Notes under the pieces: model-generated
The model's input: the letters and a program-made list of their open reading frames with translations, nothing else
What the model was told of the DNA's origin: nothing
The model's database searches: none
Part shown: positions 1 through 64,000 of the stretch, in pieces
Layout: every line of letters starts with the position of its first letter
How positions within the stretch are numbered: position 1 is the first letter of the stretch
Source of the DNA: Mesorhizobium ventifaucium
Lineage (GTDB): Bacteria > Pseudomonadota > Alphaproteobacteria > Rhizobiales > Rhizobiaceae
Assembly (NCBI RefSeq): GCF_935822925.1
Contig: NZ_CAKXZS010000003.1
Location: 20,214-84,213, forward strand
Length of the DNA stretch: 64,000 bases
Direction: 5' to 3'
Program-made: the position numbers and the translations under genes

Positions 1-71
1 GGCAGGACAACTGAAGACCCGCAAAATCATCCCGGTTCGGTTCAGCCGGCTCGAAACGGTCTAACGCCGTC

Positions 72-698
72 TCACGGCTGCTTCGCGTCCGCCCGATTGA
101 GCATCGCAATTGCGCGATTGATGCGTTGCAGCGCTGTGGCGTTTGCCACGAGCGCGTACAGGGCGAACCCGCCCGTCAGAATCCAGGGCGAAGCGGCGCC
201 CATGGCGGTCGCCAATCCGTCGGCGACCAACAGCACGCAAATGAACACCAGGCGTTCCATCCGTTCGAAGAAATCCGGCCATGCCTGGTTTTCTATAGGG
301 ATTTCGATCGCCGTCCGCGCCTTGGCGTAGCTGGTGAGGATACCGCCGGCGAATGCGAGCATGGCGATCGCCCACAGATCGGCGACCCAGCCTATAGCGG
401 CAAACACCGCAAATTCCTGATAACGATCGGCCATGGCGTCGAAATAGCCGCCCGCCTTGGTGCTCATATGTCTTCGACGGGCAACCGCCCCGTCGAGCGC
501 GTCGAAGGTGAAGGCAAACGCCAGGCAAAGGCCAAAGGCAAGGCTTGACTGGTGGTACAGATAGGCGGCGCACGACAGGGCGACGAGCACCAGCCCGCCT
601 GTTGTGACCTGGTTCGGGGTCATGCCGATCCCGATCAGCGGAGAGGCGGCTTGCTCCCATAGCGGGTCGATGCGACGTTTCATGAGACCGGAGATCAT
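72..698 (-). CDS. CDP-alcohol phosphatidyltransferase family membrane protein
   Basis: This 208-residue integral membrane enzyme should transfer a phosphatidyl group from a CDP-alcohol to a second alcohol in phospholipid synthesis at the inner membrane. The family signature is complete: D66-x2-D69-G70-x2-A73-R74-x8-G83-x3-D87-x3-D91, which binds the divalent metals and the CDP moiety. Several hydrophobic segments follow it. I chose the ATG at 698 because AGAGGAG lies nine bases upstream; an in-frame extension to about 782 has no such site. The neighbouring divergent gene is pgpA, which also acts in phosphatidylglycerol synthesis, so a phospholipid role fits. The exact alcohol substrate (glycerol phosphate, inositol or another) is not decided by the motif. 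Confidence 0.85.
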   Translation of the reverse strand: MISGLMKRRIDPLWEQAASPLIGIGMTPNQVTTGGLVLVALSCAAYLYHQSSLAFGLCLAFAFTFDALDGAVARRRHMSTKAGGYFDAMADRYQEFAVFAAIGWVADLWAIAMLAFAGGILTSYAKARTAIEIPIENQAWPDFFERMERLVFICVLLVADGLATAMGAASPWILTGGFALYALVANATALQRINRAIAMLNRADAKQP

Positions 699-832
699 GA
701 TGACTGGCTCCTCTGATGATGTCGTTCCGCGAAGCTTAACCGGCAAATTGTGGGTTCGTTCCAGCCCGTCGGCGCCGATCAAGGTGGTCAGCGCGATGCC
801 CGTCGTGTCCGCTGCCGCAAATCGATTGGCGG

Positions 833-976
833 TCTAAAGCGCGTCGCGGCTGAATGGATTCATGCAACGCGCTTTAAGTTCTTGTTGTTATGCATGTCGT
901 CATCGCAAAAACCGCTGCGCACCCTCGGGTCAGGACCAAGGTCAGGCCCGAGGGCATGCTTTTGCGCGACATGCAT
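833..976. repeat. Mosaic palindromic repeat, copy A
   Basis: This copy has two modules. The first is a hairpin whose arms are AAAGCGCGTCGC and its near complement ending in GCGCTTT. The second is a longer hairpin opening with ATGCATGTCG and closing with GCGACATGCAT. Inside the second lies an extra hairpin with arms CCCTCGGG and CCCGAGGG. The same blocks recur at 19854-19917 and 37641-37748 with parts missing, as in rhizobial RIME-type intergenic mosaic elements. It sits between two divergent phospholipid genes, so it also occupies their promoter region. Confidence 0.8.
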
Positions 977-1030
977 TTGCGGCGATTATAACGCATATTC
1001 GAAATTCACGGGAAAGCCGTCCGAAACGCC

Positions 1031-1504
1031 ATGCGTGAATTTCTGCCCAGGTTTGCTTACCTGCTCGCGACCTCTGCCGGCGCAGGATTATCTCCGCTAT
1101 GGCCGGGCACGGCCGGCGCGGGCGTCGGAGTGGCTGTTGCCGCGGTCCTGATACCTGCATCGCCTTGGCTGATCGTGATAGCCTATATGGCCCTATTCGC
1201 CGTGGGCGTATGGGCGTCGTCGCATGTCGTCTCCCATACAAGGACGGAGGATCCGCAGATCGTCGTCATTGACGAGACCTTCGGCACCGCCGCAACGCTT
1301 TCCATGCTGCCGCTCGACCCGGTCTGGTGGGCAGCAGGTTTCCTTGCTTTCCGGTTTTTCGACGTCGCCAAGCCTTGGCCTATCGGCGTCGTGCATGAGA
1401 AGGTAAGGGGCGGACTCGGCATCATGCTGGACGACGCGGCTGCGGCTGTGTTCGCCGGCGCGTTGCTGCTTTTGCTGAACGATTTGATTCAACATTTGCC
1501 GTAA
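1031..1504 (+). CDS. pgpA: Phosphatidylglycerophosphatase A
   Basis: PgpA removes the phosphate from phosphatidylglycerophosphate to give phosphatidylglycerol at the inner membrane. The 157-residue protein has the expected small size, with hydrophobic segments at the N-terminus, middle and C-terminus. The family blocks are present: a DPQIVVIDE block at residues 74-82, RFFDVAKPWP at 108-117 and GGLGIMLDD at 127-135, which carry the conserved acidic residues and the basic lysine. The gene stands alone on the plus strand, divergent from the CDP-alcohol phosphatidyltransferase. It is followed by paired hairpins that probably end transcription before the convergent aldolase gene. Confidence 0.92.
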   Translation: MREFLPRFAYLLATSAGAGLSPLWPGTAGAGVGVAVAAVLIPASPWLIVIAYMALFAVGVWASSHVVSHTRTEDPQIVVIDETFGTAATLSMLPLDPVWWAAGFLAFRFFDVAKPWPIGVVHEKVRGGLGIMLDDAAAAVFAGALLLLLNDLIQHLP

Positions 1505-1582
1505 CCTGCCACTGTCGAGCTTGATGCGGCCCAGCGGGAAAAAGCCCTGTCTCCACTAAAACCTGCCGGAGCAGCGCTAGGA

Positions 1583-1684
1583 GCATTTTGCAGCCAAGTG
1601 GAATCACTTGGCGTCGCAGAAATGCGGCTAAGACAAAATAGATAGAGCGGGATGGCCAGTTCAATTTGAACGCATCCCGCTCTA
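1583..1684. repeat. Paired palindromes between convergent genes, likely bidirectional terminator
   Basis: Two hairpins stand side by side between convergent pgpA and the aldolase gene. The first (1583-1625) nests a perfect stem CCAAGTG/CACTTGG at 1594-1611 inside GCATTT/AAATGC arms. The second has 12-bp perfect arms, TAGAGCGGGATG at 1643-1654 and its complement at 1673-1684. The right arm contains the TAG stop of the aldolase gene. The pairing is directly visible; a terminator role is inferred from position. Confidence 0.6.
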
Positions 1685-2374
1685 GACCGCAGCGTCGCGC
1701 GGCCGCGCCAAATCGTTCGTTCCCTCCGGATCCGGCGCTTGGCCATAGCTCATCTTCTTCATCTGCTCGATCACCCGCGCCATCTCCTCGTCCGAAAGAA
1801 CCGGCGGCTCGCCAAGGCTAAGCGCCTGGACATACATGCGCGACAGGGTTTCGACCTCGTTCGCCAGCCACAACGCCGCTTCCATGGTCTTGCCGAGCGA
1901 AATCTGGCCGTGCTGCCCGAGCAGGCAGGCGAGGCGATCCTTGAGTGCAACCAAGGCATTGTCGGACAAGGCCTGCGTGCCAAAGGTCGCGTAGCCCGCG
2001 CAGCGGATGGTGGTGCCGCCAGCCACTCCGGTCATATAGTGGAAGCTCGGGATCGTCTTGTGGTGGCAGGCCAGCGTCGTGGCGTAGAGCGAGTGGCAAT
2101 GCAGGACGACGTTGATCTCCTGCCGCTCCCTCAAAATGTCACGGTGGAAGCGCCACTCCGAGGAGGGCCGTCGCCCGACATAGGTACCGTCAAAGTCCAT
2201 CTCGACGATGTCTTCGGGCGTCATTGTTTCGTAAGGCAGCGACGAGGGCGTGATCAGGAAACCGTCGCTGCAGCGCACCGACAGGTTGCCGGCATTGCCC
2301 TGGTTGATACCGCTTGAGTTCATCCGGCGGCAAACATCCACCATCTCGCGGCGCAGAGCGCTGCCATCAGTCAT
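1682..2374 (-). CDS. Class II aldolase, L-fuculose-1-phosphate aldolase type
   Basis: This 230-residue enzyme should be a zinc-dependent aldolase that splits a ketose 1-phosphate into dihydroxyacetone phosphate and an aldehyde. Counted from the chosen start, E73, H92, H94 (in HCHS) and H155 (in GQHG) fall at the same numbers as the catalytic glutamate and zinc histidines of E. coli FucA. The start is the ATG at 2374, which overlaps the TGA of the upstream kinase in an ATGA junction; longer in-frame readings would run into the kinase gene. As last gene of the ABC sugar operon it probably performs the cleavage step. The length fits FucA/RhaD/AraD relatives. The true sugar phosphate is unknown. 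Confidence 0.85.
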   Translation of the reverse strand: MTDGSALRREMVDVCRRMNSSGINQGNAGNLSVRCSDGFLITPSSLPYETMTPEDIVEMDFDGTYVGRRPSSEWRFHRDILRERQEINVVLHCHSLYATTLACHHKTIPSFHYMTGVAGGTTIRCAGYATFGTQALSDNALVALKDRLACLLGQHGQISLGKTMEAALWLANEVETLSRMYVQALSLGEPPVLSDEEMARVIEQMKKMSYGQAPDPEGTNDLARPRDAAV

Positions 2375-3846
2375 CGATTGTTCCTTTTGCTGGTCTTGCC
2401 CTGTTGCAAGTTGTTTCGCTTCGCCAGTTCGCGCCACCGCTGTGCATAGGCTGCGAGCGCCTCACGATCGCCGGCAAAGGCAGTCGGCAGGCTGACTGCG
2501 ATGGGAGCCGGCGTGTCGCGAGTTTCATGTTCGCCAAGTAACGCCGCACCCGAAGCGGTGCCATAAGAGTCGAGGTTGTAGACCGTTTCGGCCTGTGGCC
2601 GCAGCGCGGCAACCAGCGTGGCGTAGAGCGGATCCCTCAAGAAGGTGCCATCCAATGCAACCAGCCCGTATTCGTTCAGCACATCGATACATTCCACCGT
2701 CAGCAGCGCGGCATAGAGCACTGCGAGCGCCTTGCGCTCAGCAGGGGTTTCTGCAGGCGGCCCATCAAACCCGCCGCGCCCAGCGCTGCCTGGAAACAGG
2801 CCGTCATCGTCGCCGAACGACGGCAATGCAAAGGTGCCGCGCTCAATCAGCAAGCTGACCAGCGCAGCGTCGGCCGTAGTTGCTTCTTGCCCCTGCCCTG
2901 CCACCCCCTGCCCTGCCACATGACTGAACTCTCGTCCGCCCATGGTCAAAACGCCGCCGACCGGGTGTCCTGTCACGTCGCTGTTCAAAACCATTCCGCG
3001 ATTTTCATCGAGTTGGTCGAGAGGTGTCGCCGCGCACATTCCGACAATCCAGGTTCCGGTAGAGATCACGCAGGCGTCGCGCATGCCTGCCGCCTGGTAG
3101 CGGTAGAGGTTCAGGCTGCTGTCGTGGCCGCCGGTCAGGACAGACAGCTTTTCCGGTATGCCGTGCCGGCGCGCCAGATCGTGCCGGATTGGCCCCAGCG
3201 TCTCCCAGGCCGGATGGAATGGTGGCATGAGGCGCTGCCACCCCTGCCCCGCCACAATGGGCGACCACTGCTTGCGCACATTGTTCCATAGATGGGACTG
3301 CGCCGAGAGGATCGTCGTTTCGGCCGATGGCACGCCCGACAGCCGCCAGGCCCAATATTGAGGCAAGCCCAGATACCACCGAGCCTGAGCGACGCGCTCC
3401 GGATCAACCTGCTGCATCCAGTACAGCTGGCGCGCCTGGTGGGCAGCCTTCAGCATGATCGCGCTGCCTCGATCGAAGAAATCGCCCGAAAGCGGCGCGT
3501 AGCCATCGCGAATTGCAGGCGGCAGGTCCTGCTCATAATCAATCATCGGCAGGGCGCAAGTCTCATCGGGATCTTGGTTCACCAGAACCCCTGCGGAGCC
3601 ATGTCCGGTGCCGACCACCTTTTCCAGCGGATGGTGTCGGCACAAAGTGGCGAGCGAGCCGAACAGCCAGTCGCCAATGGCGTTGAGATCGTGCTGCCGC
3701 CAAGGTGGACCGGGCCGCACTTCGTTATGGACAGAGAGGCTCTCCACGAGCACGCCGTCGAGCGTCATCGCGGAGAGCTTTACATTGGTCTTGCCGACAT
3801 CGAAGACGGCGATCCTTGCGCCGTCCGCCTTCTGCCCGTCACCCAT
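2371..3846 (-). CDS. FGGY-family carbohydrate kinase
   Basis: This 491-residue ATP-dependent sugar kinase probably phosphorylates the ketose made by the neighbouring epimerase. The N-terminal actin-like ATPase fold begins with FDVGKTNVK near residues 15-23, the phosphate-binding loop. A GGHDSS block and a later STGT segment mark the nucleotide side of the FGGY fold. The length matches the fuculokinase/rhamnulokinase group. The gene starts a few bases after the epimerase stop and overlaps the aldolase start by ATGA, so the three enzymes are translationally coupled. With a FucA-type aldolase downstream, phosphorylation at C1 is the natural inference, but the sequence does not prove the position or the sugar. 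Confidence 0.85.
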   Translation of the reverse strand: MGDGQKADGARIAVFDVGKTNVKLSAMTLDGVLVESLSVHNEVRPGPPWRQHDLNAIGDWLFGSLATLCRHHPLEKVVGTGHGSAGVLVNQDPDETCALPMIDYEQDLPPAIRDGYAPLSGDFFDRGSAIMLKAAHQARQLYWMQQVDPERVAQARWYLGLPQYWAWRLSGVPSAETTILSAQSHLWNNVRKQWSPIVAGQGWQRLMPPFHPAWETLGPIRHDLARRHGIPEKLSVLTGGHDSSLNLYRYQAAGMRDACVISTGTWIVGMCAATPLDQLDENRGMVLNSDVTGHPVGGVLTMGGREFSHVAGQGVAGQGQEATTADAALVSLLIERGTFALPSFGDDDGLFPGSAGRGGFDGPPAETPAERKALAVLYAALLTVECIDVLNEYGLVALDGTFLRDPLYATLVAALRPQAETVYNLDSYGTASGAALLGEHETRDTPAPIAVSLPTAFAGDREALAAYAQRWRELAKRNNLQQGKTSKRNNR

Positions 3847-3850
3847 CGTG

Positions 3851-4699
3851 TCAGATCAGACCGTATTGGCGAGCCTTGTTGCGCAGGAACGGCAAGCCAT
3901 TGCCCATCACTTCGGCCTCATCCTTCGCAACCGGCCGCCAGACCGAGAGGCCGTAGGAGACTTCCGGCGGCATGTTGATGAAGCTTTCCATGGCAAGTCC
4001 GCCCTTGAAGCCGATCGCCGCCAGCGTCGCGTAAATCTCGTCCCAGGGGCAGTTGCCGGTGCCTGGTGTGCCGCGATCGCTCTCGGACAAGTGGATGTAC
4101 TTCAGGTGATCGCGGGCGGCCAGAATGCCGTTGGCGGCCCCCTTCTCCTCGATGTTCATGTGGTAGGTGTCGAGATGAACAAAGATGTTGTCGGCCCCGA
4201 CTTTCTCGACCATCCAGACGGCCTGCGCGCCGGTATTGATCAAATGGTTCTCGTAGCGGTTCACCGCCTCGATTCCAAGCTCGATGCCGCGCTGCTTGGC
4301 GTGTCTGGCGGCGACGGTCAGCACATGCGCGATGTTGTCGTATTCCTTTTCGGTCGGTGGCAGGCCGGTGCGTTCGCCGATACCGCCGAAAATCACCCCG
4401 GAAAGCGCCAGCGCGCCCATTTCCGCAGTCTTGTCGATCGCCACTTCGAGATGTTCGATGGCGGCATCCGGGCGCACCGAGGCCCAGGCGCGCTCCGGCA
4501 GGCCGAGCGAGCAAACGGCAGGAAGATTGTGCTTTTCGAGCAGGGCGCGTGTGTGCGCGGCATCGACCGCCGGCGCGTTCAGAAGCGCGATCTCGATAAA
4601 GTCCATCCCGTATTTGACCGAAGCCGCGATCGCCTTCTCCGCGCCGGCCCGGTCCCAGTTCATCGTCCACATCGAGGTGTGGACCCCAAAACCATGCAT
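3851..4699 (-). CDS. Sugar epimerase of the D-tagatose/D-psicose 3-epimerase type (TIM barrel)
   Basis: This 282-residue xylose-isomerase-like TIM barrel most likely interconverts ketohexoses or ketopentoses at C3. The metal ligands of the D-tagatose 3-epimerase family are all present at E144 (in GIEAVNRYE), D177 (in HLDTYHMN), H203 (in YIHLSESDRG) and E238 (in AMESF). Each is offset by eight from the positions I recall for characterised family members. R209 in the DRG turn matches the substrate-binding arginine. The gene lies between the ABC permease and the FGGY kinase in one operon, so it probably handles the imported sugar directly. A GAGGGTGAG purine tract precedes the start. Hydroxypyruvate isomerase-like activity is a less likely alternative. 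Confidence 0.82.
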   Translation of the reverse strand: MHGFGVHTSMWTMNWDRAGAEKAIAASVKYGMDFIEIALLNAPAVDAAHTRALLEKHNLPAVCSLGLPERAWASVRPDAAIEHLEVAIDKTAEMGALALSGVIFGGIGERTGLPPTEKEYDNIAHVLTVAARHAKQRGIELGIEAVNRYENHLINTGAQAVWMVEKVGADNIFVHLDTYHMNIEEKGAANGILAARDHLKYIHLSESDRGTPGTGNCPWDEIYATLAAIGFKGGLAMESFINMPPEVSYGLSVWRPVAKDEAEVMGNGLPFLRNKARQYGLI

Positions 4700-4704
4700 C
4701 TAAC

Positions 4705-5700
4705 TCACCCTCTGTTTGTGTTTAGGAATTTGAGGCGCCCGGCAAGCCAGCGCAGGATCATCACCGTGATCATCAGGATGCCCCAGACTGCCGTCGCAAG
4801 ATGCTGGCTTGCGCCCATCAGATTGAGTCCCGAGGACAGAAGCTGGAGCACGACCAGCGCAACGAAGACCGGGATCACCCGACCGAAGCCGCCGAACGGA
4901 TTGACCCCGCCAAGGAAGCAGGCAAGCACGGTGATCAGCAGGTAAGACTCGCCGTGGCCGACTCGCACCGAATTGAAGCGCGCCAGCATGATGATGCCGG
5001 CGACCGCGCACATCGCACCGGACAATGTGTAGACGAGAACCTGCACCTTGCGCGTATTGATACCGGAATAGCGCGTGGCCTCGATATTGGAGCCTATCAT
5101 GTAGGTGTTGAAGCCTAGCTTCATGCGCGTCAGCAAGACGTGCCAGATCAGCACGCAAGCGATGAAGATGAGCAACGGCACCGGGATGCCAATAATCGAA
5201 CCGTAGCCGATCGGCGCCAGGAAGCCGGGAATGCCGGACACGTCGCCGCCGCGCGTCAGGAATTCGCCGAGACCGCGCAGGAAGATCATCATCGACAGCG
5301 AGACCAGGATCGGGTGAGCCTTGGTGTAGGCGATGACGAGCCCCATGATCAGCCCGCTCAGTGCTCCGACCGCGATGGCAAGGACCGAGCCAAGCACAAA
5401 GGCGCCGGTGCCCGCGTCGACGCCTCCCTGGCTTTGCAGTACCCAAGCCAGCGTCAGGCCGGCCATGTTGGCCGTGAAGGTGATGGCCAGGTTCAGGCCG
5501 CCGGTCAGGATCGGCAGCAGCATGGCGAGTGTGAGGAGGCCGAGTTCCGGCAGCTGGAAGGCGACGGATCCAAAGGTAGCGCGGGAAAGAAAGTTCGGCG
5601 CGGCAAACCCAAACACGATCATGACAGCTACGAACGCGGCAAACGGACCTGCAAGTTCGGGGCCGAGCGCGTTGCGGACGCGTTCAATCAAAACCGTCAT
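4705..5700 (-). CDS. Sugar ABC transporter permease (RbsC type), second subunit
   Basis: This 331-residue multi-spanning protein is one half of the channel of a ribose/xylose-type ABC importer in the inner membrane. It shows about eight to ten hydrophobic segments. The conserved cytoplasmic loop around GSNIEATRYSGIN is the permease motif that contacts the ATPase. The ATG at 5700 overlaps the TGA of the first permease; any longer reading would be an out-of-frame extension over that gene. The next gene downstream, the epimerase, follows after five bases. It pairs with the permease at 5697-6698. Confidence 0.9.
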   Translation of the reverse strand: MTVLIERVRNALGPELAGPFAAFVAVMIVFGFAAPNFLSRATFGSVAFQLPELGLLTLAMLLPILTGGLNLAITFTANMAGLTLAWVLQSQGGVDAGTGAFVLGSVLAIAVGALSGLIMGLVIAYTKAHPILVSLSMMIFLRGLGEFLTRGGDVSGIPGFLAPIGYGSIIGIPVPLLIFIACVLIWHVLLTRMKLGFNTYMIGSNIEATRYSGINTRKVQVLVYTLSGAMCAVAGIIMLARFNSVRVGHGESYLLITVLACFLGGVNPFGGFGRVIPVFVALVVLQLLSSGLNLMGASQHLATAVWGILMITVMILRWLAGRLKFLNTNRG

Positions 5701-6698
5701 GAGTGCACCCGTCGGCTTTTCAGGAACGGCACCAGGCGTTCGATGCTGGTGTTCGAAAGCGTGATTGCGGCAAGAATGATGGCGCCGACGATCATCTTGA
5801 ACGCGAAAGGCGACACGCCCATCAAATTTAGTCCGTTCTGGGTAATCGAGACCAACAGAACGCCCAGAATGCAGCCGAGCACGCTGCCCTTGCCGCCGCC
5901 GAGCCGCGCACCGCCAAGGACCACGGCTGCCAGGACGTCGAGTTCGCGCCCATAAAGGGCATTCGGCACAACCTCCTGCGCGTAATGCGCTTGGACGAGA
6001 CCGGCGATACCCGCCATCAGGCCAAGCCAGCCGAAGGCGATAAATTGCATGGCACCGATATTGACGCCGAAGCGGCGCGCGCCCTCCGGGTTGTCGCCAA
6101 ATGCGTAGAGTTGGCGGCCAGTGGTGGTGCGCGTGATCAACGCCCAGGTAGCAAACACGCATATGGCCATAATGAGAACAGGCAGGGTGATCTCCGCCCA
6201 GGTCCCGTCAGCCATCTCTCGCTCGAACAGCACGACGCGAGTGGTGAGCCAGTCCGGCAGGTTGTAGATCGACACGCCGCCTGTGAAAAACATCAGCAAG
6301 CCGAAGAAAATGTTGAAAGTCGAAATCGTGGCGACGATCGAGATGATCCTGAACCCGTGGATCAGGAAGGCGTTGATGCAGCCCAACGCGACGCCCAATA
6401 CGCCAGCGATGATGAAGCCGACAATCCAATTCCCGCCGCCGATCCAGCCGAGGACGGTCGCGGTCAGATATTGCACAACGGAGGCAGCAACCGCGAAGGA
6501 GATGTCGATGCCGCCGGCGATCAGCACGACCAGCAGGCCAACGGCGAAGATGATGTTGACCGAGCTGGTGTTCAGAAGGTCAAACGCGTTGCCGAGGGTG
6601 AAGAACCGGTCCGTCGCGAACGAAAGGAAGACGCAGATGACGGCGATAACGGCGAGCAAAGCCAGTTCCGTTGCGTGGGAGCGGACAAACCTACGCAT
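5697..6698 (-). CDS. Sugar ABC transporter permease (RbsC type), first subunit
   Basis: This 333-residue integral membrane permease forms the translocation channel with its neighbour. It has many hydrophobic segments, and the cytoplasmic loop with FGDNPEGARRFGVN is the coupling motif typical of RbsC-like permeases. I chose the ATG at 6698, eight bases inside the end of the ATPase gene, because the protein then opens with a short basic stretch and the first membrane segment. A longer in-frame reading lies wholly within the ATPase coding region. The 3' end overlaps the second permease by ATGA. Confidence 0.9.
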   Translation of the reverse strand: MRRFVRSHATELALLAVIAVICVFLSFATDRFFTLGNAFDLLNTSSVNIIFAVGLLVVLIAGGIDISFAVAASVVQYLTATVLGWIGGGNWIVGFIIAGVLGVALGCINAFLIHGFRIISIVATISTFNIFFGLLMFFTGGVSIYNLPDWLTTRVVLFEREMADGTWAEITLPVLIMAICVFATWALITRTTTGRQLYAFGDNPEGARRFGVNIGAMQFIAFGWLGLMAGIAGLVQAHYAQEVVPNALYGRELDVLAAVVLGGARLGGGKGSVLGCILGVLLVSITQNGLNLMGVSPFAFKMIVGAIILAAITLSNTSIERLVPFLKSRRVHS

Positions 6699-8205
6699 AG
6701 ACCGCCTCCTCGATCGCCTGGAGGGTCGTAGCGCCCGGCGTAAATTCGCCGACAATGCGCCCCTGGGCCATCTGCAGCACACGGTCCGCGTTGAAATAGA
6801 CTTCAGGCACCTCGTCCGAGATCAGGATAATGGCCAGGCCGCTGTCCGCCAGCTTGGAAACGATTTCGAAAATGCCGGCGCGCGCGCCGACATCGACGCC
6901 CACCGTCGGTGCGTCGAGGATAAGCAGCTTCGGGTCGGTCGCCAGCCATTTTGCAATGGCGACACGTTGCTGATTTCCCCCTGACAGGGTCGAGATCGCG
7001 TCGTCCTGCTTTCCGATCCTGACCCCGAGATCCCTTATCCAGCGATTGACCAGAGATCGCTTGCGATCGCTCGAAATGAAACCGCCTGAAAGGACCTTGT
7101 CCAGCGAGGCGATGACCATGTTGTCGGCGATTGCCTGGGGCTGAATGAGACCGAGCGACAGCCGGTCCTCCGAAAGGTAGGCGACGCCGGCGGCGATCGC
7201 GTCACGGTTGGAACCGAAGCGAACGGTTTTGCCATCCAGGACGACAGAGCCCGATTTCGGCTTGCGCATGCCAAACAATGTCAGCGCCAATTCGGTGCGC
7301 CCTGCCCCGAGCAACCCGGTGATGCCGAGCGTCTCGCCGCGCCGGACCGTCAAGGACACGTCCTCGAATTCGCCGGGCCGCGACAGTCGCTCGACCTCAA
7401 GCATGGCCGGGCTCCTGCTCAAATCCCGATGCAGGACGGAATAGTCGAAGGTCTTGCCCGTCATCAACTCGGTGATGCGCGACTGGGTCAGGCCTTTGGT
7501 TGGATAGACGCCAACCAGGGCGCCGTCGCGCAGCACGGTGACGCGGCTGGAGATTTCAAGAACCTCCGCCAGGCGATGACTGACGAACACTACGGCAACG
7601 CCCGACGCCGACAGATTGCGCACAATGTCCAGCAGATAGTCGGTTTCGGATTGGGTCAGCGACGCCGTCGGCTCGTCCATGAAGACGAGCTTTGCCTCGC
7701 CGACGAGGGCGCGCGCGATTGCTACGATCTGCCGCTGTGCGATGGGAAAGTGGTGGAGTGCCAGATCGACATCGAAGGCAACACCAAGACGTTGCAAGGC
7801 GTTGATCGCGACACGGCGCATCTCGGCATAATTCACCAGCCGCGGCCAGCGGCCGATGACGGTCTGGAACGCGATATTTTCGGCGACAGTCATCTCGGGA
7901 AACAGAGCGAGGTCCTGCCAGATGACCTGAATTCCGCTGGCCTGCGCCGTAACCGGCGACATATGGGAGTAGCTCTGCCCATCATAGTCGATCACGGCGC
8001 CCGCCTCGGGCTTGTACACACCTGTAATGACCTTGATCAGCGTGCTCTTGCCGGAGCCGTTCTCGCCGGCAAGACAATGCACCTCGCCCGGCAGCACCTC
8101 AAAGCTGACGTTCTTCAGCGCCTTCACGCCGCCGAACGTCATATTGACGTTGCGGAGCGACAGCAGCGGCCGTGGTGCGGCGCCATCGAGTGCCTGATCA
8201 GCCAT
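6691..8205 (-). CDS. Sugar ABC transporter ATP-binding protein with two nucleotide-binding domains
   Basis: This 504-residue protein energises import of a monosaccharide. It has the tandem ABC domains usual for RbsA/XylG proteins. The first contains Walker A GENGSGKST at residues 47-55, Walker B followed by DEPTAS, and a degenerate signature where LSGGQ is expected (FPIAQRQ). The second has the divergent P-loop GLLGAGRTE and a canonical signature LSGGNQQ. Such asymmetry is normal for the family. I prefer the ATG at 8205; an upstream TTG at 8238 is possible but poorly placed. The gene follows the binding-protein gene after a strong hairpin and overlaps the first permease by eight bases. Confidence 0.9.
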   Translation of the reverse strand: MADQALDGAAPRPLLSLRNVNMTFGGVKALKNVSFEVLPGEVHCLAGENGSGKSTLIKVITGVYKPEAGAVIDYDGQSYSHMSPVTAQASGIQVIWQDLALFPEMTVAENIAFQTVIGRWPRLVNYAEMRRVAINALQRLGVAFDVDLALHHFPIAQRQIVAIARALVGEAKLVFMDEPTASLTQSETDYLLDIVRNLSASGVAVVFVSHRLAEVLEISSRVTVLRDGALVGVYPTKGLTQSRITELMTGKTFDYSVLHRDLSRSPAMLEVERLSRPGEFEDVSLTVRRGETLGITGLLGAGRTELALTLFGMRKPKSGSVVLDGKTVRFGSNRDAIAAGVAYLSEDRLSLGLIQPQAIADNMVIASLDKVLSGGFISSDRKRSLVNRWIRDLGVRIGKQDDAISTLSGGNQQRVAIAKWLATDPKLLILDAPTVGVDVGARAGIFEIVSKLADSGLAIILISDEVPEVYFNADRVLQMAQGRIVGEFTPGATTLQAIEEAVYA

Positions 8206-8247
8206 CGAGTCGAAACCTGGATCCAATCGCGTTTGCAATCCTGCAGC

Positions 8248-8271
8248 CGGGCCGGCTCGAGGCCGGGCCCG
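8248..8271 (-). other. Intergenic hairpin between binding-protein and ATPase genes
   Basis: The arms CGGGCC (8248-8253) and GGCCCG (8266-8271) enclose an inner GGC/GCC pairing. Stem-loops here commonly stabilise the 5' binding-protein message or partly terminate transcription, giving more binding protein than membrane components. The pairing is seen; the role is inferred. Confidence 0.5.
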
Positions 8272-8294
8272 ACTGCCATTAGCCTTGGGAGGCT

Positions 8295-9284
8295 TTACAG
8301 GCCCATCGCCGCGAGATCGTCGACAGTATCCTTGTTGATGGGGACGAGTTGATCGACGATGATGTTACGGTTTTCGAAGTCGGGCTTAACTGTCCCTAGC
8401 CCTTCGATCGTATCGCCATCCTTGATCTCTTTGCCCTTCATGAGATGGTCGGCCAGCGTGACGAAAACCTCGCCCGCCTGCTTTGGATTCCACATGAAGC
8501 CGCCGGAGATCGCGTCGTTCTTGATGAGCTTCCGGCCCTGGCCCGGCGAGAACGGGCCGAGCACGAATATTTCGCCCACCTTCCGGCGCTCTTCGATTGC
8601 GCGGCCAGCGCCGATCGGGCCCTGGCTGCCGAAGGCGAGGAAACCCTTCAAGCCTGGATTTGCGGAGATCAGGTCAAGCGCAGTGCTGCGGCTCTTGTCG
8701 ACATCCTCGGCGACGCCATAACGTTCGCCGACAAGCTTCATCTCCGGGTTGTTCTTCTTCAGATATTCGATTGCCGCATCGGCCCAGGCATTGTGCAGCG
8801 GCACCGTCAGCGAGCCGACGAACACTGCGTACTCACCCTTGCCGCCCATCTTCTCCGCCAGGAGCTTGGCATGAGCCTCGCCGAAGCCGGTCGCGGACGC
8901 AAGTTCGAAGTCCCAGTCGGCGCCCTTTTGGCCAGGCGATTCATGCGTGATGACGATGATGCCGGCGTCCTTGGCCTTCTGCAGCACTGGTTCGAGCACT
9001 TTCGCATCATTCGGCACGACGCCGATGACCTTGACGCCCTGCGCGATCAGATCCTCGATGGCGCGAACTTGCAGTGCCGGATCAGCGCTGGTCGGGCCGA
9101 CCATGAATGCGTCGACGCCGAGCTTCTGGCCACGCTCCTTGATACCCGCCTCCATAGCGTTGAACCACGGAATGCCGCCGATCTTGACGACGACGCCGAC
9201 CTTGCCGGCCTGCTGTGCCATCGCAGCGAATGATCCGCCAATCATAAGGGTCGCGGCAAGCGCCGCGATCATGAGCTTTTTCAT
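8295..9284 (-). CDS. Periplasmic sugar-binding protein of the ABC importer
   Basis: This 329-residue periplasmic binding protein of the RbsB type should deliver the sugar to the permease. A typical signal peptide occupies residues 1 to about 23, with a lysine pair, a hydrophobic core and AMA before the likely cleavage site. The mature part begins KVGVVVKIGGIPWFNAMEAG, the characteristic first strand and sugar-contact loop of type I binding proteins. The ATG at 9284 is fixed by a perfect GGAGGAG six bases upstream. It is the first gene of the catabolic operon, transcribed away from the LacI-type regulator and from the palindromic operator at 9406-9425. Confidence 0.92.
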   Translation of the reverse strand: MKKLMIAALAATLMIGGSFAAMAQQAGKVGVVVKIGGIPWFNAMEAGIKERGQKLGVDAFMVGPTSADPALQVRAIEDLIAQGVKVIGVVPNDAKVLEPVLQKAKDAGIIVITHESPGQKGADWDFELASATGFGEAHAKLLAEKMGGKGEYAVFVGSLTVPLHNAWADAAIEYLKKNNPEMKLVGERYGVAEDVDKSRSTALDLISANPGLKGFLAFGSQGPIGAGRAIEERRKVGEIFVLGPFSPGQGRKLIKNDAISGGFMWNPKQAGEVFVTLADHLMKGKEIKDGDTIEGLGTVKPDFENRNIIVDQLVPINKDTVDDLAAMGL

Positions 9285-9405
9285 CTGTACTCCTCCCATA
9301 ACGTTCCTAGTGGGAACACACTCGAGCCGTCGAACGACGGCGGCCGTTAAAAACCTCCCCGAAAGAGACGGGGCACTACCCCATCGATCATCCACCGGTT
9401 TTCGC

Positions 9406-9425
9406 TTGCACAATCGATGGTGCAA
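9406..9425. promoter_or_regulatory. Palindromic operator for the divergent LacI-type regulator
   Basis: TTGCACAATCGATGGTGCAA is a near-perfect 20-bp palindrome (TTGCAC arm, ATCGAT centre, GTGCAA arm). It lies in the divergent intergenic region between the sugar-binding protein gene and the LacI-family gene. LacI proteins bind such symmetrical sites with a central CG step, so it probably controls both transcripts. Confidence 0.7.
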
Positions 9426-9493
9426 AAACTATTATGCATCGAGAAGCTCTCGTCAAGCGGGATATTGCTCTAAATGGACGCCGGAGGCGCCAG

Positions 9494-10552
9494 ATGGACC
9501 AGCGGGTCAAGAAGAAGGCGACGATCTATGACCTATCCGTGCTGTCGGGCAGTTCGCCGTCGACCGTGAGTGCCGTCCTGAACGGCACTTGGCGCAAGCG
9601 CCGCATCAAGGAAAGTACGGCGCAAACAATTCTCGGCCTCGCCGAACTCCACCAATACACCACCAATCTGCAAGCGCGAGGCTTGCGACGCTCGCGATCG
9701 GGCCTGGTCGGCCTGATGCTGCCCGTCCACGACAATCGCTACTTCTCCTCCATGGCGCAGACGTTTGAGGGACATGTGCGCAGCCGCGGCCAATGTCCGG
9801 TCGTGGTTAGCGCCAGCCGCGACCCGGAAGAGGAACGGCGGACCGCGGAGACGCTGATCTCCTATTCAATCGACCAGCTCTTTATCGTCGGCGCCACCGA
9901 TCCCGATGGCGTGCACGAGGTCTGCGAACTGGCGGGGCTGAGGCATATCAACATCGACCTGCCGGGAGCGAAGGCGCATTCGGTGATCAGCGACAATTAT
10001 CAGGGCGCGCGGATGCTGACGGAAGCAATCATCCGCCACTTCGGCAACGACGATCCCTTGCGGCCGGACGAGCTGTTTCTGTTTGGCGGGCGCAACGACC
10101 ACGCCAGCCGCGAACGCATCGCCGCTTTCCATGCGACCAAGAAGGCGCTGCTGGGCGCCGACCCTGACGATGGTGTGCAGTCCTCCGGGTATTCTCCTGA
10201 TATAACTTTGCGTGCCTTCGAGGCGTTTTACCAATGCCGTGGCAAGCTGCCGCGCGCGCTGTTCATCAATTCGTCGATCAATATGGAAGGTCTGCTGCGT
10301 TTCATGGCGGGCCGGCCAGCGGAAATGTTCAGCGAGCTCGTCGTCGGTTGCTACGACTATGACCCCTTCGGCTCCTTCCTGCCCTTCCCCGTAATCATGG
10401 TGCGGCAGAATGTTGAGGCGATGATCACGAAGGCTTTCGAGCTGATCGATGAACCGCCGACGGCACCGCAGACCTTCCTGATTGCGCCAGAGTTGGTCCA
10501 GCCCAGGTCTGCATTGAAAGGGCCGCTCGATACGCTGAAGGATACAGATTGA
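9494..10552 (+). CDS. LacI-family transcriptional regulator
   Basis: This 352-residue regulator probably represses the divergent ketose operon and releases it when the sugar or its phosphate binds. The N-terminus (KKKATIYDLSVLSGSSPSTV) is a LacI-type helix-turn-helix followed by the hinge region near residues 48-55. The rest is a periplasmic-binding-protein-like effector domain with a typical first strand (SGLVGLMLPVHDNRYF). The ATG at 9494 has GGAGG seven bases upstream; the longer reading from 9434 would add a non-conserved arginine-rich tail. The only palindrome in the intergenic region is at 9406-9425. Effector identity is unknown. Confidence 0.88.
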   Translation: MDQRVKKKATIYDLSVLSGSSPSTVSAVLNGTWRKRRIKESTAQTILGLAELHQYTTNLQARGLRRSRSGLVGLMLPVHDNRYFSSMAQTFEGHVRSRGQCPVVVSASRDPEEERRTAETLISYSIDQLFIVGATDPDGVHEVCELAGLRHINIDLPGAKAHSVISDNYQGARMLTEAIIRHFGNDDPLRPDELFLFGGRNDHASRERIAAFHATKKALLGADPDDGVQSSGYSPDITLRAFEAFYQCRGKLPRALFINSSINMEGLLRFMAGRPAEMFSELVVGCYDYDPFGSFLPFPVIMVRQNVEAMITKAFELIDEPPTAPQTFLIAPELVQPRSALKGPLDTLKDTD

Positions 10553-10694
10553 GGGTCACTCGGCGCTATAGGGCGATCCCGCCTTGAGATTTTCAATGGT
10601 TCATCGTGCCGACCCTCACGGGAGTGTCGCCGTCCTCAGCGCGAGCAACTGGGTGGGTGCGTAGGCGCCTGTAAAAGGTCTACGGCAGCGAGCG

Positions 10695-11339
10695 TTAGAA
10701 ACGATAACGGATGCCAAGAGCGTTCGCATTGGAACCCTCTCTCATATTTCCAAACGTGCCATCGGCGCCGGATCTATGGTGGAGTTGGTAGACGAGTTCG
10801 ACGTTGGGAGCTTGCCTCACTCTGAAAGAAAGCTCCGCGCCAACGAAGCCGAGGAATGATGCATCGCCATCGTAGACGATTTCGCGATCGCGCTCGATCT
10901 CGGTAGGGCCCGTGACGGCACTAAATCCAGCGGTCAGTGCGGGCGCAATCGCCAAATCACCAATGACAAGGCCGTGGTGGCGCAGTCGCGCTCCGGCCCA
11001 AAGTTCGCCAGTCGTATCATCGTCCTCGCCAAATCTTATTGCCGCGCCAGTGACGCCGCCAAGAACGAAGCCAGCGCCTATATCGACGAAATCGCGACCG
11101 TATGCGGCTCCGATTATATAGTTGTCGGTGTAGTCGGCACCCAAAACATTGATCGTGTCCCCGAAGGCCCCGCGCGCAAAGACGCCACCAAAGACATAAA
11201 CATCATTCTTGGTCGGCAGACCCTCTGTGAAAGGATCTTCGGTCGCAAAATAGATAAAGGGAGAATTGTCATCGGCGAGTCCAGAACTGACTGAAATGCT
11301 CAACATCACCGCAGCCAGGGCCACCCGCAGTCCACGCAT
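10695..11339 (-). CDS. Outer-membrane beta-barrel protein, PagL-like (possible lipid A 3-O-deacylase)
   Basis: This 214-residue protein has a signal peptide ending near SGLA and then alternating strands ending in a C-terminal RYRF, typical of outer-membrane barrels. The last third carries VYQLHHRSGADG followed eleven residues later by a glutamate. This resembles the His-x-Ser...Glu catalytic arrangement of PagL, which removes the 3-O acyl chain of lipid A. The ATG at 11339 follows a GGAG; a TTG at 11357 is less likely. The gene stands alone. Family membership rests on the C-terminal motif and size, so the enzymatic call is tentative. Confidence 0.6.
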   Translation of the reverse strand: MRGLRVALAAVMLSISVSSGLADDNSPFIYFATEDPFTEGLPTKNDVYVFGGVFARGAFGDTINVLGADYTDNYIIGAAYGRDFVDIGAGFVLGGVTGAAIRFGEDDDTTGELWAGARLRHHGLVIGDLAIAPALTAGFSAVTGPTEIERDREIVYDGDASFLGFVGAELSFRVRQAPNVELVYQLHHRSGADGTFGNMREGSNANALGIRYRF

Positions 11340-11715
11340 AGACAAGCTCCGAATCAATCCATTTCCATGGTTGGCAATTGCACATGGGAAAACAAGGTAC
11401 GAATTGGATTGTCGCCAGAATACTGGATGCGGGTCATTCTATAGCTCGAACTCTTCTTAAGGAGCTGCCAAGCGGCTCGCAAAGAGTGTGGATGGCCCTA
11501 CTCGGTATGGTTCGGCCCGCGTGCAAGCTAATGTCGTCATCATCCCTTCCAATCGTCTGAAAGAGGCCGACCAATGTCGACAACGCCGGTTCATCGACAC
11601 CACTAGCCAAGCTGTTCGAATCACTCACTCGGTGCTAAGGCTTGAGCATGCATGGGGAATCATAGACCACGCAACGTGGTGTTTGCTGGCTTGTTTTTAT
11701 GTGCAGTGAGGGACA
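11340..11715. other. Intergenic region without recognisable gene
   Basis: These 376 bases separate the PagL-like gene from the small membrane protein gene. All six frames give only short, low-complexity readings. A GGAAT followed at a poor spacing by GGTG near 11656-11681 faintly resembles an EcfG promoter, but the match is too weak to call. Confidence 0.5.
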
Positions 11716-11883
11716 ATGGCCGGCACTCCTTTGATCAGTATTCTGATCACTTTCCTCGTAGTCATTCTGGTGCTGTATCTTGTTAACCGACTGCCGCTTG
11801 ACGGTCGTACTCGTCAGATTGCCCAGGTTATCGTGATCATTATCGGCATCATTTCGCTGCTGAAGTACCTCGCGGTGTTTTAG
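11716..11883 (+). CDS. Small two-helix membrane protein (55 residues)
   Basis: The reading from ATG 11716 to TAG 11883 gives a 55-residue protein with two hydrophobic helices (about residues 5-23 and 38-53) joined by a short polar loop NRLPLDGRTRQ. This matches a common class of tiny bacterial membrane proteins of unknown function, in which a PLP-type turn and positively charged loop are conserved. A GAGGGA precedes the start. It opens the cluster of stress-type genes, where such peptides are frequent. The frame is well supported by hydrophobicity and ribosome-binding site; the function is unknown. Confidence 0.65.
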   Translation: MAGTPLISILITFLVVILVLYLVNRLPLDGRTRQIAQVIVIIIGIISLLKYLAVF

Positions 11884-12180
11884 GCCACCACGCACGCGAT
11901 AGGCCGCGGGCTGTCGTGGAACCCGGCGCGAACGTCATGCAGAAAATTGATTTCCTCATCGCCGAAGCGGGCAAGCTACGCTTCAGGCTCATCATCGCCT
12001 TCCTGGATTTTTGGGCCTGCGGGCGCATCCCCAACTCGATCGGGGCCAACATGTCGCTGCGCGCCGACGCGCTGCGGCGCGCAGCGACGAATACGATCGG
12101 GTGATGGCTTGCGCCTCGCATCTTCCCGGGGGCGTTTGTAGTTTCCGGACGGCCAAACAACGATTGAAGACGGCAAATCC
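11884..12180. other. Intergenic region, one doubtful small reading frame
   Basis: A 55-codon frame starting at ATG 11939 has a hydrophobic middle (RLIIAFLDFWACG) but no convincing ribosome-binding site. I do not call it a gene. No other signal was seen before the promoter at 12181. Confidence 0.35.
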
Positions 12181-12206
12181 GGAACGTTTTTGCGCCGGCG
12201 CGGGTT
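12181..12206 (+). promoter_or_regulatory. EcfG-type stress promoter for the FAD/Rieske gene
   Basis: GGAAC (12181-12185), a 17-base spacer and GGTT (12203-12206) match the alphaproteobacterial EcfG consensus GGAAC-N16/17-CGTT with one mismatch. The ATG of the oxidoreductase is 40 bases downstream. Confidence 0.6.
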
Positions 12207-12245
12207 GTCGATGGAGATGCATCGAACGCATGGGACGCTGGTGAA

Positions 12246-13721
12246 ATGGCCATTCTTTCAGGAAAACCGGGAAGCTGTTGGGTGGCGGCAGCCACCGCTA
12301 CGAACTATCCCCCGCTCGAGGGCTCGATCCATGCCGATGCCGTTGTCGTGGGCGCCGGGATCGTCGGGCTTACGACGGCGCTTCGCCTTCGCGAGGCCGG
12401 TCGATCGGTGATCGTCGTCGAAGGCCTGCGGACAGGCGGCCAGGTGACCGGCCGCTCGACGGCCAAGATCACGACGCAGCACGCGCTGATCTATCGCCAT
12501 CTCATCGACACGTTCGGGCGGGACCTGGCGCAGACCTATGCCGGTGCGAATTCCGCCGGCGCCGTCCAGATCCGGGAATGGGTTCGCGACTATGTCATTC
12601 CCTGCGATTTCGAGAACAAGGACGCCTATACCTACACCTGCGATGCAAGCCGGCGCGCGGAGATCGTGGCCGAGGCAGAAGCCGTGCGCCAAGTTGGGCT
12701 GGACGCCGATGTTCTGGAGCGCGCGCCGCTGCCTTTCGAAACGGCCGCCGCTCTGCGTTTTTCCGACCAGGCGCAGTTCAATCCGGCGATGTATCTGGTT
12801 GGCCTGGCTCAAGCGGTGACGGCCCGTGGCGGACGGATTTTCGAAAACAGCCGCGCGATCTCGATTGGCGAGGCAAGCCGCTGGCGCGTAGTCACCGAGA
12901 GCGGCACCGTTCACGCCGAGTATGTTGTCGTCGCCACCAACATGACAGTGAAGAGCCCCGTCGGCATGGCGAACCGCACCCAGCCGCGCTGCCACACTGC
13001 CATGGCGTTTCGGATCGATGACCCTCTTGCTATCGACGGCATGTTCATCGGCATCGACGATCCGACGCATTCCATCCGCACCGGCCGCGATGCCGAAGGC
13101 CCGCTGCTTGTCGCGCTCGGCCCCAAGTTCGATACGGGCCAGGACGGCGACGTGGCGAAACGGTTCGTCGAGCTGGAACAATGGGCAAGAATGAACCTTC
13201 CAATTGGGGACGTCGCGTGGCGCTGGTGTAATGAGGACTATGATACCGCCGACAGGGTTCCGTATGCCGGCGAGCCCGATCCGGACAAAGCCCCCGGGTT
13301 TCATATCGCCACGGGATTCAACGCCTGGGGCATCACCAATGGAACGGCCGCCGGCATGATGATCGCAGATTTGATCTGCGCTCAGCCGAGCCCATGGCAA
13401 AAGCTCTATGATCCGGCGCGGTCTTATCCGGAGGATTTTCACAACAATGGCGGCAGTCAATCGATTGTCTCAAGCCTCGACCACATCAGGCCCGGCATGG
13501 GCGGTGTGATCGTCAGGGGTGACGAAAAGATCGCGGCGTGGAGAGACGCTGAAGGGGTGCTCCACCCGGTTTCGGCGACATGCACCCACAAGGGCTGCAC
13601 CGTGACCTGGAACAACGCCGACGACACCTGGGATTGTCCCTGCCATGGCTCGATCTTCGCCGCCGACGGTTCGGTGATCCACGGCCCGGCTCGAAAGCCG
13701 CTTGCTCCGGCCGCGCTATAA
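12246..13721 (+). CDS. FAD-dependent oxidoreductase fused to a C-terminal Rieske [2Fe-2S] domain
   Basis: This 491-residue redox protein joins a DAO-type flavoenzyme to a Rieske domain. The dinucleotide-binding VVVGAGIVGL spans residues 33-42, followed by an ERKR-like region ending in a GGQVTGRSTAKIT segment typical of this subfamily. The C-terminal iron-sulfur ligands are C446-T-H448-K-G-C451 and C464-P-C466-H467-G-S. The fusion suggests electrons pass from flavin to the cluster or the reverse, in the cytoplasm, since no signal peptide is present. An EcfG-type promoter lies just upstream, so expression under general stress is likely. The substrate is unknown; amine or glycine oxidase-like chemistry is a family guess. 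Confidence 0.85.
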   Translation: MAILSGKPGSCWVAAATATNYPPLEGSIHADAVVVGAGIVGLTTALRLREAGRSVIVVEGLRTGGQVTGRSTAKITTQHALIYRHLIDTFGRDLAQTYAGANSAGAVQIREWVRDYVIPCDFENKDAYTYTCDASRRAEIVAEAEAVRQVGLDADVLERAPLPFETAAALRFSDQAQFNPAMYLVGLAQAVTARGGRIFENSRAISIGEASRWRVVTESGTVHAEYVVVATNMTVKSPVGMANRTQPRCHTAMAFRIDDPLAIDGMFIGIDDPTHSIRTGRDAEGPLLVALGPKFDTGQDGDVAKRFVELEQWARMNLPIGDVAWRWCNEDYDTADRVPYAGEPDPDKAPGFHIATGFNAWGITNGTAAGMMIADLICAQPSPWQKLYDPARSYPEDFHNNGGSQSIVSSLDHIRPGMGGVIVRGDEKIAAWRDAEGVLHPVSATCTHKGCTVTWNNADDTWDCPCHGSIFAADGSVIHGPARKPLAPAAL

Positions 13722-13747
13722 AAGGCAGGGATGGGCACGGGCCGGCG

Positions 13748-14212
13748 TTACCGTGCGTAGGTTCCGACCAGCTCAGTCTGCTCCAGCGCATGCTTCTGGG
13801 CTTCCTTCCAGACAGACTGCACGCCCGCCTGTCCCGGCACACTGAGGCTCGGCACGTCGAGTGCGACGAGCCGGAAATGATAATGATGGACGCCATGTCC
13901 CACCGGCGGCTGCGGGCCATCGTAATAGGTATTGCCGAAATCATTGGTGCCTTGCCTGAGTGCCGACGGGCCTGGCTTGCCGTCTTGCGCCTCGGCGAGC
14001 TCGCCGGCATCGGGCGGAATATTGAACACCACCCAGTGCCCGAAAATCCCGCTCGGCGCGTCGGGATCCTGCACGACAAGTACAAGGCTCTTGGTACCGT
14101 CCGGAACACCGGACCATTTCAGCGGTGGTGACACGTTCTCGCCGTCGCGGGTATATCTTTCAGGGATTTTCCCGCCCGCCGGGAACGCCGGACTGATAAG
14201 GGTGAGTGGCAT
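13748..14212 (-). CDS. PEBP family protein (YbhB/YbcL type)
   Basis: This 154-residue protein belongs to the phosphatidylethanolamine-binding/Raf-kinase-inhibitor-like family of bacteria. The two signature blocks are clear: DPDAPSGIFGHWVVFNIP (ligand pocket with the conserved DPDAP and HW) and YDGPQPPVGHGVHHYHFRLVALD. No signal peptide is present, as in cytoplasmic YbhB. Two ATGs lie six bases apart; I use the second, at 14212, because GGGGAG then sits six bases upstream, whereas it touches the first. The gene converges on the FAD/Rieske gene. The biological ligand of bacterial PEBPs is not known. Confidence 0.88.
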   Translation of the reverse strand: MPLTLISPAFPAGGKIPERYTRDGENVSPPLKWSGVPDGTKSLVLVVQDPDAPSGIFGHWVVFNIPPDAGELAEAQDGKPGPSALRQGTNDFGNTYYDGPQPPVGHGVHHYHFRLVALDVPSLSVPGQAGVQSVWKEAQKHALEQTELVGTYAR

Positions 14213-14271
14213 TTCCATCTCCCCAAATAAGAGGCACTACAGCCGACACACCAGCTGTATCTGGCGCTATT

Positions 14272-14601
14272 TCACGCCGCTTGCTGAGCTGCCGCCACGC
14301 GCCTGATTTCTGCCGGCAAGGCTTCCCAAACCTTGATCATCTGCCCCTCTCCCACATGGTGAGCGAGCACCTTGGATACGACCCTGAATGCATCCTTGGA
14401 ATCGACCGGTCGGGTGAATTCCAGCTCCGCCTTGATTTTGGCCAGGAACTCGTCGAGCGACCGCAAGTTCTCGGGGGTCCTGGAGGGCTGATATTGGTCG
14501 TAATAGGCGCCGCGCACGAGGATCGGCAGCTGCGAGCCGAGGTGGGCGGTGGCGCTGATCGAAGCCTCCTTTTTCAACAGGTTGAATGACTCATTCGACG
14601 A
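14272..14601 (-). pseudogene. DUF2267 protein, N-terminally truncated
   Basis: The frame encodes the C-terminal portion of a DUF2267 protein: an AHLGSQLPILVRGAYYDQ block, then FLAKIKAEL and a second repeat ending in IKVWEALPAEIRR. Relatives I know have a longer helical first repeat before the QLP block, which is absent here. The frame has no ATG; the only ATG after the promoter (14596 on the minus strand) is out of frame and stops after six codons. A TTG before KKEASIS or a frameshift are alternatives. A perfect EcfG-type promoter directly precedes it, so the region may still be transcribed. I regard it as a decayed stress gene, with moderate confidence. Confidence 0.5.
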
Positions 14602-14626
14602 AACGGCCTTGGTCGGCTGTTGTTCC
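14602..14626 (-). promoter_or_regulatory. EcfG-type stress promoter upstream of the DUF2267 frame
   Basis: On the minus strand GGAAC (14626-14622), a 16-base spacer and CGTT (14605-14602) match the EcfG consensus exactly. It points at the truncated DUF2267 frame and lies 80 bases beyond the end of the htrA-like gene. Confidence 0.65.
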
Positions 14627-14705
14627 CGTCCCAACGCTAATGGCCGCCTGTCTCGAAAGCGTGATCTATTCGGCCAAGTACGCTCGCCAAGCTTACGCGT
14701 TTCCG

Positions 14706-16112
14706 TCAAGATTTGGCCGTGGCCACGGCAACGTAAAGAGATTGCCCTTGCCTGCTTATGCGGAACAGTATCGGCTTGTTCTGCTGGCGGGATTTCGCCC
14801 ACTCGTCCTGGATGTCCGACGGCTGCGTCACATCCCGGTTGTTGGCCGAGACGATCACATCGCCGGGCTGAAGGCCGTTTTCGGCGGCGAGGCTGTTGGG
14901 AGCCACTTCCTGGACGAACACGCCTGTGGTGTCCGGCTGGAGTCCGAGCTGCTGGCGCGCCTCATCCGGGATGGGGCTGAGCGACAATCCAAGACGCTGG
15001 TCGGCCGTATCCGACCTTGGAACGGCGCCGGTCTGTTGCTCCTCATCGTCGCGCTGTCCGATGGTCAGAGCTATTTCCTGTTGGCTGCCTCCGCGATTCC
15101 TTGTCAACGTCGTTTGTGTTCCCGGCTTTTGGCTGGCAGCCGCGAGCGTCAGATCGTGGACGCTCTGGATGTCCTTGCCGTTAAAGCGTGTAATCACGTC
15201 TCCCGCCTGTATGCCTGCCTGGTCTGCCGGACTGCCGGGCTCGACCGACGCGACCAGCGCTCCCTTGCTGCCTTGTATTCCAAGCGCCTCGGCAATCGAA
15301 GGCGTGATCTCCTGGAGGCGCACCCCGATGTAACCGCGCTCGATCCGGCCAGTGCGGATCAACTGGTCGACGACGTTCCGGGCGGTTCGGGATGGTACCG
15401 CAAAGCCAATCCCTATGCTGCCGCCAGTGGGAGATACGATCGCAGTATTGACCCCGATCACTTCGCCGCGCGCATTGAACAGGGGACCGCCGGAATTGCC
15501 GCGATTGATCGAGGCGTCGGTCTGGAGAAAGTCGTCGTAAGGACCGGCATTGATGTCGCGCGAACGGGCCGAAAGCACGCCGACGGTGACGGTCCCGCCG
15601 AGCCCGAACGGACTGCCGATAGCGATCGTCCATGCGCCGGGTTGGACTGCATCGGAGTCGCCCCAGGTGGTCGTTGTCATATTGGGCCGTGGGTCGATCT
15701 TCAGCACCGCGAGGTCGGTTGCCGGATCGCGGCCGACGAGCTGCGCAGGCAACGTCTCCTTGTCGGAGAATACGACATGAATTTCGCTTGCATCGGCAAC
15801 GACATGGTTGTTGGTGACGATGTGCCCATCGGGGTTGATCACAAAGCCTGAGCCAAGCGCCTCTCGCACCCGAGGTTGAGCCGGCCCGAAACCGGGACTG
15901 CCGAAAGGACTAAGAAAGTCACCCAGCGTCGCCTGGTCCTGGATAATCTGTTTGGTCGTTATTGCAACCACGGCCGGAATTTTCTCGCGCACGATTGCCG
16001 TGAAGTCGTTCGGGATCTCCTGGGCGGAGAGCGGAGCAAAGCCGCCGGCCGAGAGCATTAGAGTTCCGGCGATCAGGCCGGCGCAAAGTCTTTGGTTCAA
16101 TACCGGAAACAT
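14706..16112 (-). CDS. HtrA/DegP-type periplasmic serine protease with two PDZ domains
   Basis: This 468-residue protein degrades or refolds damaged periplasmic proteins. It has a signal peptide (cleavage near PLSA-QE), a trypsin-like domain with triad H103 (TNNHVV), D133 (TDLAVLK) and S207 (GNSGGP), then PDZ1 starting around RGYIGVRLQ and PDZ2 around LGLSLSPIPDEA. Length and order match DegP/DegQ. The ATG at 16112 has GGAGGAG nine bases upstream; an upstream GTG at 16130 overlaps that site and is unlikely. It lies within a cluster of stress genes, though no EcfG box was found directly before it. Its 3' end abuts the truncated DUF2267 region. Confidence 0.92.
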   Translation of the reverse strand: MFPVLNQRLCAGLIAGTLMLSAGGFAPLSAQEIPNDFTAIVREKIPAVVAITTKQIIQDQATLGDFLSPFGSPGFGPAQPRVREALGSGFVINPDGHIVTNNHVVADASEIHVVFSDKETLPAQLVGRDPATDLAVLKIDPRPNMTTTTWGDSDAVQPGAWTIAIGSPFGLGGTVTVGVLSARSRDINAGPYDDFLQTDASINRGNSGGPLFNARGEVIGVNTAIVSPTGGSIGIGFAVPSRTARNVVDQLIRTGRIERGYIGVRLQEITPSIAEALGIQGSKGALVASVEPGSPADQAGIQAGDVITRFNGKDIQSVHDLTLAAASQKPGTQTTLTRNRGGSQQEIALTIGQRDDEEQQTGAVPRSDTADQRLGLSLSPIPDEARQQLGLQPDTTGVFVQEVAPNSLAAENGLQPGDVIVSANNRDVTQPSDIQDEWAKSRQQNKPILFRISRQGQSLYVAVATAKS

Positions 16113-16175
16113 GGTCTGCGACTCCTCCACCGTTCAGTGATCAAGCATGCGACCGCTCCGGTATGAGCCAGCGGA

Positions 16176-16382
16176 TCACCAGCGGATTACGACAACCTTG
16201 TCGTTCCCGTTGGCGAGTTCGACAGCTTCGGTGCCGTCCGGTTTGCGGCTTTCAACCCGGGCACCTTCTACTGTTTCTATGCCGGCAACGTTGGCCGCAA
16301 AGGCCTCGTCAATCTCGGCGGCACAGACCAGGGTATCCGGGGGCAGATCCTTCACTTGGTCCATCAACTCGCGAAGCTTCAT
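16176..16382 (-). CDS. Small acidic protein of unknown function (68 residues)
   Basis: The 68-residue product starts MKLRELMDQVKDLPPDTLV and is rich in acidic and small residues, with no membrane segment or known motif. The start is firm: AAGGAGG lies seven bases upstream of ATG 16382. An EcfG-type promoter (GGAAC-N16-GGTT) is 48 bases further upstream, which places the gene in the stress regulon. It precedes the htrA-like gene on the same strand and could be co-transcribed with it. I do not recognise the family. Confidence 0.6.
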   Translation of the reverse strand: MKLRELMDQVKDLPPDTLVCAAEIDEAFAANVAGIETVEGARVESRKPDGTEAVELANGNDKVVVIRW

Positions 16383-16429
16383 GGCGAACCTCCTTGGCAC
16401 AGGCCCGGATTCTTTCGGCCGCACATTCC

Positions 16430-16454
16430 AACCATGTCCCTCAAGAAAGGTTCC
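16430..16454 (-). promoter_or_regulatory. EcfG-type stress promoter
   Basis: On the minus strand GGAAC (16454-16450), a 16-base spacer and GGTT (16433-16430) give one mismatch to the EcfG consensus. It reads toward the small acidic protein gene and possibly the htrA-like gene beyond. Confidence 0.55.
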
Positions 16455-16683
16455 CCGACGAGATCTGCGGGCATGTCACAGGGACGAGATTCCGCTGTCT
16501 CTGCGTGGATCCGTTCGGATTTGTGCCCCGCCGATGAGGAGCCGGCCATGAGCCTTCGCCCGGCCGCCGTGAATGCAGCGCGTCGGCTCGATCATCGACT
16601 GCGGCGCCGGCGATGCCACCAGCTTTTGAGGGCCAGTCGCTAACGAGAACGATCAAGACGTGTCGTCACCGTCTGGGCTGGCT

Positions 16684-17115
16684 TCAATGCACAAACCTTG
16701 CCCTCAGCCAAGCCAGAAGTCTGTTCCCGGTAATTGTCCGGCGGACTCTGGCGGCAGCCCATCGCGCTTGCATCGTAGCACCAACGTGGCAGTGACAGAC
16801 GATGTTGTGCAACTGCGAGTCACTCAACTCGAAGAAGCGCTTTGCCTCACCGTAAGTATCATCTTTGAGACCCATGGCGCGCAGCACCAGATCCTCATAG
16901 GCAACGGTGATCGGCGACCCCGCGCCACGCGCTACGGCACGAGCTTCTGGGCTGAGATATTCGGTGCCTGAAAGCGCTCCGAGGCACCGCCGAGGATTTC
17001 GTTCGAGAAGCTCTGCCCAACGCTCGATCCGCTGCGCCCGAGACATGGTCGGGTATGTCGCCGAGGGCTCAACTTTCGCAACTGTCTGCAGTTGGTCGAG
17101 TGTTTGGTGTTTCAT
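16684..17115 (-). CDS. Hypothetical protein, 143 residues
   Basis: The product has 143 residues, is mostly helical and basic toward the C-terminus, and has a central region WAELLERNPRRCLGALSGTEYL. The C-terminus (ARVRRTITGNRLLAWLRARF) could be an amphipathic helix. There is no signal peptide or clear catalytic motif. AAAGGA precedes ATG 17115 at a good distance. It lies among small stress-type genes, but no EcfG box was found upstream. I do not recognise a family. Confidence 0.5.
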   Translation of the reverse strand: MKHQTLDQLQTVAKVEPSATYPTMSRAQRIERWAELLERNPRRCLGALSGTEYLSPEARAVARGAGSPITVAYEDLVLRAMGLKDDTYGEAKRFFELSDSQLHNIVCHCHVGATMQARWAAARVRRTITGNRLLAWLRARFVH

Positions 17116-17237
17116 GGTCGGTTCCTTTCAATAGGTCGAAGCGCCCACGCCCTGACAAAAGATTATTGCGCTGCGACGCGCCGGCAAGGCCGGAATTGCC
17201 AATGTTTAGGAGTTTGCCCCTCGCCCAGTTCGTATCA

Positions 17238-17263
17238 GGAACCTTCCCGGGGGCCTGCTTGTT
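17238..17263 (+). promoter_or_regulatory. EcfG-type stress promoter
   Basis: GGAAC (17238-17242), a 17-base spacer and TGTT (17260-17263) match the EcfG consensus with one mismatch. The ATG of the small hydrophilic protein is 24 bases downstream. Confidence 0.6.
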
Positions 17264-17286
17264 TTGGCTGGTGAAAGGAGACGGTC

Positions 17287-17469
17287 ATGAGCACAAAACC
17301 ACCACCCGTACCGACAGAGAACCAGAGCCCAAAGGGTCCGGGCGATAAGAAGTCGGTTCCTGTCGACCAAACGCAGCATAGCCATTCCGCCCCAAATCCC
17401 GACAAACAGGGCCAGCAGGGCAATACGAAGGTCAACACGACCCATCAAGGGCACCAGCAGGACCGTTAG
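17287..17469 (+). CDS. Small hydrophilic, probably disordered protein (60 residues)
   Basis: The product is 60 residues long and almost free of hydrophobic residues. It is rich in proline, glutamine, lysine, serine and histidine, with HSHS and QGHQQ repeats. This composition resembles the small hydrophilin-like proteins induced by stress and desiccation in bacteria. AAAGGAG precedes the ATG and an EcfG-type promoter lies directly upstream. The next gene, also small and hydrophilic, follows after nine bases and is probably co-transcribed. Protective function is inferred from composition only. Confidence 0.6.
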   Translation: MSTKPPPVPTENQSPKGPGDKKSVPVDQTQHSHSAPNPDKQGQQGNTKVNTTHQGHQQDR

Positions 17470-17477
17470 GTGATTTC

Positions 17478-17699
17478 ATGTCAACGTCGAAAAAGACCCG
17501 CGCCAGCATTCGCCATGGCGGCCCTGGCGCATCGCACGAGAATGCCAAGGAGCCGCTGGTGATAGAAAAGCCGCCAGCCGATTCCGATCTGCGCAGCCGC
17601 AGCAAGATCTCAGGCGGAGGAGGCGAACGCGACAGCCACCATACTCATGACCCCGAAAAGAAGGGCGGCGGCACCCGGCCGGCACACAAAGGAAGGTGA
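17478..17699 (+). CDS. Small basic hydrophilic protein (73 residues)
   Basis: This 73-residue product is polar and basic, with glycine-rich stretches (SGGGGERDSHH and KKGGGTRPAHKGR) and no hydrophobic core. It looks intrinsically disordered, like its upstream partner, with which it likely shares the EcfG-type promoter at 17238. The ribosome-binding site is weak, which fits translational coupling. Function is unknown; a stress-protective or nucleic-acid-associated role would be speculation. Confidence 0.5.
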   Translation: MSTSKKTRASIRHGGPGASHENAKEPLVIEKPPADSDLRSRSKISGGGGERDSHHTHDPEKKGGGTRPAHKGR

Positions 17700-18080
17700 A
17701 TTGTATTCACGTTCCCGGCGAAGCGGGCGGCGTTTTCTGCTGAAATGGCGAGGTGCCAGGCATTATCCGGCCGTCGACTGTGAGCACCGCCCTCGGAGTG
17801 GCTGTGGCCCTTTTTGGCCCTACCGCCGCAACTTCGGACTCGTCAGGCATTTTTGCTGTGATCGCCGTTCCTTCAGGCGGTGCGAGGCTGAGAAAGCCTG
17901 TTGCCAGCTGGCTCCCGCCCGGCGGGCTTTCTCGTCAGCCTACTGGCTTCTCCCGCTAAACGAGCCACAGATACTACTTCCGGTGGAACAGGAAGCCCCT
18001 TCTGGGAGTTCCTACCGTCATCAACAGGGCATGGACGTGCCCTTTGATTGGCGCGGCAGCGCAAGAATGGGAGAACCAGC
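17700..18080. other. Intergenic region with an EcfG-like promoter at 17985-18010
   Basis: No convincing gene is seen. A 68-codon GTG frame at 17753-17959 has a weak signal-peptide-like start but is not supported otherwise. GGAAC (17985-17989), a 17-base spacer and AGTT (18007-18010) resemble an EcfG promoter and point to the small DUF3309-type gene 70 bases downstream. Confidence 0.45.
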
Positions 18081-18245
18081 ATGAGCCTCGGAACCATACT
18101 CATCATCATTTTGATCCTTATCTTGCTTGGCGGGTTCAGCGGTCTGGGTGGCGGGCCGTTCTACGGCACCGGCTATTATGGTGGTGGCGGCCTCGGTCTC
18201 GTGCTGCTGATCGTCATTATCCTGGTCCTTCTCGGACGCATTTAG
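18081..18245 (+). CDS. DUF3309-type small membrane protein (54 residues)
   Basis: ATG 18081 to TAG 18245 encodes 54 residues: a hydrophobic helix (TILIIILILILLGGF), a glycine- and tyrosine-rich loop (YGTGYYGGGG) and a second hydrophobic helix ending in LLGRI. This is the pattern of DUF3309 proteins, tiny inner-membrane proteins widespread in alphaproteobacteria and often in stress regulons. An EcfG-like box lies about 70 bases upstream. The molecular role is unknown. Confidence 0.75.
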   Translation: MSLGTILIIILILILLGGFSGLGGGPFYGTGYYGGGGLGLVLLIVIILVLLGRI

Positions 18246-18411
18246 TGCCCGCACGACTAGGCGGACAAAACTTTAGCGTTGATCCGGTGTCGCTCTAGGG
18301 GCCTCGTCCGGGAATGTAGCCGCGGCTCAGGCCATAAGGGCCGCACGTGATTGTCTCGGCGGAACCGAAATCGCTCAAGTGCATTATAGCCGCTGCGGAA
18401 ATCCCAAGAGA

Positions 18412-19830
18412 ATGGCGCCAAACGTGAACTTCGTTGAACAAGCCGATATCGGCCTCGGAGTTCCGGGCGTCCCCTCTGCCGATCTGATGCAGGCACTGCC
18501 GGTCGCCGTGTACACCGTGGACGAACGGGGGCGCATAACCTTCTTCAACGAAGCCGCAGCTGAGCTCTGGGGCCATCGTCCTGTAATCGGTCGGGACCTT
18601 TGGTGCGGCTCGTGGAAGCTTCGTCATCCAGATGGTCGGGATATGGCGCATGGCGAGTGTCCGATGGCCGTGGCGCTGCGCGAAGGCCGGGACGTCTCCT
18701 GGGACCAGGCGATTGCGGAGCGGCCGGACGGCGAACTCGTGCCGTTCAGGGCTCACCCACGCCTGCTTCGCGACGAAGCGGGCAATGTTGTCGGTGCCAT
18801 CAACACGTTGCTCGACCTGCGCACGCAGACGCTGGGCGATGAAGCTCGCATGCGTCTTGCCGCCATTGTCGAGTCGTCGATGGACGCCATCGTCTCGAAG
18901 GACATGAACGGCATCATCACCAGTTGGAACGACGCTGCAGAACGCCTGTTCGGCTACACGCCTGCCGAGGCGATCGGCCGGCCGGTGACGATGCTCATTC
19001 CGCCCGACCGTCTCGACGAGGAAGTCTCGATCATCAGCCGCATCCGCGCCGGCGAACGCGTCCCCTCCTATGAGACGATGCGCCTGCGTAAGGACGGCAC
19101 GCTCGTTTCGGTCTCGCTCACCGTCTCGCCGATCCGCGACACCATTGGGCGGGTCGTCGGCGCCTCCAAGATCGCGCGCGACATCAGTTCCCACAAGGAG
19201 AACGAACGGCGCATCCGTCTGCTCATGCGCGAGGTCAATCACCGGGTGAAGAACCAGTTTTCGGTCATCATCTCGATGATCCGCGAGACAAGCAAGCTGA
19301 CGAGCACACCTGAGGCTTTCCTCGGGCAAGTTCGAGAGCGCATCATGGCGCTTTCGGAATCCCATGATCTCCTGGTCAATGCCGAATGGCGCGGCGCGAC
19401 GGTCGGCGAGCTCATCCAGGCACAGCTCAAGGCCTTCGCAGCGCAGTCCCGCGTGTCGATGGCCGGGCCAATGGTGATACTGCAGCCGAACGCTGTCCAG
19501 TATCTCGGCATAGCCTTTCACGAACTCGCCACCAATTCGGCAAAACATGGAGCGCTGTCGTGCAGCGGCGGACGCGTCGAAATCGATTGGAATGTGATCT
19601 CTGCGGGCGACGGCGCCGATACCTTTCGACTGGTCTGGCGTGAGTTGGACGGGCCGGTCCCCGACGCTGTCAGGGGGCGCGGTTTCGGAGTGATCGTCCT
19701 CGAGCGCGTGGCGCCGCAGGCTCTCAGCGGCAGCGGGCGGCTGGAGTTCCACGCGCAAGGCATCAGCTGGACGCTCGAGGCGCCGCTGCATTTCGTCCAG
19801 ACATCACTGGCCGAAATCGCAGCCGACTGA
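18412..19830 (+). CDS. HWE-family sensor histidine kinase with PAS domains
   Basis: This soluble 472-residue kinase has an N-terminal PAS-like domain (about residues 22-140), a second PAS domain (about 145-260) and an HWE kinase core. The phosphoacceptor is H277 in LLMREVNHRVKNQ. The N box is HELATNSAKHG (370-380), and the family tryptophan-x-glutamate is W409-R-E411; the G box GFGVIVLERV follows. HWE kinases often feed the PhyR-NepR-EcfG pathway, so this protein may sense the signal for the nearby stress genes. ATG 18412 is used; a GTG at 18379 is possible. No response regulator is adjacent. A long frame on the opposite strand is a codon-bias shadow. Confidence 0.88.
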   Translation: MAPNVNFVEQADIGLGVPGVPSADLMQALPVAVYTVDERGRITFFNEAAAELWGHRPVIGRDLWCGSWKLRHPDGRDMAHGECPMAVALREGRDVSWDQAIAERPDGELVPFRAHPRLLRDEAGNVVGAINTLLDLRTQTLGDEARMRLAAIVESSMDAIVSKDMNGIITSWNDAAERLFGYTPAEAIGRPVTMLIPPDRLDEEVSIISRIRAGERVPSYETMRLRKDGTLVSVSLTVSPIRDTIGRVVGASKIARDISSHKENERRIRLLMREVNHRVKNQFSVIISMIRETSKLTSTPEAFLGQVRERIMALSESHDLLVNAEWRGATVGELIQAQLKAFAAQSRVSMAGPMVILQPNAVQYLGIAFHELATNSAKHGALSCSGGRVEIDWNVISAGDGADTFRLVWRELDGPVPDAVRGRGFGVIVLERVAPQALSGSGRLEFHAQGISWTLEAPLHFVQTSLAEIAAD

Positions 19831-19853
19831 AGGAATTTTTGCTGCGCTGGTGA

Positions 19854-19917
19854 ATCGCAAAACCGCTGCACACCCTCGGGTCAGGGCCCGTGGGCATGCT
19901 TTTGCGCGACATGCATT
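19854..19917. repeat. Mosaic palindromic repeat, copy B (right module only)
   Basis: This short copy keeps the right module of copy A (ATCGCAAAACCGCTGCAC through GCGACATGCAT) with part of the inner CCCTCGGG hairpin, and lacks the left AAAGCGCG hairpin. It touches the 3' end of the next minus-strand gene, whose TAA stop (TTA at 19916-19918) is formed at the repeat edge. Confidence 0.75.
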
Positions 19918-20257
19918 ATTGCGTTTGGTCCGGCGGGCCAAGATAGAGCGAAACAGCCCTGTCCTCCAGAACATCGACGTCGCCTCTTCCAGGCAGGGCA
20001 TTGCAGCCAACTGAGTGCCGATGGGCGTTACCTGGTTCAAACACGGTCAGGCTGTCGAATTCCATGGCCGCCCCGTAGAACTGGGCGGCTTGCAACACCA
20101 GGCATTCGACGTCTTCAAGCGCAACGTTTTCTGCGAGGTTTCGCAGCCGCACAGCCTCGGCCACCGCAGTGACATTGAGTATCCCCTTACTCCGGGCGGC
20201 TGCCCAAACTTGGAGGTTAACGTCTTGACACAAATGAGCCGAGTAACCGAAGCGCAT
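19916..20257 (-). CDS. Hypothetical protein, 113 residues
   Basis: The 113-residue product starts MRFGYSAHLCQDVNLQVWAA and has a central helix NLAENVALEDVECLVLQAAQFYGAAMEF. There is no signal peptide or membrane segment. ATG 20257 has GAGG six bases upstream; a longer reading from 20326 lacks such support. The stop codon lies at the edge of a palindromic repeat, so the C-terminal residues may have been changed by repeat insertion. I do not recognise the family. Confidence 0.5.
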   Translation of the reverse strand: MRFGYSAHLCQDVNLQVWAAARSKGILNVTAVAEAVRLRNLAENVALEDVECLVLQAAQFYGAAMEFDSLTVFEPGNAHRHSVGCNALPGRGDVDVLEDRAVSLYLGPPDQTQ

Positions 20258-20506
20258 GGAAAACCCTCTTTTCAGGAGCGGCTTGTCCCCCGTGATCAGC
20301 ATGTGCCCTATCGATCCGAATAGCAAGCAGAATCAGTAAAACTTGCCTATTAAATCAATGATTTAGCATACGACAAAGGCTGCATAGTCGATGCCTTACC
20401 GTAGCTGTCAGCCTTTCACGCCAATGGCTAATGAACCGGTCTTGACGACCGATAAGGCTTTTCCTAATTCTTAGACAAATACTAACTTTGAGCGGTGGAG
20501 GCGGAA

Positions 20507-20761
20507 ATGGCCGAGCTGGAGAGACCCGAACGACTGCAGATCATGCTAACCTCGGACGAATTGGCTGCTTTGGAAAACTGGCGCTTCGAAAGGCGCATGC
20601 CAAGCCGCTCGGCGGCCGTGAGGGAGTTGCTGCGGCGCGGCCTCCACGCCGACGGATTTTTGACGGCAGCACAAGGTGCCAAGTCGCAGGATTTTGGAAT
20701 TCTGCCCAATTCCGGCATTGTCGATGGAGCGTCTCGCGACCAGGGCGGCGGCAAGCTATAA
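20507..20761 (+). CDS. Small ribbon-helix-helix-like protein (84 residues)
   Basis: The first 50 residues (RPERLQIMLTSDELAALENWRFERRMPSRSAAVRELLRRGL) have the beta-strand plus two-helix pattern of ribbon-helix-helix DNA-binding proteins such as those with CopG/Arc folds. The remaining C-terminus is glycine-rich and probably flexible. ATG 20507 follows GGAGGCGGAA; an in-frame GTG at 20495 contains that site. No toxin-like partner follows, so it is more likely a small regulator than an antitoxin. The DNA target is unknown. Confidence 0.6.
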   Translation: MAELERPERLQIMLTSDELAALENWRFERRMPSRSAAVRELLRRGLHADGFLTAAQGAKSQDFGILPNSGIVDGASRDQGGGKL

Positions 20762-20822
20762 GGTTGCCTCGCGGCGCTGGAGATGCTTCGGCAACAGTGT
20801 GCCGGAGCCCTGGCCATCCTGT

Positions 20823-20848
20823 GGAACTTCAGGCAATCGTCGCGCGTT
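20823..20848 (+). promoter_or_regulatory. EcfG-type stress promoter for the HD-domain gene
   Basis: GGAAC (20823-20827), a 17-base spacer and CGTT (20845-20848) match the EcfG consensus exactly. The GTG start of the HD-domain gene is 70 bases downstream. Confidence 0.7.
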
Positions 20849-20917
20849 CGGTGAGGCAGGTCGGGCATCGGAGCAAGGCTGGTTGCGTCATTAAACAGGC
20901 CGGCAAGGATCAAAGCA

Positions 20918-21334
20918 GTGAGCCTCCTTTACCGCGCGGCAAAAATCGCCGAGCAAGCTCATGCGGGGCAGACGGACAAGACCGGACGGCCCTATATCGA
21001 GCATTGCCGCCGGGTCGTTGATGCCGTCGAAACGCTCGACCAGAAGGCTGTCGCCTACCTCCACGACGTTCTCGAGAAAAGCGACGATTGGGATCGCGAG
21101 CGGCTCGAGGCGGCTGGTTTCGGAACATCCATCGTATCGGCAGTCGATGCCATGACACGCAGGCCGGACGAGGACGACCTCGCTTTCGTGCGCAGAGCAG
21201 CAGCCCACCCATTGGCGCTGCGGGTCAAGCGCGCCGATCTTACCGACAATGTATGGCAGGCACAGCAGATTGGCGCGTCGACATCGAAATATGAAGACGG
21301 ACTCCGGATCCTCGACGAAGAATTCTCCGAATGA
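20918..21334 (+). CDS. HD-domain phosphohydrolase of the RelA/SpoT hydrolase type (small)
   Basis: This 138-residue protein is a stand-alone HD domain resembling the hydrolase half of Rel/Spo enzymes. The order is HAGQTDKTGRPYIEHC at 15-30, the metal-binding H49-D50 in AYLHDVLEKSDD, and a later RVKRADLTDN block. It may hydrolyse (p)ppGpp or a related nucleotide, like small alarmone hydrolases. The start is GTG 20918 with AAGGA upstream. A perfect EcfG promoter precedes it, linking stringent-type nucleotide turnover to the general stress response. Activity on ppGpp is inferred, not shown. Confidence 0.75.
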   Translation: MSLLYRAAKIAEQAHAGQTDKTGRPYIEHCRRVVDAVETLDQKAVAYLHDVLEKSDDWDRERLEAAGFGTSIVSAVDAMTRRPDEDDLAFVRRAAAHPLALRVKRADLTDNVWQAQQIGASTSKYEDGLRILDEEFSE

Positions 21335-21385
21335 CGGATTGCGCCTGTGGCGTGATCGGCCGATGTGGGAATTTCAAGCGAGGCT

Positions 21386-21796
21386 CTATTCGGGGATGTG
21401 AGGCGTGTGTCGCTTGTCCTCGGCAGGATCGGCATCGATCCGCGCCTTGTTGGGATCGAAGGCGCCATGGCGGGCGATGGCCGATGCCGGCGTGTCGGGG
21501 GTCTCGTAGGCCCACATGAAGTCGTCAGCCGCTCCGCCGACCGCGTGGACCCGCCAGTAACTGGCCGTGCCCTTCAACGGGGAGTGCGTTGTCGTGTTGG
21601 TCTTCTCCAGAAGGTCGAAATAGATATCCTCGAAGGGGATATAGAAGACGGGATCGTGCCCATCTTCATGGAGCACTTTTGCCCGCTCGGTTGAGGCAAT
21701 AATCGCGTCGGAGAACCTGACCGTCACGGTTCCATTGAACGGCGTAATCGTAAGCGCGCCGGGACGGCTGGTGGAACTTTCGGCTAAGGGCTGCAT
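21386..21796 (-). CDS. DUF427 domain protein
   Basis: The 136-residue protein is a single DUF427 domain, a small beta-barrel fold of unknown function. Recognisable blocks are VTVRFSDAIIASTERAKVLHE, FYIPFEDIYFDLL and THSPLKGTASYWRV. I start at ATG 21796 with GGAGAAG just upstream; the longer reading from 21844 would lie inside the promoter. A perfect EcfG-type promoter at 21853-21828 gives a short leader. DUF427 genes are frequent members of alphaproteobacterial stress regulons. Confidence 0.85.
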   Translation of the reverse strand: MQPLAESSTSRPGALTITPFNGTVTVRFSDAIIASTERAKVLHEDGHDPVFYIPFEDIYFDLLEKTNTTTHSPLKGTASYWRVHAVGGAADDFMWAYETPDTPASAIARHGAFDPNKARIDADPAEDKRHTPHIPE

Positions 21797-21827
21797 TCGA
21801 CTTCTCCGTTGGCTGCCTATCCCCTGG

Positions 21828-21853
21828 AACGTCATATCGCCCATCGTGGTTCC
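21828..21853 (-). promoter_or_regulatory. EcfG-type stress promoter for the DUF427 gene
   Basis: On the minus strand GGAAC (21853-21849), 17 bases and CGTT (21831-21828) match the consensus exactly. The start codon is about 30 bases downstream. Confidence 0.72.
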
Positions 21854-21985
21854 AACGGCGACAAGCGCATTGGAGCGCGCGATCGTTGGGATTCGACTTC
21901 AAGTCAAGAATTCCCGCGACGCGGGCTTTGCCAGCCCACCTTAGTCAGGTGAAAACCCTGTGCGGGCTATTATCCACATTTCAAG

Positions 21986-22011
21986 GGAACGTTACCGCCG
22001 AAAACTTCGTT
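21986..22011 (+). promoter_or_regulatory. EcfG-type stress promoter for the CBS-domain gene
   Basis: GGAAC (21986-21990), 17 bases and CGTT (22008-22011) match the consensus exactly. The ATG is 57 bases downstream. With the divergent box at 21828-21853 it makes a pair of back-to-back stress promoters. Confidence 0.72.
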
Positions 22012-22067
22012 CATCGGTCATCAAACACCGTATCGCGGAGGGGCTTCGCAAATGAAGGGAGATTGCC

Positions 22068-22505
22068 ATGAAAGTCGGCAACTGCATGACGAGGAATGTC
22101 CAGGTCGCGAACCCCGAACAGTCTATTCGCGAAGTAGCTGAGATCATGGGCAGGCTTGACGCTGGAGTGATGCCCGTGGGCGACCACGACCGGCTGGTCG
22201 GGATGATCACCGATCGGGATATCGCGATCCGAGGCGTAGCGTTAGGTAAGGGTCCTGACACGAAGGTGCGTGATGTCATGAGCCCGGAGGTCAAATATTG
22301 CTTCGATGATGAAGACGTCGAGCATGTGCTTGAGAACATGGGCGACCTGCAGGTGCGTCGGCTCCCGGTTCTGAACCGCGACAAGAGGCTCGTCGGTATC
22401 GTCTCGCTTAGTGATCTCGCGACGAATGGCGAATCGGCAGAAGCGGGAGAGGCCTTAAGCGACATCTCGAAGCCGGGTGGCAAGCATTCGCAGACTGCCC
22501 ACTGA
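22068..22505 (+). CDS. CBS-domain pair protein
   Basis: This 145-residue cytoplasmic protein consists of two CBS domains. The first runs from about residue 8 (MTRNVQVANPEQSIREVAEIM) to the DRDIAIRGV block, the second from VRDVMSPEVKYC to GIVSLSDLA. Such Bateman modules bind adenine nucleotides and sense energy state. The C-terminal tail is short and polar. A perfect EcfG promoter precedes the gene. Its partner protein is unknown. Confidence 0.88.
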   Translation: MKVGNCMTRNVQVANPEQSIREVAEIMGRLDAGVMPVGDHDRLVGMITDRDIAIRGVALGKGPDTKVRDVMSPEVKYCFDDEDVEHVLENMGDLQVRRLPVLNRDKRLVGIVSLSDLATNGESAEAGEALSDISKPGGKHSQTAH

Positions 22506-22890
22506 CTGACGCCGAGACATGTTAGCGCAAGGTCAGCATAACTTGTTCGCGGTGCGTCGGCTAACGCCGGCGCCCCGCGGGAGCAGTGTGATGTTCTTCT
22601 GCAAAGGTTCAGGAGCATCCATGATAACGATCCGAAGCACCGTGTCTTTCAGGGCCGGAAAAACGCCGGCAGGCATGGACGCGTCGGATCACGGCGCGCG
22701 GAGACGTTCACTCGGATATCGTCTCGTGATAAGCTCTTCTTGCGACGGGACCGCGCGACGGAGGCGGGCATATCGCGGTCGGGCAGCCCTTAGTCGCAGA
22801 CGATGAGCTTGAGCACCTGATGTTCTCGAACGATTGCAAGCGTCCTGCCAAAGCCTCTTGCGAAGGTGGGGTCTCTCGGAGTGAACGGAT
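22506..22890. other. Intergenic region without recognisable gene
   Basis: These 385 bases between the CBS gene and the site-2 protease gene contain only short arginine-rich readings that look like G+C-rich noise. No EcfG box, repeat or clear hairpin was seen. Confidence 0.5.
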
Positions 22891-24021
22891 TTGGGTTGGT
22901 CGCTGAACCTCGGGACGATCGCCGGCACTACCGTGCGCGTTCACTTTACCTTCCTGCTTCTGCTCGTCTGGATTTGGCTGACACACTATCAGATCGGCGG
23001 CACGCCAGCGGCTTGGCAAGGCGTTGCCTTCATCATTGCGGTTTTTGCCTGCGTGGTCCTGCATGAGTTCGGCCACATCGCCGCCGCACGTTATTTCGGC
23101 ATCAGCACGCCGGACATTACGCTTTTCCCGATCGGCGGCGTCGCCAGGCTAGAACGCATGCCCGAAGAGCCGGGGCAGGAGTTCGTGATCGCGGTCGCGG
23201 GCCCGTTGGTCAATGTCGCGATCGCCGCGCTGATCTTCGCCCTGCTCGGCGGGTCGGCGGGCGTCGAACAGATGGCCGGGATCGAGGATCCGCGTATGGG
23301 TTTTCTCGCCAGGCTTGCCGGGGTCAACGTCTTCCTGGTCCTTTTCAATATGATCCCAGCCTTCCCGATGGATGGCGGCCGTATCCTGCGCGCCGCACTC
23401 GCCGCCCGCCTCTCCTGGTCGCGCGCGACCCAGATCGCAGCCACGATCGGGCAAGGATTGGCCTTCGTCTTCGGTTTCGTTGGGCTATTCTACAATCCGC
23501 TGCTGATCTTCATCGGCATCTTCGTCTATCTCGCCGCGGCAGCGGAAGCGCAAAACGCACAGATCCGGGAGGTAGCCACAAGCGTCCTTGTCGCGGATGT
23601 GATGATCACCGAGTTCGCCCGGCTGGAACGGTCGGCGACGCTCGACGAGGCAATCGAGATGCTACTCGCGACCACGCAGCACGAATTCCCTGTCATCGAC
23701 TCCGCTGGCCATCTTGAAGGATTGGTGACACGCAACGACATGATCCGGACATTGAAGGAAAAGGGACCCGCCGCTCCGGTCGCCAGCGCAATGCGGCGCG
23801 ATATCCCGAAAATACATTACCGCAAAAGTCTCGAGGAAAGCCTGCGGCTGATGCAGCAGGCAGATGTGCCTGCTGTAGCCGTCGTGGACAATTCCGACCG
23901 TCTGGTCGGGCTCATGACACACGAAACCATAGGCGAGATGCTTATGATCCGCTCAGCCGTGTCGGATGCTTTCCGATTTGGTCGTTTGCGTGGGGCCAAG
24001 CCGCGATTCACACGGATCTGA
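22891..24021 (+). CDS. Site-2 protease family membrane metalloprotease with CBS domains
   Basis: This 376-residue protein is an intramembrane zinc protease of the M50 family. The N-terminal half has about six membrane helices, with H58-E-F-G-H62 as zinc site and D161 in NMIPAFPMDGGR as third ligand. After about residue 225 two CBS domains follow (VLVADVMITEF... and VASAMRRDIPKIH...), which may gate activity by nucleotide level. The start is a TTG at 22891 with GGAG upstream; no in-frame ATG is better placed. The order matches SpoIVFB-like bacterial proteases with C-terminal CBS. Substrates are unknown. Confidence 0.87.
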   Translation: MGWSLNLGTIAGTTVRVHFTFLLLLVWIWLTHYQIGGTPAAWQGVAFIIAVFACVVLHEFGHIAAARYFGISTPDITLFPIGGVARLERMPEEPGQEFVIAVAGPLVNVAIAALIFALLGGSAGVEQMAGIEDPRMGFLARLAGVNVFLVLFNMIPAFPMDGGRILRAALAARLSWSRATQIAATIGQGLAFVFGFVGLFYNPLLIFIGIFVYLAAAAEAQNAQIREVATSVLVADVMITEFARLERSATLDEAIEMLLATTQHEFPVIDSAGHLEGLVTRNDMIRTLKEKGPAAPVASAMRRDIPKIHYRKSLEESLRLMQQADVPAVAVVDNSDRLVGLMTHETIGEMLMIRSAVSDAFRFGRLRGAKPRFTRI

Positions 24022-24140
24022 GCACGAGGATTCTCTCCATCGCGCTACCGCCGGATCGAGCGAGCGCGCGCTGTAGGGGCGAGCCGAGATAGAATGATTG
24101 CGCATGCACGTCCCAATAGCCTTGCCTAGAGGCAGAAATC

Positions 24141-24175
24141 GGCCGGAACGACGTCGTTCCGGCCGGCCCATTTTT
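24141..24175 (+). terminator. Rho-independent terminator after the site-2 protease gene
   Basis: GGCCGGAACGAC (24141-24152) is followed directly by its exact complement (24153-24164), then a short GC step and five Ts (24171-24175). It ends plus-strand transcription before the convergent TerC gene. The palindrome may also act weakly in the other direction. Confidence 0.72.
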
Positions 24176-24180
24176 GCGTC

Positions 24181-24837
24181 TCACGCGCCCGGGACGTGCG
24201 GCAGAAGTTCAAGCGCACCTCGATAGATCATGTCGCCAGCTACGTAGAGGATGACCACCAGCCCGACATAGGCGATCCAGCGATGCTTCTGAAGCAGATT
24301 GGCAATGAAGTTTGCAGCGATGCCCATCAGCGCGACGGAGAGGACAAGACCGAAGATCAGCACGTTCGGATGTTCGCGCGCAGCACCCGCTACCGCCAGG
24401 ACATTGTCGAGTGACATGGAGACGTCGGCGATGATGATCTGCCAGGTTGCCTGGGCCAGGGTCTTGCGCGGAGCCTTGCCAGCTACGATGCCATCGTAGT
24501 CGACATCGCTTTCCGAAAGCGCTTCGATCGCCTGTTTTTCCTGCGCATGGTTTTGCCGGAGTTCGCGCCACATCTTCCAGCATACCCACAACAGCAATAG
24601 ACCGCCGGCGAACAGCAATCCGACGATCTGCAGAAGTTGGGTTGTCGCGGCCGCAAAGCCGATGCGCAGAACGGCCGCTGCAATTATGCCAACGACGATT
24701 GCGTTTCTGCGCTGCTCTTTGGGTAGTCCGGCCGCGGCAAGGCCGATAACGATGGCATTGTCGCCGGCCAGCACCAGGTCGATCATGATGACCTGCAAGA
24801 GAGCGGTCATTGCTTCGGGACTAAAAAATTCTGTCAT
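24181..24837 (-). CDS. TerC-family integral membrane protein (YjbE type)
   Basis: The 218-residue protein has about seven membrane helices. The TerC hallmarks are an acidic helix VIMIDLVLAGDNAIVIG near residues 17-33 and a repeat IIIADVSMSLDNVLAVAG near 135-152; the paired aspartates may bind cations. TerC proteins are linked to Mn2+ export, metallation of secreted enzymes and metal resistance. No recognisable manganese riboswitch motif was found in the leader, but a cloverleaf-like element lies at 24949-25019. A calcium/proton antiporter gene is divergent, suggesting a cation-homeostasis pair. Confidence 0.85.
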   Translation of the reverse strand: MTEFFSPEAMTALLQVIMIDLVLAGDNAIVIGLAAAGLPKEQRRNAIVVGIIAAAVLRIGFAAATTQLLQIVGLLFAGGLLLLWVCWKMWRELRQNHAQEKQAIEALSESDVDYDGIVAGKAPRKTLAQATWQIIIADVSMSLDNVLAVAGAAREHPNVLIFGLVLSVALMGIAANFIANLLQKHRWIAYVGLVVILYVAGDMIYRGALELLPHVPGA

Positions 24838-24948
24838 ACGGCACCCTTGCGTTCAGCTAGGGGTGACGCGGCTTGCGAGCATACCGTAGAGCAACGCGGA
24901 CACCGCGTATGACAAGAGAAATGCCGCTACAGCTGAAGAAACTCAAAG

Positions 24949-25019
24949 CCAGGCCACCCGGATTGGAATTCCAGTCCGACATCGCAGTCCTGATGGACTG
25001 CCAGAGGGGCCCGGCCTGG
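24949..25019. other. Cloverleaf-like structured element between TerC and antiporter genes
   Basis: A closing stem CCAGGCC (24949-24955) pairs with GGCCTGG (25013-25019). It encloses two hairpins: GGATTGGAATTCCAGTCC at 24960-24977 (one wobble) and a perfect GCAGTCC-TGAT-GGACTGC at 24984-25001. This is a three-way junction of 71 bases on either strand. It may be a leader RNA of the minus-strand TerC gene or the plus-strand antiporter gene, or a relic of a mobile palindrome. The surrounding 24838-25233 holds no gene. Confidence 0.45.
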
Positions 25020-25233
25020 TAGCACCTAGCTATTGCCGTAAGCGCAAAAACTCAAGGCTTAATTGTGATCCGCATATGCGGCATCGAGCTCGGCAAGTTT
25101 GGTTAAGCCAAGTCGACTCGGCCACGCGGCCATTGAACGGGCCGGCAGCCGCAAGTAGACTGATACAGTGGGCTTCGGTCAATTTCTCTAATACCCGATC
25201 TGCGACCGTCGATGGCGATGAAGGAATTCCGTC

Positions 25234-26343
25234 TTGGCTGCTCATCGACGACCGATCGGCCAATATCTGTTCCCAATCGTCTCCTTGGGCCTGGCGGCAC
25301 TCATTCATTTCGGCGCAGCGTCGATCGAGCATTCGCCGCTCTCGATCAAAATCCTGGCGTTGATCGTCGTCGCTATCTTCATCTTCGCGACAGTATTTGT
25401 GGTTTTGCATCATGCAGAAGCCGTCGCACTGCGGCTCGGTGAACCATATGGCACGCTGCTGTTGACATTTTCGGTGACGGCCATCGAAGCATCGGTCATC
25501 GTTTCGATGATGCTGCACGGCGAGAACAACCCGACGCTGGCACGCGAATCCGTGTTTTCGACGGTCATGATCGTATGCGCTGGCGTCGTCGGGGTCTGCC
25601 TCACCCTGGGTGGGCTGAAGCATCGATATCAGGACATCAAACGACAGGGCACCAACGCCTCGCTTGCCGTCATTATGGCGCTGACGGTTCTTACGCTGAT
25701 CCTTCCAAACTACACTCTTGCAACAAGCCCCGGTACGTTCTCCACCTCGCAGCTCGCTTTCGTGAGCGTTCTTTCAATCCTCCTCTATGGTGCCTTCGTC
25801 TTTGCCCAGATGGTGCGCCATCGGGGCGATTTTATCGAAGACCTGACGTCCAGCGCGGAACATGAGGCGCATGTATCTGAGGGCGGGAAAGTGACCACCA
25901 GCGTGCTCCTTTTATTTGCCGGACTGGCAGGGATCGTTCTTCTGACCGAGCAGGTGGCCGGCAGCATCGAGAATGGGCTCGAGTTTCTTCAAGTTATCCA
26001 GGCGGACGCAATCGTGGGCTTCTTCGTCGCTACGCTGGTGCTTATGCCGGAAGCGGTATCGGCGGTTCGGGCAGCGCTCAATAACGAGCTTCAGCGAGGG
26101 CTGAATGTCGCCCTCGGCTCCGCCTGCGCCACAATCGGCCTGACAATCCCGGCAATCGGTGCGGCGAGCCTGCTCACCGGGCGAAGCCTCACTCTTGGTC
26201 TGGGTCCGGGGGATACCGTGCTTCTCATCCTCGCGCTTGCCGTCAGCATCGTGAGCTTTGGGACGGGCCGAACAACGATGCTGACGGGGCTCGTTCATCT
26301 CGTCGTATTCGTCACCTATCTGTTCCTTATCTTCGTGCCGTAG
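25234..26343 (+). CDS. Calcium/proton antiporter (ChaA/CAX type)
   Basis: This 369-residue protein with about eleven membrane helices belongs to the Ca2+:cation antiporter superfamily, which expels Ca2+ or Na+ in exchange for protons. The two alpha repeats are visible: a TFSVTAIEASVIVSMML segment near residues 78-94 and FFVATLVLMPEAVSAVRAALN near 268-288, each with the key acidic residue. An acidic-histidine loop (EDLTSSAEHEAHVSEGG) lies between the halves. The start is TTG 25234 with GAAGGAA upstream; ATGs nearby are out of frame. It is divergent from the TerC gene. Confidence 0.88.
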   Translation: MAAHRRPIGQYLFPIVSLGLAALIHFGAASIEHSPLSIKILALIVVAIFIFATVFVVLHHAEAVALRLGEPYGTLLLTFSVTAIEASVIVSMMLHGENNPTLARESVFSTVMIVCAGVVGVCLTLGGLKHRYQDIKRQGTNASLAVIMALTVLTLILPNYTLATSPGTFSTSQLAFVSVLSILLYGAFVFAQMVRHRGDFIEDLTSSAEHEAHVSEGGKVTTSVLLLFAGLAGIVLLTEQVAGSIENGLEFLQVIQADAIVGFFVATLVLMPEAVSAVRAALNNELQRGLNVALGSACATIGLTIPAIGAASLLTGRSLTLGLGPGDTVLLILALAVSIVSFGTGRTTMLTGLVHLVVFVTYLFLIFVP

Positions 26344-26462
26344 GATGATCACCCGCCGTCTTCGGCGCTGCGCTGATCCAACCTTGAAGCTTGGGACCTG
26401 AAAGATTACTGATGCGGAGGCATCGTCCTGTCGAATTGGCGGCGCACATGGCCAGCCTGCAA

Positions 26463-27257
26463 TTACTGGACCTTCGAGCGCAAGCGATCCGTCACGAACT
26501 CCATCAACACCACGATGGCGAAGATCACGAGAATGATGGTCGCGGCATTCTTGTATTGGAAAAGATCGAACGCGACCTTCAGCTCCTGGCCGATGCCACC
26601 GGCTCCAACCAGGCCGAGAACAACGGACGAGCGCACTGCCTTTTCAAGCGCGAAGAGCGTGGTGTTTATCAGGGACGGCATGGCGTCAGGCAGAACTGCC
26701 CCGCACAGAACAGAGAACCGCCCGGCGCCGATTGCAAACAGCGCTTCCTGAGGTCTTTCGTCGGCATCCTCCATCGCCTCGGCGAAGAAGCGTCCGCAAA
26801 AGCCGATCGTATCGACGACGATGGTCATAGTGCCAGCAACCGCCCCTAGACCAACGGCTGACACGAAAAGAAGTGCCCAGACCAAATCTGGAACGGTTCT
26901 GAACAACGAGACCAGCATCCTGGAGATATGCCGGAACGGGCCGAGCGGGGTTATGTCCTTGGCCGAGATCCAGGCAAATGGCAAGCTGAGGGCAACACCT
27001 ATTGCTGTCCCCACGAGCGCTATCTGAAAGGTTTCGATCATGCGCCAGAAAACCCGCAGGAGGAACCCTGGCTCGACATTTGGGGGTATCATGCGGCCGA
27101 CGAGATGGGCCATTCGGGGCAGCCCGCTTGCCAGTTGTTCCGGCGAAGGTGCGACCTGCCCGGCGGAAACGATCACGAGAGCGGCAAAAGCGACGGCAAA
27201 GCTGAAAGTGAGGGGCGAGATCGATGGAATCCGGCTCGGCGAAAGGCGGTCATGCAT
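26463..27257 (-). CDS. phnE: Phosphonate-type ABC transporter permease PhnE
   Basis: This 264-residue inner-membrane permease forms the channel of a phosphonate/phosphite-type importer. It has about six membrane helices and the conserved cytoplasmic EAA-like loop AMEDADERPQEALFAIGAG. Its start lies eight bases inside the ATPase gene, so phnC and phnE are coupled. Only one permease gene is present, so it likely works as a homodimer. Confidence 0.88.
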   Translation of the reverse strand: MHDRLSPSRIPSISPLTFSFAVAFAALVIVSAGQVAPSPEQLASGLPRMAHLVGRMIPPNVEPGFLLRVFWRMIETFQIALVGTAIGVALSLPFAWISAKDITPLGPFRHISRMLVSLFRTVPDLVWALLFVSAVGLGAVAGTMTIVVDTIGFCGRFFAEAMEDADERPQEALFAIGAGRFSVLCGAVLPDAMPSLINTTLFALEKAVRSSVVLGLVGAGGIGQELKVAFDLFQYKNAATIILVIFAIVVLMEFVTDRLRSKVQ

Positions 27258-27999
27258 CGAAGACGTCTTTCAGATCACCGCGGGTCACCTGCGCCGTCGG
27301 CCGGTCGAGGAAGACCTTGCCCGCCTTGAGCGCGATCAAGCGATCGGAGTAGCCGAGAGCATGCTCCATGTCGTGCGTGGTGTAGACCAAGGTTATCGCT
27401 TGTTCCTGGGTGAGCTCGGAGAAAACGCGCATCACATCATGTCCAGCCGCCGGGTCGAGACTTGCCGCCGGTTCGTCTGCTATCAAAAGCTTCGGACGCC
27501 GGATCAACGCACGGGCAATCGCCACCCGCTGCGCCTGCCCTCCAGAAAGCGCGTCGGCGCGGGCGCCTGCCTTGCCGAGAAGCCGCACGTCGGCGAGCGC
27601 CTGCATTGCTTCCTCGCGCCAGTATTGCTTTGCAATGGAATGGTGCCAGCCGCGCCAGCCGCCGGGCAGCCCGAGCTTGCCCTGTAAAACGTTTGTAAGA
27701 ACCGATTGGCGGCTGACCAATCCGTGGTGCTGGAAGACAAATCCGATCTGCCTGCGTATGCGCCGCAGCTGGGCGACGGACGGCGCCGAGCGGAAGCTCT
27801 CGCCGAGAGTGACGACTTCGCCACCGCTCGACGGTAGAAGACCGATGAGGCATTTGAGCAGGGTGGATTTTCCAGCACCGTTCGAGCCAATCAGGGCAAC
27901 CCGTTCGCGCGATTCTATGTTGAGGCCGACACTGGAGAAAATGACCTTTCCGTTCGCATAGCTCTTCGCCAGATCGTGCGCGCGAATGATGGCTGTCAT
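27250..27999 (-). CDS. phnC: Phosphonate-type ABC transporter ATP-binding protein PhnC
   Basis: The 249-residue ATPase has Walker A GSNGAGKST near residues 39-47, a Q-loop in FVFQHHGLVSRQSVLTNVLQG (a PhnC-typical stretch), signature LSGGQAQR and Walker B LLIADEPAASLDP. It powers uptake of the ligand captured by PhnD. I start at ATG 27999 with AGAGG upstream rather than the GTG-like extension at 28026. The gene follows phnD after an 18-bp palindrome. Confidence 0.9.
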   Translation of the reverse strand: MTAIIRAHDLAKSYANGKVIFSSVGLNIESRERVALIGSNGAGKSTLLKCLIGLLPSSGGEVVTLGESFRSAPSVAQLRRIRRQIGFVFQHHGLVSRQSVLTNVLQGKLGLPGGWRGWHHSIAKQYWREEAMQALADVRLLGKAGARADALSGGQAQRVAIARALIRRPKLLIADEPAASLDPAAGHDVMRVFSELTQEQAITLVYTTHDMEHALGYSDRLIALKAGKVFLDRPTAQVTRGDLKDVFDA

Positions 28000-28035
28000 A
28001 GTGACCTCTTGGTCCGGACCGGACACCGAAATAGA

Positions 28036-28053
28036 CCGGCGGTTAACCGCCGG
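28036..28053 (-). other. Perfect 18-bp palindrome between phnD and phnC
   Basis: CCGGCGGTTAACCGCCGG is perfectly symmetrical and lies in the 78-base gap after the binding-protein gene. Like the hairpin at 8248-8271 it probably stabilises the upstream message or attenuates transcription into phnC. Confidence 0.5.
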
Positions 28054-28077
28054 CCTTGGCGATGAAAGGAGCAGGCC

Positions 28078-28935
28078 TCAGTTTACGAAGTCGGTCAGGG
28101 TCTCGATTCCGATCGTGCGGTACATCGAGCGGACATAGTCGTAGTCCGAGTCCCTGACATCGGTCAGGAAGTAACCGCCCTTGAATTTCTGGTTGTCCTC
28201 GCCTGTCAGGATCGCTTTCATCAGCTCGTTGCCATTCTTCGCAAAGGCGTCGCGGATCTTGACGAACACGTCGTCTGAAATGTCCTTGCGGGCGACAAGA
28301 ATGTCGTTCGGCAGGTCGCGGCCCCGTGCGATGACCGAGAAGGCAACGCCGGGGAACGCCTCCCGGACCGAGTTCAGATAACCGAAATTCAAGCCGATAG
28401 CGGCGATGTCGCCGCGGATGAGAGCCTCAGCCGCGATGTTGCGCGATATGATGACCGGTTCGTAATCGGTGGCATATTTCAGGTTGAAATCGGCCAGCGC
28501 CTGGGCGGGGCCGAGGTGCTGGGAGGTCGAGCCGACCGAGCCGAATGCGACCTTCTTGCCCTTCAGGTCCTCAACCGAGCGGATCGGGCCATTCGCCAGC
28601 ACGGCGATCTGAGCGAAATAATCGGGGCGCTGCCAGGCAACAACAATCTTCGGCTGGCTCAACTCCTTCATGACCACGTATTCTGCAGGACCGGTCAGGA
28701 CAAGATCGACCTGCCCGGAATTCATCGCCTCGACGGCGGTGGTCCGCGAACTGACCGGAAACAGCTCGATATCCAGGCCGGTCGCCTTTTCAAGAGCGGT
28801 CTGGAAAGCGCCGAATTCCTGCTGAAGAGACTCCAGCCCCTCCATGTCGGTTACCGCGAATTTCACCGGCTCCGCAAAAGCTGGAAGAGCGGAGCCGAGC
28901 ATTATGGCGAGTGCGGTTGCGATGGTGCGGATCAT
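28078..28935 (-). CDS. phnD: Phosphonate-type ABC transporter periplasmic binding protein PhnD
   Basis: This 285-residue periplasmic protein has a signal peptide (residues 1-21, ending PAFA) followed by a type II binding-protein fold. A family stretch GKKVAFGSVGSTSQHLGPAQAL contains the serine/threonine anion-binding loop of PhnD-like proteins. AAAGGA precedes the ATG. It is the first gene of phnDCE, divergent from phnM-phnF, with a predicted PhnF operator just upstream. Ligands of such proteins range over phosphonates, phosphite and related anions, so the exact ligand is open. Confidence 0.88.
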   Translation of the reverse strand: MIRTIATALAIMLGSALPAFAEPVKFAVTDMEGLESLQQEFGAFQTALEKATGLDIELFPVSSRTTAVEAMNSGQVDLVLTGPAEYVVMKELSQPKIVVAWQRPDYFAQIAVLANGPIRSVEDLKGKKVAFGSVGSTSQHLGPAQALADFNLKYATDYEPVIISRNIAAEALIRGDIAAIGLNFGYLNSVREAFPGVAFSVIARGRDLPNDILVARKDISDDVFVKIRDAFAKNGNELMKAILTGEDNQKFKGGYFLTDVRDSDYDYVRSMYRTIGIETLTDFVN

Positions 28936-28948
28936 CGTTTTTCCTTTG

Positions 28949-28960
28949 CTGTATAGACAG
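28949..28960. promoter_or_regulatory. Predicted PhnF (GntR/HutC) operator
   Basis: CTGTATAGACAG is a palindrome whose core GTATAGAC equals the core of the mycobacterial PhnF operator TGGTATAGACCA as I recall it. It lies 13 bases upstream of the phnD start, in the divergent region controlled by the neighbouring phnF. Confidence 0.55.
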
Positions 28961-28994
28961 GAAACTGTTACCCGCTAACCGGTATACGCAGCAG

Positions 28995-29012
28995 ATGACG
29001 TGCTCGTGACAT
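28995..29012 (-). promoter_or_regulatory. Candidate Pho box
   Basis: On the minus strand ATGTCACGAGCACGTCAT shows two 7-base units with an 11-base period, each five of seven matches to CTGTCAT. PhoB sites have this direct-repeat form, so phosphate control of the divergent phn genes is plausible. Confidence 0.4.
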
Positions 29013-29054
29013 TTCATCGGCGCCACCGGCAGCCTTTGCTTTTTGAGGGATACA

Positions 29055-30236
29055 GTGAACTGGCACATCCAGGGTGGTCGCATCCTTACCGAACGAGGAC
29101 TTGAAACCGCGGATCTAAGTATTACCGGCGGGATACTGTCAGAGCTGCGAGCGGCCCATGCATCCACAATCGATGCCGATGGTCTGCTCGTGCTTCCGGG
29201 AATCGTCGATATCCACGGCGACGGCTTCGAGCGCCAACTCATGCCGCGCCCGGGTGTCCGCTTCGACACCGCGCTGGCGCTCAGAGATACGGACCGCCAG
29301 CTTGTCGCCAATGGCGTGACCACGGCCTTTCACGGCGTCACCGTGTCATGGGAGCCCGGACTTCGCTCGCTCGACGCTGCCAAACAGCTGATCGGCGCGG
29401 TCTGCGATCTCCGCGACGCTCTTGGCTGCGATACGCGCCTGCATCTGCGCTGGGAGACCTTCGCGCTTGATCAGATGGCGCAGGTCGTACGATGGCTCTC
29501 GCTTTCGCCACGACCGATCATCGCCGTCAACGATCATACGACGGGGTCGGTGCTGAACGGCACGATTGCCCGCAAGATCGGCCAGATGGCGGAGCGATCC
29601 GGCTTGAGCCGGGAGCAATATATGACGTTGCTCGGCCAGATTTGGTCCCGCCGGGCCGAAGTCGACATCGCGATCGGGAAGCTGGCAGCGACTGCGCGGG
29701 CCAATGGCAATGTGCTTCTTGCCCACGACGAAGCATCTCCCGAGGAACGCATGTATTTTCGCGCCCTCGGCGCAAAGGCCTCGGAATTTCCGCTGACCCT
29801 CGAAACGGCCAAGGCGGCGCTGCAAATGGGGGAGGACGTGATCCTCGGCGCGCCCAACGTCGTGCGCGGCGGCAGCCATAATGGAGCGCTAAATGCCACC
29901 GAGGCCGTCAGAGCTGGGCTTTGCACGGTGCTGACCAGCGATTACCACTACCCTTCGCCTCTGCATGCGGCCTTCAGGCTATCTTCGCCAGGCGCCGGCG
30001 ACTTCCCCTTGATCTGGAATCTGGTCTCGGCAAACCCGGCCCGGGTGGCCGGCCTCGACGATCGCGGCTCGCTTGTTGCCGGCCGCCGGGCGGATCTGAT
30101 CCTCGTCGATGCCGGAGATCCGGAGCATCCGCGCGTGGTCGCCACCATGGTCCATGGACAAATTGTCTATTGCTCCGGGCTCTCCCGCATGGACCGACGG
30201 TCTGCACAGCGGTCGCCGGTGGATATGGTTTCATGA
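29055..30236 (+). CDS. phnM: PhnM-type amidohydrolase (alpha-D-ribose 1-methylphosphonate 5-triphosphate diphosphatase family)
   Basis: The 393-residue protein is a PhnM-like member of the amidohydrolase superfamily. In the C-P lyase pathway PhnM removes pyrophosphate from ribose 1-methylphosphonate 5-triphosphate. Conserved blocks are PGIVDIHGDGFERQLMPRPGV (metal-binding HxD variant), LAHDEAS, and TSDYHYPSPLHA near the C-terminus. The start is GTG 29055 with GAGGGA upstream; a TTG at 29043 is the alternative. It overlaps phnF by ATGA. None of phnG, H, I, J, K or L is in the window, so its substrate must be made elsewhere or be different. Confidence 0.85.
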   Translation: MNWHIQGGRILTERGLETADLSITGGILSELRAAHASTIDADGLLVLPGIVDIHGDGFERQLMPRPGVRFDTALALRDTDRQLVANGVTTAFHGVTVSWEPGLRSLDAAKQLIGAVCDLRDALGCDTRLHLRWETFALDQMAQVVRWLSLSPRPIIAVNDHTTGSVLNGTIARKIGQMAERSGLSREQYMTLLGQIWSRRAEVDIAIGKLAATARANGNVLLAHDEASPEERMYFRALGAKASEFPLTLETAKAALQMGEDVILGAPNVVRGGSHNGALNATEAVRAGLCTVLTSDYHYPSPLHAAFRLSSPGAGDFPLIWNLVSANPARVAGLDDRGSLVAGRRADLILVDAGDPEHPRVVATMVHGQIVYCSGLSRMDRRSAQRSPVDMVS

Positions 30237-31018
30237 ACTTGGACACGAAAATTTCAACACCACACGAGCCCAGCAGCAATCGCCTTCTGGCCTTTGACGG
30301 ACTGGTCTTTCGGCCGCGCAGCGATACGCCGATCTGGCAGCAGATCTACGATCACATCTTCGCTCTGATCGAGAGCGGCCGTCTTGCGCCGGGCAGCCAG
30401 CTTCCCGGAGAAACGCATCTGGCAGAGAAACTCGCCGTCACCCGCATTACGCTTCGCCGGGCGCTGCAGCAGTTACAGCATGAGGGCCACCTCACCGCCC
30501 GCAAGGGCGTCGGTATCTTCGTGCGAAACCTGCCCTCGACTTTCACGGTTCGCGACGGACAGCGCTTTCTCGACAATTTCGAAGCCCACGGCCAGGAAAT
30601 CGGCACCCGGACGCTGCTTATTGTCCGGGAACCGGCCGAACCGGCCGTGGCGGAACGGTTGCGTCTCGCACCTGACACCACCATTATCCGGCTGTGCCGG
30701 ATCAGAACGTCGGACAAGCAGCCGGTTTACGTCAATACCAAGTTCTTTCCGGCCCATCTCTTTCCCGACTTCGAGCAGCGATACGATGTGCGTCAGTCGG
30801 TGACCGATGTTTTCCGCGCGCATGGCATCGAGAACTACCGGCGGGCCGAGACGCGCATCAGTGGCGGCTTTGCATCCGACGATGAAGCGGAAATCCTGCG
30901 GCTGACACCCGGAACGCCAGTATTCCGCATCAATGCCGTCAACGAGGACCGCAACGGCGTGCCAATCGAATGGACCCGCGGCTGCTGGCCGCTGACGTCT
31001 GTCGAATTCGTCTTCTGA
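30233..31018 (+). CDS. phnF: PhnF-type GntR/HutC-family transcriptional regulator
   Basis: This 261-residue regulator has an N-terminal winged helix of the GntR family (IWQQIYDHIFALIESGRLAPGSQLPGETHLAEKL) and a UTRA ligand-binding domain of the HutC subfamily from about residue 110. It is translationally coupled to phnM through ATGA at 30233. A palindrome with the PhnF operator core lies in the divergent promoter region, so it probably represses phnDCE and phnMF until its ligand appears. A 17-bp tandem duplication overlaps its stop codon. Confidence 0.85.
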   Translation: MNLDTKISTPHEPSSNRLLAFDGLVFRPRSDTPIWQQIYDHIFALIESGRLAPGSQLPGETHLAEKLAVTRITLRRALQQLQHEGHLTARKGVGIFVRNLPSTFTVRDGQRFLDNFEAHGQEIGTRTLLIVREPAEPAVAERLRLAPDTTIIRLCRIRTSDKQPVYVNTKFFPAHLFPDFEQRYDVRQSVTDVFRAHGIENYRRAETRISGGFASDDEAEILRLTPGTPVFRINAVNEDRNGVPIEWTRGCWPLTSVEFVF

Positions 31019-31085
31019 TTCTGGCGCATGTCTGATTCTGGCGCATGTCGCCTTCACCTGGTCCGGGCGCAAAAACATGCGGCCT

Positions 31086-31541
31086 TCAGACAGACGCCAC
31101 AAGCCGGTCGAGAAAAGGCCGCTGGCCGACAAGCAACTTTTCCCGGGCCATTTCGAGGCCGAACCACCCTGCGCGATCGATCTCTGGAAAGAACTGCATG
31201 CGGCCGCTGCGCGGCGGCCATTCCATCTCGAACATGTTGCTGCGCAAAGTGCCGGCATCGAAATCGCTTTCGACGCCGAAGGCCGTAATAAGCTTGCCGC
31301 CGCGCTGGCGCAGTTCCCCCAACGGAAGCAGCGCTTCCGTGAGTTCCCAGGCGGTTTCCTCCACAAATTCGCGACGCGCCGCAGCTTCCGGCTGTTCGTC
31401 ATCACCATACTCGCCCTTTGCAATCGACCAGGCGCCGAGATCGCGGCTATGCCAGAACGGTCCGCCCGGATGGACAAGCAGCACCTGCAGTTCGTTTGAT
31501 GATCTGCGGTAAGGCAGGATGCCCGCACTTCTTTTCGCCAT
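31086..31541 (-). CDS. NUDIX hydrolase
   Basis: The 151-residue protein hydrolyses a nucleoside diphosphate linked to another moiety. The Nudix box runs from G43 to W65: GEYGDDE then seven residues, R57-E58-F-x-E61-E62, with alanine instead of the usual glycine at position 64. The start MAKRSAGILPYR is typical of a subfamily of small cytosolic NUDIX proteins. It converges on phnF and stands apart from the polysaccharide genes. Substrate is unknown. Confidence 0.85.
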   Translation of the reverse strand: MAKRSAGILPYRRSSNELQVLLVHPGGPFWHSRDLGAWSIAKGEYGDDEQPEAAARREFVEETAWELTEALLPLGELRQRGGKLITAFGVESDFDAGTLRSNMFEMEWPPRSGRMQFFPEIDRAGWFGLEMAREKLLVGQRPFLDRLVASV

Positions 31542-31635
31542 CGCCTCAACCCTCCGCCATCCAGCCTATCATCGCAGACAGGCTGAACGGGACTGATGCG
31601 CCTCAATGGCAGATGCCGTTATGCTCGATATGACC

Positions 31636-32829
31636 TCAAATGATGCTGGCCGCCGCCGCAAGTCGCTCATTCGGATTGCATTCGACTTCCCCAAGCGGTG
31701 GTGGTGACACTGCTGGAACTCCATCCACGCTGGCCATCAGCTCCAGATAGCGCTGAGCCGACGCGGCCCACTGAAATCGCGCCGCCCTTGCGCGACCGCG
31801 TGCGATCAAGCTGGTTCTGAGGCCTTCTTCGTGGACCAGGCGCATGAAACAATCGAACCATGCATTCTCGTCGCAAGGTGATGCGTACAGAACCGCATCC
31901 CCGCCGATTTCGGGCAGGCTGGCACGGTCGGACATGACCACCGGACATCCCACTGTCATGGCTTCGAGGGGCGGCAGTCCGAAACCCTCGACCAGGGAAG
32001 GGAACGCGAGGCATAGGCAATCGCGCAGAAGCGCGCCGAGTTCCGCGTCCGACCTTCTTCCCAGCCAAATGACGTTCGGCGACTTCTGGTCGCCGATGCT
32101 GGCGAAAACGCGGGACGTTGACGCGCCCACAACAACAATCTGCAGCCCCGCCGCGGCAAGTCGCTCGTGCATGCCGATGATCAAGCCGACATTTTTGTGC
32201 GGGATGGAACTGCCAAGCACGACTATCGTACCAGGGCCGGCCACTGCCAGCGTTTGTTCTGAGTGGCAAGGAGCCCATCGCAACGCATGTTCATGCCCAT
32301 TGCCTACAATTTCGACCTTTGCCGCCGGGCACACGCCACAGCGCGCCAGTTCACCCGCAGAGTATTTCGACACCGTCGTAATCTTAAGCGAGGCCCGGCC
32401 CAAGGCAGGAACTAAGGTGCGGTAAAGAAGCCGAAATGGAAATGAATAGCTCTGCGGGGCTGCCCGTGTATTGACGTCGTGAATGCACAGCACCTGCCGA
32501 CGAACCGTCAGAGGGCCGGTATTGCAGAGGCTAAGCAGCCCGCCGCGAAGATGGGCCGGAAGCACAGCCTGTTCCCATAGATGCCCACCAAAGCTGCCGA
32601 CAGTGCGGACACGGATCGCTGCCAAGGGCAATTTGTCAAGCGCCCCCGGCGGGACCAGCAACTCGACCGTTAAATCCCGTGTCAAGGCAGCTTGGCCCAC
32701 GATCAAGGCGTCCAGCGCCGAAACGATCTCGCGCGCGTAGCGCTGAACTCCGGTGGTCGGCTGCGCGAGAAAACGGCCGTTGATTGTCCAATGTCGTGTC
32801 ATCACAGGGTTTTTGGTCACCAGCGCCAT
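31636..32829 (-). CDS. Glycosyltransferase family 4 protein
   Basis: This 397-residue GT-B fold enzyme should add a sugar during exopolysaccharide assembly. The N-terminal half has the TTGVQRYAREI acceptor-loop motif. The C-terminal half has VVLGSSIPHKN and the nucleotide-sugar site FPSLVEGFGLPPLEAMTVGCPVV with the E-x7-E pair. The ATG at 32829 is used though its ribosome-binding site is weak; ATG 32802 is an alternative. It opens the polysaccharide locus, divergent from the secreted glycosidase gene. Donor and linkage cannot be read from the sequence. Confidence 0.82.
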   Translation of the reverse strand: MALVTKNPVMTRHWTINGRFLAQPTTGVQRYAREIVSALDALIVGQAALTRDLTVELLVPPGALDKLPLAAIRVRTVGSFGGHLWEQAVLPAHLRGGLLSLCNTGPLTVRRQVLCIHDVNTRAAPQSYSFPFRLLYRTLVPALGRASLKITTVSKYSAGELARCGVCPAAKVEIVGNGHEHALRWAPCHSEQTLAVAGPGTIVVLGSSIPHKNVGLIIGMHERLAAAGLQIVVVGASTSRVFASIGDQKSPNVIWLGRRSDAELGALLRDCLCLAFPSLVEGFGLPPLEAMTVGCPVVMSDRASLPEIGGDAVLYASPCDENAWFDCFMRLVHEEGLRTSLIARGRARAARFQWAASAQRYLELMASVDGVPAVSPPPLGEVECNPNERLAAAASII

Positions 32830-33073
32830 GCCTCAGTTGCACGACTTTGGACGACCAGGACAGCAGGGTCATCCTGGCCTTTGGGACGTACCCAGTTGTT
32901 TGCCTCAGAGGCTTCCCGGCAGCTCTCATCCGAATGGCGAGGCCAATCATCGGCGTTTACGCCAAATGTGTGAGGTTCTGCGTGGCACGGTTTTGATAGA
33001 CTGCGTTGGGAAGTGCGGCAGATCTCAATCGTCGTGCTCGGATGGATGTCAGGCGAGTTGAGCGAGTGGAGTG

Positions 33074-34669
33074 ATGCCGCATGATGTCCGGCGCAAAACA
33101 GGCAAGTTCGCGCTGATGCAGCGGCTGACCAATCCATCGCAACCGGATTCCGTTGGACGGGCCGTCGCCGCGACCAGACGTCTTTGGACAACCCTGGCAT
33201 GCCTGCTGGGCATGACAGCTTCGGGCGCAGCGGATCTGCTCTGGGGGGTGAATGGCCATCCCTTCAACGCCTATCCCGGGATATCGATCGAACAGCAACT
33301 CGACTATGTCCGCGACCTCGGCATGAAGTCGTATCGCGTCAACATCTCCAGCGCCGACAGCGCCACCAAACTTGCCGAACTGGTCAAGGCGGGCAAGGAG
33401 CGCGGAGTCCAGATCCTACCGGTAATCACGCCCGACCTGGACCTCGACAATCAATCCGTCGATGACCTCTATGCGCAGGCCCACCATCTCGCGTCGACAC
33501 TGGTATCCCGCTTCAAGGACGACATCCGCGTTTGGGAGCTTGGCAACGAGATGGAGAATTACGCCATCTTGATGCCCTGCGAGATGCAGGACAGCGGAAT
33601 ACAATACAACTGCTCCTGGGGTCCTGCCGGCGGCACCGAGTCGTCCGACTATTTCAGTCCGCGCTGGGCAAAGGTAAGCGCAGTGCTGCGCGGGCTGTCG
33701 GATGCAACCATCGCAGTGGATCCGACCATAAGAAAAGCAATGGGAACGGCCGGCTGGGGTCACCGCGCAGCTTTCACCCTCATGCTGCAGGACGGCATCG
33801 GATGGGATATATCGGTCTGGCATCTTTACGAGGGCGACCCCGAGGACTCATTCAAGTTTCTGGCCACCCTCGGTCGTCCAATCTGGCTGACCGAATTCAA
33901 CTACGCTGGAGGCAGCCAGGAGGGAGAAAGTCAGCAGGCGGACGGTCTCGTCCAGACGATGACGCTACTGCGCCGATATCAATCTCCATATGGATTGGAA
34001 GCTGCCCATATCTACGAACTGCTCGACGAGCCATACTGGGCGCCAAGCTACGAGGCTTTTATGGGCCTCGTGCGCCTGAAGAAGCGCGGCGATGGGCTAT
34101 GGGCGCCGAGCGGGCGAAAGCCGGCATACGATGCCGTAAAGAAGGCCATTGCGAACGGCCATGCAGGCTCGAGTTCGTCGACAGTCGCGAGGGACAGCTT
34201 GCCGCCTGCGGACCAGACGTCGGTACCCCGCGTTGCCGGCATCGGTGCATTTCACCCCTGTTCGCTTGATGCGTTCGACAAGTCTGTCTTCAACCACGCC
34301 AACCAGATTGCATATGCTTACTGTCTGGTCCTGCGTCGCATGCCGTCCCCGAGCGAGCAGTGGCGCGAGGTCATCGCGATGAAAAAGGATCCATCGATTG
34401 TTCCAATACTGACGAAGATGTTGCTTTCGGTCGAATTCAGGACTGACAATCAACCGGTTGGGCTTGGAAATGCGCAATTTGTGGCCCTTCTCTATCGGAC
34501 ATTGCTGGGACGGGAGCCAGACGGCCAGGGGCTTTCTGCTTACGTGTCGAAACTGGACAGCGACGAGGCGAGTGGAGAACAAATCGTGGCGGAATTGATC
34601 CATTCGTATGAGTTTCGCTCCAGACACACGGTTCTGTTTCCCAGCGAGCCTCAGCAGGGGGCGCAATGA
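33074..34669 (+). CDS. Secreted glycoside hydrolase-like protein (clan GH-A) with C-terminal DUF4214
   Basis: The 531-residue protein has a signal-like stretch (residues 35-53, RRLWTTLACLLGMTASGAAD), then a TIM-barrel glycosidase domain. The acid/base is probably E159 in WELGNE and the nucleophile E274 in WLTEFN, the pattern of GH39/GH5-type enzymes. From about residue 400 a DUF4214 domain follows (YAYCLVLRRMPSPSEQW and LLYRTLLGREPDGQGL), a module found in surface proteins and glycosyltransferase contexts. It may trim or modify the exported polysaccharide. The start is uncertain; ATG 33116 is possible. The stop overlaps the flippase relic by ATGA. Confidence 0.75.
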   Translation: MPHDVRRKTGKFALMQRLTNPSQPDSVGRAVAATRRLWTTLACLLGMTASGAADLLWGVNGHPFNAYPGISIEQQLDYVRDLGMKSYRVNISSADSATKLAELVKAGKERGVQILPVITPDLDLDNQSVDDLYAQAHHLASTLVSRFKDDIRVWELGNEMENYAILMPCEMQDSGIQYNCSWGPAGGTESSDYFSPRWAKVSAVLRGLSDATIAVDPTIRKAMGTAGWGHRAAFTLMLQDGIGWDISVWHLYEGDPEDSFKFLATLGRPIWLTEFNYAGGSQEGESQQADGLVQTMTLLRRYQSPYGLEAAHIYELLDEPYWAPSYEAFMGLVRLKKRGDGLWAPSGRKPAYDAVKKAIANGHAGSSSSTVARDSLPPADQTSVPRVAGIGAFHPCSLDAFDKSVFNHANQIAYAYCLVLRRMPSPSEQWREVIAMKKDPSIVPILTKMLLSVEFRTDNQPVGLGNAQFVALLYRTLLGREPDGQGLSAYVSKLDSDEASGEQIVAELIHSYEFRSRHTVLFPSEPQQGAQ

Positions 34670-34866
34670 ACGTTTTTGGCCGACAAGTCGTGACTGGCGC
34701 TGTCTGCGTCGCTGTCGAGACCTGGGTCCGGCAGGTCGCCATGTTCGGCGCGTTTGTGGCGCTGGCTCGCCAACCGCAGAAATTGGGACCCGGGGCATTA
34801 CGGCTCGCAGCGCTGGCGACTGGGCGCATACTCCGTTTGGCCGTCGACGGCAAAAGAGAGCGATAA
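34666..34866 (+). pseudogene. N-terminal relic of a second flippase gene
   Basis: The 66-codon frame MNVFGRQVVTGAVCVAVETW aligns with the start of the next gene, MKATGREIIHGAAWVAVETW, and continues with matching positions (VALARQ/VILARH, GALRLAALA/FGLAALA). After about 52 residues the similarity ends and the frame closes with TAA overlapping the ATG of the intact flippase. It is the remnant of a tandem or paralogous copy. It may now act only as a translated leader coupling the glycosidase and flippase genes. Confidence 0.72.
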
Positions 34867-36317
34867 TGAAGGCGACCGGCAGAGAGATTATCCACGGGGC
34901 AGCTTGGGTCGCAGTCGAGACCTGGGGCCGCCATTTGGCGTTGTTTGCCGTCTTTGTCATTCTCGCCCGCCATCTGAGCCCGGAGGCATTTGGTCTGGCG
35001 GCACTGGCCATGGTGATGCCGACCATTGTTGCCGTTCCGGTGACGCGCGGAATCCCCGAAGCACTCATCCAGCGTCCGAATGTCGAGTCCATTCATTTCG
35101 ACTCAGCCTTTTGGCTACTTGCCGTCACCGGCTCGGTGCTCAGTGTGCTCGTGTGGGCCTTTGCCGGTGTAGTCGCCGCGGCATTCGGCGAACCCGTTCT
35201 GAAGGACCTCGTCCGCTGGACCAGCGTCGTCATTGTGCTCCAGGCCCTTGCGGCGGTGCCAGCGGCGATCCTCAAGCGCCAGCTTCATTTTCGACTGTTC
35301 GCTCTGCGAACGCTCGCCGGAACAGTCGTCGGCGGAACGATCGGAATCAGCACGGCAATCGTCGGCCACGGCATGTGGAGCCTGGTGTGGATGCAGGTCG
35401 CCAAGGCGGCTGTGGAAACCGCCTTTATTCTGCTCGCAAGCGCGTGGCGGCCGCGTCTCAGATATTCACACGCACGCTGTCGCGAGCTGTTCGGCTTCGC
35501 TGGCCCTCTCATCGGCCAATCCCTGTGGACTTTCGTCAATGAAGAAATACCGAAAGTTATACTCGGCAGTTTCCTCGGGCCCTATGCGGTAGGTGTGTAC
35601 GCCCTCGCCCGCCGGCCGCTGGACCTTTTGTGTGAGGCATTTCTGGGTCCGCTTACGGCGGTGACGATGCCAGCGGTCGCTCGAGTGCAGAGCGAGCCGG
35701 CGAAGATCGATGCTTTCTTCAACTCAAGCATACGCGTGGCAGCGATTGCTGGCTTCCCGGCATTTCTGGGGTTTGCCGCGATCGCTCCCGTCGCAGTACC
35801 CTTCATCTTCGGCCCGCAATGGGTGAGCGGTGTCGTCGCCGTTCAAATCCTGATGCTCCTTGGCCTGCAACGCACGATAGATAACATCTGTGGACTCACC
35901 ATCCTCGCGCTCGGTCATTCCGGCCTGATCCTCAAGCTAAACATAGCCTACACCGTCCTGGCCGTGATCCTCCTCACCGCTGCCGTACAGGTCGACCTTG
36001 AGACAACGATGGCAGCTCTTCTGGCCTGCAACGTCCTGCTCCTGCCGGTCTTTCTCTTCCTCGTTCACCACATCGCCCATATCGACGTACTGAAGCCGCT
36101 CACAATATTCCCGCGGCTGGCGGTGGCGGGCCTGCTCATGTTCGCCGTTGTCACCGCCTGGCTGGTTGCGGCACCGGAATCCACGCCGCAAGGTTTCCTC
36201 ATCGCAGGCGGGATCATCGTCGGCGCCGCCGTGTATGTCGCCGCAGTCATCGTGCTTGTGCGTCCCGACCTTCTCAACGCACGCGACATGCTTCTCAGGC
36301 TGCGTCGGCCTGCATAA
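34866..36317 (+). CDS. Oligosaccharide flippase (Wzx/MATE-like, lipopolysaccharide biosynthesis type)
   Basis: The 483-residue protein has about twelve to fourteen hydrophobic segments and should move lipid-linked repeat units or polysaccharide precursors across the inner membrane. The N-terminal GAAWVAVETWGRHLALFAVFVILAR and the middle FGFAGPLIGQSLWTFVNEEIPKVILGSFLG blocks are typical of Polysacc_synt/WzxC-type transporters. The ATG at 34866 shares a base with the TAA of the preceding relic. Upstream in-frame extension reads through that relic in another frame and is rejected. Confidence 0.85.
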   Translation: MKATGREIIHGAAWVAVETWGRHLALFAVFVILARHLSPEAFGLAALAMVMPTIVAVPVTRGIPEALIQRPNVESIHFDSAFWLLAVTGSVLSVLVWAFAGVVAAAFGEPVLKDLVRWTSVVIVLQALAAVPAAILKRQLHFRLFALRTLAGTVVGGTIGISTAIVGHGMWSLVWMQVAKAAVETAFILLASAWRPRLRYSHARCRELFGFAGPLIGQSLWTFVNEEIPKVILGSFLGPYAVGVYALARRPLDLLCEAFLGPLTAVTMPAVARVQSEPAKIDAFFNSSIRVAAIAGFPAFLGFAAIAPVAVPFIFGPQWVSGVVAVQILMLLGLQRTIDNICGLTILALGHSGLILKLNIAYTVLAVILLTAAVQVDLETTMAALLACNVLLLPVFLFLVHHIAHIDVLKPLTIFPRLAVAGLLMFAVVTAWLVAAPESTPQGFLIAGGIIVGAAVYVAAVIVLVRPDLLNARDMLLRLRRPA

Positions 36318-36330
36318 AGGTACCCAACTC

Positions 36331-37640
36331 ATGAAGGTGCTTTATCTCACAACACTTCGACATGGTCCTTCCACCCAACCAGAACTCGGTCGGCATCTGG
36401 ACATATGAAGTGTCACGCCGTCTGGCCTGCGGACTGCGAGACGACCGTGATCGCGCGTCGCCCGCGCGGAACCCCAAGCGGCTCGAGATCGATGGCGTGC
36501 GGATCGAACTCCTCACCTGCGCGCCGGCGCGTGTGTGGGGGAGAGCGTCCCGCATGTGGAGCCGCGCCTGGCCAGGCGCTCCGCTCTTTGCGCAAAGCTA
36601 CTATGCATTCGACTTCTTCGCCCAGGCGCTGCGAAAGCTCCGCCGCCTGGCGCCCGACGTCGTTCATCTCCAGAACTTTCCGCATTATGCGCCGCTATCC
36701 GGCGTGCCGTCCCCGACGCGGCGATCCTGCTGCACATGCGCTGCGACTGGCTGGCGCAACTCGATCCTGATGTCATGGCGCGCGGCGTCGCCGCATCGGA
36801 TCTTGTGGCCGGCTGTTCGCAACATGTCGTTGCGACTGCGCGCGAACGCTCCGGAAGCACGCGGACGTTTTTGCGGTCCTGCCGAACGGTGCGCCAGTGG
36901 ATCGGCTCGCTGGTGTTGCGGCGCGGCGCATGCCGGCAAAAGTGCTGTTCGTCGGCCGTGTCTCTCCGGAGGAGGGTGTTCATACCCTTCTCGAGGCCCG
37001 GCCGGAAGTTGTCGCCGCTCACCCTGAGGCCCGACTTGAGATCGTTGGTCCGTCCGCGGCACTGCCGCTGGACCTCCTGATCGACCTGAGCCGGGATCCG
37101 GAGGTCTTGGGTCTTTCACGGTTCTATCCAGGAGGAAGCGCTTTCAGGGGTTCTTACGAGATAGCTCTGCGCGAAATGATCCCGCCGCGGCTCGCCCACA
37201 CGGTCACCTTCACCGGCATGGAACCGTATGAAGGTCATCGAGCGCTGTGCCGGGGCCTCGCTCCTCGTCAATCCGTCACTTAGCGAATCCTTCGGCATGA
37301 GCCTGGTGGAGGCCCTTGCGACCGGGACGCCTGTCGTCGCCACGCGTGTCGGTGGCATGCCGGGGATTGTGGAGGCGACCGGTGGCGGCTTGCTTGTCGA
37401 AAAGAATGACCCGGCCGTACTTTCGGACGCGATCACCCGCCTTCTCGCCGACCCCGAGTCGAGCAATGAAATCGGCCAACGGGGCGCCCAGCGGGTCGCG
37501 GAACTCTATTCGTGGGAACGCGTCGCCAGCATCACCCGTGACCTCCACGAACAGGCCCTGTCGGCACGGCGATCACGATCGGCCGTGGCCGTTTTCACAG
37601 CCCGATTCCATCCGCGGCGGCGAGCGCAAGCTCGGATCGG
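36331..37640 (+). pseudogene. Glycosyltransferase family 4 gene, inactivated by several frameshifts
   Basis: Pieces of one GT4 protein occur in order in all three frames. They are MKVLYLTTLRHGP at 36331, then NQNSVGIWTYEVSRRLA, then TVIARRPRGTPS, then LEIDGVRIELLT through VVHLQNF, then AAILLHMRCDWLAQLD, then KVLFVGRVSPEEGVHTLLEA, and finally SLSESFGMSLVEALATGTPVV from about 37270. At least five frame changes are needed. The intact paralogue at 46048-47328 has the same order of motifs. The 3' end runs into palindromic repeat C. No functional product is expected. Confidence 0.85.
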
Positions 37641-37748
37641 TCTAAAGCGCGTCGCGTTTGACCGGCCTCATGCGACGCGCTTTAGGTCGTTGTTTTTATG
37701 CATGTCGTTATCGCAAAACCGCTGCACACTTTTGCGCGACATGCATTA
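37641..37748. repeat. Mosaic palindromic repeat, copy C
   Basis: This copy has the left AAAGCGCGTCGC/GCGACGCGCTTT hairpin and the right ATGCATGTCG/GCGACATGCAT module but lacks the inner CCCTCGGG hairpin of copies A and B. It separates the decayed glycosyltransferase gene from the convergent methyltransferase gene, whose TAA stop (TTA at 37746-37748) is formed by its edge. Confidence 0.8.
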
Positions 37749-38360
37749 GGGCTTGCGGTAAAATGTATAGGTGTGCCGAATGCTCGTGTCAGTCAGATGC
37801 TCGCTTGTCCCGAGCGGCGGAAATCGTGTGCGCGTCAAGGCTGCAAGCACGCGGCTTTCGGAGGGTGGGTAGGGACGCAGATCGTCCGTATCGTTCCAAC
37901 CGAGGATGAACCAGCCGCCGGGACGAAGACAATGCACGCAAGCGCTGAAAGAGGGTTCCGCCTCCTCGCTCGTTTCGATCGCGGTCTTCATGAAGACGCC
38001 ATTGCACACGATCGCATCGAAGTAGTCGGGAGGTGCATGCTGTGCGAGGTTCTTCAAGGCATCGACAACATGTCGCGCCGCCCCGTAGCGGCGCTTGCCC
38101 GGATCGATTTCGAGCGTCCAGTATTCCTTGGATCGGAACCGGGACTCATAAGGCTTGGTATACCACTCACAGCCGACGAACAGGATGCGTTTCACCGCTG
38201 GATCGTGGCGCAACTGCGCGAAGATGACCGCTTCCAGGAGCTTGCGGTCATCGGTCAGATGAAATGTGCTGACATGGCGCGCCAGCCCGGGCGCACGCGC
38301 CCGGAGGAAGTCGCGCACCGCGTTTCTTGTCCGTTTGATCACGCTCGCAGTGCTTTGCAT
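37746..38360 (-). CDS. SAM-dependent methyltransferase-like protein
   Basis: This 204-residue protein has a Rossmann-like core. ILFVGCEWYTKPYESRF takes the place of the glycine-rich SAM loop, TLEIDPGKRRYGA carries the acidic residue that binds ribose, and the later YFDAIVCNGVF and CLRPGGWFILGW blocks match motifs IV and V. ATG 38360 follows AAGGAAT; the longer reading lacks a site. The stop is supplied by repeat C. It probably modifies a sugar or lipid intermediate of the polysaccharide; the acceptor is unknown. Confidence 0.7.
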   Translation of the reverse strand: MQSTASVIKRTRNAVRDFLRARAPGLARHVSTFHLTDDRKLLEAVIFAQLRHDPAVKRILFVGCEWYTKPYESRFRSKEYWTLEIDPGKRRYGAARHVVDALKNLAQHAPPDYFDAIVCNGVFMKTAIETSEEAEPSFSACVHCLRPGGWFILGWNDTDDLRPYPPSESRVLAALTRTRFPPLGTSEHLTDTSIRHTYTFYRKP

Positions 38361-38390
38361 GAGATTCCTTCCGTGGCGCAAATCTAGTTC

Positions 38391-39143
38391 TTAAGCGCCC
38401 ACCGGCTGCGCCAAGACGTGCTCGACCCGCCATTCCCCATTGCCATAGGAGGCTGGCAGCGGTTTCAATGCGTAGCCTGCAGCAGTCAGGAGTTCCGCGA
38501 TCTTTCGGGCCTTGCGGTCGAGCCCCTCGCGCGTTGCATCGTCGACCTCATAAATCACCTTCGGACGGTGCCTCCGCAGCGTTTCCGTCATACCGCCCAG
38601 GACGTCGATTTCGGCGCCTTCCACGTCGATCTTGACCAGCGAGGGCGGCCTGAGGCCTCGGTGGGCGATGGCATCGTCGATAGCGACTATGCTGACTTCC
38701 AGCCGGCCACTCATGTCCGGCGGTGCTCCCGCTGAGGCAAGCGCGGCGCCGCCGATGTGATGGGCGAGCAGAAGCTGGCCACGGCCGGATGTGGCGCCGG
38801 CAGCTTCGGCGAACACCCGTATCGTGTCGAACCCACTGAGCCGCGCACTTTCTGCGACAGCGGCGGCGTTGCGAGGGACAGGTTCGAACGCATAGACCTG
38901 ACCGCGCGGCCCGACGCGGCGTGCGGCGATGAGACAGAAGAAACCGATATTCGCACCGATGTCGAAAAAGGCGTCCCCAGGCGACAGGTTTGCCGCGATC
39001 GCCTGTTGGATGGGCGGCTCGTAGGTGCCGCGAACAAAGTTCGGGTCGGCGCTCTTCGCCACGAGCTTGAGACCGGCGGCCTCTCCCTTGGCTATGACAC
39101 GTGCGTCGCCGAACACGCTGAGGAACCTTGCCGTCAATGTCAC
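38391..39143 (-). CDS. FkbM-family methyltransferase
   Basis: The 250-residue protein matches FkbM-type O-methyltransferases. FFDIGANIGFFCLIAARRVG is the SAM loop, YAFEPVPRNAAAV the ribose-binding acidic motif, and PSLVKIDVEGAEIDVLGGM the family-specific central block. Such enzymes methylate sugar hydroxyls in surface polysaccharides and antibiotics. It starts at GTG 39143 with GGGGA upstream, and ends 30 bases before the next methyltransferase gene on the same strand, so both may be one operon. Confidence 0.85.
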   Translation of the reverse strand: MTLTARFLSVFGDARVIAKGEAAGLKLVAKSADPNFVRGTYEPPIQQAIAANLSPGDAFFDIGANIGFFCLIAARRVGPRGQVYAFEPVPRNAAAVAESARLSGFDTIRVFAEAAGATSGRGQLLLAHHIGGAALASAGAPPDMSGRLEVSIVAIDDAIAHRGLRPPSLVKIDVEGAEIDVLGGMTETLRRHRPKVIYEVDDATREGLDRKARKIAELLTAAGYALKPLPASYGNGEWRVEHVLAQPVGA

Positions 39144-39329
39144 GCGCTTTTCCCCATTCTACGACGCCTCGGACGCGGGCCAGCCCGTGCCGCTCGCCGC
39201 GAAGGTGACAGATTGTGCGCCCGGGATCGAGCCCCGACAACGGTGGCCAGCTCCTACTCCCTCCGGCTGATCGCTACTCCGATTGTGGCGCCATATCTCA
39301 TCTTGGGGGTACCTGCCCGGCCTCCCGGT

Positions 39330-39700
39330 CCGATGGAACGGTGGCAAATCGGCCGCCTTGATGTCTTTGCCCCAGCCGCCGAGCGCGCCGATCTCATGGG
39401 ATTTCCAGCCTGGGCCGTCGGTCGGATCACGGTCCGGGCGCGGCTCGAACCAGACGAGATTGGCCCCGTCCGGCCCGTCGGCCGTGACGATGTCGAGATC
39501 ACCATCCCCGTCGACATCGACAAAGCACGCCATCCGTCGTGAACTCAACACGGGCGGTTGCGATGGTGGTGAGAAGCAGGTCGGGCCAACGCCACCACGA
39601 CAGCGGGGTCTGCGGCATTCCGCCGAGAACCAGATCCAGCCGACCACCGCCGTCGATGTCGCCGACGAGCTTCACATCCCCGGAATGATCGAGGTGGGGG
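39330..39700 (-). pseudogene. Relic of a VCBS/FG-GAP protein gene (copy 3 of the module)
   Basis: The minus strand encodes SGDVKLVGDIDGGGRLDLVLGG through ARVEFTTDGV in one frame (39533-39695). It then continues in another frame with FVDVDGDGDLDIVTADGPDG and GWGKDIKAAD (39340-39532). This is the N-terminal part of the intact VCBS lipoprotein at 50187-52469, with one frameshift and the rest missing. It is followed upstream by a PIG-L relic in the same order as in copy 2. Confidence 0.8.
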
Positions 39701-39939
39701 CGCGACATGTTCGGCAGATCACCCAGCATGCGCACCGATGGCAAACGAAGGACGATTGGTCCAAGGTCGCACGGACGGCCGCGGTGCGACGGTCGGAGGC
39801 GGATCCCTCTCGCGGGCACGAACACATTTTGCCGTCGCCATTAGCCGGACAGCGACACGACCCGCCGTCGTTATCTCACGAACGAGACGCGAAATCGTCC
39901 CATCATCAGGAAGCCGTAAGAGCGTAATATGTTCTGACG

Positions 39940-40189
39940 ACCGGGACCGCCTCGATGGCTTGCGCACGCGCTTGGCTTGCAATCTCGCCTTATCCCTGCA
40001 AGCGGGATGAGGCGCTGCCTATCGGTAACGAAAATGGACCGAACCTGAGCACCTGCGGCGATCCTGTTGGCCGCAACATGCCTGCAACCAGGCGACTGGC
40101 GATCAGGATGCGGCGTAAAAAGCTGGCCGGTGCTGACCTTTCGGCTACCTCAAACGACTAGGCTGGAGTCGCATACGCCTATCGAGCAT
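39940..40189 (-). pseudogene. Relic of a PIG-L deacetylase N-terminus (copy 3)
   Basis: Starting at ATG 40189 on the minus strand the sequence follows the intact PIG-L gene (42675-43469) and the broken copy at 52471-53172 base by base with many changes, including MLDR at the start and a FVTD-encoding stretch. It has stops and frameshifts (TAG after about 13 codons) and breaks off at an IEAV-like segment. The upstream 60-70 bases also resemble the regions upstream of the other two copies. No product is expected. Confidence 0.7.
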
Positions 40190-40342
40190 CGTGCAAATGG
40201 CCTGTCTGGGGTGCCGCATCGGTGCGTATCGATCATCCGTTCGCCGGCGTTGTTCGACGCGGATCACGCATGCTAGCTGAAATCACGACGGCAGGAGGTC
40301 AGAGACGAACGTGCAGCCAAAAGCTGGAAGGAATGGTTCTCG

Positions 40343-42451
40343 ATGACCGTGCCGGTGAGGATCGATACGGCAGTTCAGACAGGCTGTATGGCGCCGCCTC
40401 AGGTCGCGGACTTCTTTTCCGACGACCGAGCCGCTGGGACGGTCATCGGAACCCGTGCGGCCGGCGGCGCGATCAGGTTGGGATGCGACGTCGAACGGCA
40501 GATCGCGATCGACCATGGTGCGCTCCGCTTCCAACCACTGATCACGCCAGGTTGGCAACGTCAGGGCATCGCCTATGGCCCATTTCGCCGGCATGCGGGT
40601 CTGGTGATGGCAGTCTCGATCACGAACGGGCACAACACCTCGCAGGGCAGCCCTATTCCGGGACCTATCCTGAAGCGATTTTATCGCTGGGCGGTCGGCC
40701 CCAGCACCGATCCGTGGCCGCGGCGGCTGGTCGCCTGGGCACGCGCACCACGGAAAAAGGCAACCCTTCGGCGATTCCTGTGGTGGATTCGCAGCACGTC
40801 CAGAGCGTACAAGCTGCCCAATCACAACGAGAACCTGGCGGTCGGCTGGTTCACCAGCGAAGCGCCGAAGAATCCGCTGATCGACGGTTGCGGCCTGGTT
40901 GTACATGCTGCCGAGGGCGAAAACGGCGAATTGTGGACGCGCGTGGGAGATCGTTGCCTCAGCGCCTTCCGCCAACTGAAGAATATAGAGGTCCACTACC
41001 TGATCGCGCTTCGTGAGTCGGGTGCCGTCTACTACGCAGCCGCGATGGAGGGAGCCCATGGGGTGGCCGCCGTCCCGATGATGCGTCCGATCGCCATCGA
41101 TCCCTTCAACAGGGACGCGTTGGTCTACGCCGGCGTCCATCAATGTGTCCTCGGCCAGATCGGGTTTCGCGTTGATACGCGAGTCCACGCAATTCAGATC
41201 CAGCACTTGGAAGATTTTGCGCGGCCGTTTGGCACCGCGCATGCCGCCGATTCATTGACCGGAAATGACGCTCTTGAGGAAATGGCGGAGCTGGGCGGAA
41301 TTTGGCGCGTCTTGGCTGGTCACATCCATCGGACTGGCGCGGGTGCTTTGACACGCGATGGCCACGCGATGGCCATTCTTGATCCCGGCGCGTCATCCGG
41401 TCTCGTTCACTTGCTCGTCGACACAGGTCAAGCCGCAGCCGCTGCAGGTCTCGTATGGCGCGCCCGCAATCATGAGAATTTCTGGCTGCTCAGGGCCTCA
41501 GTGGAGGGCTGCGATCTTTTGCGTGTCAAGCAGGGCGTCGAGACGGCTGTGGCAAGCGACAAACAGCGTCGTCTCAAGCCGAATTCCACGCACTCCCTCC
41601 AGATCCTCGATTCTCATGGCCAGATCGGCTGCTATCTGGACGGAGACCGCCTTTTCGACAGTTGGTTCGAGAGTGAATTTCTTGAAGACGGAACATGTGT
41701 TGGCATCTGGCTGAACGGCGGCATCATGCGGCTTCGTGACTTCGAGGCGCATCCCCGCGAGGTGAGCATGCCCTGCGAGATGCAATTCGATGCGCCGTGG
41801 GTCCGGTTCGGAGAGGACGTGGAGCATGCCGATGACTTCGCTGGCGTGACCGGCGGCCTGGCAGGACGTGCCCCCACAAGAGGCACACATTGCTGGGAGC
41901 GGACTTTGGGCGTCGGTTTCGTTGATGTTGACGGCATGGGAGCCGCGCGCGTGCGCGGCACAAAGGAAAGCCCCCATCCGGGTCGCTCGCTCTACACGCT
42001 GCCATGGGACCAATCCGAGTTTGCGGATTTGGAAGTCACCATCACACCACCGGGCAGCGCACGCGGCCAGCACCATTGCTGCCGCGCAGGGCTGGTATTT
42101 TGGCAGGACGACGCCAATTATCTAACATTTACGGCCTACCTGGACGACGTTTACGATGGCGCCTCGATCGCATTGTTTACAAAGCGGCACGATTTCGAGG
42201 AACTCTATGACGCAGTCTGGACAATGCTGTGGAAGAAGATCGACTGGGGGAAGCCGTTCCAGCTTCGCATTGTATTTGACGGCGAACGCTTTGTTGTCTT
42301 TGTGGACGGTGAGCCGGTAATGCAGCGCACGTTGACGGACATCTATCCGGACGACCCTCGCCTGCGCATCACCCGCGTCGGGTTGGCGACGAACTGGGAA
42401 TGGGGAACCGATACGGGTTCAGTGTTTTCCGCATTTACTGCGCGCCGATAG
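40343..42451 (+). CDS. Large protein of unknown function in the polysaccharide locus (702 residues)
   Basis: This 702-residue protein has no obvious signal peptide or membrane segment. The N-terminal third is probably a beta-rich domain (VAVSITNGH-like strands and LPNHNENLAVGWFTSEAPK). The C-terminal two thirds contain two segments resembling concanavalin-like or DUF1349-type jelly rolls: LVHLLVDTG...AGLVWRARNHENFWLLRA and CRAGLVFWQDDANYLTFTAYLDD. Each ends with a strand set (GQIGCYLDGDRLFDSWF; FQLRIVFDGERFVVFVDGEPV). Carbohydrate binding is thus a reasonable guess. AAGGAA precedes the ATG at 9-10 bases. It separates relic copy 3 from intact copy 1 of the duplicated module. Confidence 0.7.
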   Translation: MTVPVRIDTAVQTGCMAPPQVADFFSDDRAAGTVIGTRAAGGAIRLGCDVERQIAIDHGALRFQPLITPGWQRQGIAYGPFRRHAGLVMAVSITNGHNTSQGSPIPGPILKRFYRWAVGPSTDPWPRRLVAWARAPRKKATLRRFLWWIRSTSRAYKLPNHNENLAVGWFTSEAPKNPLIDGCGLVVHAAEGENGELWTRVGDRCLSAFRQLKNIEVHYLIALRESGAVYYAAAMEGAHGVAAVPMMRPIAIDPFNRDALVYAGVHQCVLGQIGFRVDTRVHAIQIQHLEDFARPFGTAHAADSLTGNDALEEMAELGGIWRVLAGHIHRTGAGALTRDGHAMAILDPGASSGLVHLLVDTGQAAAAAGLVWRARNHENFWLLRASVEGCDLLRVKQGVETAVASDKQRRLKPNSTHSLQILDSHGQIGCYLDGDRLFDSWFESEFLEDGTCVGIWLNGGIMRLRDFEAHPREVSMPCEMQFDAPWVRFGEDVEHADDFAGVTGGLAGRAPTRGTHCWERTLGVGFVDVDGMGAARVRGTKESPHPGRSLYTLPWDQSEFADLEVTITPPGSARGQHHCCRAGLVFWQDDANYLTFTAYLDDVYDGASIALFTKRHDFEELYDAVWTMLWKKIDWGKPFQLRIVFDGERFVVFVDGEPVMQRTLTDIYPDDPRLRITRVGLATNWEWGTDTGSVFSAFTARR

Positions 42452-42674
42452 GGAACGGTTCTTCCAACTCGCCGAGTTCGCACGTCCCGACCTGAGCGCA
42501 ACGTTCACCTATCTCAGGCGCCGGACGAGGCGCACTGGTTGGCAGTCGGTGAGCGGCAGATGCGGTCGGGGAGCAAGCTGGCTCTTGTGTACTTGATCAA
42601 TAGTTCGACCTGGCCGCGAGCGCACAGACCCCACTTGCCGAGGGCAGAGGTGGCGACAGCAAGAAAGACATCGT

Positions 42675-43469
42675 TCATGCATTGAACTCATAGCGCGTGA
42701 ACAACTCATGATCGCTAAGCAGCCGCTTGACGAAATCGCCGCTCCCCACATCCGAAAGGACCGGCCAGTCGTCCAGGCCTTCCGGCCGCTCCATCTGTGA
42801 CCGGTGCGCGGCCAGCGCATGCCATTTCATGTCAACGACGTCCCCGACATACGCGTTCGAATTGAACAGCGTGAGCCCACGCAAACCTGCAAAGGTCCGG
42901 ATCGTTTGCCGCAATGCGACGCGACTGAGGCCAGGCACTCGATCGTGCAGGCGAACCCACGGCCACTGATACCAGTACCAGACGGGATATTCGAACACGG
43001 TCACGCGCCGGCCATACAGTTGCAGTGCGCCGCGGGCGCCAAGATTGGTGGCAACATGGTCCGCGGGCGGCTCTTTTGCATGGGTGACGAACACGCTCTG
43101 TGGTTGCCAAGCGAAAAGCAACTCAGCGATCGCGTCTACGATCTTACCGACATGATGCTTAGCCATGCCGTCGGGAACTCGCAGAAATCTCACCCGATCA
43201 GCAGATCCGCCCAACCGGCAAACCGCCTCGATCGCTTCGCCCTCGCGGGCGATCCGCAGCGCCTCCCTGTCAATCCGATTTGGATGGGATGCCGAACCGT
43301 CGGTAACGAAAATAAACCGGACATCGGCGCCCGAGCTAAGCTTCTTGCTGGCGACCCCTCCACATCCCAGCGTTTCATCATCGGGATGGGGTGCGATGAT
43401 GACCGCCGATGCCTGCCAGTCTGCTACGTCGAATGGATGAGACCGGTTACACATTGCTCTATCGAGCAT
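42675..43469 (-). CDS. PIG-L family deacetylase (copy 1, intact)
   Basis: The 264-residue protein is a zinc-dependent N-deacetylase of the PIG-L/LmbE type, which removes acetyl groups from N-acetylated sugars. The catalytic motif is APHPDDETLGCGG with H28, D30, D31 and E32. A later HAKEPPADHVATN carries the third zinc histidine. I choose ATG 43469 because the two relic copies begin with the same ATG-CT(C/T)-GAT-AG; ATG 43499 is an in-frame alternative. It is divergent from the cytidylyltransferase gene, with a conserved intergenic block between them. Confidence 0.85.
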   Translation of the reverse strand: MLDRAMCNRSHPFDVADWQASAVIIAPHPDDETLGCGGVASKKLSSGADVRFIFVTDGSASHPNRIDREALRIAREGEAIEAVCRLGGSADRVRFLRVPDGMAKHHVGKIVDAIAELLFAWQPQSVFVTHAKEPPADHVATNLGARGALQLYGRRVTVFEYPVWYWYQWPWVRLHDRVPGLSRVALRQTIRTFAGLRGLTLFNSNAYVGDVVDMKWHALAAHRSQMERPEGLDDWPVLSDVGSGDFVKRLLSDHELFTRYEFNA

Positions 43470-43588
43470 AGCCCCAATCGTATGCCTGACGTCATGCATC
43501 GATGGTTCCGATCATCCCTTCTTCGGTGTGGTTCAACCCGACCTGCGCATGGTAGCAAAACACTGTAGGCGATTGGGGTGAGAAAACA

Positions 43589-44428
43589 ATGAAGGTAGGA
43601 ATTCTTGCTGGCGGACTGGGAACGCGGCTGGCGGAAGAAACCGAGATCCGGCCGAAACCAATGGTCGAAATCGGAGCTAAGCCGATCCTTTGGCATATCA
43701 TGATGCATTATTATGCCTATGGACACCGCGAGTTCGCCGTCGCGCTGGGATACAAGGGCGAATACATCAAACGCTGGTTCAGCGACTATGTCGCATTCGA
43801 TGGCAGCTTGACTGTCAATGCCGCATCGGGAAGCGTCAAGCGCCACTCGAACTCGCTGCCTGACTGGTCCGTCGATCTTGTCGAGACGGGACTGAATACA
43901 CTGACGGGCGGCCGCATAAAACGCCTGATCGACTGGATGGGCGACGAGACTTTCATGCTCACCTGGGGCGATGGGGTTTCGGACGTCAACCTTGATAAAC
44001 TGATCGCCTTTCACAAATCGCATGGCAAGCTTGCAACGATGACGGCGGTGCGTCCGCCAGCACGCTACGGGCACATCGAATTCGACGGCCATCGCGTTGT
44101 CGACTTCACGGAAAAGCCACAGGCCTCAGAGGGTTGGATCAATGGCGCCTTCTTCGTCCTCGAGCCGGGCATAAAGGACTATATCGATGGCGACGATGTC
44201 ATGTTCGAACACGCGCCAATGCAACGGCTCGCGACTGACGGCCAACTGATGGCATATCGCCACGAATCCTTCTGGCAATGCATGGACACCATCCGCGAAA
44301 AGCATCTCCTTCAGAAATTGTGGGACAGCGGGCAGGCGCCCTGGAAAACATGGGAATTGATCGATGAAAGTTCTGGTTACAGGCCACCTCGGCTACATCG
44401 GTTCCGTCCTGACTCCGATGCTGCTTGA
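43589..44428 (+). CDS. Glucose-1-phosphate cytidylyltransferase-like nucleotidyltransferase
   Basis: The 279-residue enzyme should couple CTP to glucose 1-phosphate, giving CDP-glucose, the entry to CDP-deoxysugars. The RfbF signature is strong: ILAGGLGTRLAEETEIRPKPMVEIG at the N-terminus, LTWGDGVSDVNL as the metal-binding segment, and FFVLEPGIKDYIDGD. The 3' end overlaps the next gene by 65 bases, and the last 20 or so residues (DESSGYRPPRLH onward) are an extension beyond the usual RfbF end near PWKTW. The original stop may have been lost. A truncated copy is at 53308. No CDP-glucose 4,6-dehydratase is evident in the window. Confidence 0.85.
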   Translation: MKVGILAGGLGTRLAEETEIRPKPMVEIGAKPILWHIMMHYYAYGHREFAVALGYKGEYIKRWFSDYVAFDGSLTVNAASGSVKRHSNSLPDWSVDLVETGLNTLTGGRIKRLIDWMGDETFMLTWGDGVSDVNLDKLIAFHKSHGKLATMTAVRPPARYGHIEFDGHRVVDFTEKPQASEGWINGAFFVLEPGIKDYIDGDDVMFEHAPMQRLATDGQLMAYRHESFWQCMDTIREKHLLQKLWDSGQAPWKTWELIDESSGYRPPRLHRFRPDSDAA

Positions 44429-45407
44429 ACGCGGCCATGACGTCACGGGCCTAGACAGCGACATCTTCCGGTCATGCACTTTCGTAGGGACGTTGGCCGA
44501 TGTGCCGACGATCGAGAAAGACATCCGTGATGTCGAAATCGACGACGTCGCCGGCTTCGACGCGATCATCCATCTCGCCGGACTGTCGAACGATCCCTTG
44601 GGGGACTACCGACCCCAGCTTACCGAGGAAATCAACTGCGGCGCTTCGGTCAAGCTTGCACAGCTCGCCAAGGCAGCCGGCGTCCAGCGGTTCCTGTATG
44701 CCTCCTCTTGCAGCAATTACGGCGCGGCCGGCGACAGCTTTCTAACTGAGGATGCTCCCTTCAACCCGGTTACGCCTTACGGCGCCTCGAAGGCGAATGT
44801 GGAGCGAGCGGTCGCGCCGATGGCGGATCAATCGTTCAGTCCGACATTCCTGCGTGCTTCCACTGCCTACGGCCTGTCGCCTCGCATCCGCTTCGATCTC
44901 GTGGTCAACAACCTGACCGCCTGGGCCTACACGACCGGCCTGGTCTACCTCAAGAGCGACGGCTCGCCATGGCGTCCGATCGTCCATGTGGAAGACATTG
45001 CGCTGGCCTATGTCGCGGTACTCGAAGCCGAGCGAGAGCTGGTCCACAACGAGGCATTCAATGTCGGCTTGACCACGGAAAACTATCAGATTCGGGAGAT
45101 CGCGGAGTTGGTGCAAACGATCGTTCCCGACAGCCGGGTGAAATTCGCGCCCGACGCCGGGCCAGACAAACGGTGCTATCGCGTCGACTGCACCTATATT
45201 GGTCGCCGCCTGCACGGGTTTAAGCCGCAATGGACGGCGCGGCGCGGTATCGAACAGCTCTATCACACATTTCGCGCGGCAGGCCTTGCACTTGGGGACT
45301 TCGAGGGCGAGCGGTTCAAGCGCATCGCCCATGTGCAGAAGCTGATCCAGGATGGCGAACTGGATACCGATCTGCGCCGCACGCCGCAGTTAGCGGTAGC
45401 GGTTTGA
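44364..45407 (+). CDS. NAD-dependent epimerase/dehydratase (extended SDR)
   Basis: This 347-residue extended SDR should act on the NDP-sugar made by its neighbour. The cofactor loop is GHLGYIG at residues 7-13, a GxxGxxG variant, and the catalytic pair is Y139 and K143 in TPYGASKANVE with the serine in YASSCSNYG. The ATG lies inside the 3' end of the cytidylyltransferase gene, with the GGGAATTGATCG stretch as possible ribosome-binding site. The C-terminal FKPQWTARRGIEQLYHTF block is repeated in the chimeric relic at 53308-53575. Epimerase, reductase or dehydratase activity cannot be distinguished here. Confidence 0.85.
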   Translation: MKVLVTGHLGYIGSVLTPMLLERGHDVTGLDSDIFRSCTFVGTLADVPTIEKDIRDVEIDDVAGFDAIIHLAGLSNDPLGDYRPQLTEEINCGASVKLAQLAKAAGVQRFLYASSCSNYGAAGDSFLTEDAPFNPVTPYGASKANVERAVAPMADQSFSPTFLRASTAYGLSPRIRFDLVVNNLTAWAYTTGLVYLKSDGSPWRPIVHVEDIALAYVAVLEAERELVHNEAFNVGLTTENYQIREIAELVQTIVPDSRVKFAPDAGPDKRCYRVDCTYIGRRLHGFKPQWTARRGIEQLYHTFRAAGLALGDFEGERFKRIAHVQKLIQDGELDTDLRRTPQLAVAV

Positions 45408-45444
45408 ACAAACACAGCCGGGAGCGATTGCTGGTGCAGCCTCT

Positions 45445-45596
45445 GCAACCGAGAAGGTTTGCCGCTCCTGCGGCGGAAGTCACATCGACACTTCCTGAAG
45501 CGCGGCACGGCGCCGCTTGCCGATCGGCTTCCATCGAGCATCGACGACGGCGAGGAAGAACCTGTCTTTCCGCTCAGTGTGGTCGTGGTCGAGTAG
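45445..45596 (+). pseudogene. Relic of a C-methyltransferase N-terminus (copy 1)
   Basis: The plus strand encodes TEKVCRSCGGSHIDT, then after a one-base shift LKRGTAPLADRLPSSIDD and EEEPVFPLSV, ending in VVVE and TAG. This aligns with residues 12-54 of the intact methyltransferase at 53586-54839 (TERACRSCGGSGIETF, GKTPLADRLLTSSDI, EPIFPLRV). It sits directly after the SDR gene, the same place the intact gene has in copy 2. It is cut off where a group II intron-like sequence begins. Confidence 0.82.
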
Positions 45597-45599
45597 CTC

Positions 45600-46040
45600 A
45601 GCCATTCGGCTTTCGCCCTCACAGATCCGGGCGTGCGGCTTTCCCGCACCCGCCTCTTCCCGAGAGCAACCCGCGCGCCGTCAGGGGCTCGAACTCCGAC
45701 CAGCCCCATACGCCGGCTTTTCTGGATACGCCGCGCAAAATCTGGCCGCCGCGTTACGATCCTGAGGCCACCTCGCCACCAGCAATGCGTTGCGAATTGT
45801 AGAACAGGTTGCGGAGCGTTACTGCCAGGCTCAATCGGCCTCTCTCCGCCCTTTGGGCTGGGTGCACCGGACGCCCGTTAGGGAAGAGAGCGGCGGGCCT
45901 GACGGGCCTATTTCAATCCGACCTGGGTTGGCCGTAAACCGATACTCCCACCGGGTTGAGCGCTACACTGAGGGTCGCCGCATGCTCATCTCATCGGCCC
46001 ACATGCTGCGAGGCAGTTGGCGAGCGCCCACCGCTAGGCT
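45600..46040 (-). mobile_element. Probable group II intron remnant
   Basis: Read on the minus strand, 45610-45665 gives a hairpin GAGGCGGGTGCGGGAAAGCCGCACGCCCGGATC-like, close to the hairpin of bacterial group II introns (GAGCCG...GCGGGAAA...GCAC...CGGTTC) that lies near the intron-encoded protein gene. The rest has other stem-forming GC-rich tracts but no reverse transcriptase frame. I infer the 5' domain of an intron that lost its protein. It abuts the methyltransferase relic, so insertion may have broken that gene. The ends are not defined. Confidence 0.4.
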
Positions 46041-46047
46041 CAATGGC

Positions 46048-47328
46048 TCACGATCTTTGTGGAAAACATGGACCCGTGTCTGGGCGCAGTTTCTGATAGA
46101 CTAACTTGAGCCGTTCTGCGCGCGCCTCCCACGAATACAGCTCGACGGCACGCTTGCGCCCTTCGCTTCCCATTTCACTTGCCCGGACCGTATCCTCCAG
46201 CACCGTGATCAATGCCTGGGCGAGCTCGCCAGGAGCGTCGACTTCGACCAGCATCCCGGTGCTGCCAGTTACAATGGATTCACACATCCCGCCCACGCGC
46301 GTTCCCACCACCGGTATCCCGCAGGCCATGCCCTCCACGACCGATATTCCGAAGCTCTCGCTGAGTGACGGATTCACCACAATGTCGGCCTCATGGTACG
46401 TCGCTACGAGGTCCTTGTGGGGCACGTTGCCCACGAAGTGAATTCGATCACCTAACCCGTGGCGCTCGATGAGTTCCTTTAAGTGTTCCTGATATTTGCA
46501 ATTGCCCCAGCGATCGTAGAAACGGTTCAATGCGGTAACCCGCGGATCCGACGAGAGGCTGGTCAGGAAGTCCACCGAAAGCGGCCATTGCGGCCCTGCG
46601 ATCCGAAGTTCCACGTCCGCGAACCTGGCCGCAACCTCACTGAAGGCCTCGATCAGTGTGTGAAGCCCCTTCTCTGGCGATACCCGCCCAACGAACAGGA
46701 TGACACGTCGGGTTCTGGTGGATGCGGAAGCCCGCTGCTCGCTCGGCCGAAAGTAAGAAACGTCCACGCCATTACCGACGGTGGCAACGACGCCAGGATA
46801 GTCCGGGAATGCCGAAAGAAAGGTCCTTGCGATGTGATCGCTGACGGCGACCACCGCATCCACCACCGTGAGCTGACGGGCCACCTGATCGCGGTCACGC
46901 TGTGATAGCCACTCACACTGCATCTCAAGCACGAGCCGATGAGATGAGCTGGCTGCCTTCAGCTCCCGGCACCATGTCCAGTAATTCATCAAATGGACAA
47001 TATCTGGTTGATCTACGGCGAGGTAGCGACGAACCTTGTTACGATATTGCGAGTGGTCATCGGCCTTCCGATCCAACCGCAACCAGCGCGCCAGACGCGG
47101 AAACTCGTTGATGACCCGCTGCAGCGCGTGATCACGTAGCGCCGCAGCCCGCCGCACCGCGAACGGCAGGTCCGCGGGCACCGTGTCGTCTCGATAATGC
47201 TTGCCATAGAGCGTTATCTGCAGGCCTTCGCCGAGCCGCAGCGCCGTATTGTAGACGATCAGCCCGATTGAGTTTTGAACAGGCGGAAAAAGTCTATCGC
47301 ACGGCTGACCGACGTATACGAGCTTCAT
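46048..47328 (-). CDS. Glycosyltransferase family 4 protein
   Basis: The 426-residue GT-B enzyme starts MKLVYVGQPCDRLFPPVQNSIGLIVYNTA, where the SIG loop binds the acceptor. It has VAVSDHIARTFL and GNGVDVSYFRP at the domain boundary, ILFVGRVSPEKGLHTLIEAF as the start of the donor domain and PSLSESFGISVVEGMACGIPVV with the E-x7-E pair. It is the intact relative of the pseudogene at 36331-37640. The next gene upstream on the strand is an SDR, probably in the same operon. Donor and acceptor are unknown. Confidence 0.87.
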   Translation of the reverse strand: MKLVYVGQPCDRLFPPVQNSIGLIVYNTALRLGEGLQITLYGKHYRDDTVPADLPFAVRRAAALRDHALQRVINEFPRLARWLRLDRKADDHSQYRNKVRRYLAVDQPDIVHLMNYWTWCRELKAASSSHRLVLEMQCEWLSQRDRDQVARQLTVVDAVVAVSDHIARTFLSAFPDYPGVVATVGNGVDVSYFRPSEQRASASTRTRRVILFVGRVSPEKGLHTLIEAFSEVAARFADVELRIAGPQWPLSVDFLTSLSSDPRVTALNRFYDRWGNCKYQEHLKELIERHGLGDRIHFVGNVPHKDLVATYHEADIVVNPSLSESFGISVVEGMACGIPVVGTRVGGMCESIVTGSTGMLVEVDAPGELAQALITVLEDTVRASEMGSEGRKRAVELYSWEARAERLKLVYQKLRPDTGPCFPQRS

Positions 47329-47352
47329 GTCACTCCCCCACCGTCAGCTCGT

Positions 47353-48315
47353 TCAGGCGACTCTTCTAAGTGCCGGGCGGTCTTCCGGTCGGGAGAGGTG
47401 GTCGGCGAGGCGGCGAATGCCCTCTTCGAGCGGCACCAGGGGACGGTTCAATATAGCCTTCATCTTGTTCGTGTCAGGACAGCGGCGCGTCATGTCGCCC
47501 TCCGCAAGGGGTGGTCGGAATTCCAACTTCGATGACGAGCCCAGCACTTCGATGACAAACTCGGCCAGCTGTCGAATGCTCATTTCCACGTCGCTGCCCA
47601 CGTTGATCACTTCGTTCTCGTACGCGCGCGTTCGATGAACCGCGATGCAAGCGTCAACCGTGTCGTCGACATAGCAGAAGGTGCGGGTCTGCGAACCGTC
47701 CCCGTAAATCGTCAGGGGCTCGCCGCGCTGGGCGGCACGCACAAATCGCGGCAGAACGAAATCCTCGCTCTGACGTGGTCCGTAGGTGTTGAAGAAGCGA
47801 AAAATGGTAAAGGGAAGTCCAAACTCACGCTGGAAAGTGCGCAGATAGACCTCTCCAAGATTCTTCACCACTGCATACGGCAGACGCGAGTTAAGCGGCG
47901 TGGTGCTCTCGTTTTGCGGCATCTCGAAAGGCTCGCCATATACCTCCGATGACGAAGCGAAGTAGACACGCTCGGCACCGGTGTTCTTGCATAGCCTCAG
48001 CACGTTCTCGATACCGGTGATGTCGCGCAGCACGAGCAGAGGATTTGCCAAAGTCCGCTGCACACCGACCACGGCTGCGAAGTGGAAGACGTGGGTGAAA
48101 TGGAAGCGGTAGAACAACGATGAGATGTCATCGAAATCGTTCGCATCCGCCTTTACTACGGTCAGATTGCCCGCGTCTATTTGTACCTTGTCTCGACTTC
48201 CGGTCGACAGGTTGTCAGCGACGACCACCTGGGTCTGCGGTAGCTTGACCAACGCGCGAGTGAGGGCGCTGCCGATATTGCCCGCTCCACCAGTTACCAG
48301 GATCGATTGCATCAT
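47353..48315 (-). CDS. NAD-dependent epimerase/dehydratase, UDP-sugar type
   Basis: The 320-residue extended SDR has the GGAGNIG cofactor loop at residues 9-15. The SSS/YxxxK site is YFASSSEVYGEPFEMPQNE...LPYAVVKNLGE, typical of UDP-glucuronate decarboxylase and UDP-glucuronate/glucose 4-epimerase relatives. FRFFNTYGPRQ and TIYGDGSQTRTFCYVDD are the substrate-binding blocks. Two ATGs (48315, 48312) follow GAGGTGGGG. With the divergent UDP-sugar dehydrogenase it could convert a UDP-uronic acid to another sugar. Confidence 0.86.
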   Translation of the reverse strand: MMQSILVTGGAGNIGSALTRALVKLPQTQVVVADNLSTGSRDKVQIDAGNLTVVKADANDFDDISSLFYRFHFTHVFHFAAVVGVQRTLANPLLVLRDITGIENVLRLCKNTGAERVYFASSSEVYGEPFEMPQNESTTPLNSRLPYAVVKNLGEVYLRTFQREFGLPFTIFRFFNTYGPRQSEDFVLPRFVRAAQRGEPLTIYGDGSQTRTFCYVDDTVDACIAVHRTRAYENEVINVGSDVEMSIRQLAEFVIEVLGSSSKLEFRPPLAEGDMTRRCPDTNKMKAILNRPLVPLEEGIRRLADHLSRPEDRPALRRVA

Positions 48316-48639
48316 ATTCCCCACCTCAACCGAACAGTTTAATCGACTGACGCAGCGTGCGTCCCTTCGCGAAACGCGGCATCTTCGACCTCGCGAGCGA
48401 AGGTGGCTCCCAGATCCTTTAGGACGTCGCTTGAAAGCTAAATGTGGCAGCGCCAGGTTTATTTGACAACGTGGCTTGGGGTAAGCATTTCGGCTGTTCT
48501 CCCAATGGTGCTATCCATGCTATTTTCGGCTCTGGGGTCGGCTAAGCGCATACATTTTGCTGATTGCTGTGAACTGCTTCCCCGCGTAATTGAGGCGATC
48601 CTTTATTGTCGACATTGAAGCGAAAGTTGCCAGCATCTC
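48316..48639. other. Divergent promoter region of the SDR and UDP-sugar dehydrogenase genes
   Basis: About 320 bases without a gene, more A+T-rich in the middle (GGTTTATTTGACAACGTGGCTT and CATGCTATTTTCGG near 48460-48530). It should carry promoters for both directions. No palindrome or EcfG box was recognised. Confidence 0.45.
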
Positions 48640-49980
48640 ATGCAGACTCCTCCAGACCTTCAGGAACTGGTTAACCGCATCCGAACGCGGGACTACACCA
48701 TTGGCATCATGGGCCTCGGCTACGTTGGTCTGCCACTCGCCATGATCTCGCTGGACGCGGGGTTCAAAGTCATCGGTTTCGACATCGACGCGTCTCGGGT
48801 TGCACTTCTTAACCGCGGAGAAACAGGCATAGATCATTTGCCTGGTGCTGCCATCAAAGTGGCTGTCGACAGCAAGCGGTTTCGCGCCACCAGTGATTTC
48901 GCCGACCTAAGCGAACCCGACGCGATCTTGATAGCGGTGCCAACGCCGCTTACCAGAAACCGGGAGCCGAACCTGTCGTTCGTCGAAAACAGCGCACGTG
49001 CGATCGCGGAGCGGCTGCGCCCTGGTCAACTTGTCGTTCTGGAGTCGACGACCTGGCCAGGAACGACGCGGGAGGTCGTGCAGCCGCTGCTCGAGGCGAC
49101 GAATCTTTCTCTGGGAAAGGACTTTTTTCTCGCCTATTCGCCCGAACGGGTGGACCCGGGCAACGACGTACACACCACCGCCACAGTTGCAAAGGTGATA
49201 GGCGCCGACGACCCATCGTCCCTGCAAGTAGCCAAGGAACTGTATGATCAGATCATCGTGCAAACCGTTCCCGTGGCCTCCACCGCAACGGCAGAGGCTG
49301 TGAAGCTGACCGAGAACATATTTCGCTCTGTCAACATTGCGTTGGTCAATGAGTTAAAGGTGATTTTTGACAGGATGGGCATCGACGTCTGGGAGGTGAT
49401 CGAAGCCGCCAAGACCAAGCCGTTCGGATATATGGCGTTTTATCCAGGCCCTGGCCTCGGCGGGCACTGCATCCCGATCGACCCATTCTACCTGACCTGG
49501 AAGGCAAGAGAGTACGAAGTAACAACACGCTTCATTGAGCTTGCCGGTGAAATCAACACGAATATGCCGCATTATGTGGTTGACCGCCTTGTAGAGGCCT
49601 TGGACCGGCGAGCCGGCCGCGGCCTGAGCGGTTCGCGGATCCTGGTGATCGGGATGTCCTACAAGAAAAACGTGGGTGACACACGAGAAAGCCCATCGTT
49701 GAAGCTGATCGACATCATGGAGCGACGCGGGGCAGTCGTTGATTACCACGACCCCTACGTACCGGAGATACCCGGAACAAGAGAGTACGCCACCCTGGCA
49801 GGTCGCCCCTCTGTGGATATCTGCGCTAGCAGTTTGGCATCGTATGATGCCGTTGTCATCTCGACAGATCATGATGCGATTGATTGGCAGAACATCACCA
49901 AGCACGCAAAGCTGGTGCTCGATACCAGAAATGCTTGTGCGCGCAGTCAGTCACGCACCGATAACGTCGTAAAGGCATGA
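48640..49980 (+). CDS. Nucleotide sugar dehydrogenase (UDP-N-acetyl-hexosamine 6-dehydrogenase type)
   Basis: The 446-residue enzyme oxidises the C6 hydroxyl of a UDP-sugar to a uronic acid with two NAD+. The N-terminal GIMGLGYVGLPLAM (about residues 22-35) binds NAD. The central helix with KLTENIFRSVNIALVNEL and the catalytic cysteine in GLGGHCIPIDPFYLTWKA follow. The C-terminal domain has GMSYKKNVGDTRESPSLKL. These blocks are closest to the WbpA/WecC/TviB group acting on UDP-GlcNAc or UDP-ManNAc rather than Ugd. It supplies a uronic acid for the polymer. Confidence 0.9.
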   Translation: MQTPPDLQELVNRIRTRDYTIGIMGLGYVGLPLAMISLDAGFKVIGFDIDASRVALLNRGETGIDHLPGAAIKVAVDSKRFRATSDFADLSEPDAILIAVPTPLTRNREPNLSFVENSARAIAERLRPGQLVVLESTTWPGTTREVVQPLLEATNLSLGKDFFLAYSPERVDPGNDVHTTATVAKVIGADDPSSLQVAKELYDQIIVQTVPVASTATAEAVKLTENIFRSVNIALVNELKVIFDRMGIDVWEVIEAAKTKPFGYMAFYPGPGLGGHCIPIDPFYLTWKAREYEVTTRFIELAGEINTNMPHYVVDRLVEALDRRAGRGLSGSRILVIGMSYKKNVGDTRESPSLKLIDIMERRGAVVDYHDPYVPEIPGTREYATLAGRPSVDICASSLASYDAVVISTDHDAIDWQNITKHAKLVLDTRNACARSQSRTDNVVKA

Positions 49981-50186
49981 GCGGCCCGACTTGCGCACTG
50001 GCTTGGTCAACCGCTAGCAACAACGTCGAATAGTTTAACACGTCGAGCGGTTGAATTCATTCAGCGCAGCGCAATTTTTCCGGACTTGAGCGTCGAGGCA
50101 TGAGCGCCCGCGCAGCCGTGTAAACAGGTGGAGCCGGCCGAGGTCGCTACGGTTTGCGGCGCCGGCCGGTGCTCACCCCCTCCCCG

Positions 50187-52469
50187 TCAGCGGGCCTTTT
50201 GGGCGCCATCGGCATCCTTGCCGACCGCGTCATTCCGCCAGACATGGATCGCTTCGAATGCGTCCCATGCGATCGACACAATGTCGAGATCCCTGTCACC
50301 GTCGAGGTCGACCGTCCTTGCTCCCAGATGGCTTTCCATCCCTTCGCCGACCAGCTGCTCGATGAACCGTCCCCCACCCAGATTATGCCAGCTCGAGAGG
50401 CGAAGTGCGCCGCGATGCTCGCCCATGATAAGATCCGGCCTGCCGTCCCCAGTCATATCGGAAATTGAAAGGCTATTAAGGGACCCGCGCGAGGTGATTT
50501 CGTGTTGCTCCCAGTCGGAGGAGCTGTCGCCGGGGTTGTGCCACCAATACGCCTTAGCGCTGTCGGCTTTGCCATTTTCCTCGGTCACGACGATGTCCGC
50601 ACGTCCATCGCCATCAAGATCGGCGGCCGCGACGCGGTCGGGATAGACCATTTCAGGAACTTTTCCAACATGCCGAAGCTCCCAGTCTGGCGAGCCGTCA
50701 CCTGGATTGCGCCACCATGCGGCCGTCTTTGCATCGCCGGTCGTGGCGACAAGGTCAAGTAGACCGTCGCCATCGATATCGGCGAATGCGATCCCTTCAT
50801 CAGACGCTTCGGCGCAGATGCGGGTGCGCGGCCATGGCTCGACTGTTGGATCGTCAGGAATCTTAAAGTAGAAAACCCCACCGCCACTCGAGACCGCCAG
50901 CTCCGGCTTCCCACGTTTTACGACCTGGGCTAGCGCATGGCCCTGAGAGCCGAGCTCATGACTGGCGGCGGGAACCTCTCCGATCTCGTGCTCTTCAAAG
51001 CGGTGCGCTTCAATGTCCTCGGCATGGAGCCACACCAGATGCAGCGCCCTGCCTCCGCCGCGCTGTGCTATGACCTCCCCGCGCCCGTCACCATCGAGAT
51101 CCAGGGCCGCGACCGCGTCCACACCCTCGGCAAGCGGGGTCCGTTCCCATTCTGTGTTCCAGGCTTCGGACGGTTGACGGTACCAGAACGGACCCGAGAT
51201 GATGTCAGTGAGATCATCACTATCCATGGCGGAAAAAGCGATCCCAAAGGAGCGGACGTGCCCGTTCGTGATGCGATGATAGGTCCAGCGGTCGAGGCGG
51301 ACCGATGCAGGCGGATCCAGTCGATTGATCCACACTCTGACAGGCGGGTTGCCCACCCAGTTCGCCCCATAGATGTCAAAATCGCCGTCCCTGTCGACAT
51401 CGGCGACGACGCCGTTGTGGAGACCCACATCGTCGATCACTTGACGGGCCCAGCGCGTTCCTCGCCCGTCGACATTGTAATGGATCGCGAGCTTGCGCTC
51501 CTCGGTCGTATGCATCTGCCCGACAACGACATCGTTGTCCCCGTCTCCGTCCATATCGGCGGCCTGCAGCGTATGGGCGCCCGCGACAGAAGGCTGAATG
51601 ACATGGCGGATCCAGCGGCCCGTCGGTCCGGCGAGGGGCTGGAACCAGGCGACGTCGTCAGTGTGCTCGGAACTTGAAGTCAGAATGTCGGCGCGGCCGT
51701 CCTGGTCAAGGTCGGTGACGAGCGCCTTGAATGCAGGATTGAACGGACCAAGCTCGTAGCTGCGCCATAGTGCTGCATCGCGTGCTGCCGCTGCGCCTGG
51801 ATTCGACGCCCATACTCCGTGCAGGACGAGATCGACATCAGCATCGCCGTCAATATCACCGATTGCCGTTCCCTCTTCGCCAAGGTTGAAGAAGAACAAG
51901 CCCACGCGGGTCCAGGAGCTGGGGCTTTCTTGGAAGAAAATCATCACTTCGCCAGGCGCCCGTACGACGATATCAACGAGGCCGTCCCCGTCGAAATCAG
52001 CCGCCTTGATGTCTTTGCCCCAGCTGCCGACTGCACCGATTTCCCGACGCTTCCAGCTGGGACCGTGGGTCGGGTTACCATTCGGCCGGGGGTTCTCGAA
52101 CCAGACGAGATTGACAGCATCGGGCCCATCGGCCGTGACGATGTCGGGATCACCGTCCCCATCGATGTCGGCAAGCACTCCGTCGGTGGTGAACTCGACG
52201 TGGGGCCTCGCGATTACGGTGTGAACCAGATCGGGCCACCGCCACCAAGACATCGCATCCTCGGGGAAGCCACCAAGAACGAAATCTAGTCGACTGTCGC
52301 CGTCTATATCGCCAACAAGCTTTACGTCTCCTGAATAGGGGGCAATCTCTTTGCGTTCAAAAACAAGACCCGACTGTAGAATCTCTTCGGGAGGTCCCTG
52401 TCCCCGAGCGGCCTCGCAACTTGCGAGGGTGTACCCGATCATCAGGACCGCGATCAGGCGGCCGAACAT
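50187..52469 (-). CDS. VCBS/FG-GAP repeat lipoprotein
   Basis: The 760-residue protein has a lipoprotein signal (LIAVLMIGYTLASC, lipobox cysteine 18) and then about ten repeats with DxDGDGxxD calcium-binding loops such as DIDGDGDPDIV, DFDGDGLVDIV, DMDGDGDNDVV and DLDGDGRADIV. These should form a beta-propeller or two of FG-GAP type, anchored at the cell surface or periplasmic membrane. The ATG at 52469 is one base past the TAG of the decayed PIG-L gene, so translation may once have been coupled. A related relic is at 39330. It may bind or organise polysaccharide or adhesins. Confidence 0.85.
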   Translation of the reverse strand: MFGRLIAVLMIGYTLASCEAARGQGPPEEILQSGLVFERKEIAPYSGDVKLVGDIDGDSRLDFVLGGFPEDAMSWWRWPDLVHTVIARPHVEFTTDGVLADIDGDGDPDIVTADGPDAVNLVWFENPRPNGNPTHGPSWKRREIGAVGSWGKDIKAADFDGDGLVDIVVRAPGEVMIFFQESPSSWTRVGLFFFNLGEEGTAIGDIDGDADVDLVLHGVWASNPGAAAARDAALWRSYELGPFNPAFKALVTDLDQDGRADILTSSSEHTDDVAWFQPLAGPTGRWIRHVIQPSVAGAHTLQAADMDGDGDNDVVVGQMHTTEERKLAIHYNVDGRGTRWARQVIDDVGLHNGVVADVDRDGDFDIYGANWVGNPPVRVWINRLDPPASVRLDRWTYHRITNGHVRSFGIAFSAMDSDDLTDIISGPFWYRQPSEAWNTEWERTPLAEGVDAVAALDLDGDGRGEVIAQRGGGRALHLVWLHAEDIEAHRFEEHEIGEVPAASHELGSQGHALAQVVKRGKPELAVSSGGGVFYFKIPDDPTVEPWPRTRICAEASDEGIAFADIDGDGLLDLVATTGDAKTAAWWRNPGDGSPDWELRHVGKVPEMVYPDRVAAADLDGDGRADIVVTEENGKADSAKAYWWHNPGDSSSDWEQHEITSRGSLNSLSISDMTGDGRPDLIMGEHRGALRLSSWHNLGGGRFIEQLVGEGMESHLGARTVDLDGDRDLDIVSIAWDAFEAIHVWRNDAVGKDADGAQKAR

Positions 52470-52470
52470 G

Positions 52471-53172
52471 CTAAATGTTGATTTCGCAGCGGGGGAACAT
52501 TTCGTAGTCGGCCAGCAGCCGTCCGACGAAATCCCCCCCCGACAAGTCCGACAGCGTCCGCCATTCATCTTGGTTCTCCAGGCGCATCTGCGACGCATGC
52601 GCCGCCAGCGCTTCCTGCATTATGCCGATAACATCGCCAAGATAGGCGAGGCTATTGGGCGTGGACGACGCAATGGTACCAATCCAGGCTGGATACTCGA
52701 ATACCGTAACAGGGCGACCCTAAGCACGAAGCGCCGCGCGAACTGCTGCATTGACGGCGACATGATGGGAAGTCGGATACTTTGCATAGTTCACGAAAAC
52801 GCTCTGCGGCCGCCATGACTTGAGCATCGACACGACCGCATGTGTTATCTCATGAACGTGATGATTGGCCGCCCCGCCTGGAAGGCGTAAGAAGGTAACA
52901 CTTTCGGATGAAGCGCCCAGACGATGAACTGCTTCTATGGCTCCGGCTTCGCGTGTCGTCCGCAAGGTTTCAGGATGCCTAAGGTCGCGACGGCGGCGCC
53001 ATCGGCGACAAAAACCAAACGGACCTAGGCACCCGAGGCAATCTTTTTGGCCGCAACGCCACCGCAACCCAGCGTCTCATCATCCGGATGTGGCGCAACA
53101 AATGACAGCCGACGCTGACCAGTCGCCTACTTCAAACGGCTTAAGTCGCAGTCGCAATTTACTATCAAGCAT
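52471..53172 (-). pseudogene. PIG-L deacetylase gene, inactivated (copy 2)
   Basis: The frame begins at ATG 53172 like copy 1, but a base insertion before the HPDDETLG motif, an in-frame TAG soon after it, another TAG just before GRPVTVFEYP and an internal deletion of about 35 codons destroy it. The C-terminal part (HASQMRLENQDEWRTLSDLSGGDFVGRLLADYEMF) is still well readable. It ends in TAG one base before the VCBS gene start. A run of eight Cs at 52533-52540 is a possible slippage site. Confidence 0.88.
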
Positions 53173-53307
53173 GGTGCTGAAGGTCCGCCTAAGGTCCACG
53201 TTGGTGCGCTTCCATCATCCGTTCGCTCGCGTTGTTGAAGGCCGATCGCCCGTGGTAACAGAACTCACGGGCGTTCGAGACCTGTGCTTGTTGGTGGGGA
53301 AGACTTT

Positions 53308-53575
53308 ATGAAAGTGGGTATCCTCGCGGGAGGATTTGGGACACGGCTGGCCGAGGAAACAGAGAGCCTGCACGTGTTCAAGCCGCAATGGACGGCCCGA
53401 CGCGGCGTCGCGCAGCGCTACGAGGCATTCGGCACTGTTGGTTTCTTGTTTGAAGAGTTCGAGGGGGGAGCGCTTCAGGCGCATCGCCCACGTGAAGAAG
53501 CTGATCCGCGATTGCGAACTGGACGAGCACCTGGTCGCGTTCCCGTTCTGGCCAAAGCAGACTGAGCCGGGCTAA
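53308..53575 (+). pseudogene. Chimeric relic: cytidylyltransferase start fused to SDR end (copy 2)
   Basis: The sequence starts MKVGILAGGFGTRLAEETE, matching the first 19 residues of the cytidylyltransferase at 43589. It then jumps directly to LHVFKPQWTARRGVAQRYEAF, matching the C-terminus of the SDR at 44364. A single deletion between those two sites in a copy of 43589-45407 explains it. A frameshift follows, with the SDR end (RIAHVKKLIRDCELDEHL) in another frame. It shows that copy 2 once held both genes in the same order. Confidence 0.87.
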
Positions 53576-53585
53576 GGGGGACGAT

Positions 53586-54839
53586 ATGGACATGATGTGC
53601 CTAGATGCGAATTCGGTGACCGAGCGGGCCTGTCGATCTTGCGGTGGAAGTGGCATTGAGACGTTTCTTGAGTTCGGTAAAACGCCACTGGCCGATCGCC
53701 TTCTCACCAGCAGCGACATCGCGGAACCGGAGCCCATTTTTCCGCTGCGCGTCGCGTTCTGCAAAGACTGCAGCCTCGTCCAGATCACCGAAACGGTGAA
53801 TCCGATAATTCTTTTTGCCGATTCTTATCCATATTATTCTTCTTTCTCCCCTGCTCTCTTAAAGCATTCGCGTGCGAATGCGGTTGATCTGATCAACCGC
53901 CGCGGTCTTGGCCCGGAGAGCCTTGTCATCGAATTGGCGAGCAATGATGGTTATCTGCTGAAGAACTACGTCGAGGCGGGAATTCGGGTGCTCGGAATTG
54001 ATCCGGCCGACGGACCTGCCGCCGCTGCCGAGAGGGTCGGCGTGCCCACGCGCTGTGCATTCTTCACCCGCGATCTCGCGGAAACGCTGCGCGCGCAAGG
54101 TATGCGCGCGGACATTATCCATGCCAATAACGTGCTCGCCCACGTGGCCGACACCAACGGATTTGTGGCAGGAATTGCCCGACTTCTCAAGGATGACGGT
54201 GTGGCGGTTATCGAGGCACCCTATGTCGAACCTTTGATCGAACATTGTGAGTTCGACACGATCTATCACGAGCATCTTTGCTATTTTTCAGTTACTGCAC
54301 TGGATAAGCTCTTTCGCCGTCACGGGCTTTACCTCAATGAGGTCAAGCACCTTTCAATCCACGGCGGTTCACTGCGCCTTTATGTGGAACCGCGCGAGAA
54401 CGTGGGTGCGACAGTAAAGGAACAGCTTGCCCATGAAGCCTCGCGCGGGATCGATGCGATCGGCTATTTCCGCGATTTCTCCACCAAGGTCGACGCGCTG
54501 AAGCGCGACCTTTCCACGCTCTTGCGCCGGTTAAAGTCGCAGGGTGCCACGATTGCCGCCTATGGAGCGGCAGCCAAGGGAGCAACGCTGATTAACACCG
54601 TCGGCATCGGGCGCGACCTCGTTGACTTCGTCGTGGATCGCAACGTCTATAAACACAACAAATACATGCCCGGACAGCGCCTGCCGATCCGCTCGACTGA
54701 AGCGCTTCTCGAGGTGCAACCCGACTACGTCCTTCTCCTTGCTTGGAATTTCGTAGACGAAATTCTCGATCAACAGGCTGAGTATCGTGCACGCGGCGGA
54801 AAATTCATCGTCCCCGTCCCAACGCCGAGAATCATATGA
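53586..54839 (+). CDS. SAM-dependent C-methyltransferase of NDP-sugars (zinc-containing type)
   Basis: This 417-residue enzyme is of the class that methylates carbon in NDP-deoxysugars, like TylC3 and NovU. The N-terminal domain binds zinc through C16, C19, C59 and C62 (ACRSCGG; FCKDCSL). The central SAM domain has VIELASNDGYLLKNY and DIIHANNVLAHV. The C-terminal domain has YGAAAKGATLINTVGIG and VVDRNVYKHNKYMPG. The family order zinc, SAM, C-terminal domain is complete. It follows the chimeric relic and overlaps the next methyltransferase by ATGA. It is the intact counterpart of the relic at 45445. Confidence 0.87.
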   Translation: MDMMCLDANSVTERACRSCGGSGIETFLEFGKTPLADRLLTSSDIAEPEPIFPLRVAFCKDCSLVQITETVNPIILFADSYPYYSSFSPALLKHSRANAVDLINRRGLGPESLVIELASNDGYLLKNYVEAGIRVLGIDPADGPAAAAERVGVPTRCAFFTRDLAETLRAQGMRADIIHANNVLAHVADTNGFVAGIARLLKDDGVAVIEAPYVEPLIEHCEFDTIYHEHLCYFSVTALDKLFRRHGLYLNEVKHLSIHGGSLRLYVEPRENVGATVKEQLAHEASRGIDAIGYFRDFSTKVDALKRDLSTLLRRLKSQGATIAAYGAAAKGATLINTVGIGRDLVDFVVDRNVYKHNKYMPGQRLPIRSTEALLEVQPDYVLLLAWNFVDEILDQQAEYRARGGKFIVPVPTPRII

Positions 54840-56059
54840 CAAAACAGGCGGACCGCGCGCAAATGGCTTGCCTGAAAGCCGATGGACCGACGCAGTCGAC
54901 GGCTTCCATTCGAACCGATTGCTTGGTCTGCGGTCAGCGAAATCTGCTCAATTCGGTGCTATTCGAAGCGTTGCCCCTGCTCTGCAACGCGCTTTGTGCG
55001 GACGCGGCATCGGCGCGCGCGGCACAGACCGGCAGATTTGCGACTACCTTCTGCCTCGGCTGCACGCACGTCTTCAACGCCTCATTCGAGGAAAATCGCA
55101 TCGGTTATACGCAAAGCTACGAGAATTCGCTTCATTTCTCCCCCCGTTTCGTGGCGTTTGTTGAAACGCTGGCCGAGCGCCTGAGCAGGACCTACGCGCT
55201 CTCGGGGAAGACGATCGTCGATATTGGATGCGGCAAGGGGGATTTCCTGAAGCGGCTAAGCATGATCAGCGGTGCGCAGGGAATCGGTTTCGACAAGAGC
55301 TTCGAGGACAATCGGGGGGAGGCGGTCCCTGGCGTACGATTTATCAACGACTGGTTCGGCGATTCCTACGCGGATCTGCGTCCTGACCTAGTGGTATGCC
55401 GCCAGGTTCTCGAACATATCGCCGAGCCGGTGAAATTCCTGCGCGGCCTTCGCGCCCATCCGGGCATCGGACCGGAGACGGTGTTCTTCTTTGAAGTCCC
55501 GAATGTCCTTTACACGCTCCGAGATATGGGAATCTGGGACATCATTTATGAGCACGCCTCCTATTTCACGCCCGCTTCGCTGAACGCGGCGTTCGAGACG
55601 GCTGGCTTTCGAGTGCTGGATGCAGGGACGTCTTTTGGCGACCAGTATCTTTACATTGAGGCGCGGCCGGCTGCCCCCAAGAACGTTACTTCCGTTGACA
55701 GCCGCGAGATCGAAATGCTCGTCCGCGATTTCGAGCGCGCCTATCGCGACAAGATCGAGCGATTGGGTGGTTACATCGCGAGGCGCAATCCCCAGCAGAC
55801 CGTCGTCTGGGGAGGGGGATCGAAGGGCATTACATTCGTCAACGTGGTGCCAGGCGCCGATCGGATCCGCGCGATCATCGACGTGAATCCGCACAAGCAA
55901 GGTCGCTTTGCCCCAGGAACCGCCACTCCGGTCCTTGCTCCGGAGGAGTTGCGCGGCCAACCAGTCGAAACAATCATCGTCATGAACCCGCTCTACCGCG
56001 AGGAGATCACCAGTCTCGTAGCGGAGCTCGGCTTCACACCGGAGATTGCGGTTGCATGA
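54836..56059 (+). CDS. Second C-methyltransferase-type SAM enzyme
   Basis: The 407-residue protein has the same three-part plan as its neighbour: an N-terminal part with CLVCGQRN and FCLGCTHV (zinc ligands), a SAM domain with IVDIGCGKGDFLKRL and VVCRQVLEHIAEPVKFL, and a C-terminal part with VVWGGGSKGITFVNVVPG and IDVNPHKQGRFAPGT. It is closer to the third enzyme at 58850 than to the first at 53586. Translation is coupled to the upstream gene by ATGA. It may methylate a different carbon or a different sugar. A truncated copy follows at once. Confidence 0.84.
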   Translation: MTKQADRAQMACLKADGPTQSTASIRTDCLVCGQRNLLNSVLFEALPLLCNALCADAASARAAQTGRFATTFCLGCTHVFNASFEENRIGYTQSYENSLHFSPRFVAFVETLAERLSRTYALSGKTIVDIGCGKGDFLKRLSMISGAQGIGFDKSFEDNRGEAVPGVRFINDWFGDSYADLRPDLVVCRQVLEHIAEPVKFLRGLRAHPGIGPETVFFFEVPNVLYTLRDMGIWDIIYEHASYFTPASLNAAFETAGFRVLDAGTSFGDQYLYIEARPAAPKNVTSVDSREIEMLVRDFERAYRDKIERLGGYIARRNPQQTVVWGGGSKGITFVNVVPGADRIRAIIDVNPHKQGRFAPGTATPVLAPEELRGQPVETIIVMNPLYREEITSLVAELGFTPEIAVA

Positions 56060-56199
56060 AAGTTCAATTCAACCGCAGCGGCGCGAAAGCGCAGGATTGG
56101 TAGGGGATACTCCCACCAAGGGTCATCGGACTTTCTCGCCTCGTTTTACCCCGACAATCTGGCAGAGAGGCGCTCACCTTGATTGCCGCGGGCACCTCG

Positions 56200-56835
56200 C
56201 TTGCCCTTGAACATCAGCCGGCGCGGAAAGAGGTAGCCTCCCGCTTCTTGATCGCCTGCGCGGATGGGCGTGTGGGACGCGGGATGGTCCATCGGTAATC
56301 GTGCTGCACCAAACTGCCCCGGGTGCGTAAGACATACGTCGTTTGGGGACGTTTACGTTCCCACGCTCCGGCGTAGCGCCGAGCTACAGCACCTGTGGGG
56401 ACGCGACCGTGACCAGTATCTCTTCATCGAAGCAAGCCTCCCGAAATCGGATGACGGCCGGTCTTTCAAGCCCTGGAGGGATCGATACCTTGGTCCGCCG
56501 CTTCGACCAAACCTATCGCGACAAAGTCGCTGGTGGCGCGATTACCCATTACCTTGCAACACGGAATCGAGAGCAGACCGTTGTCTGGGGTGCGGGATCA
56601 AAGGGCATCACTTTCGTCAACGTCGTTCCCGAGGGCGCGCGGATCAGCGCCCTGGTCGACGACAACCCGCACAAGCAAGGTCGCTTTGCTCCAGGTACAG
56701 GCACGCCTGTGGTTGGGCGGGAGAGCCTGCGCGGCAGACCCTGCGGTCGATATTGTGATGAACCCGCTCTATCGGGACGGAGTTGCCCAGGCGGCGAATA
56801 AGCTTGGTCTCGCGCCGGATATCATCATTGCATGA
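56200..56835 (+). pseudogene. C-terminal relic of a further C-methyltransferase copy
   Basis: After the intact gene, DQYLFIEASLP appears in one frame. From about 56490 another frame gives RRFDQTYRDKVAGGAITHY and VVWGAGSKGITFVNVVPEG. A third frame ends with DIVMNPLYRDGVAQ and PDIIIA at 56835. These match the C-terminal half of the 54836-56059 protein in order, with at least two frameshifts and no N-terminal half. It is the remnant of a tandem duplication. Its last bases overlap the convergent DUF707 gene. Confidence 0.85.
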
Positions 56836-57805
56836 GCCGGCGACCCACCCTTTGTGGCTGACGGACTGACTTTACCACTCCATCGACGTCGATCCGTTGC
56901 AGGTTGACCGGCCTCAGCCAGCAATGTCGCGTATAGTCGGTCGACCGACGCATAAACTGTGTCCAATTGAGTGGTGTCCTGAACAGCGCCCGCCAAAGGG
57001 ACAGGGAGTTAAGCCCGATCAGAAAGCGAGACTGGACGAGCTGCCCGCGCCTGTCCACCGCTGCATAGGTTACGAACCCGCGAAACGCAGTGCCGAACCT
57101 CTTCAGCACAGCATCAACCTGCACGTCGTAGCGTTCGTTGGCAGCGAAACCTTGAAGCGACTTTGTTGTCCCGACCGGCCGCGTGTGTCTTACAACAACA
57201 TCGTCAACTATGGCGTACCGCAACCAAGGCATGTCAGTCAGGCGGGTCCAAAGAAGGTCTATTCCCGTTTCGTAGCCGAGCCCGAACAATTTCATCGCCG
57301 TTTGCAGGCACTTGGCGCTGAACACCGGGCACATCATCTCGACCGTGTTGGTATATCGCAACAAGTATCTGTCACCGCTGACAAGCGTCGCTGCGTAGGA
57401 GAAATAGCTGTTCCAAGACAGTGCTGGCTGAAACAGATCAAGTTTATAGCGGCGGCCGATAGCGAACAGACGATTCAAGTCCAGCTTCGTCGTCTCGATG
57501 TCATCATCGATCAGTGCAATGAGATCGTATCGCGTCACAATTTCAGGGTAGCGTTGAAACAAGGCATGATAGCCTGCGATCTTGCGCCCCGGGAGAAATA
57601 CGCTGAAATCGTTCTGTCCATGGGAGACGCCAGCCTCGTAGGCGGCGACGAGAAGATCGAAGTCGGCGTCGCCCGCCCCATCAGTCCAACCGGCATGCAA
57701 AGAGCTACGCCCCGCCCGTACGATCACAAGGTTCTTCCTGCCGGTGCCGGCCGGCGGTCCCGATCCAGGCGAACCCTCTGAGCCGTTTGGTTTAGCGCGT
57801 CGCAC
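56825..57805 (-). CDS. DUF707 family protein, glycosyltransferase-like
   Basis: The 326-residue protein starts after a short basic tail with NLVIVRAGRSSLHAGW and contains LIALIDDDIETTKLDLNRLF. This is a DDD motif like the DxD of GT-A glycosyltransferases and is characteristic of DUF707. WNSYFSYAATLVSGDRYLLRYTN and GLGYETGIDLLWTRL are further family blocks. The start is GTG 57805, 10 bases after the upstream GT2 gene, so the two are probably co-transcribed. Enzymatic activity has not been established for most DUF707 proteins. Confidence 0.75.
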   Translation of the reverse strand: MRRAKPNGSEGSPGSGPPAGTGRKNLVIVRAGRSSLHAGWTDGAGDADFDLLVAAYEAGVSHGQNDFSVFLPGRKIAGYHALFQRYPEIVTRYDLIALIDDDIETTKLDLNRLFAIGRRYKLDLFQPALSWNSYFSYAATLVSGDRYLLRYTNTVEMMCPVFSAKCLQTAMKLFGLGYETGIDLLWTRLTDMPWLRYAIVDDVVVRHTRPVGTTKSLQGFAANERYDVQVDAVLKRFGTAFRGFVTYAAVDRRGQLVQSRFLIGLNSLSLWRALFRTPLNWTQFMRRSTDYTRHCWLRPVNLQRIDVDGVVKSVRQPQRVGRRLMQ

Positions 57806-57815
57806 GGTCGATCAG

Positions 57816-58820
57816 TCAGTTATCGGACTTCTGAAGGCGAACGCTGGGAGATTTCCCAAATAGCCCTCCTAGACGCCGAATCGACGTCCCAATCGATTGG
57901 CGCAGGTTTGGCGAGACGGCGCCGATTAGTTCCAGCACATAGCAACCAACCCGGAATGGATGCAGCGCCCACACTGTGAGATAAGGCAATGTCGTATGCA
58001 GCGGCGCGACGCTTCTGCCTTTCCAGGCGATTTCCAGCTGATGCGACAGCAGGCTCAGATGTTCGAAGCACCGGTGGTTCTTGACGCCGGGATTGGTCCA
58101 CTTGCTGCGCGTCATCTTGTCCGCAAGTTTCGTCGAGCGCCCGGCATGATCCCGGTTGTAGAGCGTCATCCCTGGAACGTCGACGAATGTGCCCAGCACC
58201 GCTAGGTCAACCAGAAGAGCGCGGTCAGACATATAGTATTTTCGGTGAAGCGACGTTTTCGCCAGGGCCGCACGGCGCATGATGCCAAACATCGCATTAT
58301 CCGACCCGCCCGCCGCTACTAGCATTCGAAACCGGCGGCCGGGTGTTATCCGTGTCATGTCGGGGAACGTCGTGGCATACACGGAAACATTTGGCTCGCC
58401 GCTGGCAGGCTTAGGAATGACGTTGCTGTTTGCGTCCACATATTCGAGCTTGCCATAAGCAACCACCGCTTCCGGATCCGCGACCAGTGCTTTCACACCA
58501 AGCCTGACGAAATTGGGACTTATGAAATCGTCATGCGCGCACCACTTGAAGAACTCTCCCCGAGCCAGCTGGAAAGTCAGATTGTAGTTACCCGACGCGC
58601 CCAAATTCCTTTCATTCCGGACATAGCGGATTCGTTGGTCGTCAGCGGCGAAGTCGAGACAGATTTCAGCCGTACGGTCGGTAGATGCATTATCAGCTAT
58701 AATCAGCTCGAAATCACCGAAATCCTGCTCGAGGATCGACCGGATCGCCTCGGAGACGAAATTCTCGCCGTTGTAGACCGGCATGCCAAGGGAAACTTGC
58801 GGCGACTTGGAATGTTGCAT
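57816..58820 (-). CDS. Glycosyltransferase family 2 protein
   Basis: This 334-residue GT-A enzyme has VSLGMPVYNGENFVSEAIRSIL at the N-terminus, LIIADNASTDRTAEIC as nucleotide-binding segment and FFKWCAHDDFISPNF with the catalytic HDD. The C-terminus is basic, with one hydrophobic region (ALHPFRVGCYVLELIGAVSP) that could attach it to the membrane. It likely adds one sugar of the repeat unit. It is upstream of the DUF707 gene and downstream of the third methyltransferase on the same strand. Confidence 0.87.
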   Translation of the reverse strand: MQHSKSPQVSLGMPVYNGENFVSEAIRSILEQDFGDFELIIADNASTDRTAEICLDFAADDQRIRYVRNERNLGASGNYNLTFQLARGEFFKWCAHDDFISPNFVRLGVKALVADPEAVVAYGKLEYVDANSNVIPKPASGEPNVSVYATTFPDMTRITPGRRFRMLVAAGGSDNAMFGIMRRAALAKTSLHRKYYMSDRALLVDLAVLGTFVDVPGMTLYNRDHAGRSTKLADKMTRSKWTNPGVKNHRCFEHLSLLSHQLEIAWKGRSVAPLHTTLPYLTVWALHPFRVGCYVLELIGAVSPNLRQSIGTSIRRLGGLFGKSPSVRLQKSDN

Positions 58821-58849
58821 TTTCCAGCTTCTTCTTGACGAGAGCGCAA

Positions 58850-60070
58850 TCAGACCGCGACGACTTCCGGTCGCAGGTCCAGCGCAATCAAGGATTGCGC
58901 CACTTCGTTCAGGTATATCGGGTTCATGACGATGACGAGATCAGGCGGAGTGTCCAATAGGTCGCTTGGCGCGATGACCGGGTGACCGGTCCCGGGCGTA
59001 AACTTGCCTTGCTTGTAGGGGTTGATGTCGACTGCTGCCCAGACTTCGTCTCCAAGCTGCAAGGTCGTCAGGAAAGACACTGCCTTGGAGCCGCCGCCCC
59101 ACAGGACGACCCGCCGGCCGGCGGCGTGCGCGGCGCGAATGCGCTCCTGCCAGGAATTCTGAGCGGCTCGCACGCGGGCGGGAAAGGTTTCCGCCAAACG
59201 GTGCATCACTTCCAGATCGTGCTCGAGCGGTAGTCTCGGCGTCGTCCGGCCGGCCGACGGCCGGGCGTACTGAACGATGTACTGGTTATCATAGACGAGT
59301 TCCAGATCGGTAACGTCGAAACCTTCCTGGCGAAACAGGCGTGCATGCGCACCAGGACTGAAATAAGAGCAATGCTCGTAGTAAATGTCCCAGAACGCGC
59401 TCTCCACGAGCACACGTTTTGCATCAGGCGTCTCGAAGACGGCCCAATCCTGGGTCCTTTTGCCAATCATCTTGCGGATCAGCCGCACGAAACTCGACAC
59501 CGAGCTTACGTGTTCGAGTGTGTGGCGACAGAGGACCGTATCCGCCTGGAGATGCTGGTAGTCCGGTCCGAAATAGTCGACGATGATCTTGACGTCGCCG
59601 TACTCATCATTGCGGCCTTTGTCGGCTCGATAGGCTGGATCAATGCCGAGCCCGGTGGCGCCGCCCGCTATGCAAAGTTCGCGGAGAAATTCACCCTTGC
59701 CGCAGCCGATCTCCAACACGTGCTTGCCGGCTATCGCACATTTTTGTGCAATCTCGCGTGCAAGTCCCTTCGCGAAACCGTTGAAGGTGCTGGAAAAATG
59801 CTGGGATTCCTCGAAATTGGCCGAGTACCCCATGATCGTTTCGTCAAAGGCCCTGTTGAATATGAATCCGCATGCGTCACAGAATGCGAGGTCAAGATCG
59901 CGGCGGGGAAATGCGTGGGCTTCTTGGGCCGAGTTCAGCAGGACGCAACTATGCACCGGGATGGATTCGACCCGGTAGATTGACCGGCTGACTGGCGCCG
60001 AGCAGCACGGGCACGCGGCCGGTCCAAGCGCTTTTTTGTTGCTTGCCATGTGAAGGTCAAATGAGTTCAT
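58850..60070 (-). CDS. Third C-methyltransferase-type SAM enzyme
   Basis: The 406-residue protein shows the zinc domain (CPCCSAPV; FCDACGFIF), the SAM domain (HVLEIGCGKGEFLREL; VLCRHTLEHVSS) and the C-terminal domain (VVLWGGGSKAVSFLTTL; VDINPYKQGKFTPGTGHPV). It is the sister of the enzyme at 54836-56059. The ATG at 60070 overlaps the TGA of the upstream glycosyltransferase gene; ATG 60049 is an alternative. Three such enzymes in one locus suggest more than one methylated sugar or carbon position. Confidence 0.84.
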   Translation of the reverse strand: MNSFDLHMASNKKALGPAACPCCSAPVSRSIYRVESIPVHSCVLLNSAQEAHAFPRRDLDLAFCDACGFIFNRAFDETIMGYSANFEESQHFSSTFNGFAKGLAREIAQKCAIAGKHVLEIGCGKGEFLRELCIAGGATGLGIDPAYRADKGRNDEYGDVKIIVDYFGPDYQHLQADTVLCRHTLEHVSSVSSFVRLIRKMIGKRTQDWAVFETPDAKRVLVESAFWDIYYEHCSYFSPGAHARLFRQEGFDVTDLELVYDNQYIVQYARPSAGRTTPRLPLEHDLEVMHRLAETFPARVRAAQNSWQERIRAAHAAGRRVVLWGGGSKAVSFLTTLQLGDEVWAAVDINPYKQGKFTPGTGHPVIAPSDLLDTPPDLVIVMNPIYLNEVAQSLIALDLRPEVVAV

Positions 60071-61383
60071 TGTAGAATTGGCTCGACAAGAGAACCGGTG
60101 ATATCGCGCGTCGAGCTTTCGGCTCCGAAGAGTTCATTGTACTCGGTTGCGCGAGCGAGTTGGACAGACTGGGCCAGGCCAAAGGCGTCGAGTATCGCCA
60201 GGTCGAACCTTTCCTCGGAGAACCGGGTCGCGTTCATGCGACAGGCGTGCGGCGTAATGGACACCGCATTTTTCTCGAACAGATCAATGGCCCCAGCTAC
60301 GGAATCGACAGTTTGACGGTCGAAGAGCACACCTGTCGGATGGGCGCTCTCGCCAAGCGGCCGGACAATGTCGCGCGCGCCGCCGCGGCCGAAGGCGATC
60401 AATGGCGTGCCGCACGCCTGGGCCTCGGCAAGCGTTATCCCGAAATCCTCGCATCCAGCGAACACCATAGCACGAGCATTGGCGATTTTTTCGATGTATT
60501 CATGCCGCGGCAGATAGCCGGTGAAGACGATGTTGGGGCCGGCAAGCGATCGCAGATGCCTGGATTGTACTTCGTCGCCGACGACAACCAGGCGACGCGA
60601 CGGCGTTTTGCTGAACGCCTCGATTATCAGATCCGTACGCTTATACGGGGCGTGGAACGCGGCCGTGACGTAGTAGTCATCCTTGTTGACGACGAGATCA
60701 AGATCCTCGATGGCGACGGGCGGATGGACTACCCGCGCGTCGCGGCCGTAAATCCGCTCGATTCGAGAGCGGACATAATTCGAGTTCGCCAGCATAAGGT
60801 CAGGACCGTGCGCCGTTCTTGTGTCCCAGGTCCGCAGCCTGTGAAGCATGTAGCGAAAGGCGAGACCCTTCGGGCCAAATCCCAAGCGGGCTTGCTGCAA
60901 ATAGGAGAATTGTTCGTCCCACGCATATCGCACCGGACTGTGCACATAGCACAAATGTGGTTGGTCTGGGCGAGTCAGAACGCCTCGAGAGAATGCGGCC
61001 GAAGAGGAAATTACCGCGTCATAACCCGTGACATCAAATTGTTCGATCATGAACGGACAGAGAAAAAATAGTGACCTGTAGTACTTTTCCACGAACGGAA
61101 GTCGATTCATGCCGGAAACGTGGAAAATCACGCCTGGAAAATACTCTTCCTTGATCTCCTTCGGAAGAAAATCGAACAGGGTGAAGACCTCGGCTTTCGG
61201 AAAAATCTTGCAGATCCGGGCAAGAACCTGCTCCCCTCCGCGAAAGTTCGGGCACCAATCATGCACGACGGCGATGCGCGCGTTGCGGTCAATGCCGGCA
61301 AATGGCGTCTTGCTAATGGATCGCAATTGTTTGGTATCCCGGCCCACCATGGTGGTTGCTTTCGGCTGTCGCACATGGCGCAT
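60067..61383 (-). CDS. Glycosyltransferase family 4 protein (WbaZ-like)
   Basis: The 438-residue enzyme begins after a variable tail with IAVVHDWCPNFRGGEQVLARICKIFP, the acceptor-side loop of mannosyltransferase-like GT4 proteins. It has CYVHSPVRYAWDE in the middle, KRTDLIIEAFSK at the start of the donor domain and FAGCEDFGITLAEAQACGTPLIAFGRGG with the E-x7-E motif. ATG 61383 has GGGAGGG just upstream; a longer reading lacks support. It is first in a minus-strand operon with the third methyltransferase, the GT2 and the DUF707 gene. Confidence 0.87.
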   Translation of the reverse strand: MRHVRQPKATTMVGRDTKQLRSISKTPFAGIDRNARIAVVHDWCPNFRGGEQVLARICKIFPKAEVFTLFDFLPKEIKEEYFPGVIFHVSGMNRLPFVEKYYRSLFFLCPFMIEQFDVTGYDAVISSSAAFSRGVLTRPDQPHLCYVHSPVRYAWDEQFSYLQQARLGFGPKGLAFRYMLHRLRTWDTRTAHGPDLMLANSNYVRSRIERIYGRDARVVHPPVAIEDLDLVVNKDDYYVTAAFHAPYKRTDLIIEAFSKTPSRRLVVVGDEVQSRHLRSLAGPNIVFTGYLPRHEYIEKIANARAMVFAGCEDFGITLAEAQACGTPLIAFGRGGARDIVRPLGESAHPTGVLFDRQTVDSVAGAIDLFEKNAVSITPHACRMNATRFSEERFDLAILDAFGLAQSVQLARATEYNELFGAESSTRDITGSLVEPILQ

Positions 61384-61691
61384 GCATTGCCCTCCCGGAA
61401 TGTTGGCACTTTTTTCCGGAATTCTTGTTGCCCGGATGCTCAGCGACTGTGTGGCGTCCGCCCCGTCCAAACAAGCTGCCTATCGGGTTAAGCGCCGCAC
61501 CCTCCCGAGGCTGGATGTACTCCAACGAGGTACGCCTCCTACTTCGATGGGCCTAAGCACGCATCAACGCTAACCTTATGCGCAGGCTGTATCGGCGCGA
61601 CTGGCGGATTAGGATCATAGCGCGCTCACTTCGCAAGCAGTGGTCGCGCGCCGTATCTGTATCCATTGCCCGCGAGGAGAGTTGATCGTCG
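61384..61691. other. Divergent promoter region before two glycosyltransferase genes
   Basis: These 308 bases separate the GT4 operon from the plus-strand GT2/export operon and must hold promoters for both. No operator-like palindrome or known box was recognised. Confidence 0.45.
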
Positions 61692-62558
61692 ATGAAAGTG
61701 GTCGTGATCGTCGCAACGTTTGGTCGCAAGGAACAAGTGACTCGGCTTCTCGCACAGCTTGAGCGGCAGACCCTGCTGCCTGACGACGTGATACTCTCGG
61801 CCCCCGACGCCGGCCATATTCCCAGCAACACGGTTTGCCGATTTCCTGTATCGTGCGTATTCGGAAAGACCGGCTTGCCGGCGCAGCGCAACATCGCCCT
61901 CGATGTCGCAGGCGACCGTTTCGACATAATCACCTTTTTCGACGACGATTTTGTTCCGGCGGACGACTATCTCGAAGGCGTATCGAAGGCGTTCACGCAG
62001 CAGCCCGACTGGGCAGTGGTAACGGGACACGTGCTGAAGGACGGCGCGACAACCGCAGGGCTCAGTTGGGACGAGGGTATCCAGGCGCTTCGCGAAGCCG
62101 GCCCAGCGACTGAAGCGCGTGGGGTGGATCAAATCAGCGCCTATGGCTGCAACATGTCGATCAGGGCGGCATGCATCGACGGCCTGCGCTTCGACGAACG
62201 GCTTGTGCTCTATGGCTGGCAGGAAGACGTTGATTTCACCAGTCAGTTGAGAGCCAGAGGGCGGGTCGTCTGTTTGCCGTTGATCCGCGGGGTTCACCTC
62301 GGCATCAAGAGCGGTCGCGTAAACGGCATTCGTTTCGGCTATTCCCAGGTGGCGAATCCAATCTACCTCGTCCGCAAAGGCACTGTTCCATCGACTTTCG
62401 CACTTAGGTTGATGGGCAAAAATCTGCTCGCCAATCTCGCGCGCAGCCTCTGGCCGGAACCCTATGTCGACCGGCGAGGGCGTCTGCGCGGCAATCTCCT
62501 GGCCCTTTCACATGTCGCAAGGGGCCGGGTGGAGCCCGAGTACATTCTGAAGATCTAG
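61692..62558 (+). CDS. Glycosyltransferase family 2 protein
   Basis: The 288-residue GT-A enzyme starts MKVVVIVATFGRKEQVTRLLAQL and has LPAQRNIALDVA followed by IITFFDDDFVPADDYL, the DDD metal motif. A later YGWQEDVDFTSQLRARG holds the catalytic ED. GAGGAG lies about a dozen bases upstream. The gene precedes the ExoF-like export gene by 14 bases, so both form an operon. It resembles polysaccharide GT2 enzymes such as those related to ExoO/ExoM, but a specific assignment is not possible. Confidence 0.87.
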   Translation: MKVVVIVATFGRKEQVTRLLAQLERQTLLPDDVILSAPDAGHIPSNTVCRFPVSCVFGKTGLPAQRNIALDVAGDRFDIITFFDDDFVPADDYLEGVSKAFTQQPDWAVVTGHVLKDGATTAGLSWDEGIQALREAGPATEARGVDQISAYGCNMSIRAACIDGLRFDERLVLYGWQEDVDFTSQLRARGRVVCLPLIRGVHLGIKSGRVNGIRFGYSQVANPIYLVRKGTVPSTFALRLMGKNLLANLARSLWPEPYVDRRGRLRGNLLALSHVARGRVEPEYILKI

Positions 62559-62572
62559 TCCAGAGGTAACAG

Positions 62573-64000
62573 ATGCTCCATGAATTGCCCTTTTCAGTCG
62601 ACAGCGGCGCTCGTTCAAATCATCGAGTTCGGCGCCTGGGCAAGCTGTCGGCTCGGCGCGACGGCTGGCGCATTCTCCACGTCGTGGCGTATGCGGGGAT
62701 GTCCCTGGCCTGCATGTTGGGTGCCTCGGCTGCAAACGCCGAAGAGTATGTGCTCGGCCCGCAGGACAAGCTCCGCGTCAAGGTCTACGAATGGCGTGCG
62801 TCACGCGACACGATTTTTGCCTGGGATGCTCTCAACGACGAGTACACGGTCGGTCCCAATGGCTCCGTTTCGCTACCGCTGGTCGGCGAAATCAAGGCTG
62901 CCGGACTCACCACCGGTGAGATCGCGAACTCGATCGGCGACAGCCTCATGAAAAATATCGGCCTTGTCCGAAAACCGAATACGGCGGTGGAAATCGTCCA
63001 GTTCCGACCGTTCTATGTTGTCGGCAAGGTGACGCAGTCGGGAGAATTCGCATACCGGCCTGGGCTGACCGTCTTGCAAGCATTGAGCATCGCGGGCGGG
63101 TTGCGGACTCGAGAGGACAAGGACGCCAGGTTCGAGCGCGAAGTGATCCAGGGCCAAGGGGATGTGGGCCTGCTCAGACTGAACGAAGCCAGTCTCCTCG
63201 CTCGCAAGGCACGACTCGAGGCGGAACTCTCGCATGCCAGCGACATTCAGTTTCCGGCCCAATTGACATCGCGCATTCGGGACGACGTCTTTGCCATGCT
63301 CTTGAAGCAGGAACGCTCGATCTTCCAGGCGCGCAGCGAGGGATTGGACACTCAGGTCAAGGCGCTTCGTGGTCTGCGCGAGTTCCTCGAGAAGGAACTT
63401 GCTTCGCTGGAAGCGCAACTCGTTTTCCTCGACAAGCAAATCGGCTCAATCCAGAAAGAATTGACAGCGGTTTCGGCGCTTGTCGCCAAAGGTCTTGCGG
63501 CGGCGCCGCGCGAGTTTTCTCTGGAGCGGGCTCTTGCCCAGGCGCAGAGCGAGAGGTTGTCGGCGGAAACCAGTCTGCTGCGCGGGCGTCAGGAAATCAG
63601 TAAAACTGACATATCAATTCTCGAGCTCCAGGATGGGCGCAAAAATGAGGTAACGATCGACCTGCGTCAAACCCAAGCTGAGCTCGATGCTCTCGAAAGC
63701 AAGACAGAGACGGCAAGGCGGCTATTGTACGAGTCCGCGGTATCTGCCCCGACCCTTCTTGCCCGCCGAGCCGATGCGGAGCTGGCTGCGCCGATCTACA
63801 CGATTTTCCGGCCGTCGGCGGATGGTGCGACAGTGCAAATCCAGGCTGACGAAACGAGTGCCGTCGAGCCCGGCGACACAATCAAGGTTGAAATACCACT
63901 GGCTGCGGATGAAACGGGCGCGCTGGACCTGACATCGACCGAGCGGCACGAGGCGCCGGGAATAGAACTCAAGGCAGAAACCGCCGGCGATACTGTAGGC
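62573..64000 (+). CDS. ExoF-like polysaccharide export protein (partial, runs off the window)
   Basis: The frame starts at ATG 62573, with AGAGG six bases upstream, and stays open for 476 codons to the window end. An internal signal-like segment (VVAYAGMSLACMLGASAANAEEY) is followed by the polysaccharide export domain (YVLGPQDKLRVKVYEW and VGPNGSVSLPLVGEIKAAGLT). Next come an SLBB-type repeat (FYVVGKVTQSGEFAYRPGLTVLQAL) and a long coiled coil with many Glu, Leu and Lys. This is the ExoF plan of rhizobia, an outer-membrane-associated export component. It is at least as long as S. meliloti ExoF, probably longer. Confidence 0.85.
   Translation, partial: MLHELPFSVDSGARSNHRVRRLGKLSARRDGWRILHVVAYAGMSLACMLGASAANAEEYVLGPQDKLRVKVYEWRASRDTIFAWDALNDEYTVGPNGSVSLPLVGEIKAAGLTTGEIANSIGDSLMKNIGLVRKPNTAVEIVQFRPFYVVGKVTQSGEFAYRPGLTVLQALSIAGGLRTREDKDARFEREVIQGQGDVGLLRLNEASLLARKARLEAELSHASDIQFPAQLTSRIRDDVFAMLLKQERSIFQARSEGLDTQVKALRGLREFLEKELASLEAQLVFLDKQIGSIQKELTAVSALVAKGLAAAPREFSLERALAQAQSERLSAETSLLRGRQEISKTDISILELQDGRKNEVTIDLRQTQAELDALESKTETARRLLYESAVSAPTLLARRADAELAAPIYTIFRPSADGATVQIQADETSAVEPGDTIKVEIPLAADETGALDLTSTERHEAPGIELKAETAGDTVG

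Follow-up and report, generated by a model that had tools for sequence, protein, structure and literature searches.

Based on comparison of the window, i.e. the whole 64,000-nucleotide stretch of Mesorhizobium ventifaucium DNA analysed here, with related genomes, we propose with considerable confidence that two diverged homologous loci have between them kept, for each of the seven genes that they share, a single open copy, locus 2 having been inserted into locus 1 and the spare genes having decayed. The relevant features, in coordinates of the window, are as follows.

34608..36317, plus strand: flippase-like gene, locus-1 copy, open (PF13440)
39346-39686, minus strand: relic of the locus-1 FG-GAP gene
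40011-40287, minus strand: relic of a further PIG-L copy
42675..43499, minus strand: PIG-L deacetylase, copy 1, open (PF02585)
43589..44428, plus strand: predicted glucose-1-phosphate cytidylyltransferase, copy 1, open (TIGR02623; relative of PDB 1tzf)
44364..45407, plus strand: SDR-family nucleotide-sugar enzyme, copy 1, open (PF01370)
45425..45587, plus strand: 5' relic of the locus-1 3-C-methyltransferase gene, about 160 bases covering about the first 56 codons, frameshifted
45588..45658, minus strand: group II intron domain V fragment at the left edge of the inserted block (RF00029, 42.4 bits, gathering threshold 40)
45731..56375, no strand assigned: inserted locus-2 block
46048..47328, minus strand: glycosyltransferase GT4 of locus 2
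47353..48324, minus strand: SDR of locus 2, outside the duplicated set
48640..49980, plus strand: nucleotide-sugar dehydrogenase of locus 2 (TIGR03026, above cut-off)
50187..52598, minus strand: FG-GAP repeat protein of locus 2, open (PF13517)
52477..53200, minus strand: relic of PIG-L copy 2, with an 86-base deletion, frameshifts and stops
53308..53575, plus strand: deletion scar joining the start of cytidylyltransferase copy 2 to the end of SDR copy 2
53586..54839, plus strand: predicted sugar 3-C-methyltransferase, copy 2, open, 417 codons (PF08421, PF13489, PF08484; PDB 4rv9, 5t64)
54836..56059, plus strand: second methyltransferase gene, copy 2, open
56409..56836, plus strand: 3' relic of the locus-1 second methyltransferase gene, adjoining DUF707

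The first-pass annotation had described two copies of the order PIG-L, cytidylyltransferase, SDR and methyltransferase, with the first three genes intact and the methyltransferase truncated in copy 1, and the reverse in copy 2. This is what the window holds: open genes and a 5' relic at 42675-45587, and a PIG-L relic, a deletion scar and an open methyltransferase at 52477-54839. In the scar, only about 21 codons remain from the start of the cytidylyltransferase, followed directly by some 65 codons from the end of the SDR, and this SDR part is frameshifted. The sum of one full set was also borne out, as each shared gene is open once in the window. At the nucleotide level the copies align in six collinear pieces that are 66-77% identical (E 4e-27 to 8e-4), so that their likeness is not a matter of chance. 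Where aligned, however, they differ at 23-34% of DNA positions, as compared to 2-12% for gyrB across the sampled species (88-98% identity). Hence, a recent segmental or tandem duplication is not supported, and this divergence led us to reject it. Of the proposed complementary loss after segmental duplication, the loss is retained, whereas the duplication as stated is not, in view of the divergence and of the presence of locus 2 elsewhere in relatives.

The contiguous order that the annotation predicted as ancestral is present in 12 of 15 fetched relatives, with PIG-L broken in six of those 12, and in all 12 the two locus-1 methyltransferase genes are adjacent and intact. The other three relatives and the window carry the insert, and in all four locus 2 sits within locus 1, flanked by relics of its two methyltransferase genes, which in the window are the 5' relic of the 3-C-methyltransferase gene and the 3' relic of the second methyltransferase gene. 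The truncated methyltransferase of copy 1 is thus indeed a relic, but not one of simple decay in place. Both relics are closer to the locus-1 alleles of relatives than to the intact local copies: the first is 88-89% identical to the intact genes of genomes G014 and G087 and about 70% to the window's intact copy, the exception being the two most distant relatives (G127 and G038), which match it no better than the local copy does, and the second is 76-88% identical to the end of the intact gene in the 12 relatives and 74% to the intact local copy. The first relic ends at 45587, where the group II intron domain starts. Mobile-element fragments are seen at this left edge of the insert. As the left edge differs in M. 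waimense, a single insertion event is likely, short of proof.

Six of the 12 uninterrupted relatives have locus 2 elsewhere, at 65-86 kb from locus 1 in five and on another contig in the sixth; there it lacks the SDR and the methyltransferases of copy 2, while PIG-L-2 is open. The inserted block is 94-97% identical to these loci over 45731-52671 and 90-93% over 52671-53368. In G037 the right flank of locus 2 matches G000:C4, where no locus-2 match is present among the matches listed. The locus-2 SDR at 47353-48324 occurs in 10 of 146 genomes of the genus at E 1e-100 or better. FG-GAP and PIG-L remains at 39346-40287 represent a further copy, outside the original observation.

The seven shared genes make 70 pairs across the 10 genomes with both loci, although these genomes do not count as independent cases. 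Of the pairs, 68 retain exactly one copy that is full-length and open, and the surviving copies form four different mixtures. The two exceptions come from a single genome, G074, in copies changed close to their ends: the sole FG-GAP copy shifts frame there, and the sole PIG-L copy, which shares its frame with FG-GAP, is open from residue 4 to residue 254 of 274; PIG-L-1 of this genome has two indels and stops. PIG-L-1 is broken in all six genomes with an open PIG-L-2, the lesions falling into at least three distinct sets, as taken from local alignments (other indel lists for G141, G037 and G090 extend past the truly homologous part and are noisy there). Conversely, PIG-L-1 is open in all four genomes with a broken PIG-L-2, where for G144 only the stretch of PIG-L-2 seen to match was used, its indel list being partly alignment noise. 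The deletion running from the cytidylyltransferase into the SDR ends at different points in the window clade and in M. waimense, neither pair being derivable from the other, and for several losses the end points vary by species, with losses on either locus. Exclusive open copies, differing end points and losses on either side together support complementary loss, and on a wider scale than the first-pass annotation had seen. The full-length cytidylyltransferase is copy 1 in all 17 genomes, and the flippase family likewise has a single full-length open copy in each (17/17); in the window its locus-1 copy is open and no locus-2 copy is found. Surviving copies have median dN/dS values of 0.03-0.32. 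FG-GAP is absent altogether from five of seven single-locus genomes and is thus not always needed. We rejected exclusivity as a general rule, since both members of the less similar GT4 pair (about 35% amino acid identity) are open in G074 and G097.

We propose that locus 2, carrying a complete copy-2 module, was inserted first, cutting both locus-1 methyltransferase genes and supplying its own. Later losses would have been the deletion of cytidylyltransferase-2 and SDR-2, as a separate event in the M. waimense line, and the breakage of PIG-L-2, with selection presumably retaining one copy per step of a single predicted pathway.

Duplication of the segment within Mesorhizobium, after which the copies lost different genes, was the first-pass explanation and is rather unlikely. 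It is compatible with the equal gene order and the sum of one set, but not readily with copies that resemble each other less than gyrB does across species, nor with neighbours of copy 2 that match the locus elsewhere in six relatives. The trees point both ways: not one of the four best trees shows a Mesorhizobium-only clade of both copies, yet the best methyltransferase tree groups both copies with two metagenome proteins (support 91/83) that might themselves be from Mesorhizobium, and the rejection of one Mesorhizobium clade is not firm, with p-AU values of 0.26 for PIG-L, 0.24 for FG-GAP, 0.056 for the 3-C-methyltransferase and 0.039 for the second methyltransferase. Copy 2 may stem from transfer or, ultimately, from an old duplication.

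It is likewise unlikely that plain allele replacement is at work, i.e. that incoming DNA overwrote the locus-1 methyltransferases by recombination while the other copy-2 genes were already dead, with no complementary decay here. The region is a patchwork, M. waimense being the closest of the sequences compared in seven of eight one-kb steps from 35 to 42 kb and the window's own close relatives at 44-45 and 59-61 kb, and locus 2 in the six relatives already lacks the SDR and methyltransferases. However, those relatives have an open PIG-L-2, and the window clade and M. waimense carry different copy-2 deletions, so that some decay came after insertion. Two unrelated insertions sharing similar motifs, for which the mobile-element fragments might speak, are extremely improbable: the six matches are collinear and equal in order, and the whole gene order recurs in Oricola and on S. 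meliloti pSymB.

By homology of the enzymes, we infer that the surviving halves serve one predicted surface-sugar pathway, in which the cytidylyltransferase would form CDP-glucose, the SDR and the 3-C-methyltransferase would lead to a C-methyl-branched sugar, PIG-L would remove an acetyl group and the flippase would export the product. Cytidylyltransferase copy 1 matches TIGR02623 over its full length (342.6 bits, cut-off 300.25). The copy-2 methyltransferase has the zinc-binding, methyltransferase and C-terminal domains of the TylC3/TcaB9 type, its full-length relatives are named 3-C-methyltransferases and it matches PDB 4rv9 at E 2.4e-87; its predicted function is that of an NDP-sugar 3-C-methyltransferase of this type. 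The PIG-L assignment concerns the minus strand, the plus-strand frame over the gene having no Pfam match. A pathway of this kind should need a CDP-glucose 4,6-dehydratase. The SDR was rejected as this enzyme (TIGR02622, 27.7 bits against a cut-off of 278.45).

It is possible, though doubtful, that each species settled by chance on one working copy per shared gene from two complete diverged surface-polysaccharide loci that had come together in one chromosome lineage, and that gene exchange between species with unlike mixtures would yield cells lacking a step. If true, this would be a bacterial counterpart of hybrid incompatibility through reciprocal gene loss. Loss of bacterial duplicates is usually visible only once over, while here several outcomes of one redundancy occur in one genus; with the relics still readable, it becomes possible to ask which copies survive, how often each loss occurred and whether gene exchange is limited by differing mixtures. 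For annotators, the region is a warning that a complete pathway may emerge only when two loci, each of them broken, are added together.

A literature search returned no paper on this locus among the matches listed. On pSymB of S. meliloti 1021 (NC_003078, 682-706 kb), one stretch contains a nucleotide-sugar dehydrogenase, SDR, GT4, FG-GAP, PIG-L, cytidylyltransferase, SDR, two methyltransferases, DUF707, GT2 and a third methyltransferase. In contrast to the window, there is only one such set within these 24 kb, the dehydrogenase-SDR-GT4 unit is inverted and the cytidylyltransferase match shifts frame after about codon 73; the methyltransferase also has a second match in this record. In yeasts and fishes, reciprocal (alternative) gene loss after duplication has left lineages with different members of duplicate pairs. 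The Mesorhizobium case differs in being bacterial and in concerning whole pathway loci whose copies had already diverged and may have been acquired by transfer. Hodgkinia lineages reportedly keep a full gene set only as the sum of broken parts; there, complementation is between co-resident cell lineages, whereas in Mesorhizobium it is within one chromosome. Gene loss between Hodgkinia lineages is treated in PMC10287537. The Salmonella O-antigen clusters B1/B2 and D1/D3, as described in PMC3715488, had a polysaccharide gene functionally replaced by one from elsewhere, the old gene being left as a remnant that was degraded by different paths in related groups, and recombination gave rise to the hybrid cluster D2, whose junction bears the remnant of a mobile element. 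The Salmonella clusters and the window loci are alike in that the replaced gene is kept as a variously degraded remnant, but the former concern one polymerase gene and a serogroup change, the latter seven homologous genes in two whole loci, with losses on both sides across species.

Based on the alignment of the two loci, their distribution in the genus and the genes that survive in each, we propose that a diverged locus was likely inserted into its homologue and that spare genes were then repeatedly lost. The first-pass annotation had described a duplicated module of PIG-L, cytidylyltransferase, SDR and methyltransferase genes. Two such modules, each with different broken genes, indeed exist: copy 1, of the resident sugar locus (locus 1), and copy 2, of a diverged homologous locus (locus 2) lying inside it, can be aligned as six collinear segments that are 66-77% identical.

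Features of the two copies in the window
39346-40287: FG-GAP and a further PIG-L copy, relics
42675-43499, minus strand: PIG-L, copy 1, open
43589-44428: glucose-1-phosphate cytidylyltransferase, present in copy 1
44364-45407: SDR, present in copy 1
ending at 45587: methyltransferase start, copy 1, frameshifted relic; a group II intron fragment begins there
PIG-L, copy 2: relic
Cytidylyltransferase-SDR scar, copy 2: first ~21 cytidylyltransferase codons joined to last ~65 SDR codons, SDR part frameshifted
3-C-methyltransferase, copy 2: intact
56409-56836: second methyltransferase gene, relic, adjoining DUF707

The PIG-L relic part within 39346-40287 has 84-85% identity in G087 and G144 (M. waimense), both with an open FG-GAP gene. 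A frameshifted GT4 glycosyltransferase relic (36362-37749) adjoins the flippase and has a one-frame counterpart in G087 and G014.

The complementary loss proposed for this module is borne out and extends further than claimed. For seven genes that the loci share, genome-wide searches served to count full-length open copies in each of the ten genomes carrying both loci, leaving out SDRs at 47%, flippase relatives at about 25%, a neighbouring third methyltransferase at about 36% and an FG-GAP paralogue at 48-49%; exactly one such copy was found for 68 of 70 gene pairs. Both exceptions lie in G074: its FG-GAP gene shifts frame close to the end, and the open part of PIG-L-2 (suffixes denote the locus) covers residues 4-254 of 274. 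PIG-L-2 and most of FG-GAP there form one 1060-codon open frame (G074:C1:3719040-3722134).

Locus of the surviving copy, in the order flippase, FG-GAP, PIG-L, cytidylyltransferase, SDR, 3-C-methyltransferase, second methyltransferase
Window: 1-2-1-1-1-2-2
G034 and G040 (M. muleiense and M. prunaredense): 2-2-1-1-1-2-2
G144: 1-1-1-1-1-2-2
Six two-place genomes: 2-2-2-1-1-1-1 (G074 with reservation, FG-GAP and PIG-L-2 being altered)

Using the intact methyltransferase as query against 146 genomes of the genus, matches of at least 77% identity were obtained in 17, including the window's, and matches at E 0.001 or better in 59. The locus was compared in 15 relatives; for the seventeenth genome, G106, two contig ends were covered, with the methyltransferase divided between them. 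A single contiguous order of PIG-L, cytidylyltransferase, SDR and two methyltransferases is present in 12 of the 15, with PIG-L broken in six of these; in the window and the other three (G034, G040, G144) an insert separates the two methyltransferase genes. For the 5' methyltransferase relic, identity to the intact locus-1 gene is 88-89% in G014 and G087, against about 70% to the window's own intact copy; across the 12 relatives the values fall from 89% to 70-72%, the most distant, G127 and G038, being no closer than the local copy. Likewise, the 3' relic matches the 12 uninterrupted second-methyltransferase genes at 76-88% and the window's intact one at 74%. Both end relics are thus locus-1 sequence, unlike the intact methyltransferases that they flank. 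A further 2 kb or so of the locus-2 left flank is retained in M. prunaredense; there, the sequence between methyltransferase relic and GT4 (L034 8773-10661) includes stretches resembling a remnant IS630-type transposase and an acyltransferase, the acyltransferase-like stretch being common to locus 2 of G037.

The insert's SDR was found at E 1e-100 or better in 10 of 146 genomes, namely the four split genomes and G037, G090, G141, G074, G097 and G143. In G143 it sits on another contig; in the other five of this second set, 65-86 kb separate it from locus 1. Locus 2 of these six two-place genomes matches window positions 45731-52671 (from 45817 in G074) at 94-97% and 52671-53368 at 90-93%, beyond which the cytidylyltransferase start alone is left; the SDR neighbouring the cytidylyltransferase and the two methyltransferases were not found at their locus 2. 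In G037, DNA to the right of locus 2 matches contig C4 of the window's genome, for which no locus-2 match is among the matches listed.

Losses appear to have occurred repeatedly and on either side. Wherever PIG-L-2 is open (six genomes), PIG-L-1 is broken, with at least three lesion sets: a single frameshift in G143, a common early frameshift, plus others, in G074 and G097, and a 3' truncation common to G090 and G141, with G037 truncated earlier. In the seven single-locus genomes, PIG-L-1 is always open and FG-GAP is wholly absent from five. The window, G034 and G040 have three PIG-L-2 lesions in common (a deletion of 86 bases, a frameshift and a stop); in G144 only part of PIG-L-2 was found. 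Compared with the cytidylyltransferase-SDR deletion of G144, the one in the window clade leaves less at its left end and more at its right, and neither can therefore be descended from the other; in the six two-place genomes the cytidylyltransferase start is longer, up to about codon 80. From these remnants, the insertion would predate both deletions. Median pairwise dN/dS (simple count method, 4-6 genomes each) is 0.03 for the surviving cytidylyltransferase, 0.10 for the SDR, 0.10 and 0.20 for 3-C-methyltransferases 1 and 2, and 0.19 and 0.32 for PIG-L 1 and 2, the last from few changes.

The loss part of the earlier reading, segmental duplication followed by loss, stands; its duplication part lacks support in that form, insertion of a diverged locus being likely. 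In the best trees, both methyltransferases, PIG-L and FG-GAP of copy 2 fall outside the locus-1 clade, and the copy-1 cytidylyltransferase, SDR and PIG-L cluster with locus-1 genes of relatives. Constraining both Mesorhizobium copies to one clade gave p-AU values of 0.26 (PIG-L), 0.24 (FG-GAP), 0.056 (3-C-methyltransferase) and 0.039 (second methyltransferase). Acquisition of copy 2 by transfer is favoured over an old duplication but, as this constraint is not firmly rejected, falls short of proof.

The split arrangement was probably also exchanged between species. By gyrB (16 genomes) and parE (14 genomes), the window groups with G034, G040, G014 and G087 (96.5-98%), separate from G144 (90.9 and 89.6%); the insert is absent in G014 and G087, within this group, and present in G144, outside it. 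Identity to G144 is 92-98% over 36-42 kb and the insert's methyltransferases, and 76-83% over 59-62 kb. This unevenness, with the insert's distribution, marks the locus as a patchwork. In one-kb steps over 35-49 kb, identity to M. waimense is 91-98% in 14 of 15 and 86% in the remaining one; it is about 82% over 56631-62000, a drop that points to recombination with an edge near 56 kb.

The cytidylyltransferase scores above the TIGR02623 cut-off, the methyltransferase is related over its full length to sugar 3-C-methyltransferases of solved structure (4rv9, 5t64), and the copy-1 SDR falls below the cut-off of the CDP-glucose 4,6-dehydratase model. From these homologies, with the SDR failing the dehydratase model, a C-methyl-branched, CDP-linked sugar for surface polysaccharide is the predicted product, with CDP-vinelose of Azotobacter as a possible chemical parallel.

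In the stretch compared, Oricola nitratireducens has a single complete FG-GAP/PIG-L/cytidylyltransferase/SDR/methyltransferase/methyltransferase locus, and S. meliloti pSymB has the same locus with a dehydrogenase/SDR/GT4 unit adjoining. In S. meliloti 1021 pSymB (L120 10699-11534), the cytidylyltransferase match continues in another frame beyond about codon 73, and the gene may be broken. A Sinorhizobium table lists cytidylyltransferase, CDP-glucose 4,6-dehydratase and NDP-hexose 3-C-methyltransferase under the consecutive tags SMb21416-21418 (PMC4053727). Among the papers listed by our literature searches, none on a many-gene, many-species version of such replacement in a rhizobial genus came up; replacement with remnants is already described for O-antigen loci (PMC3715488).
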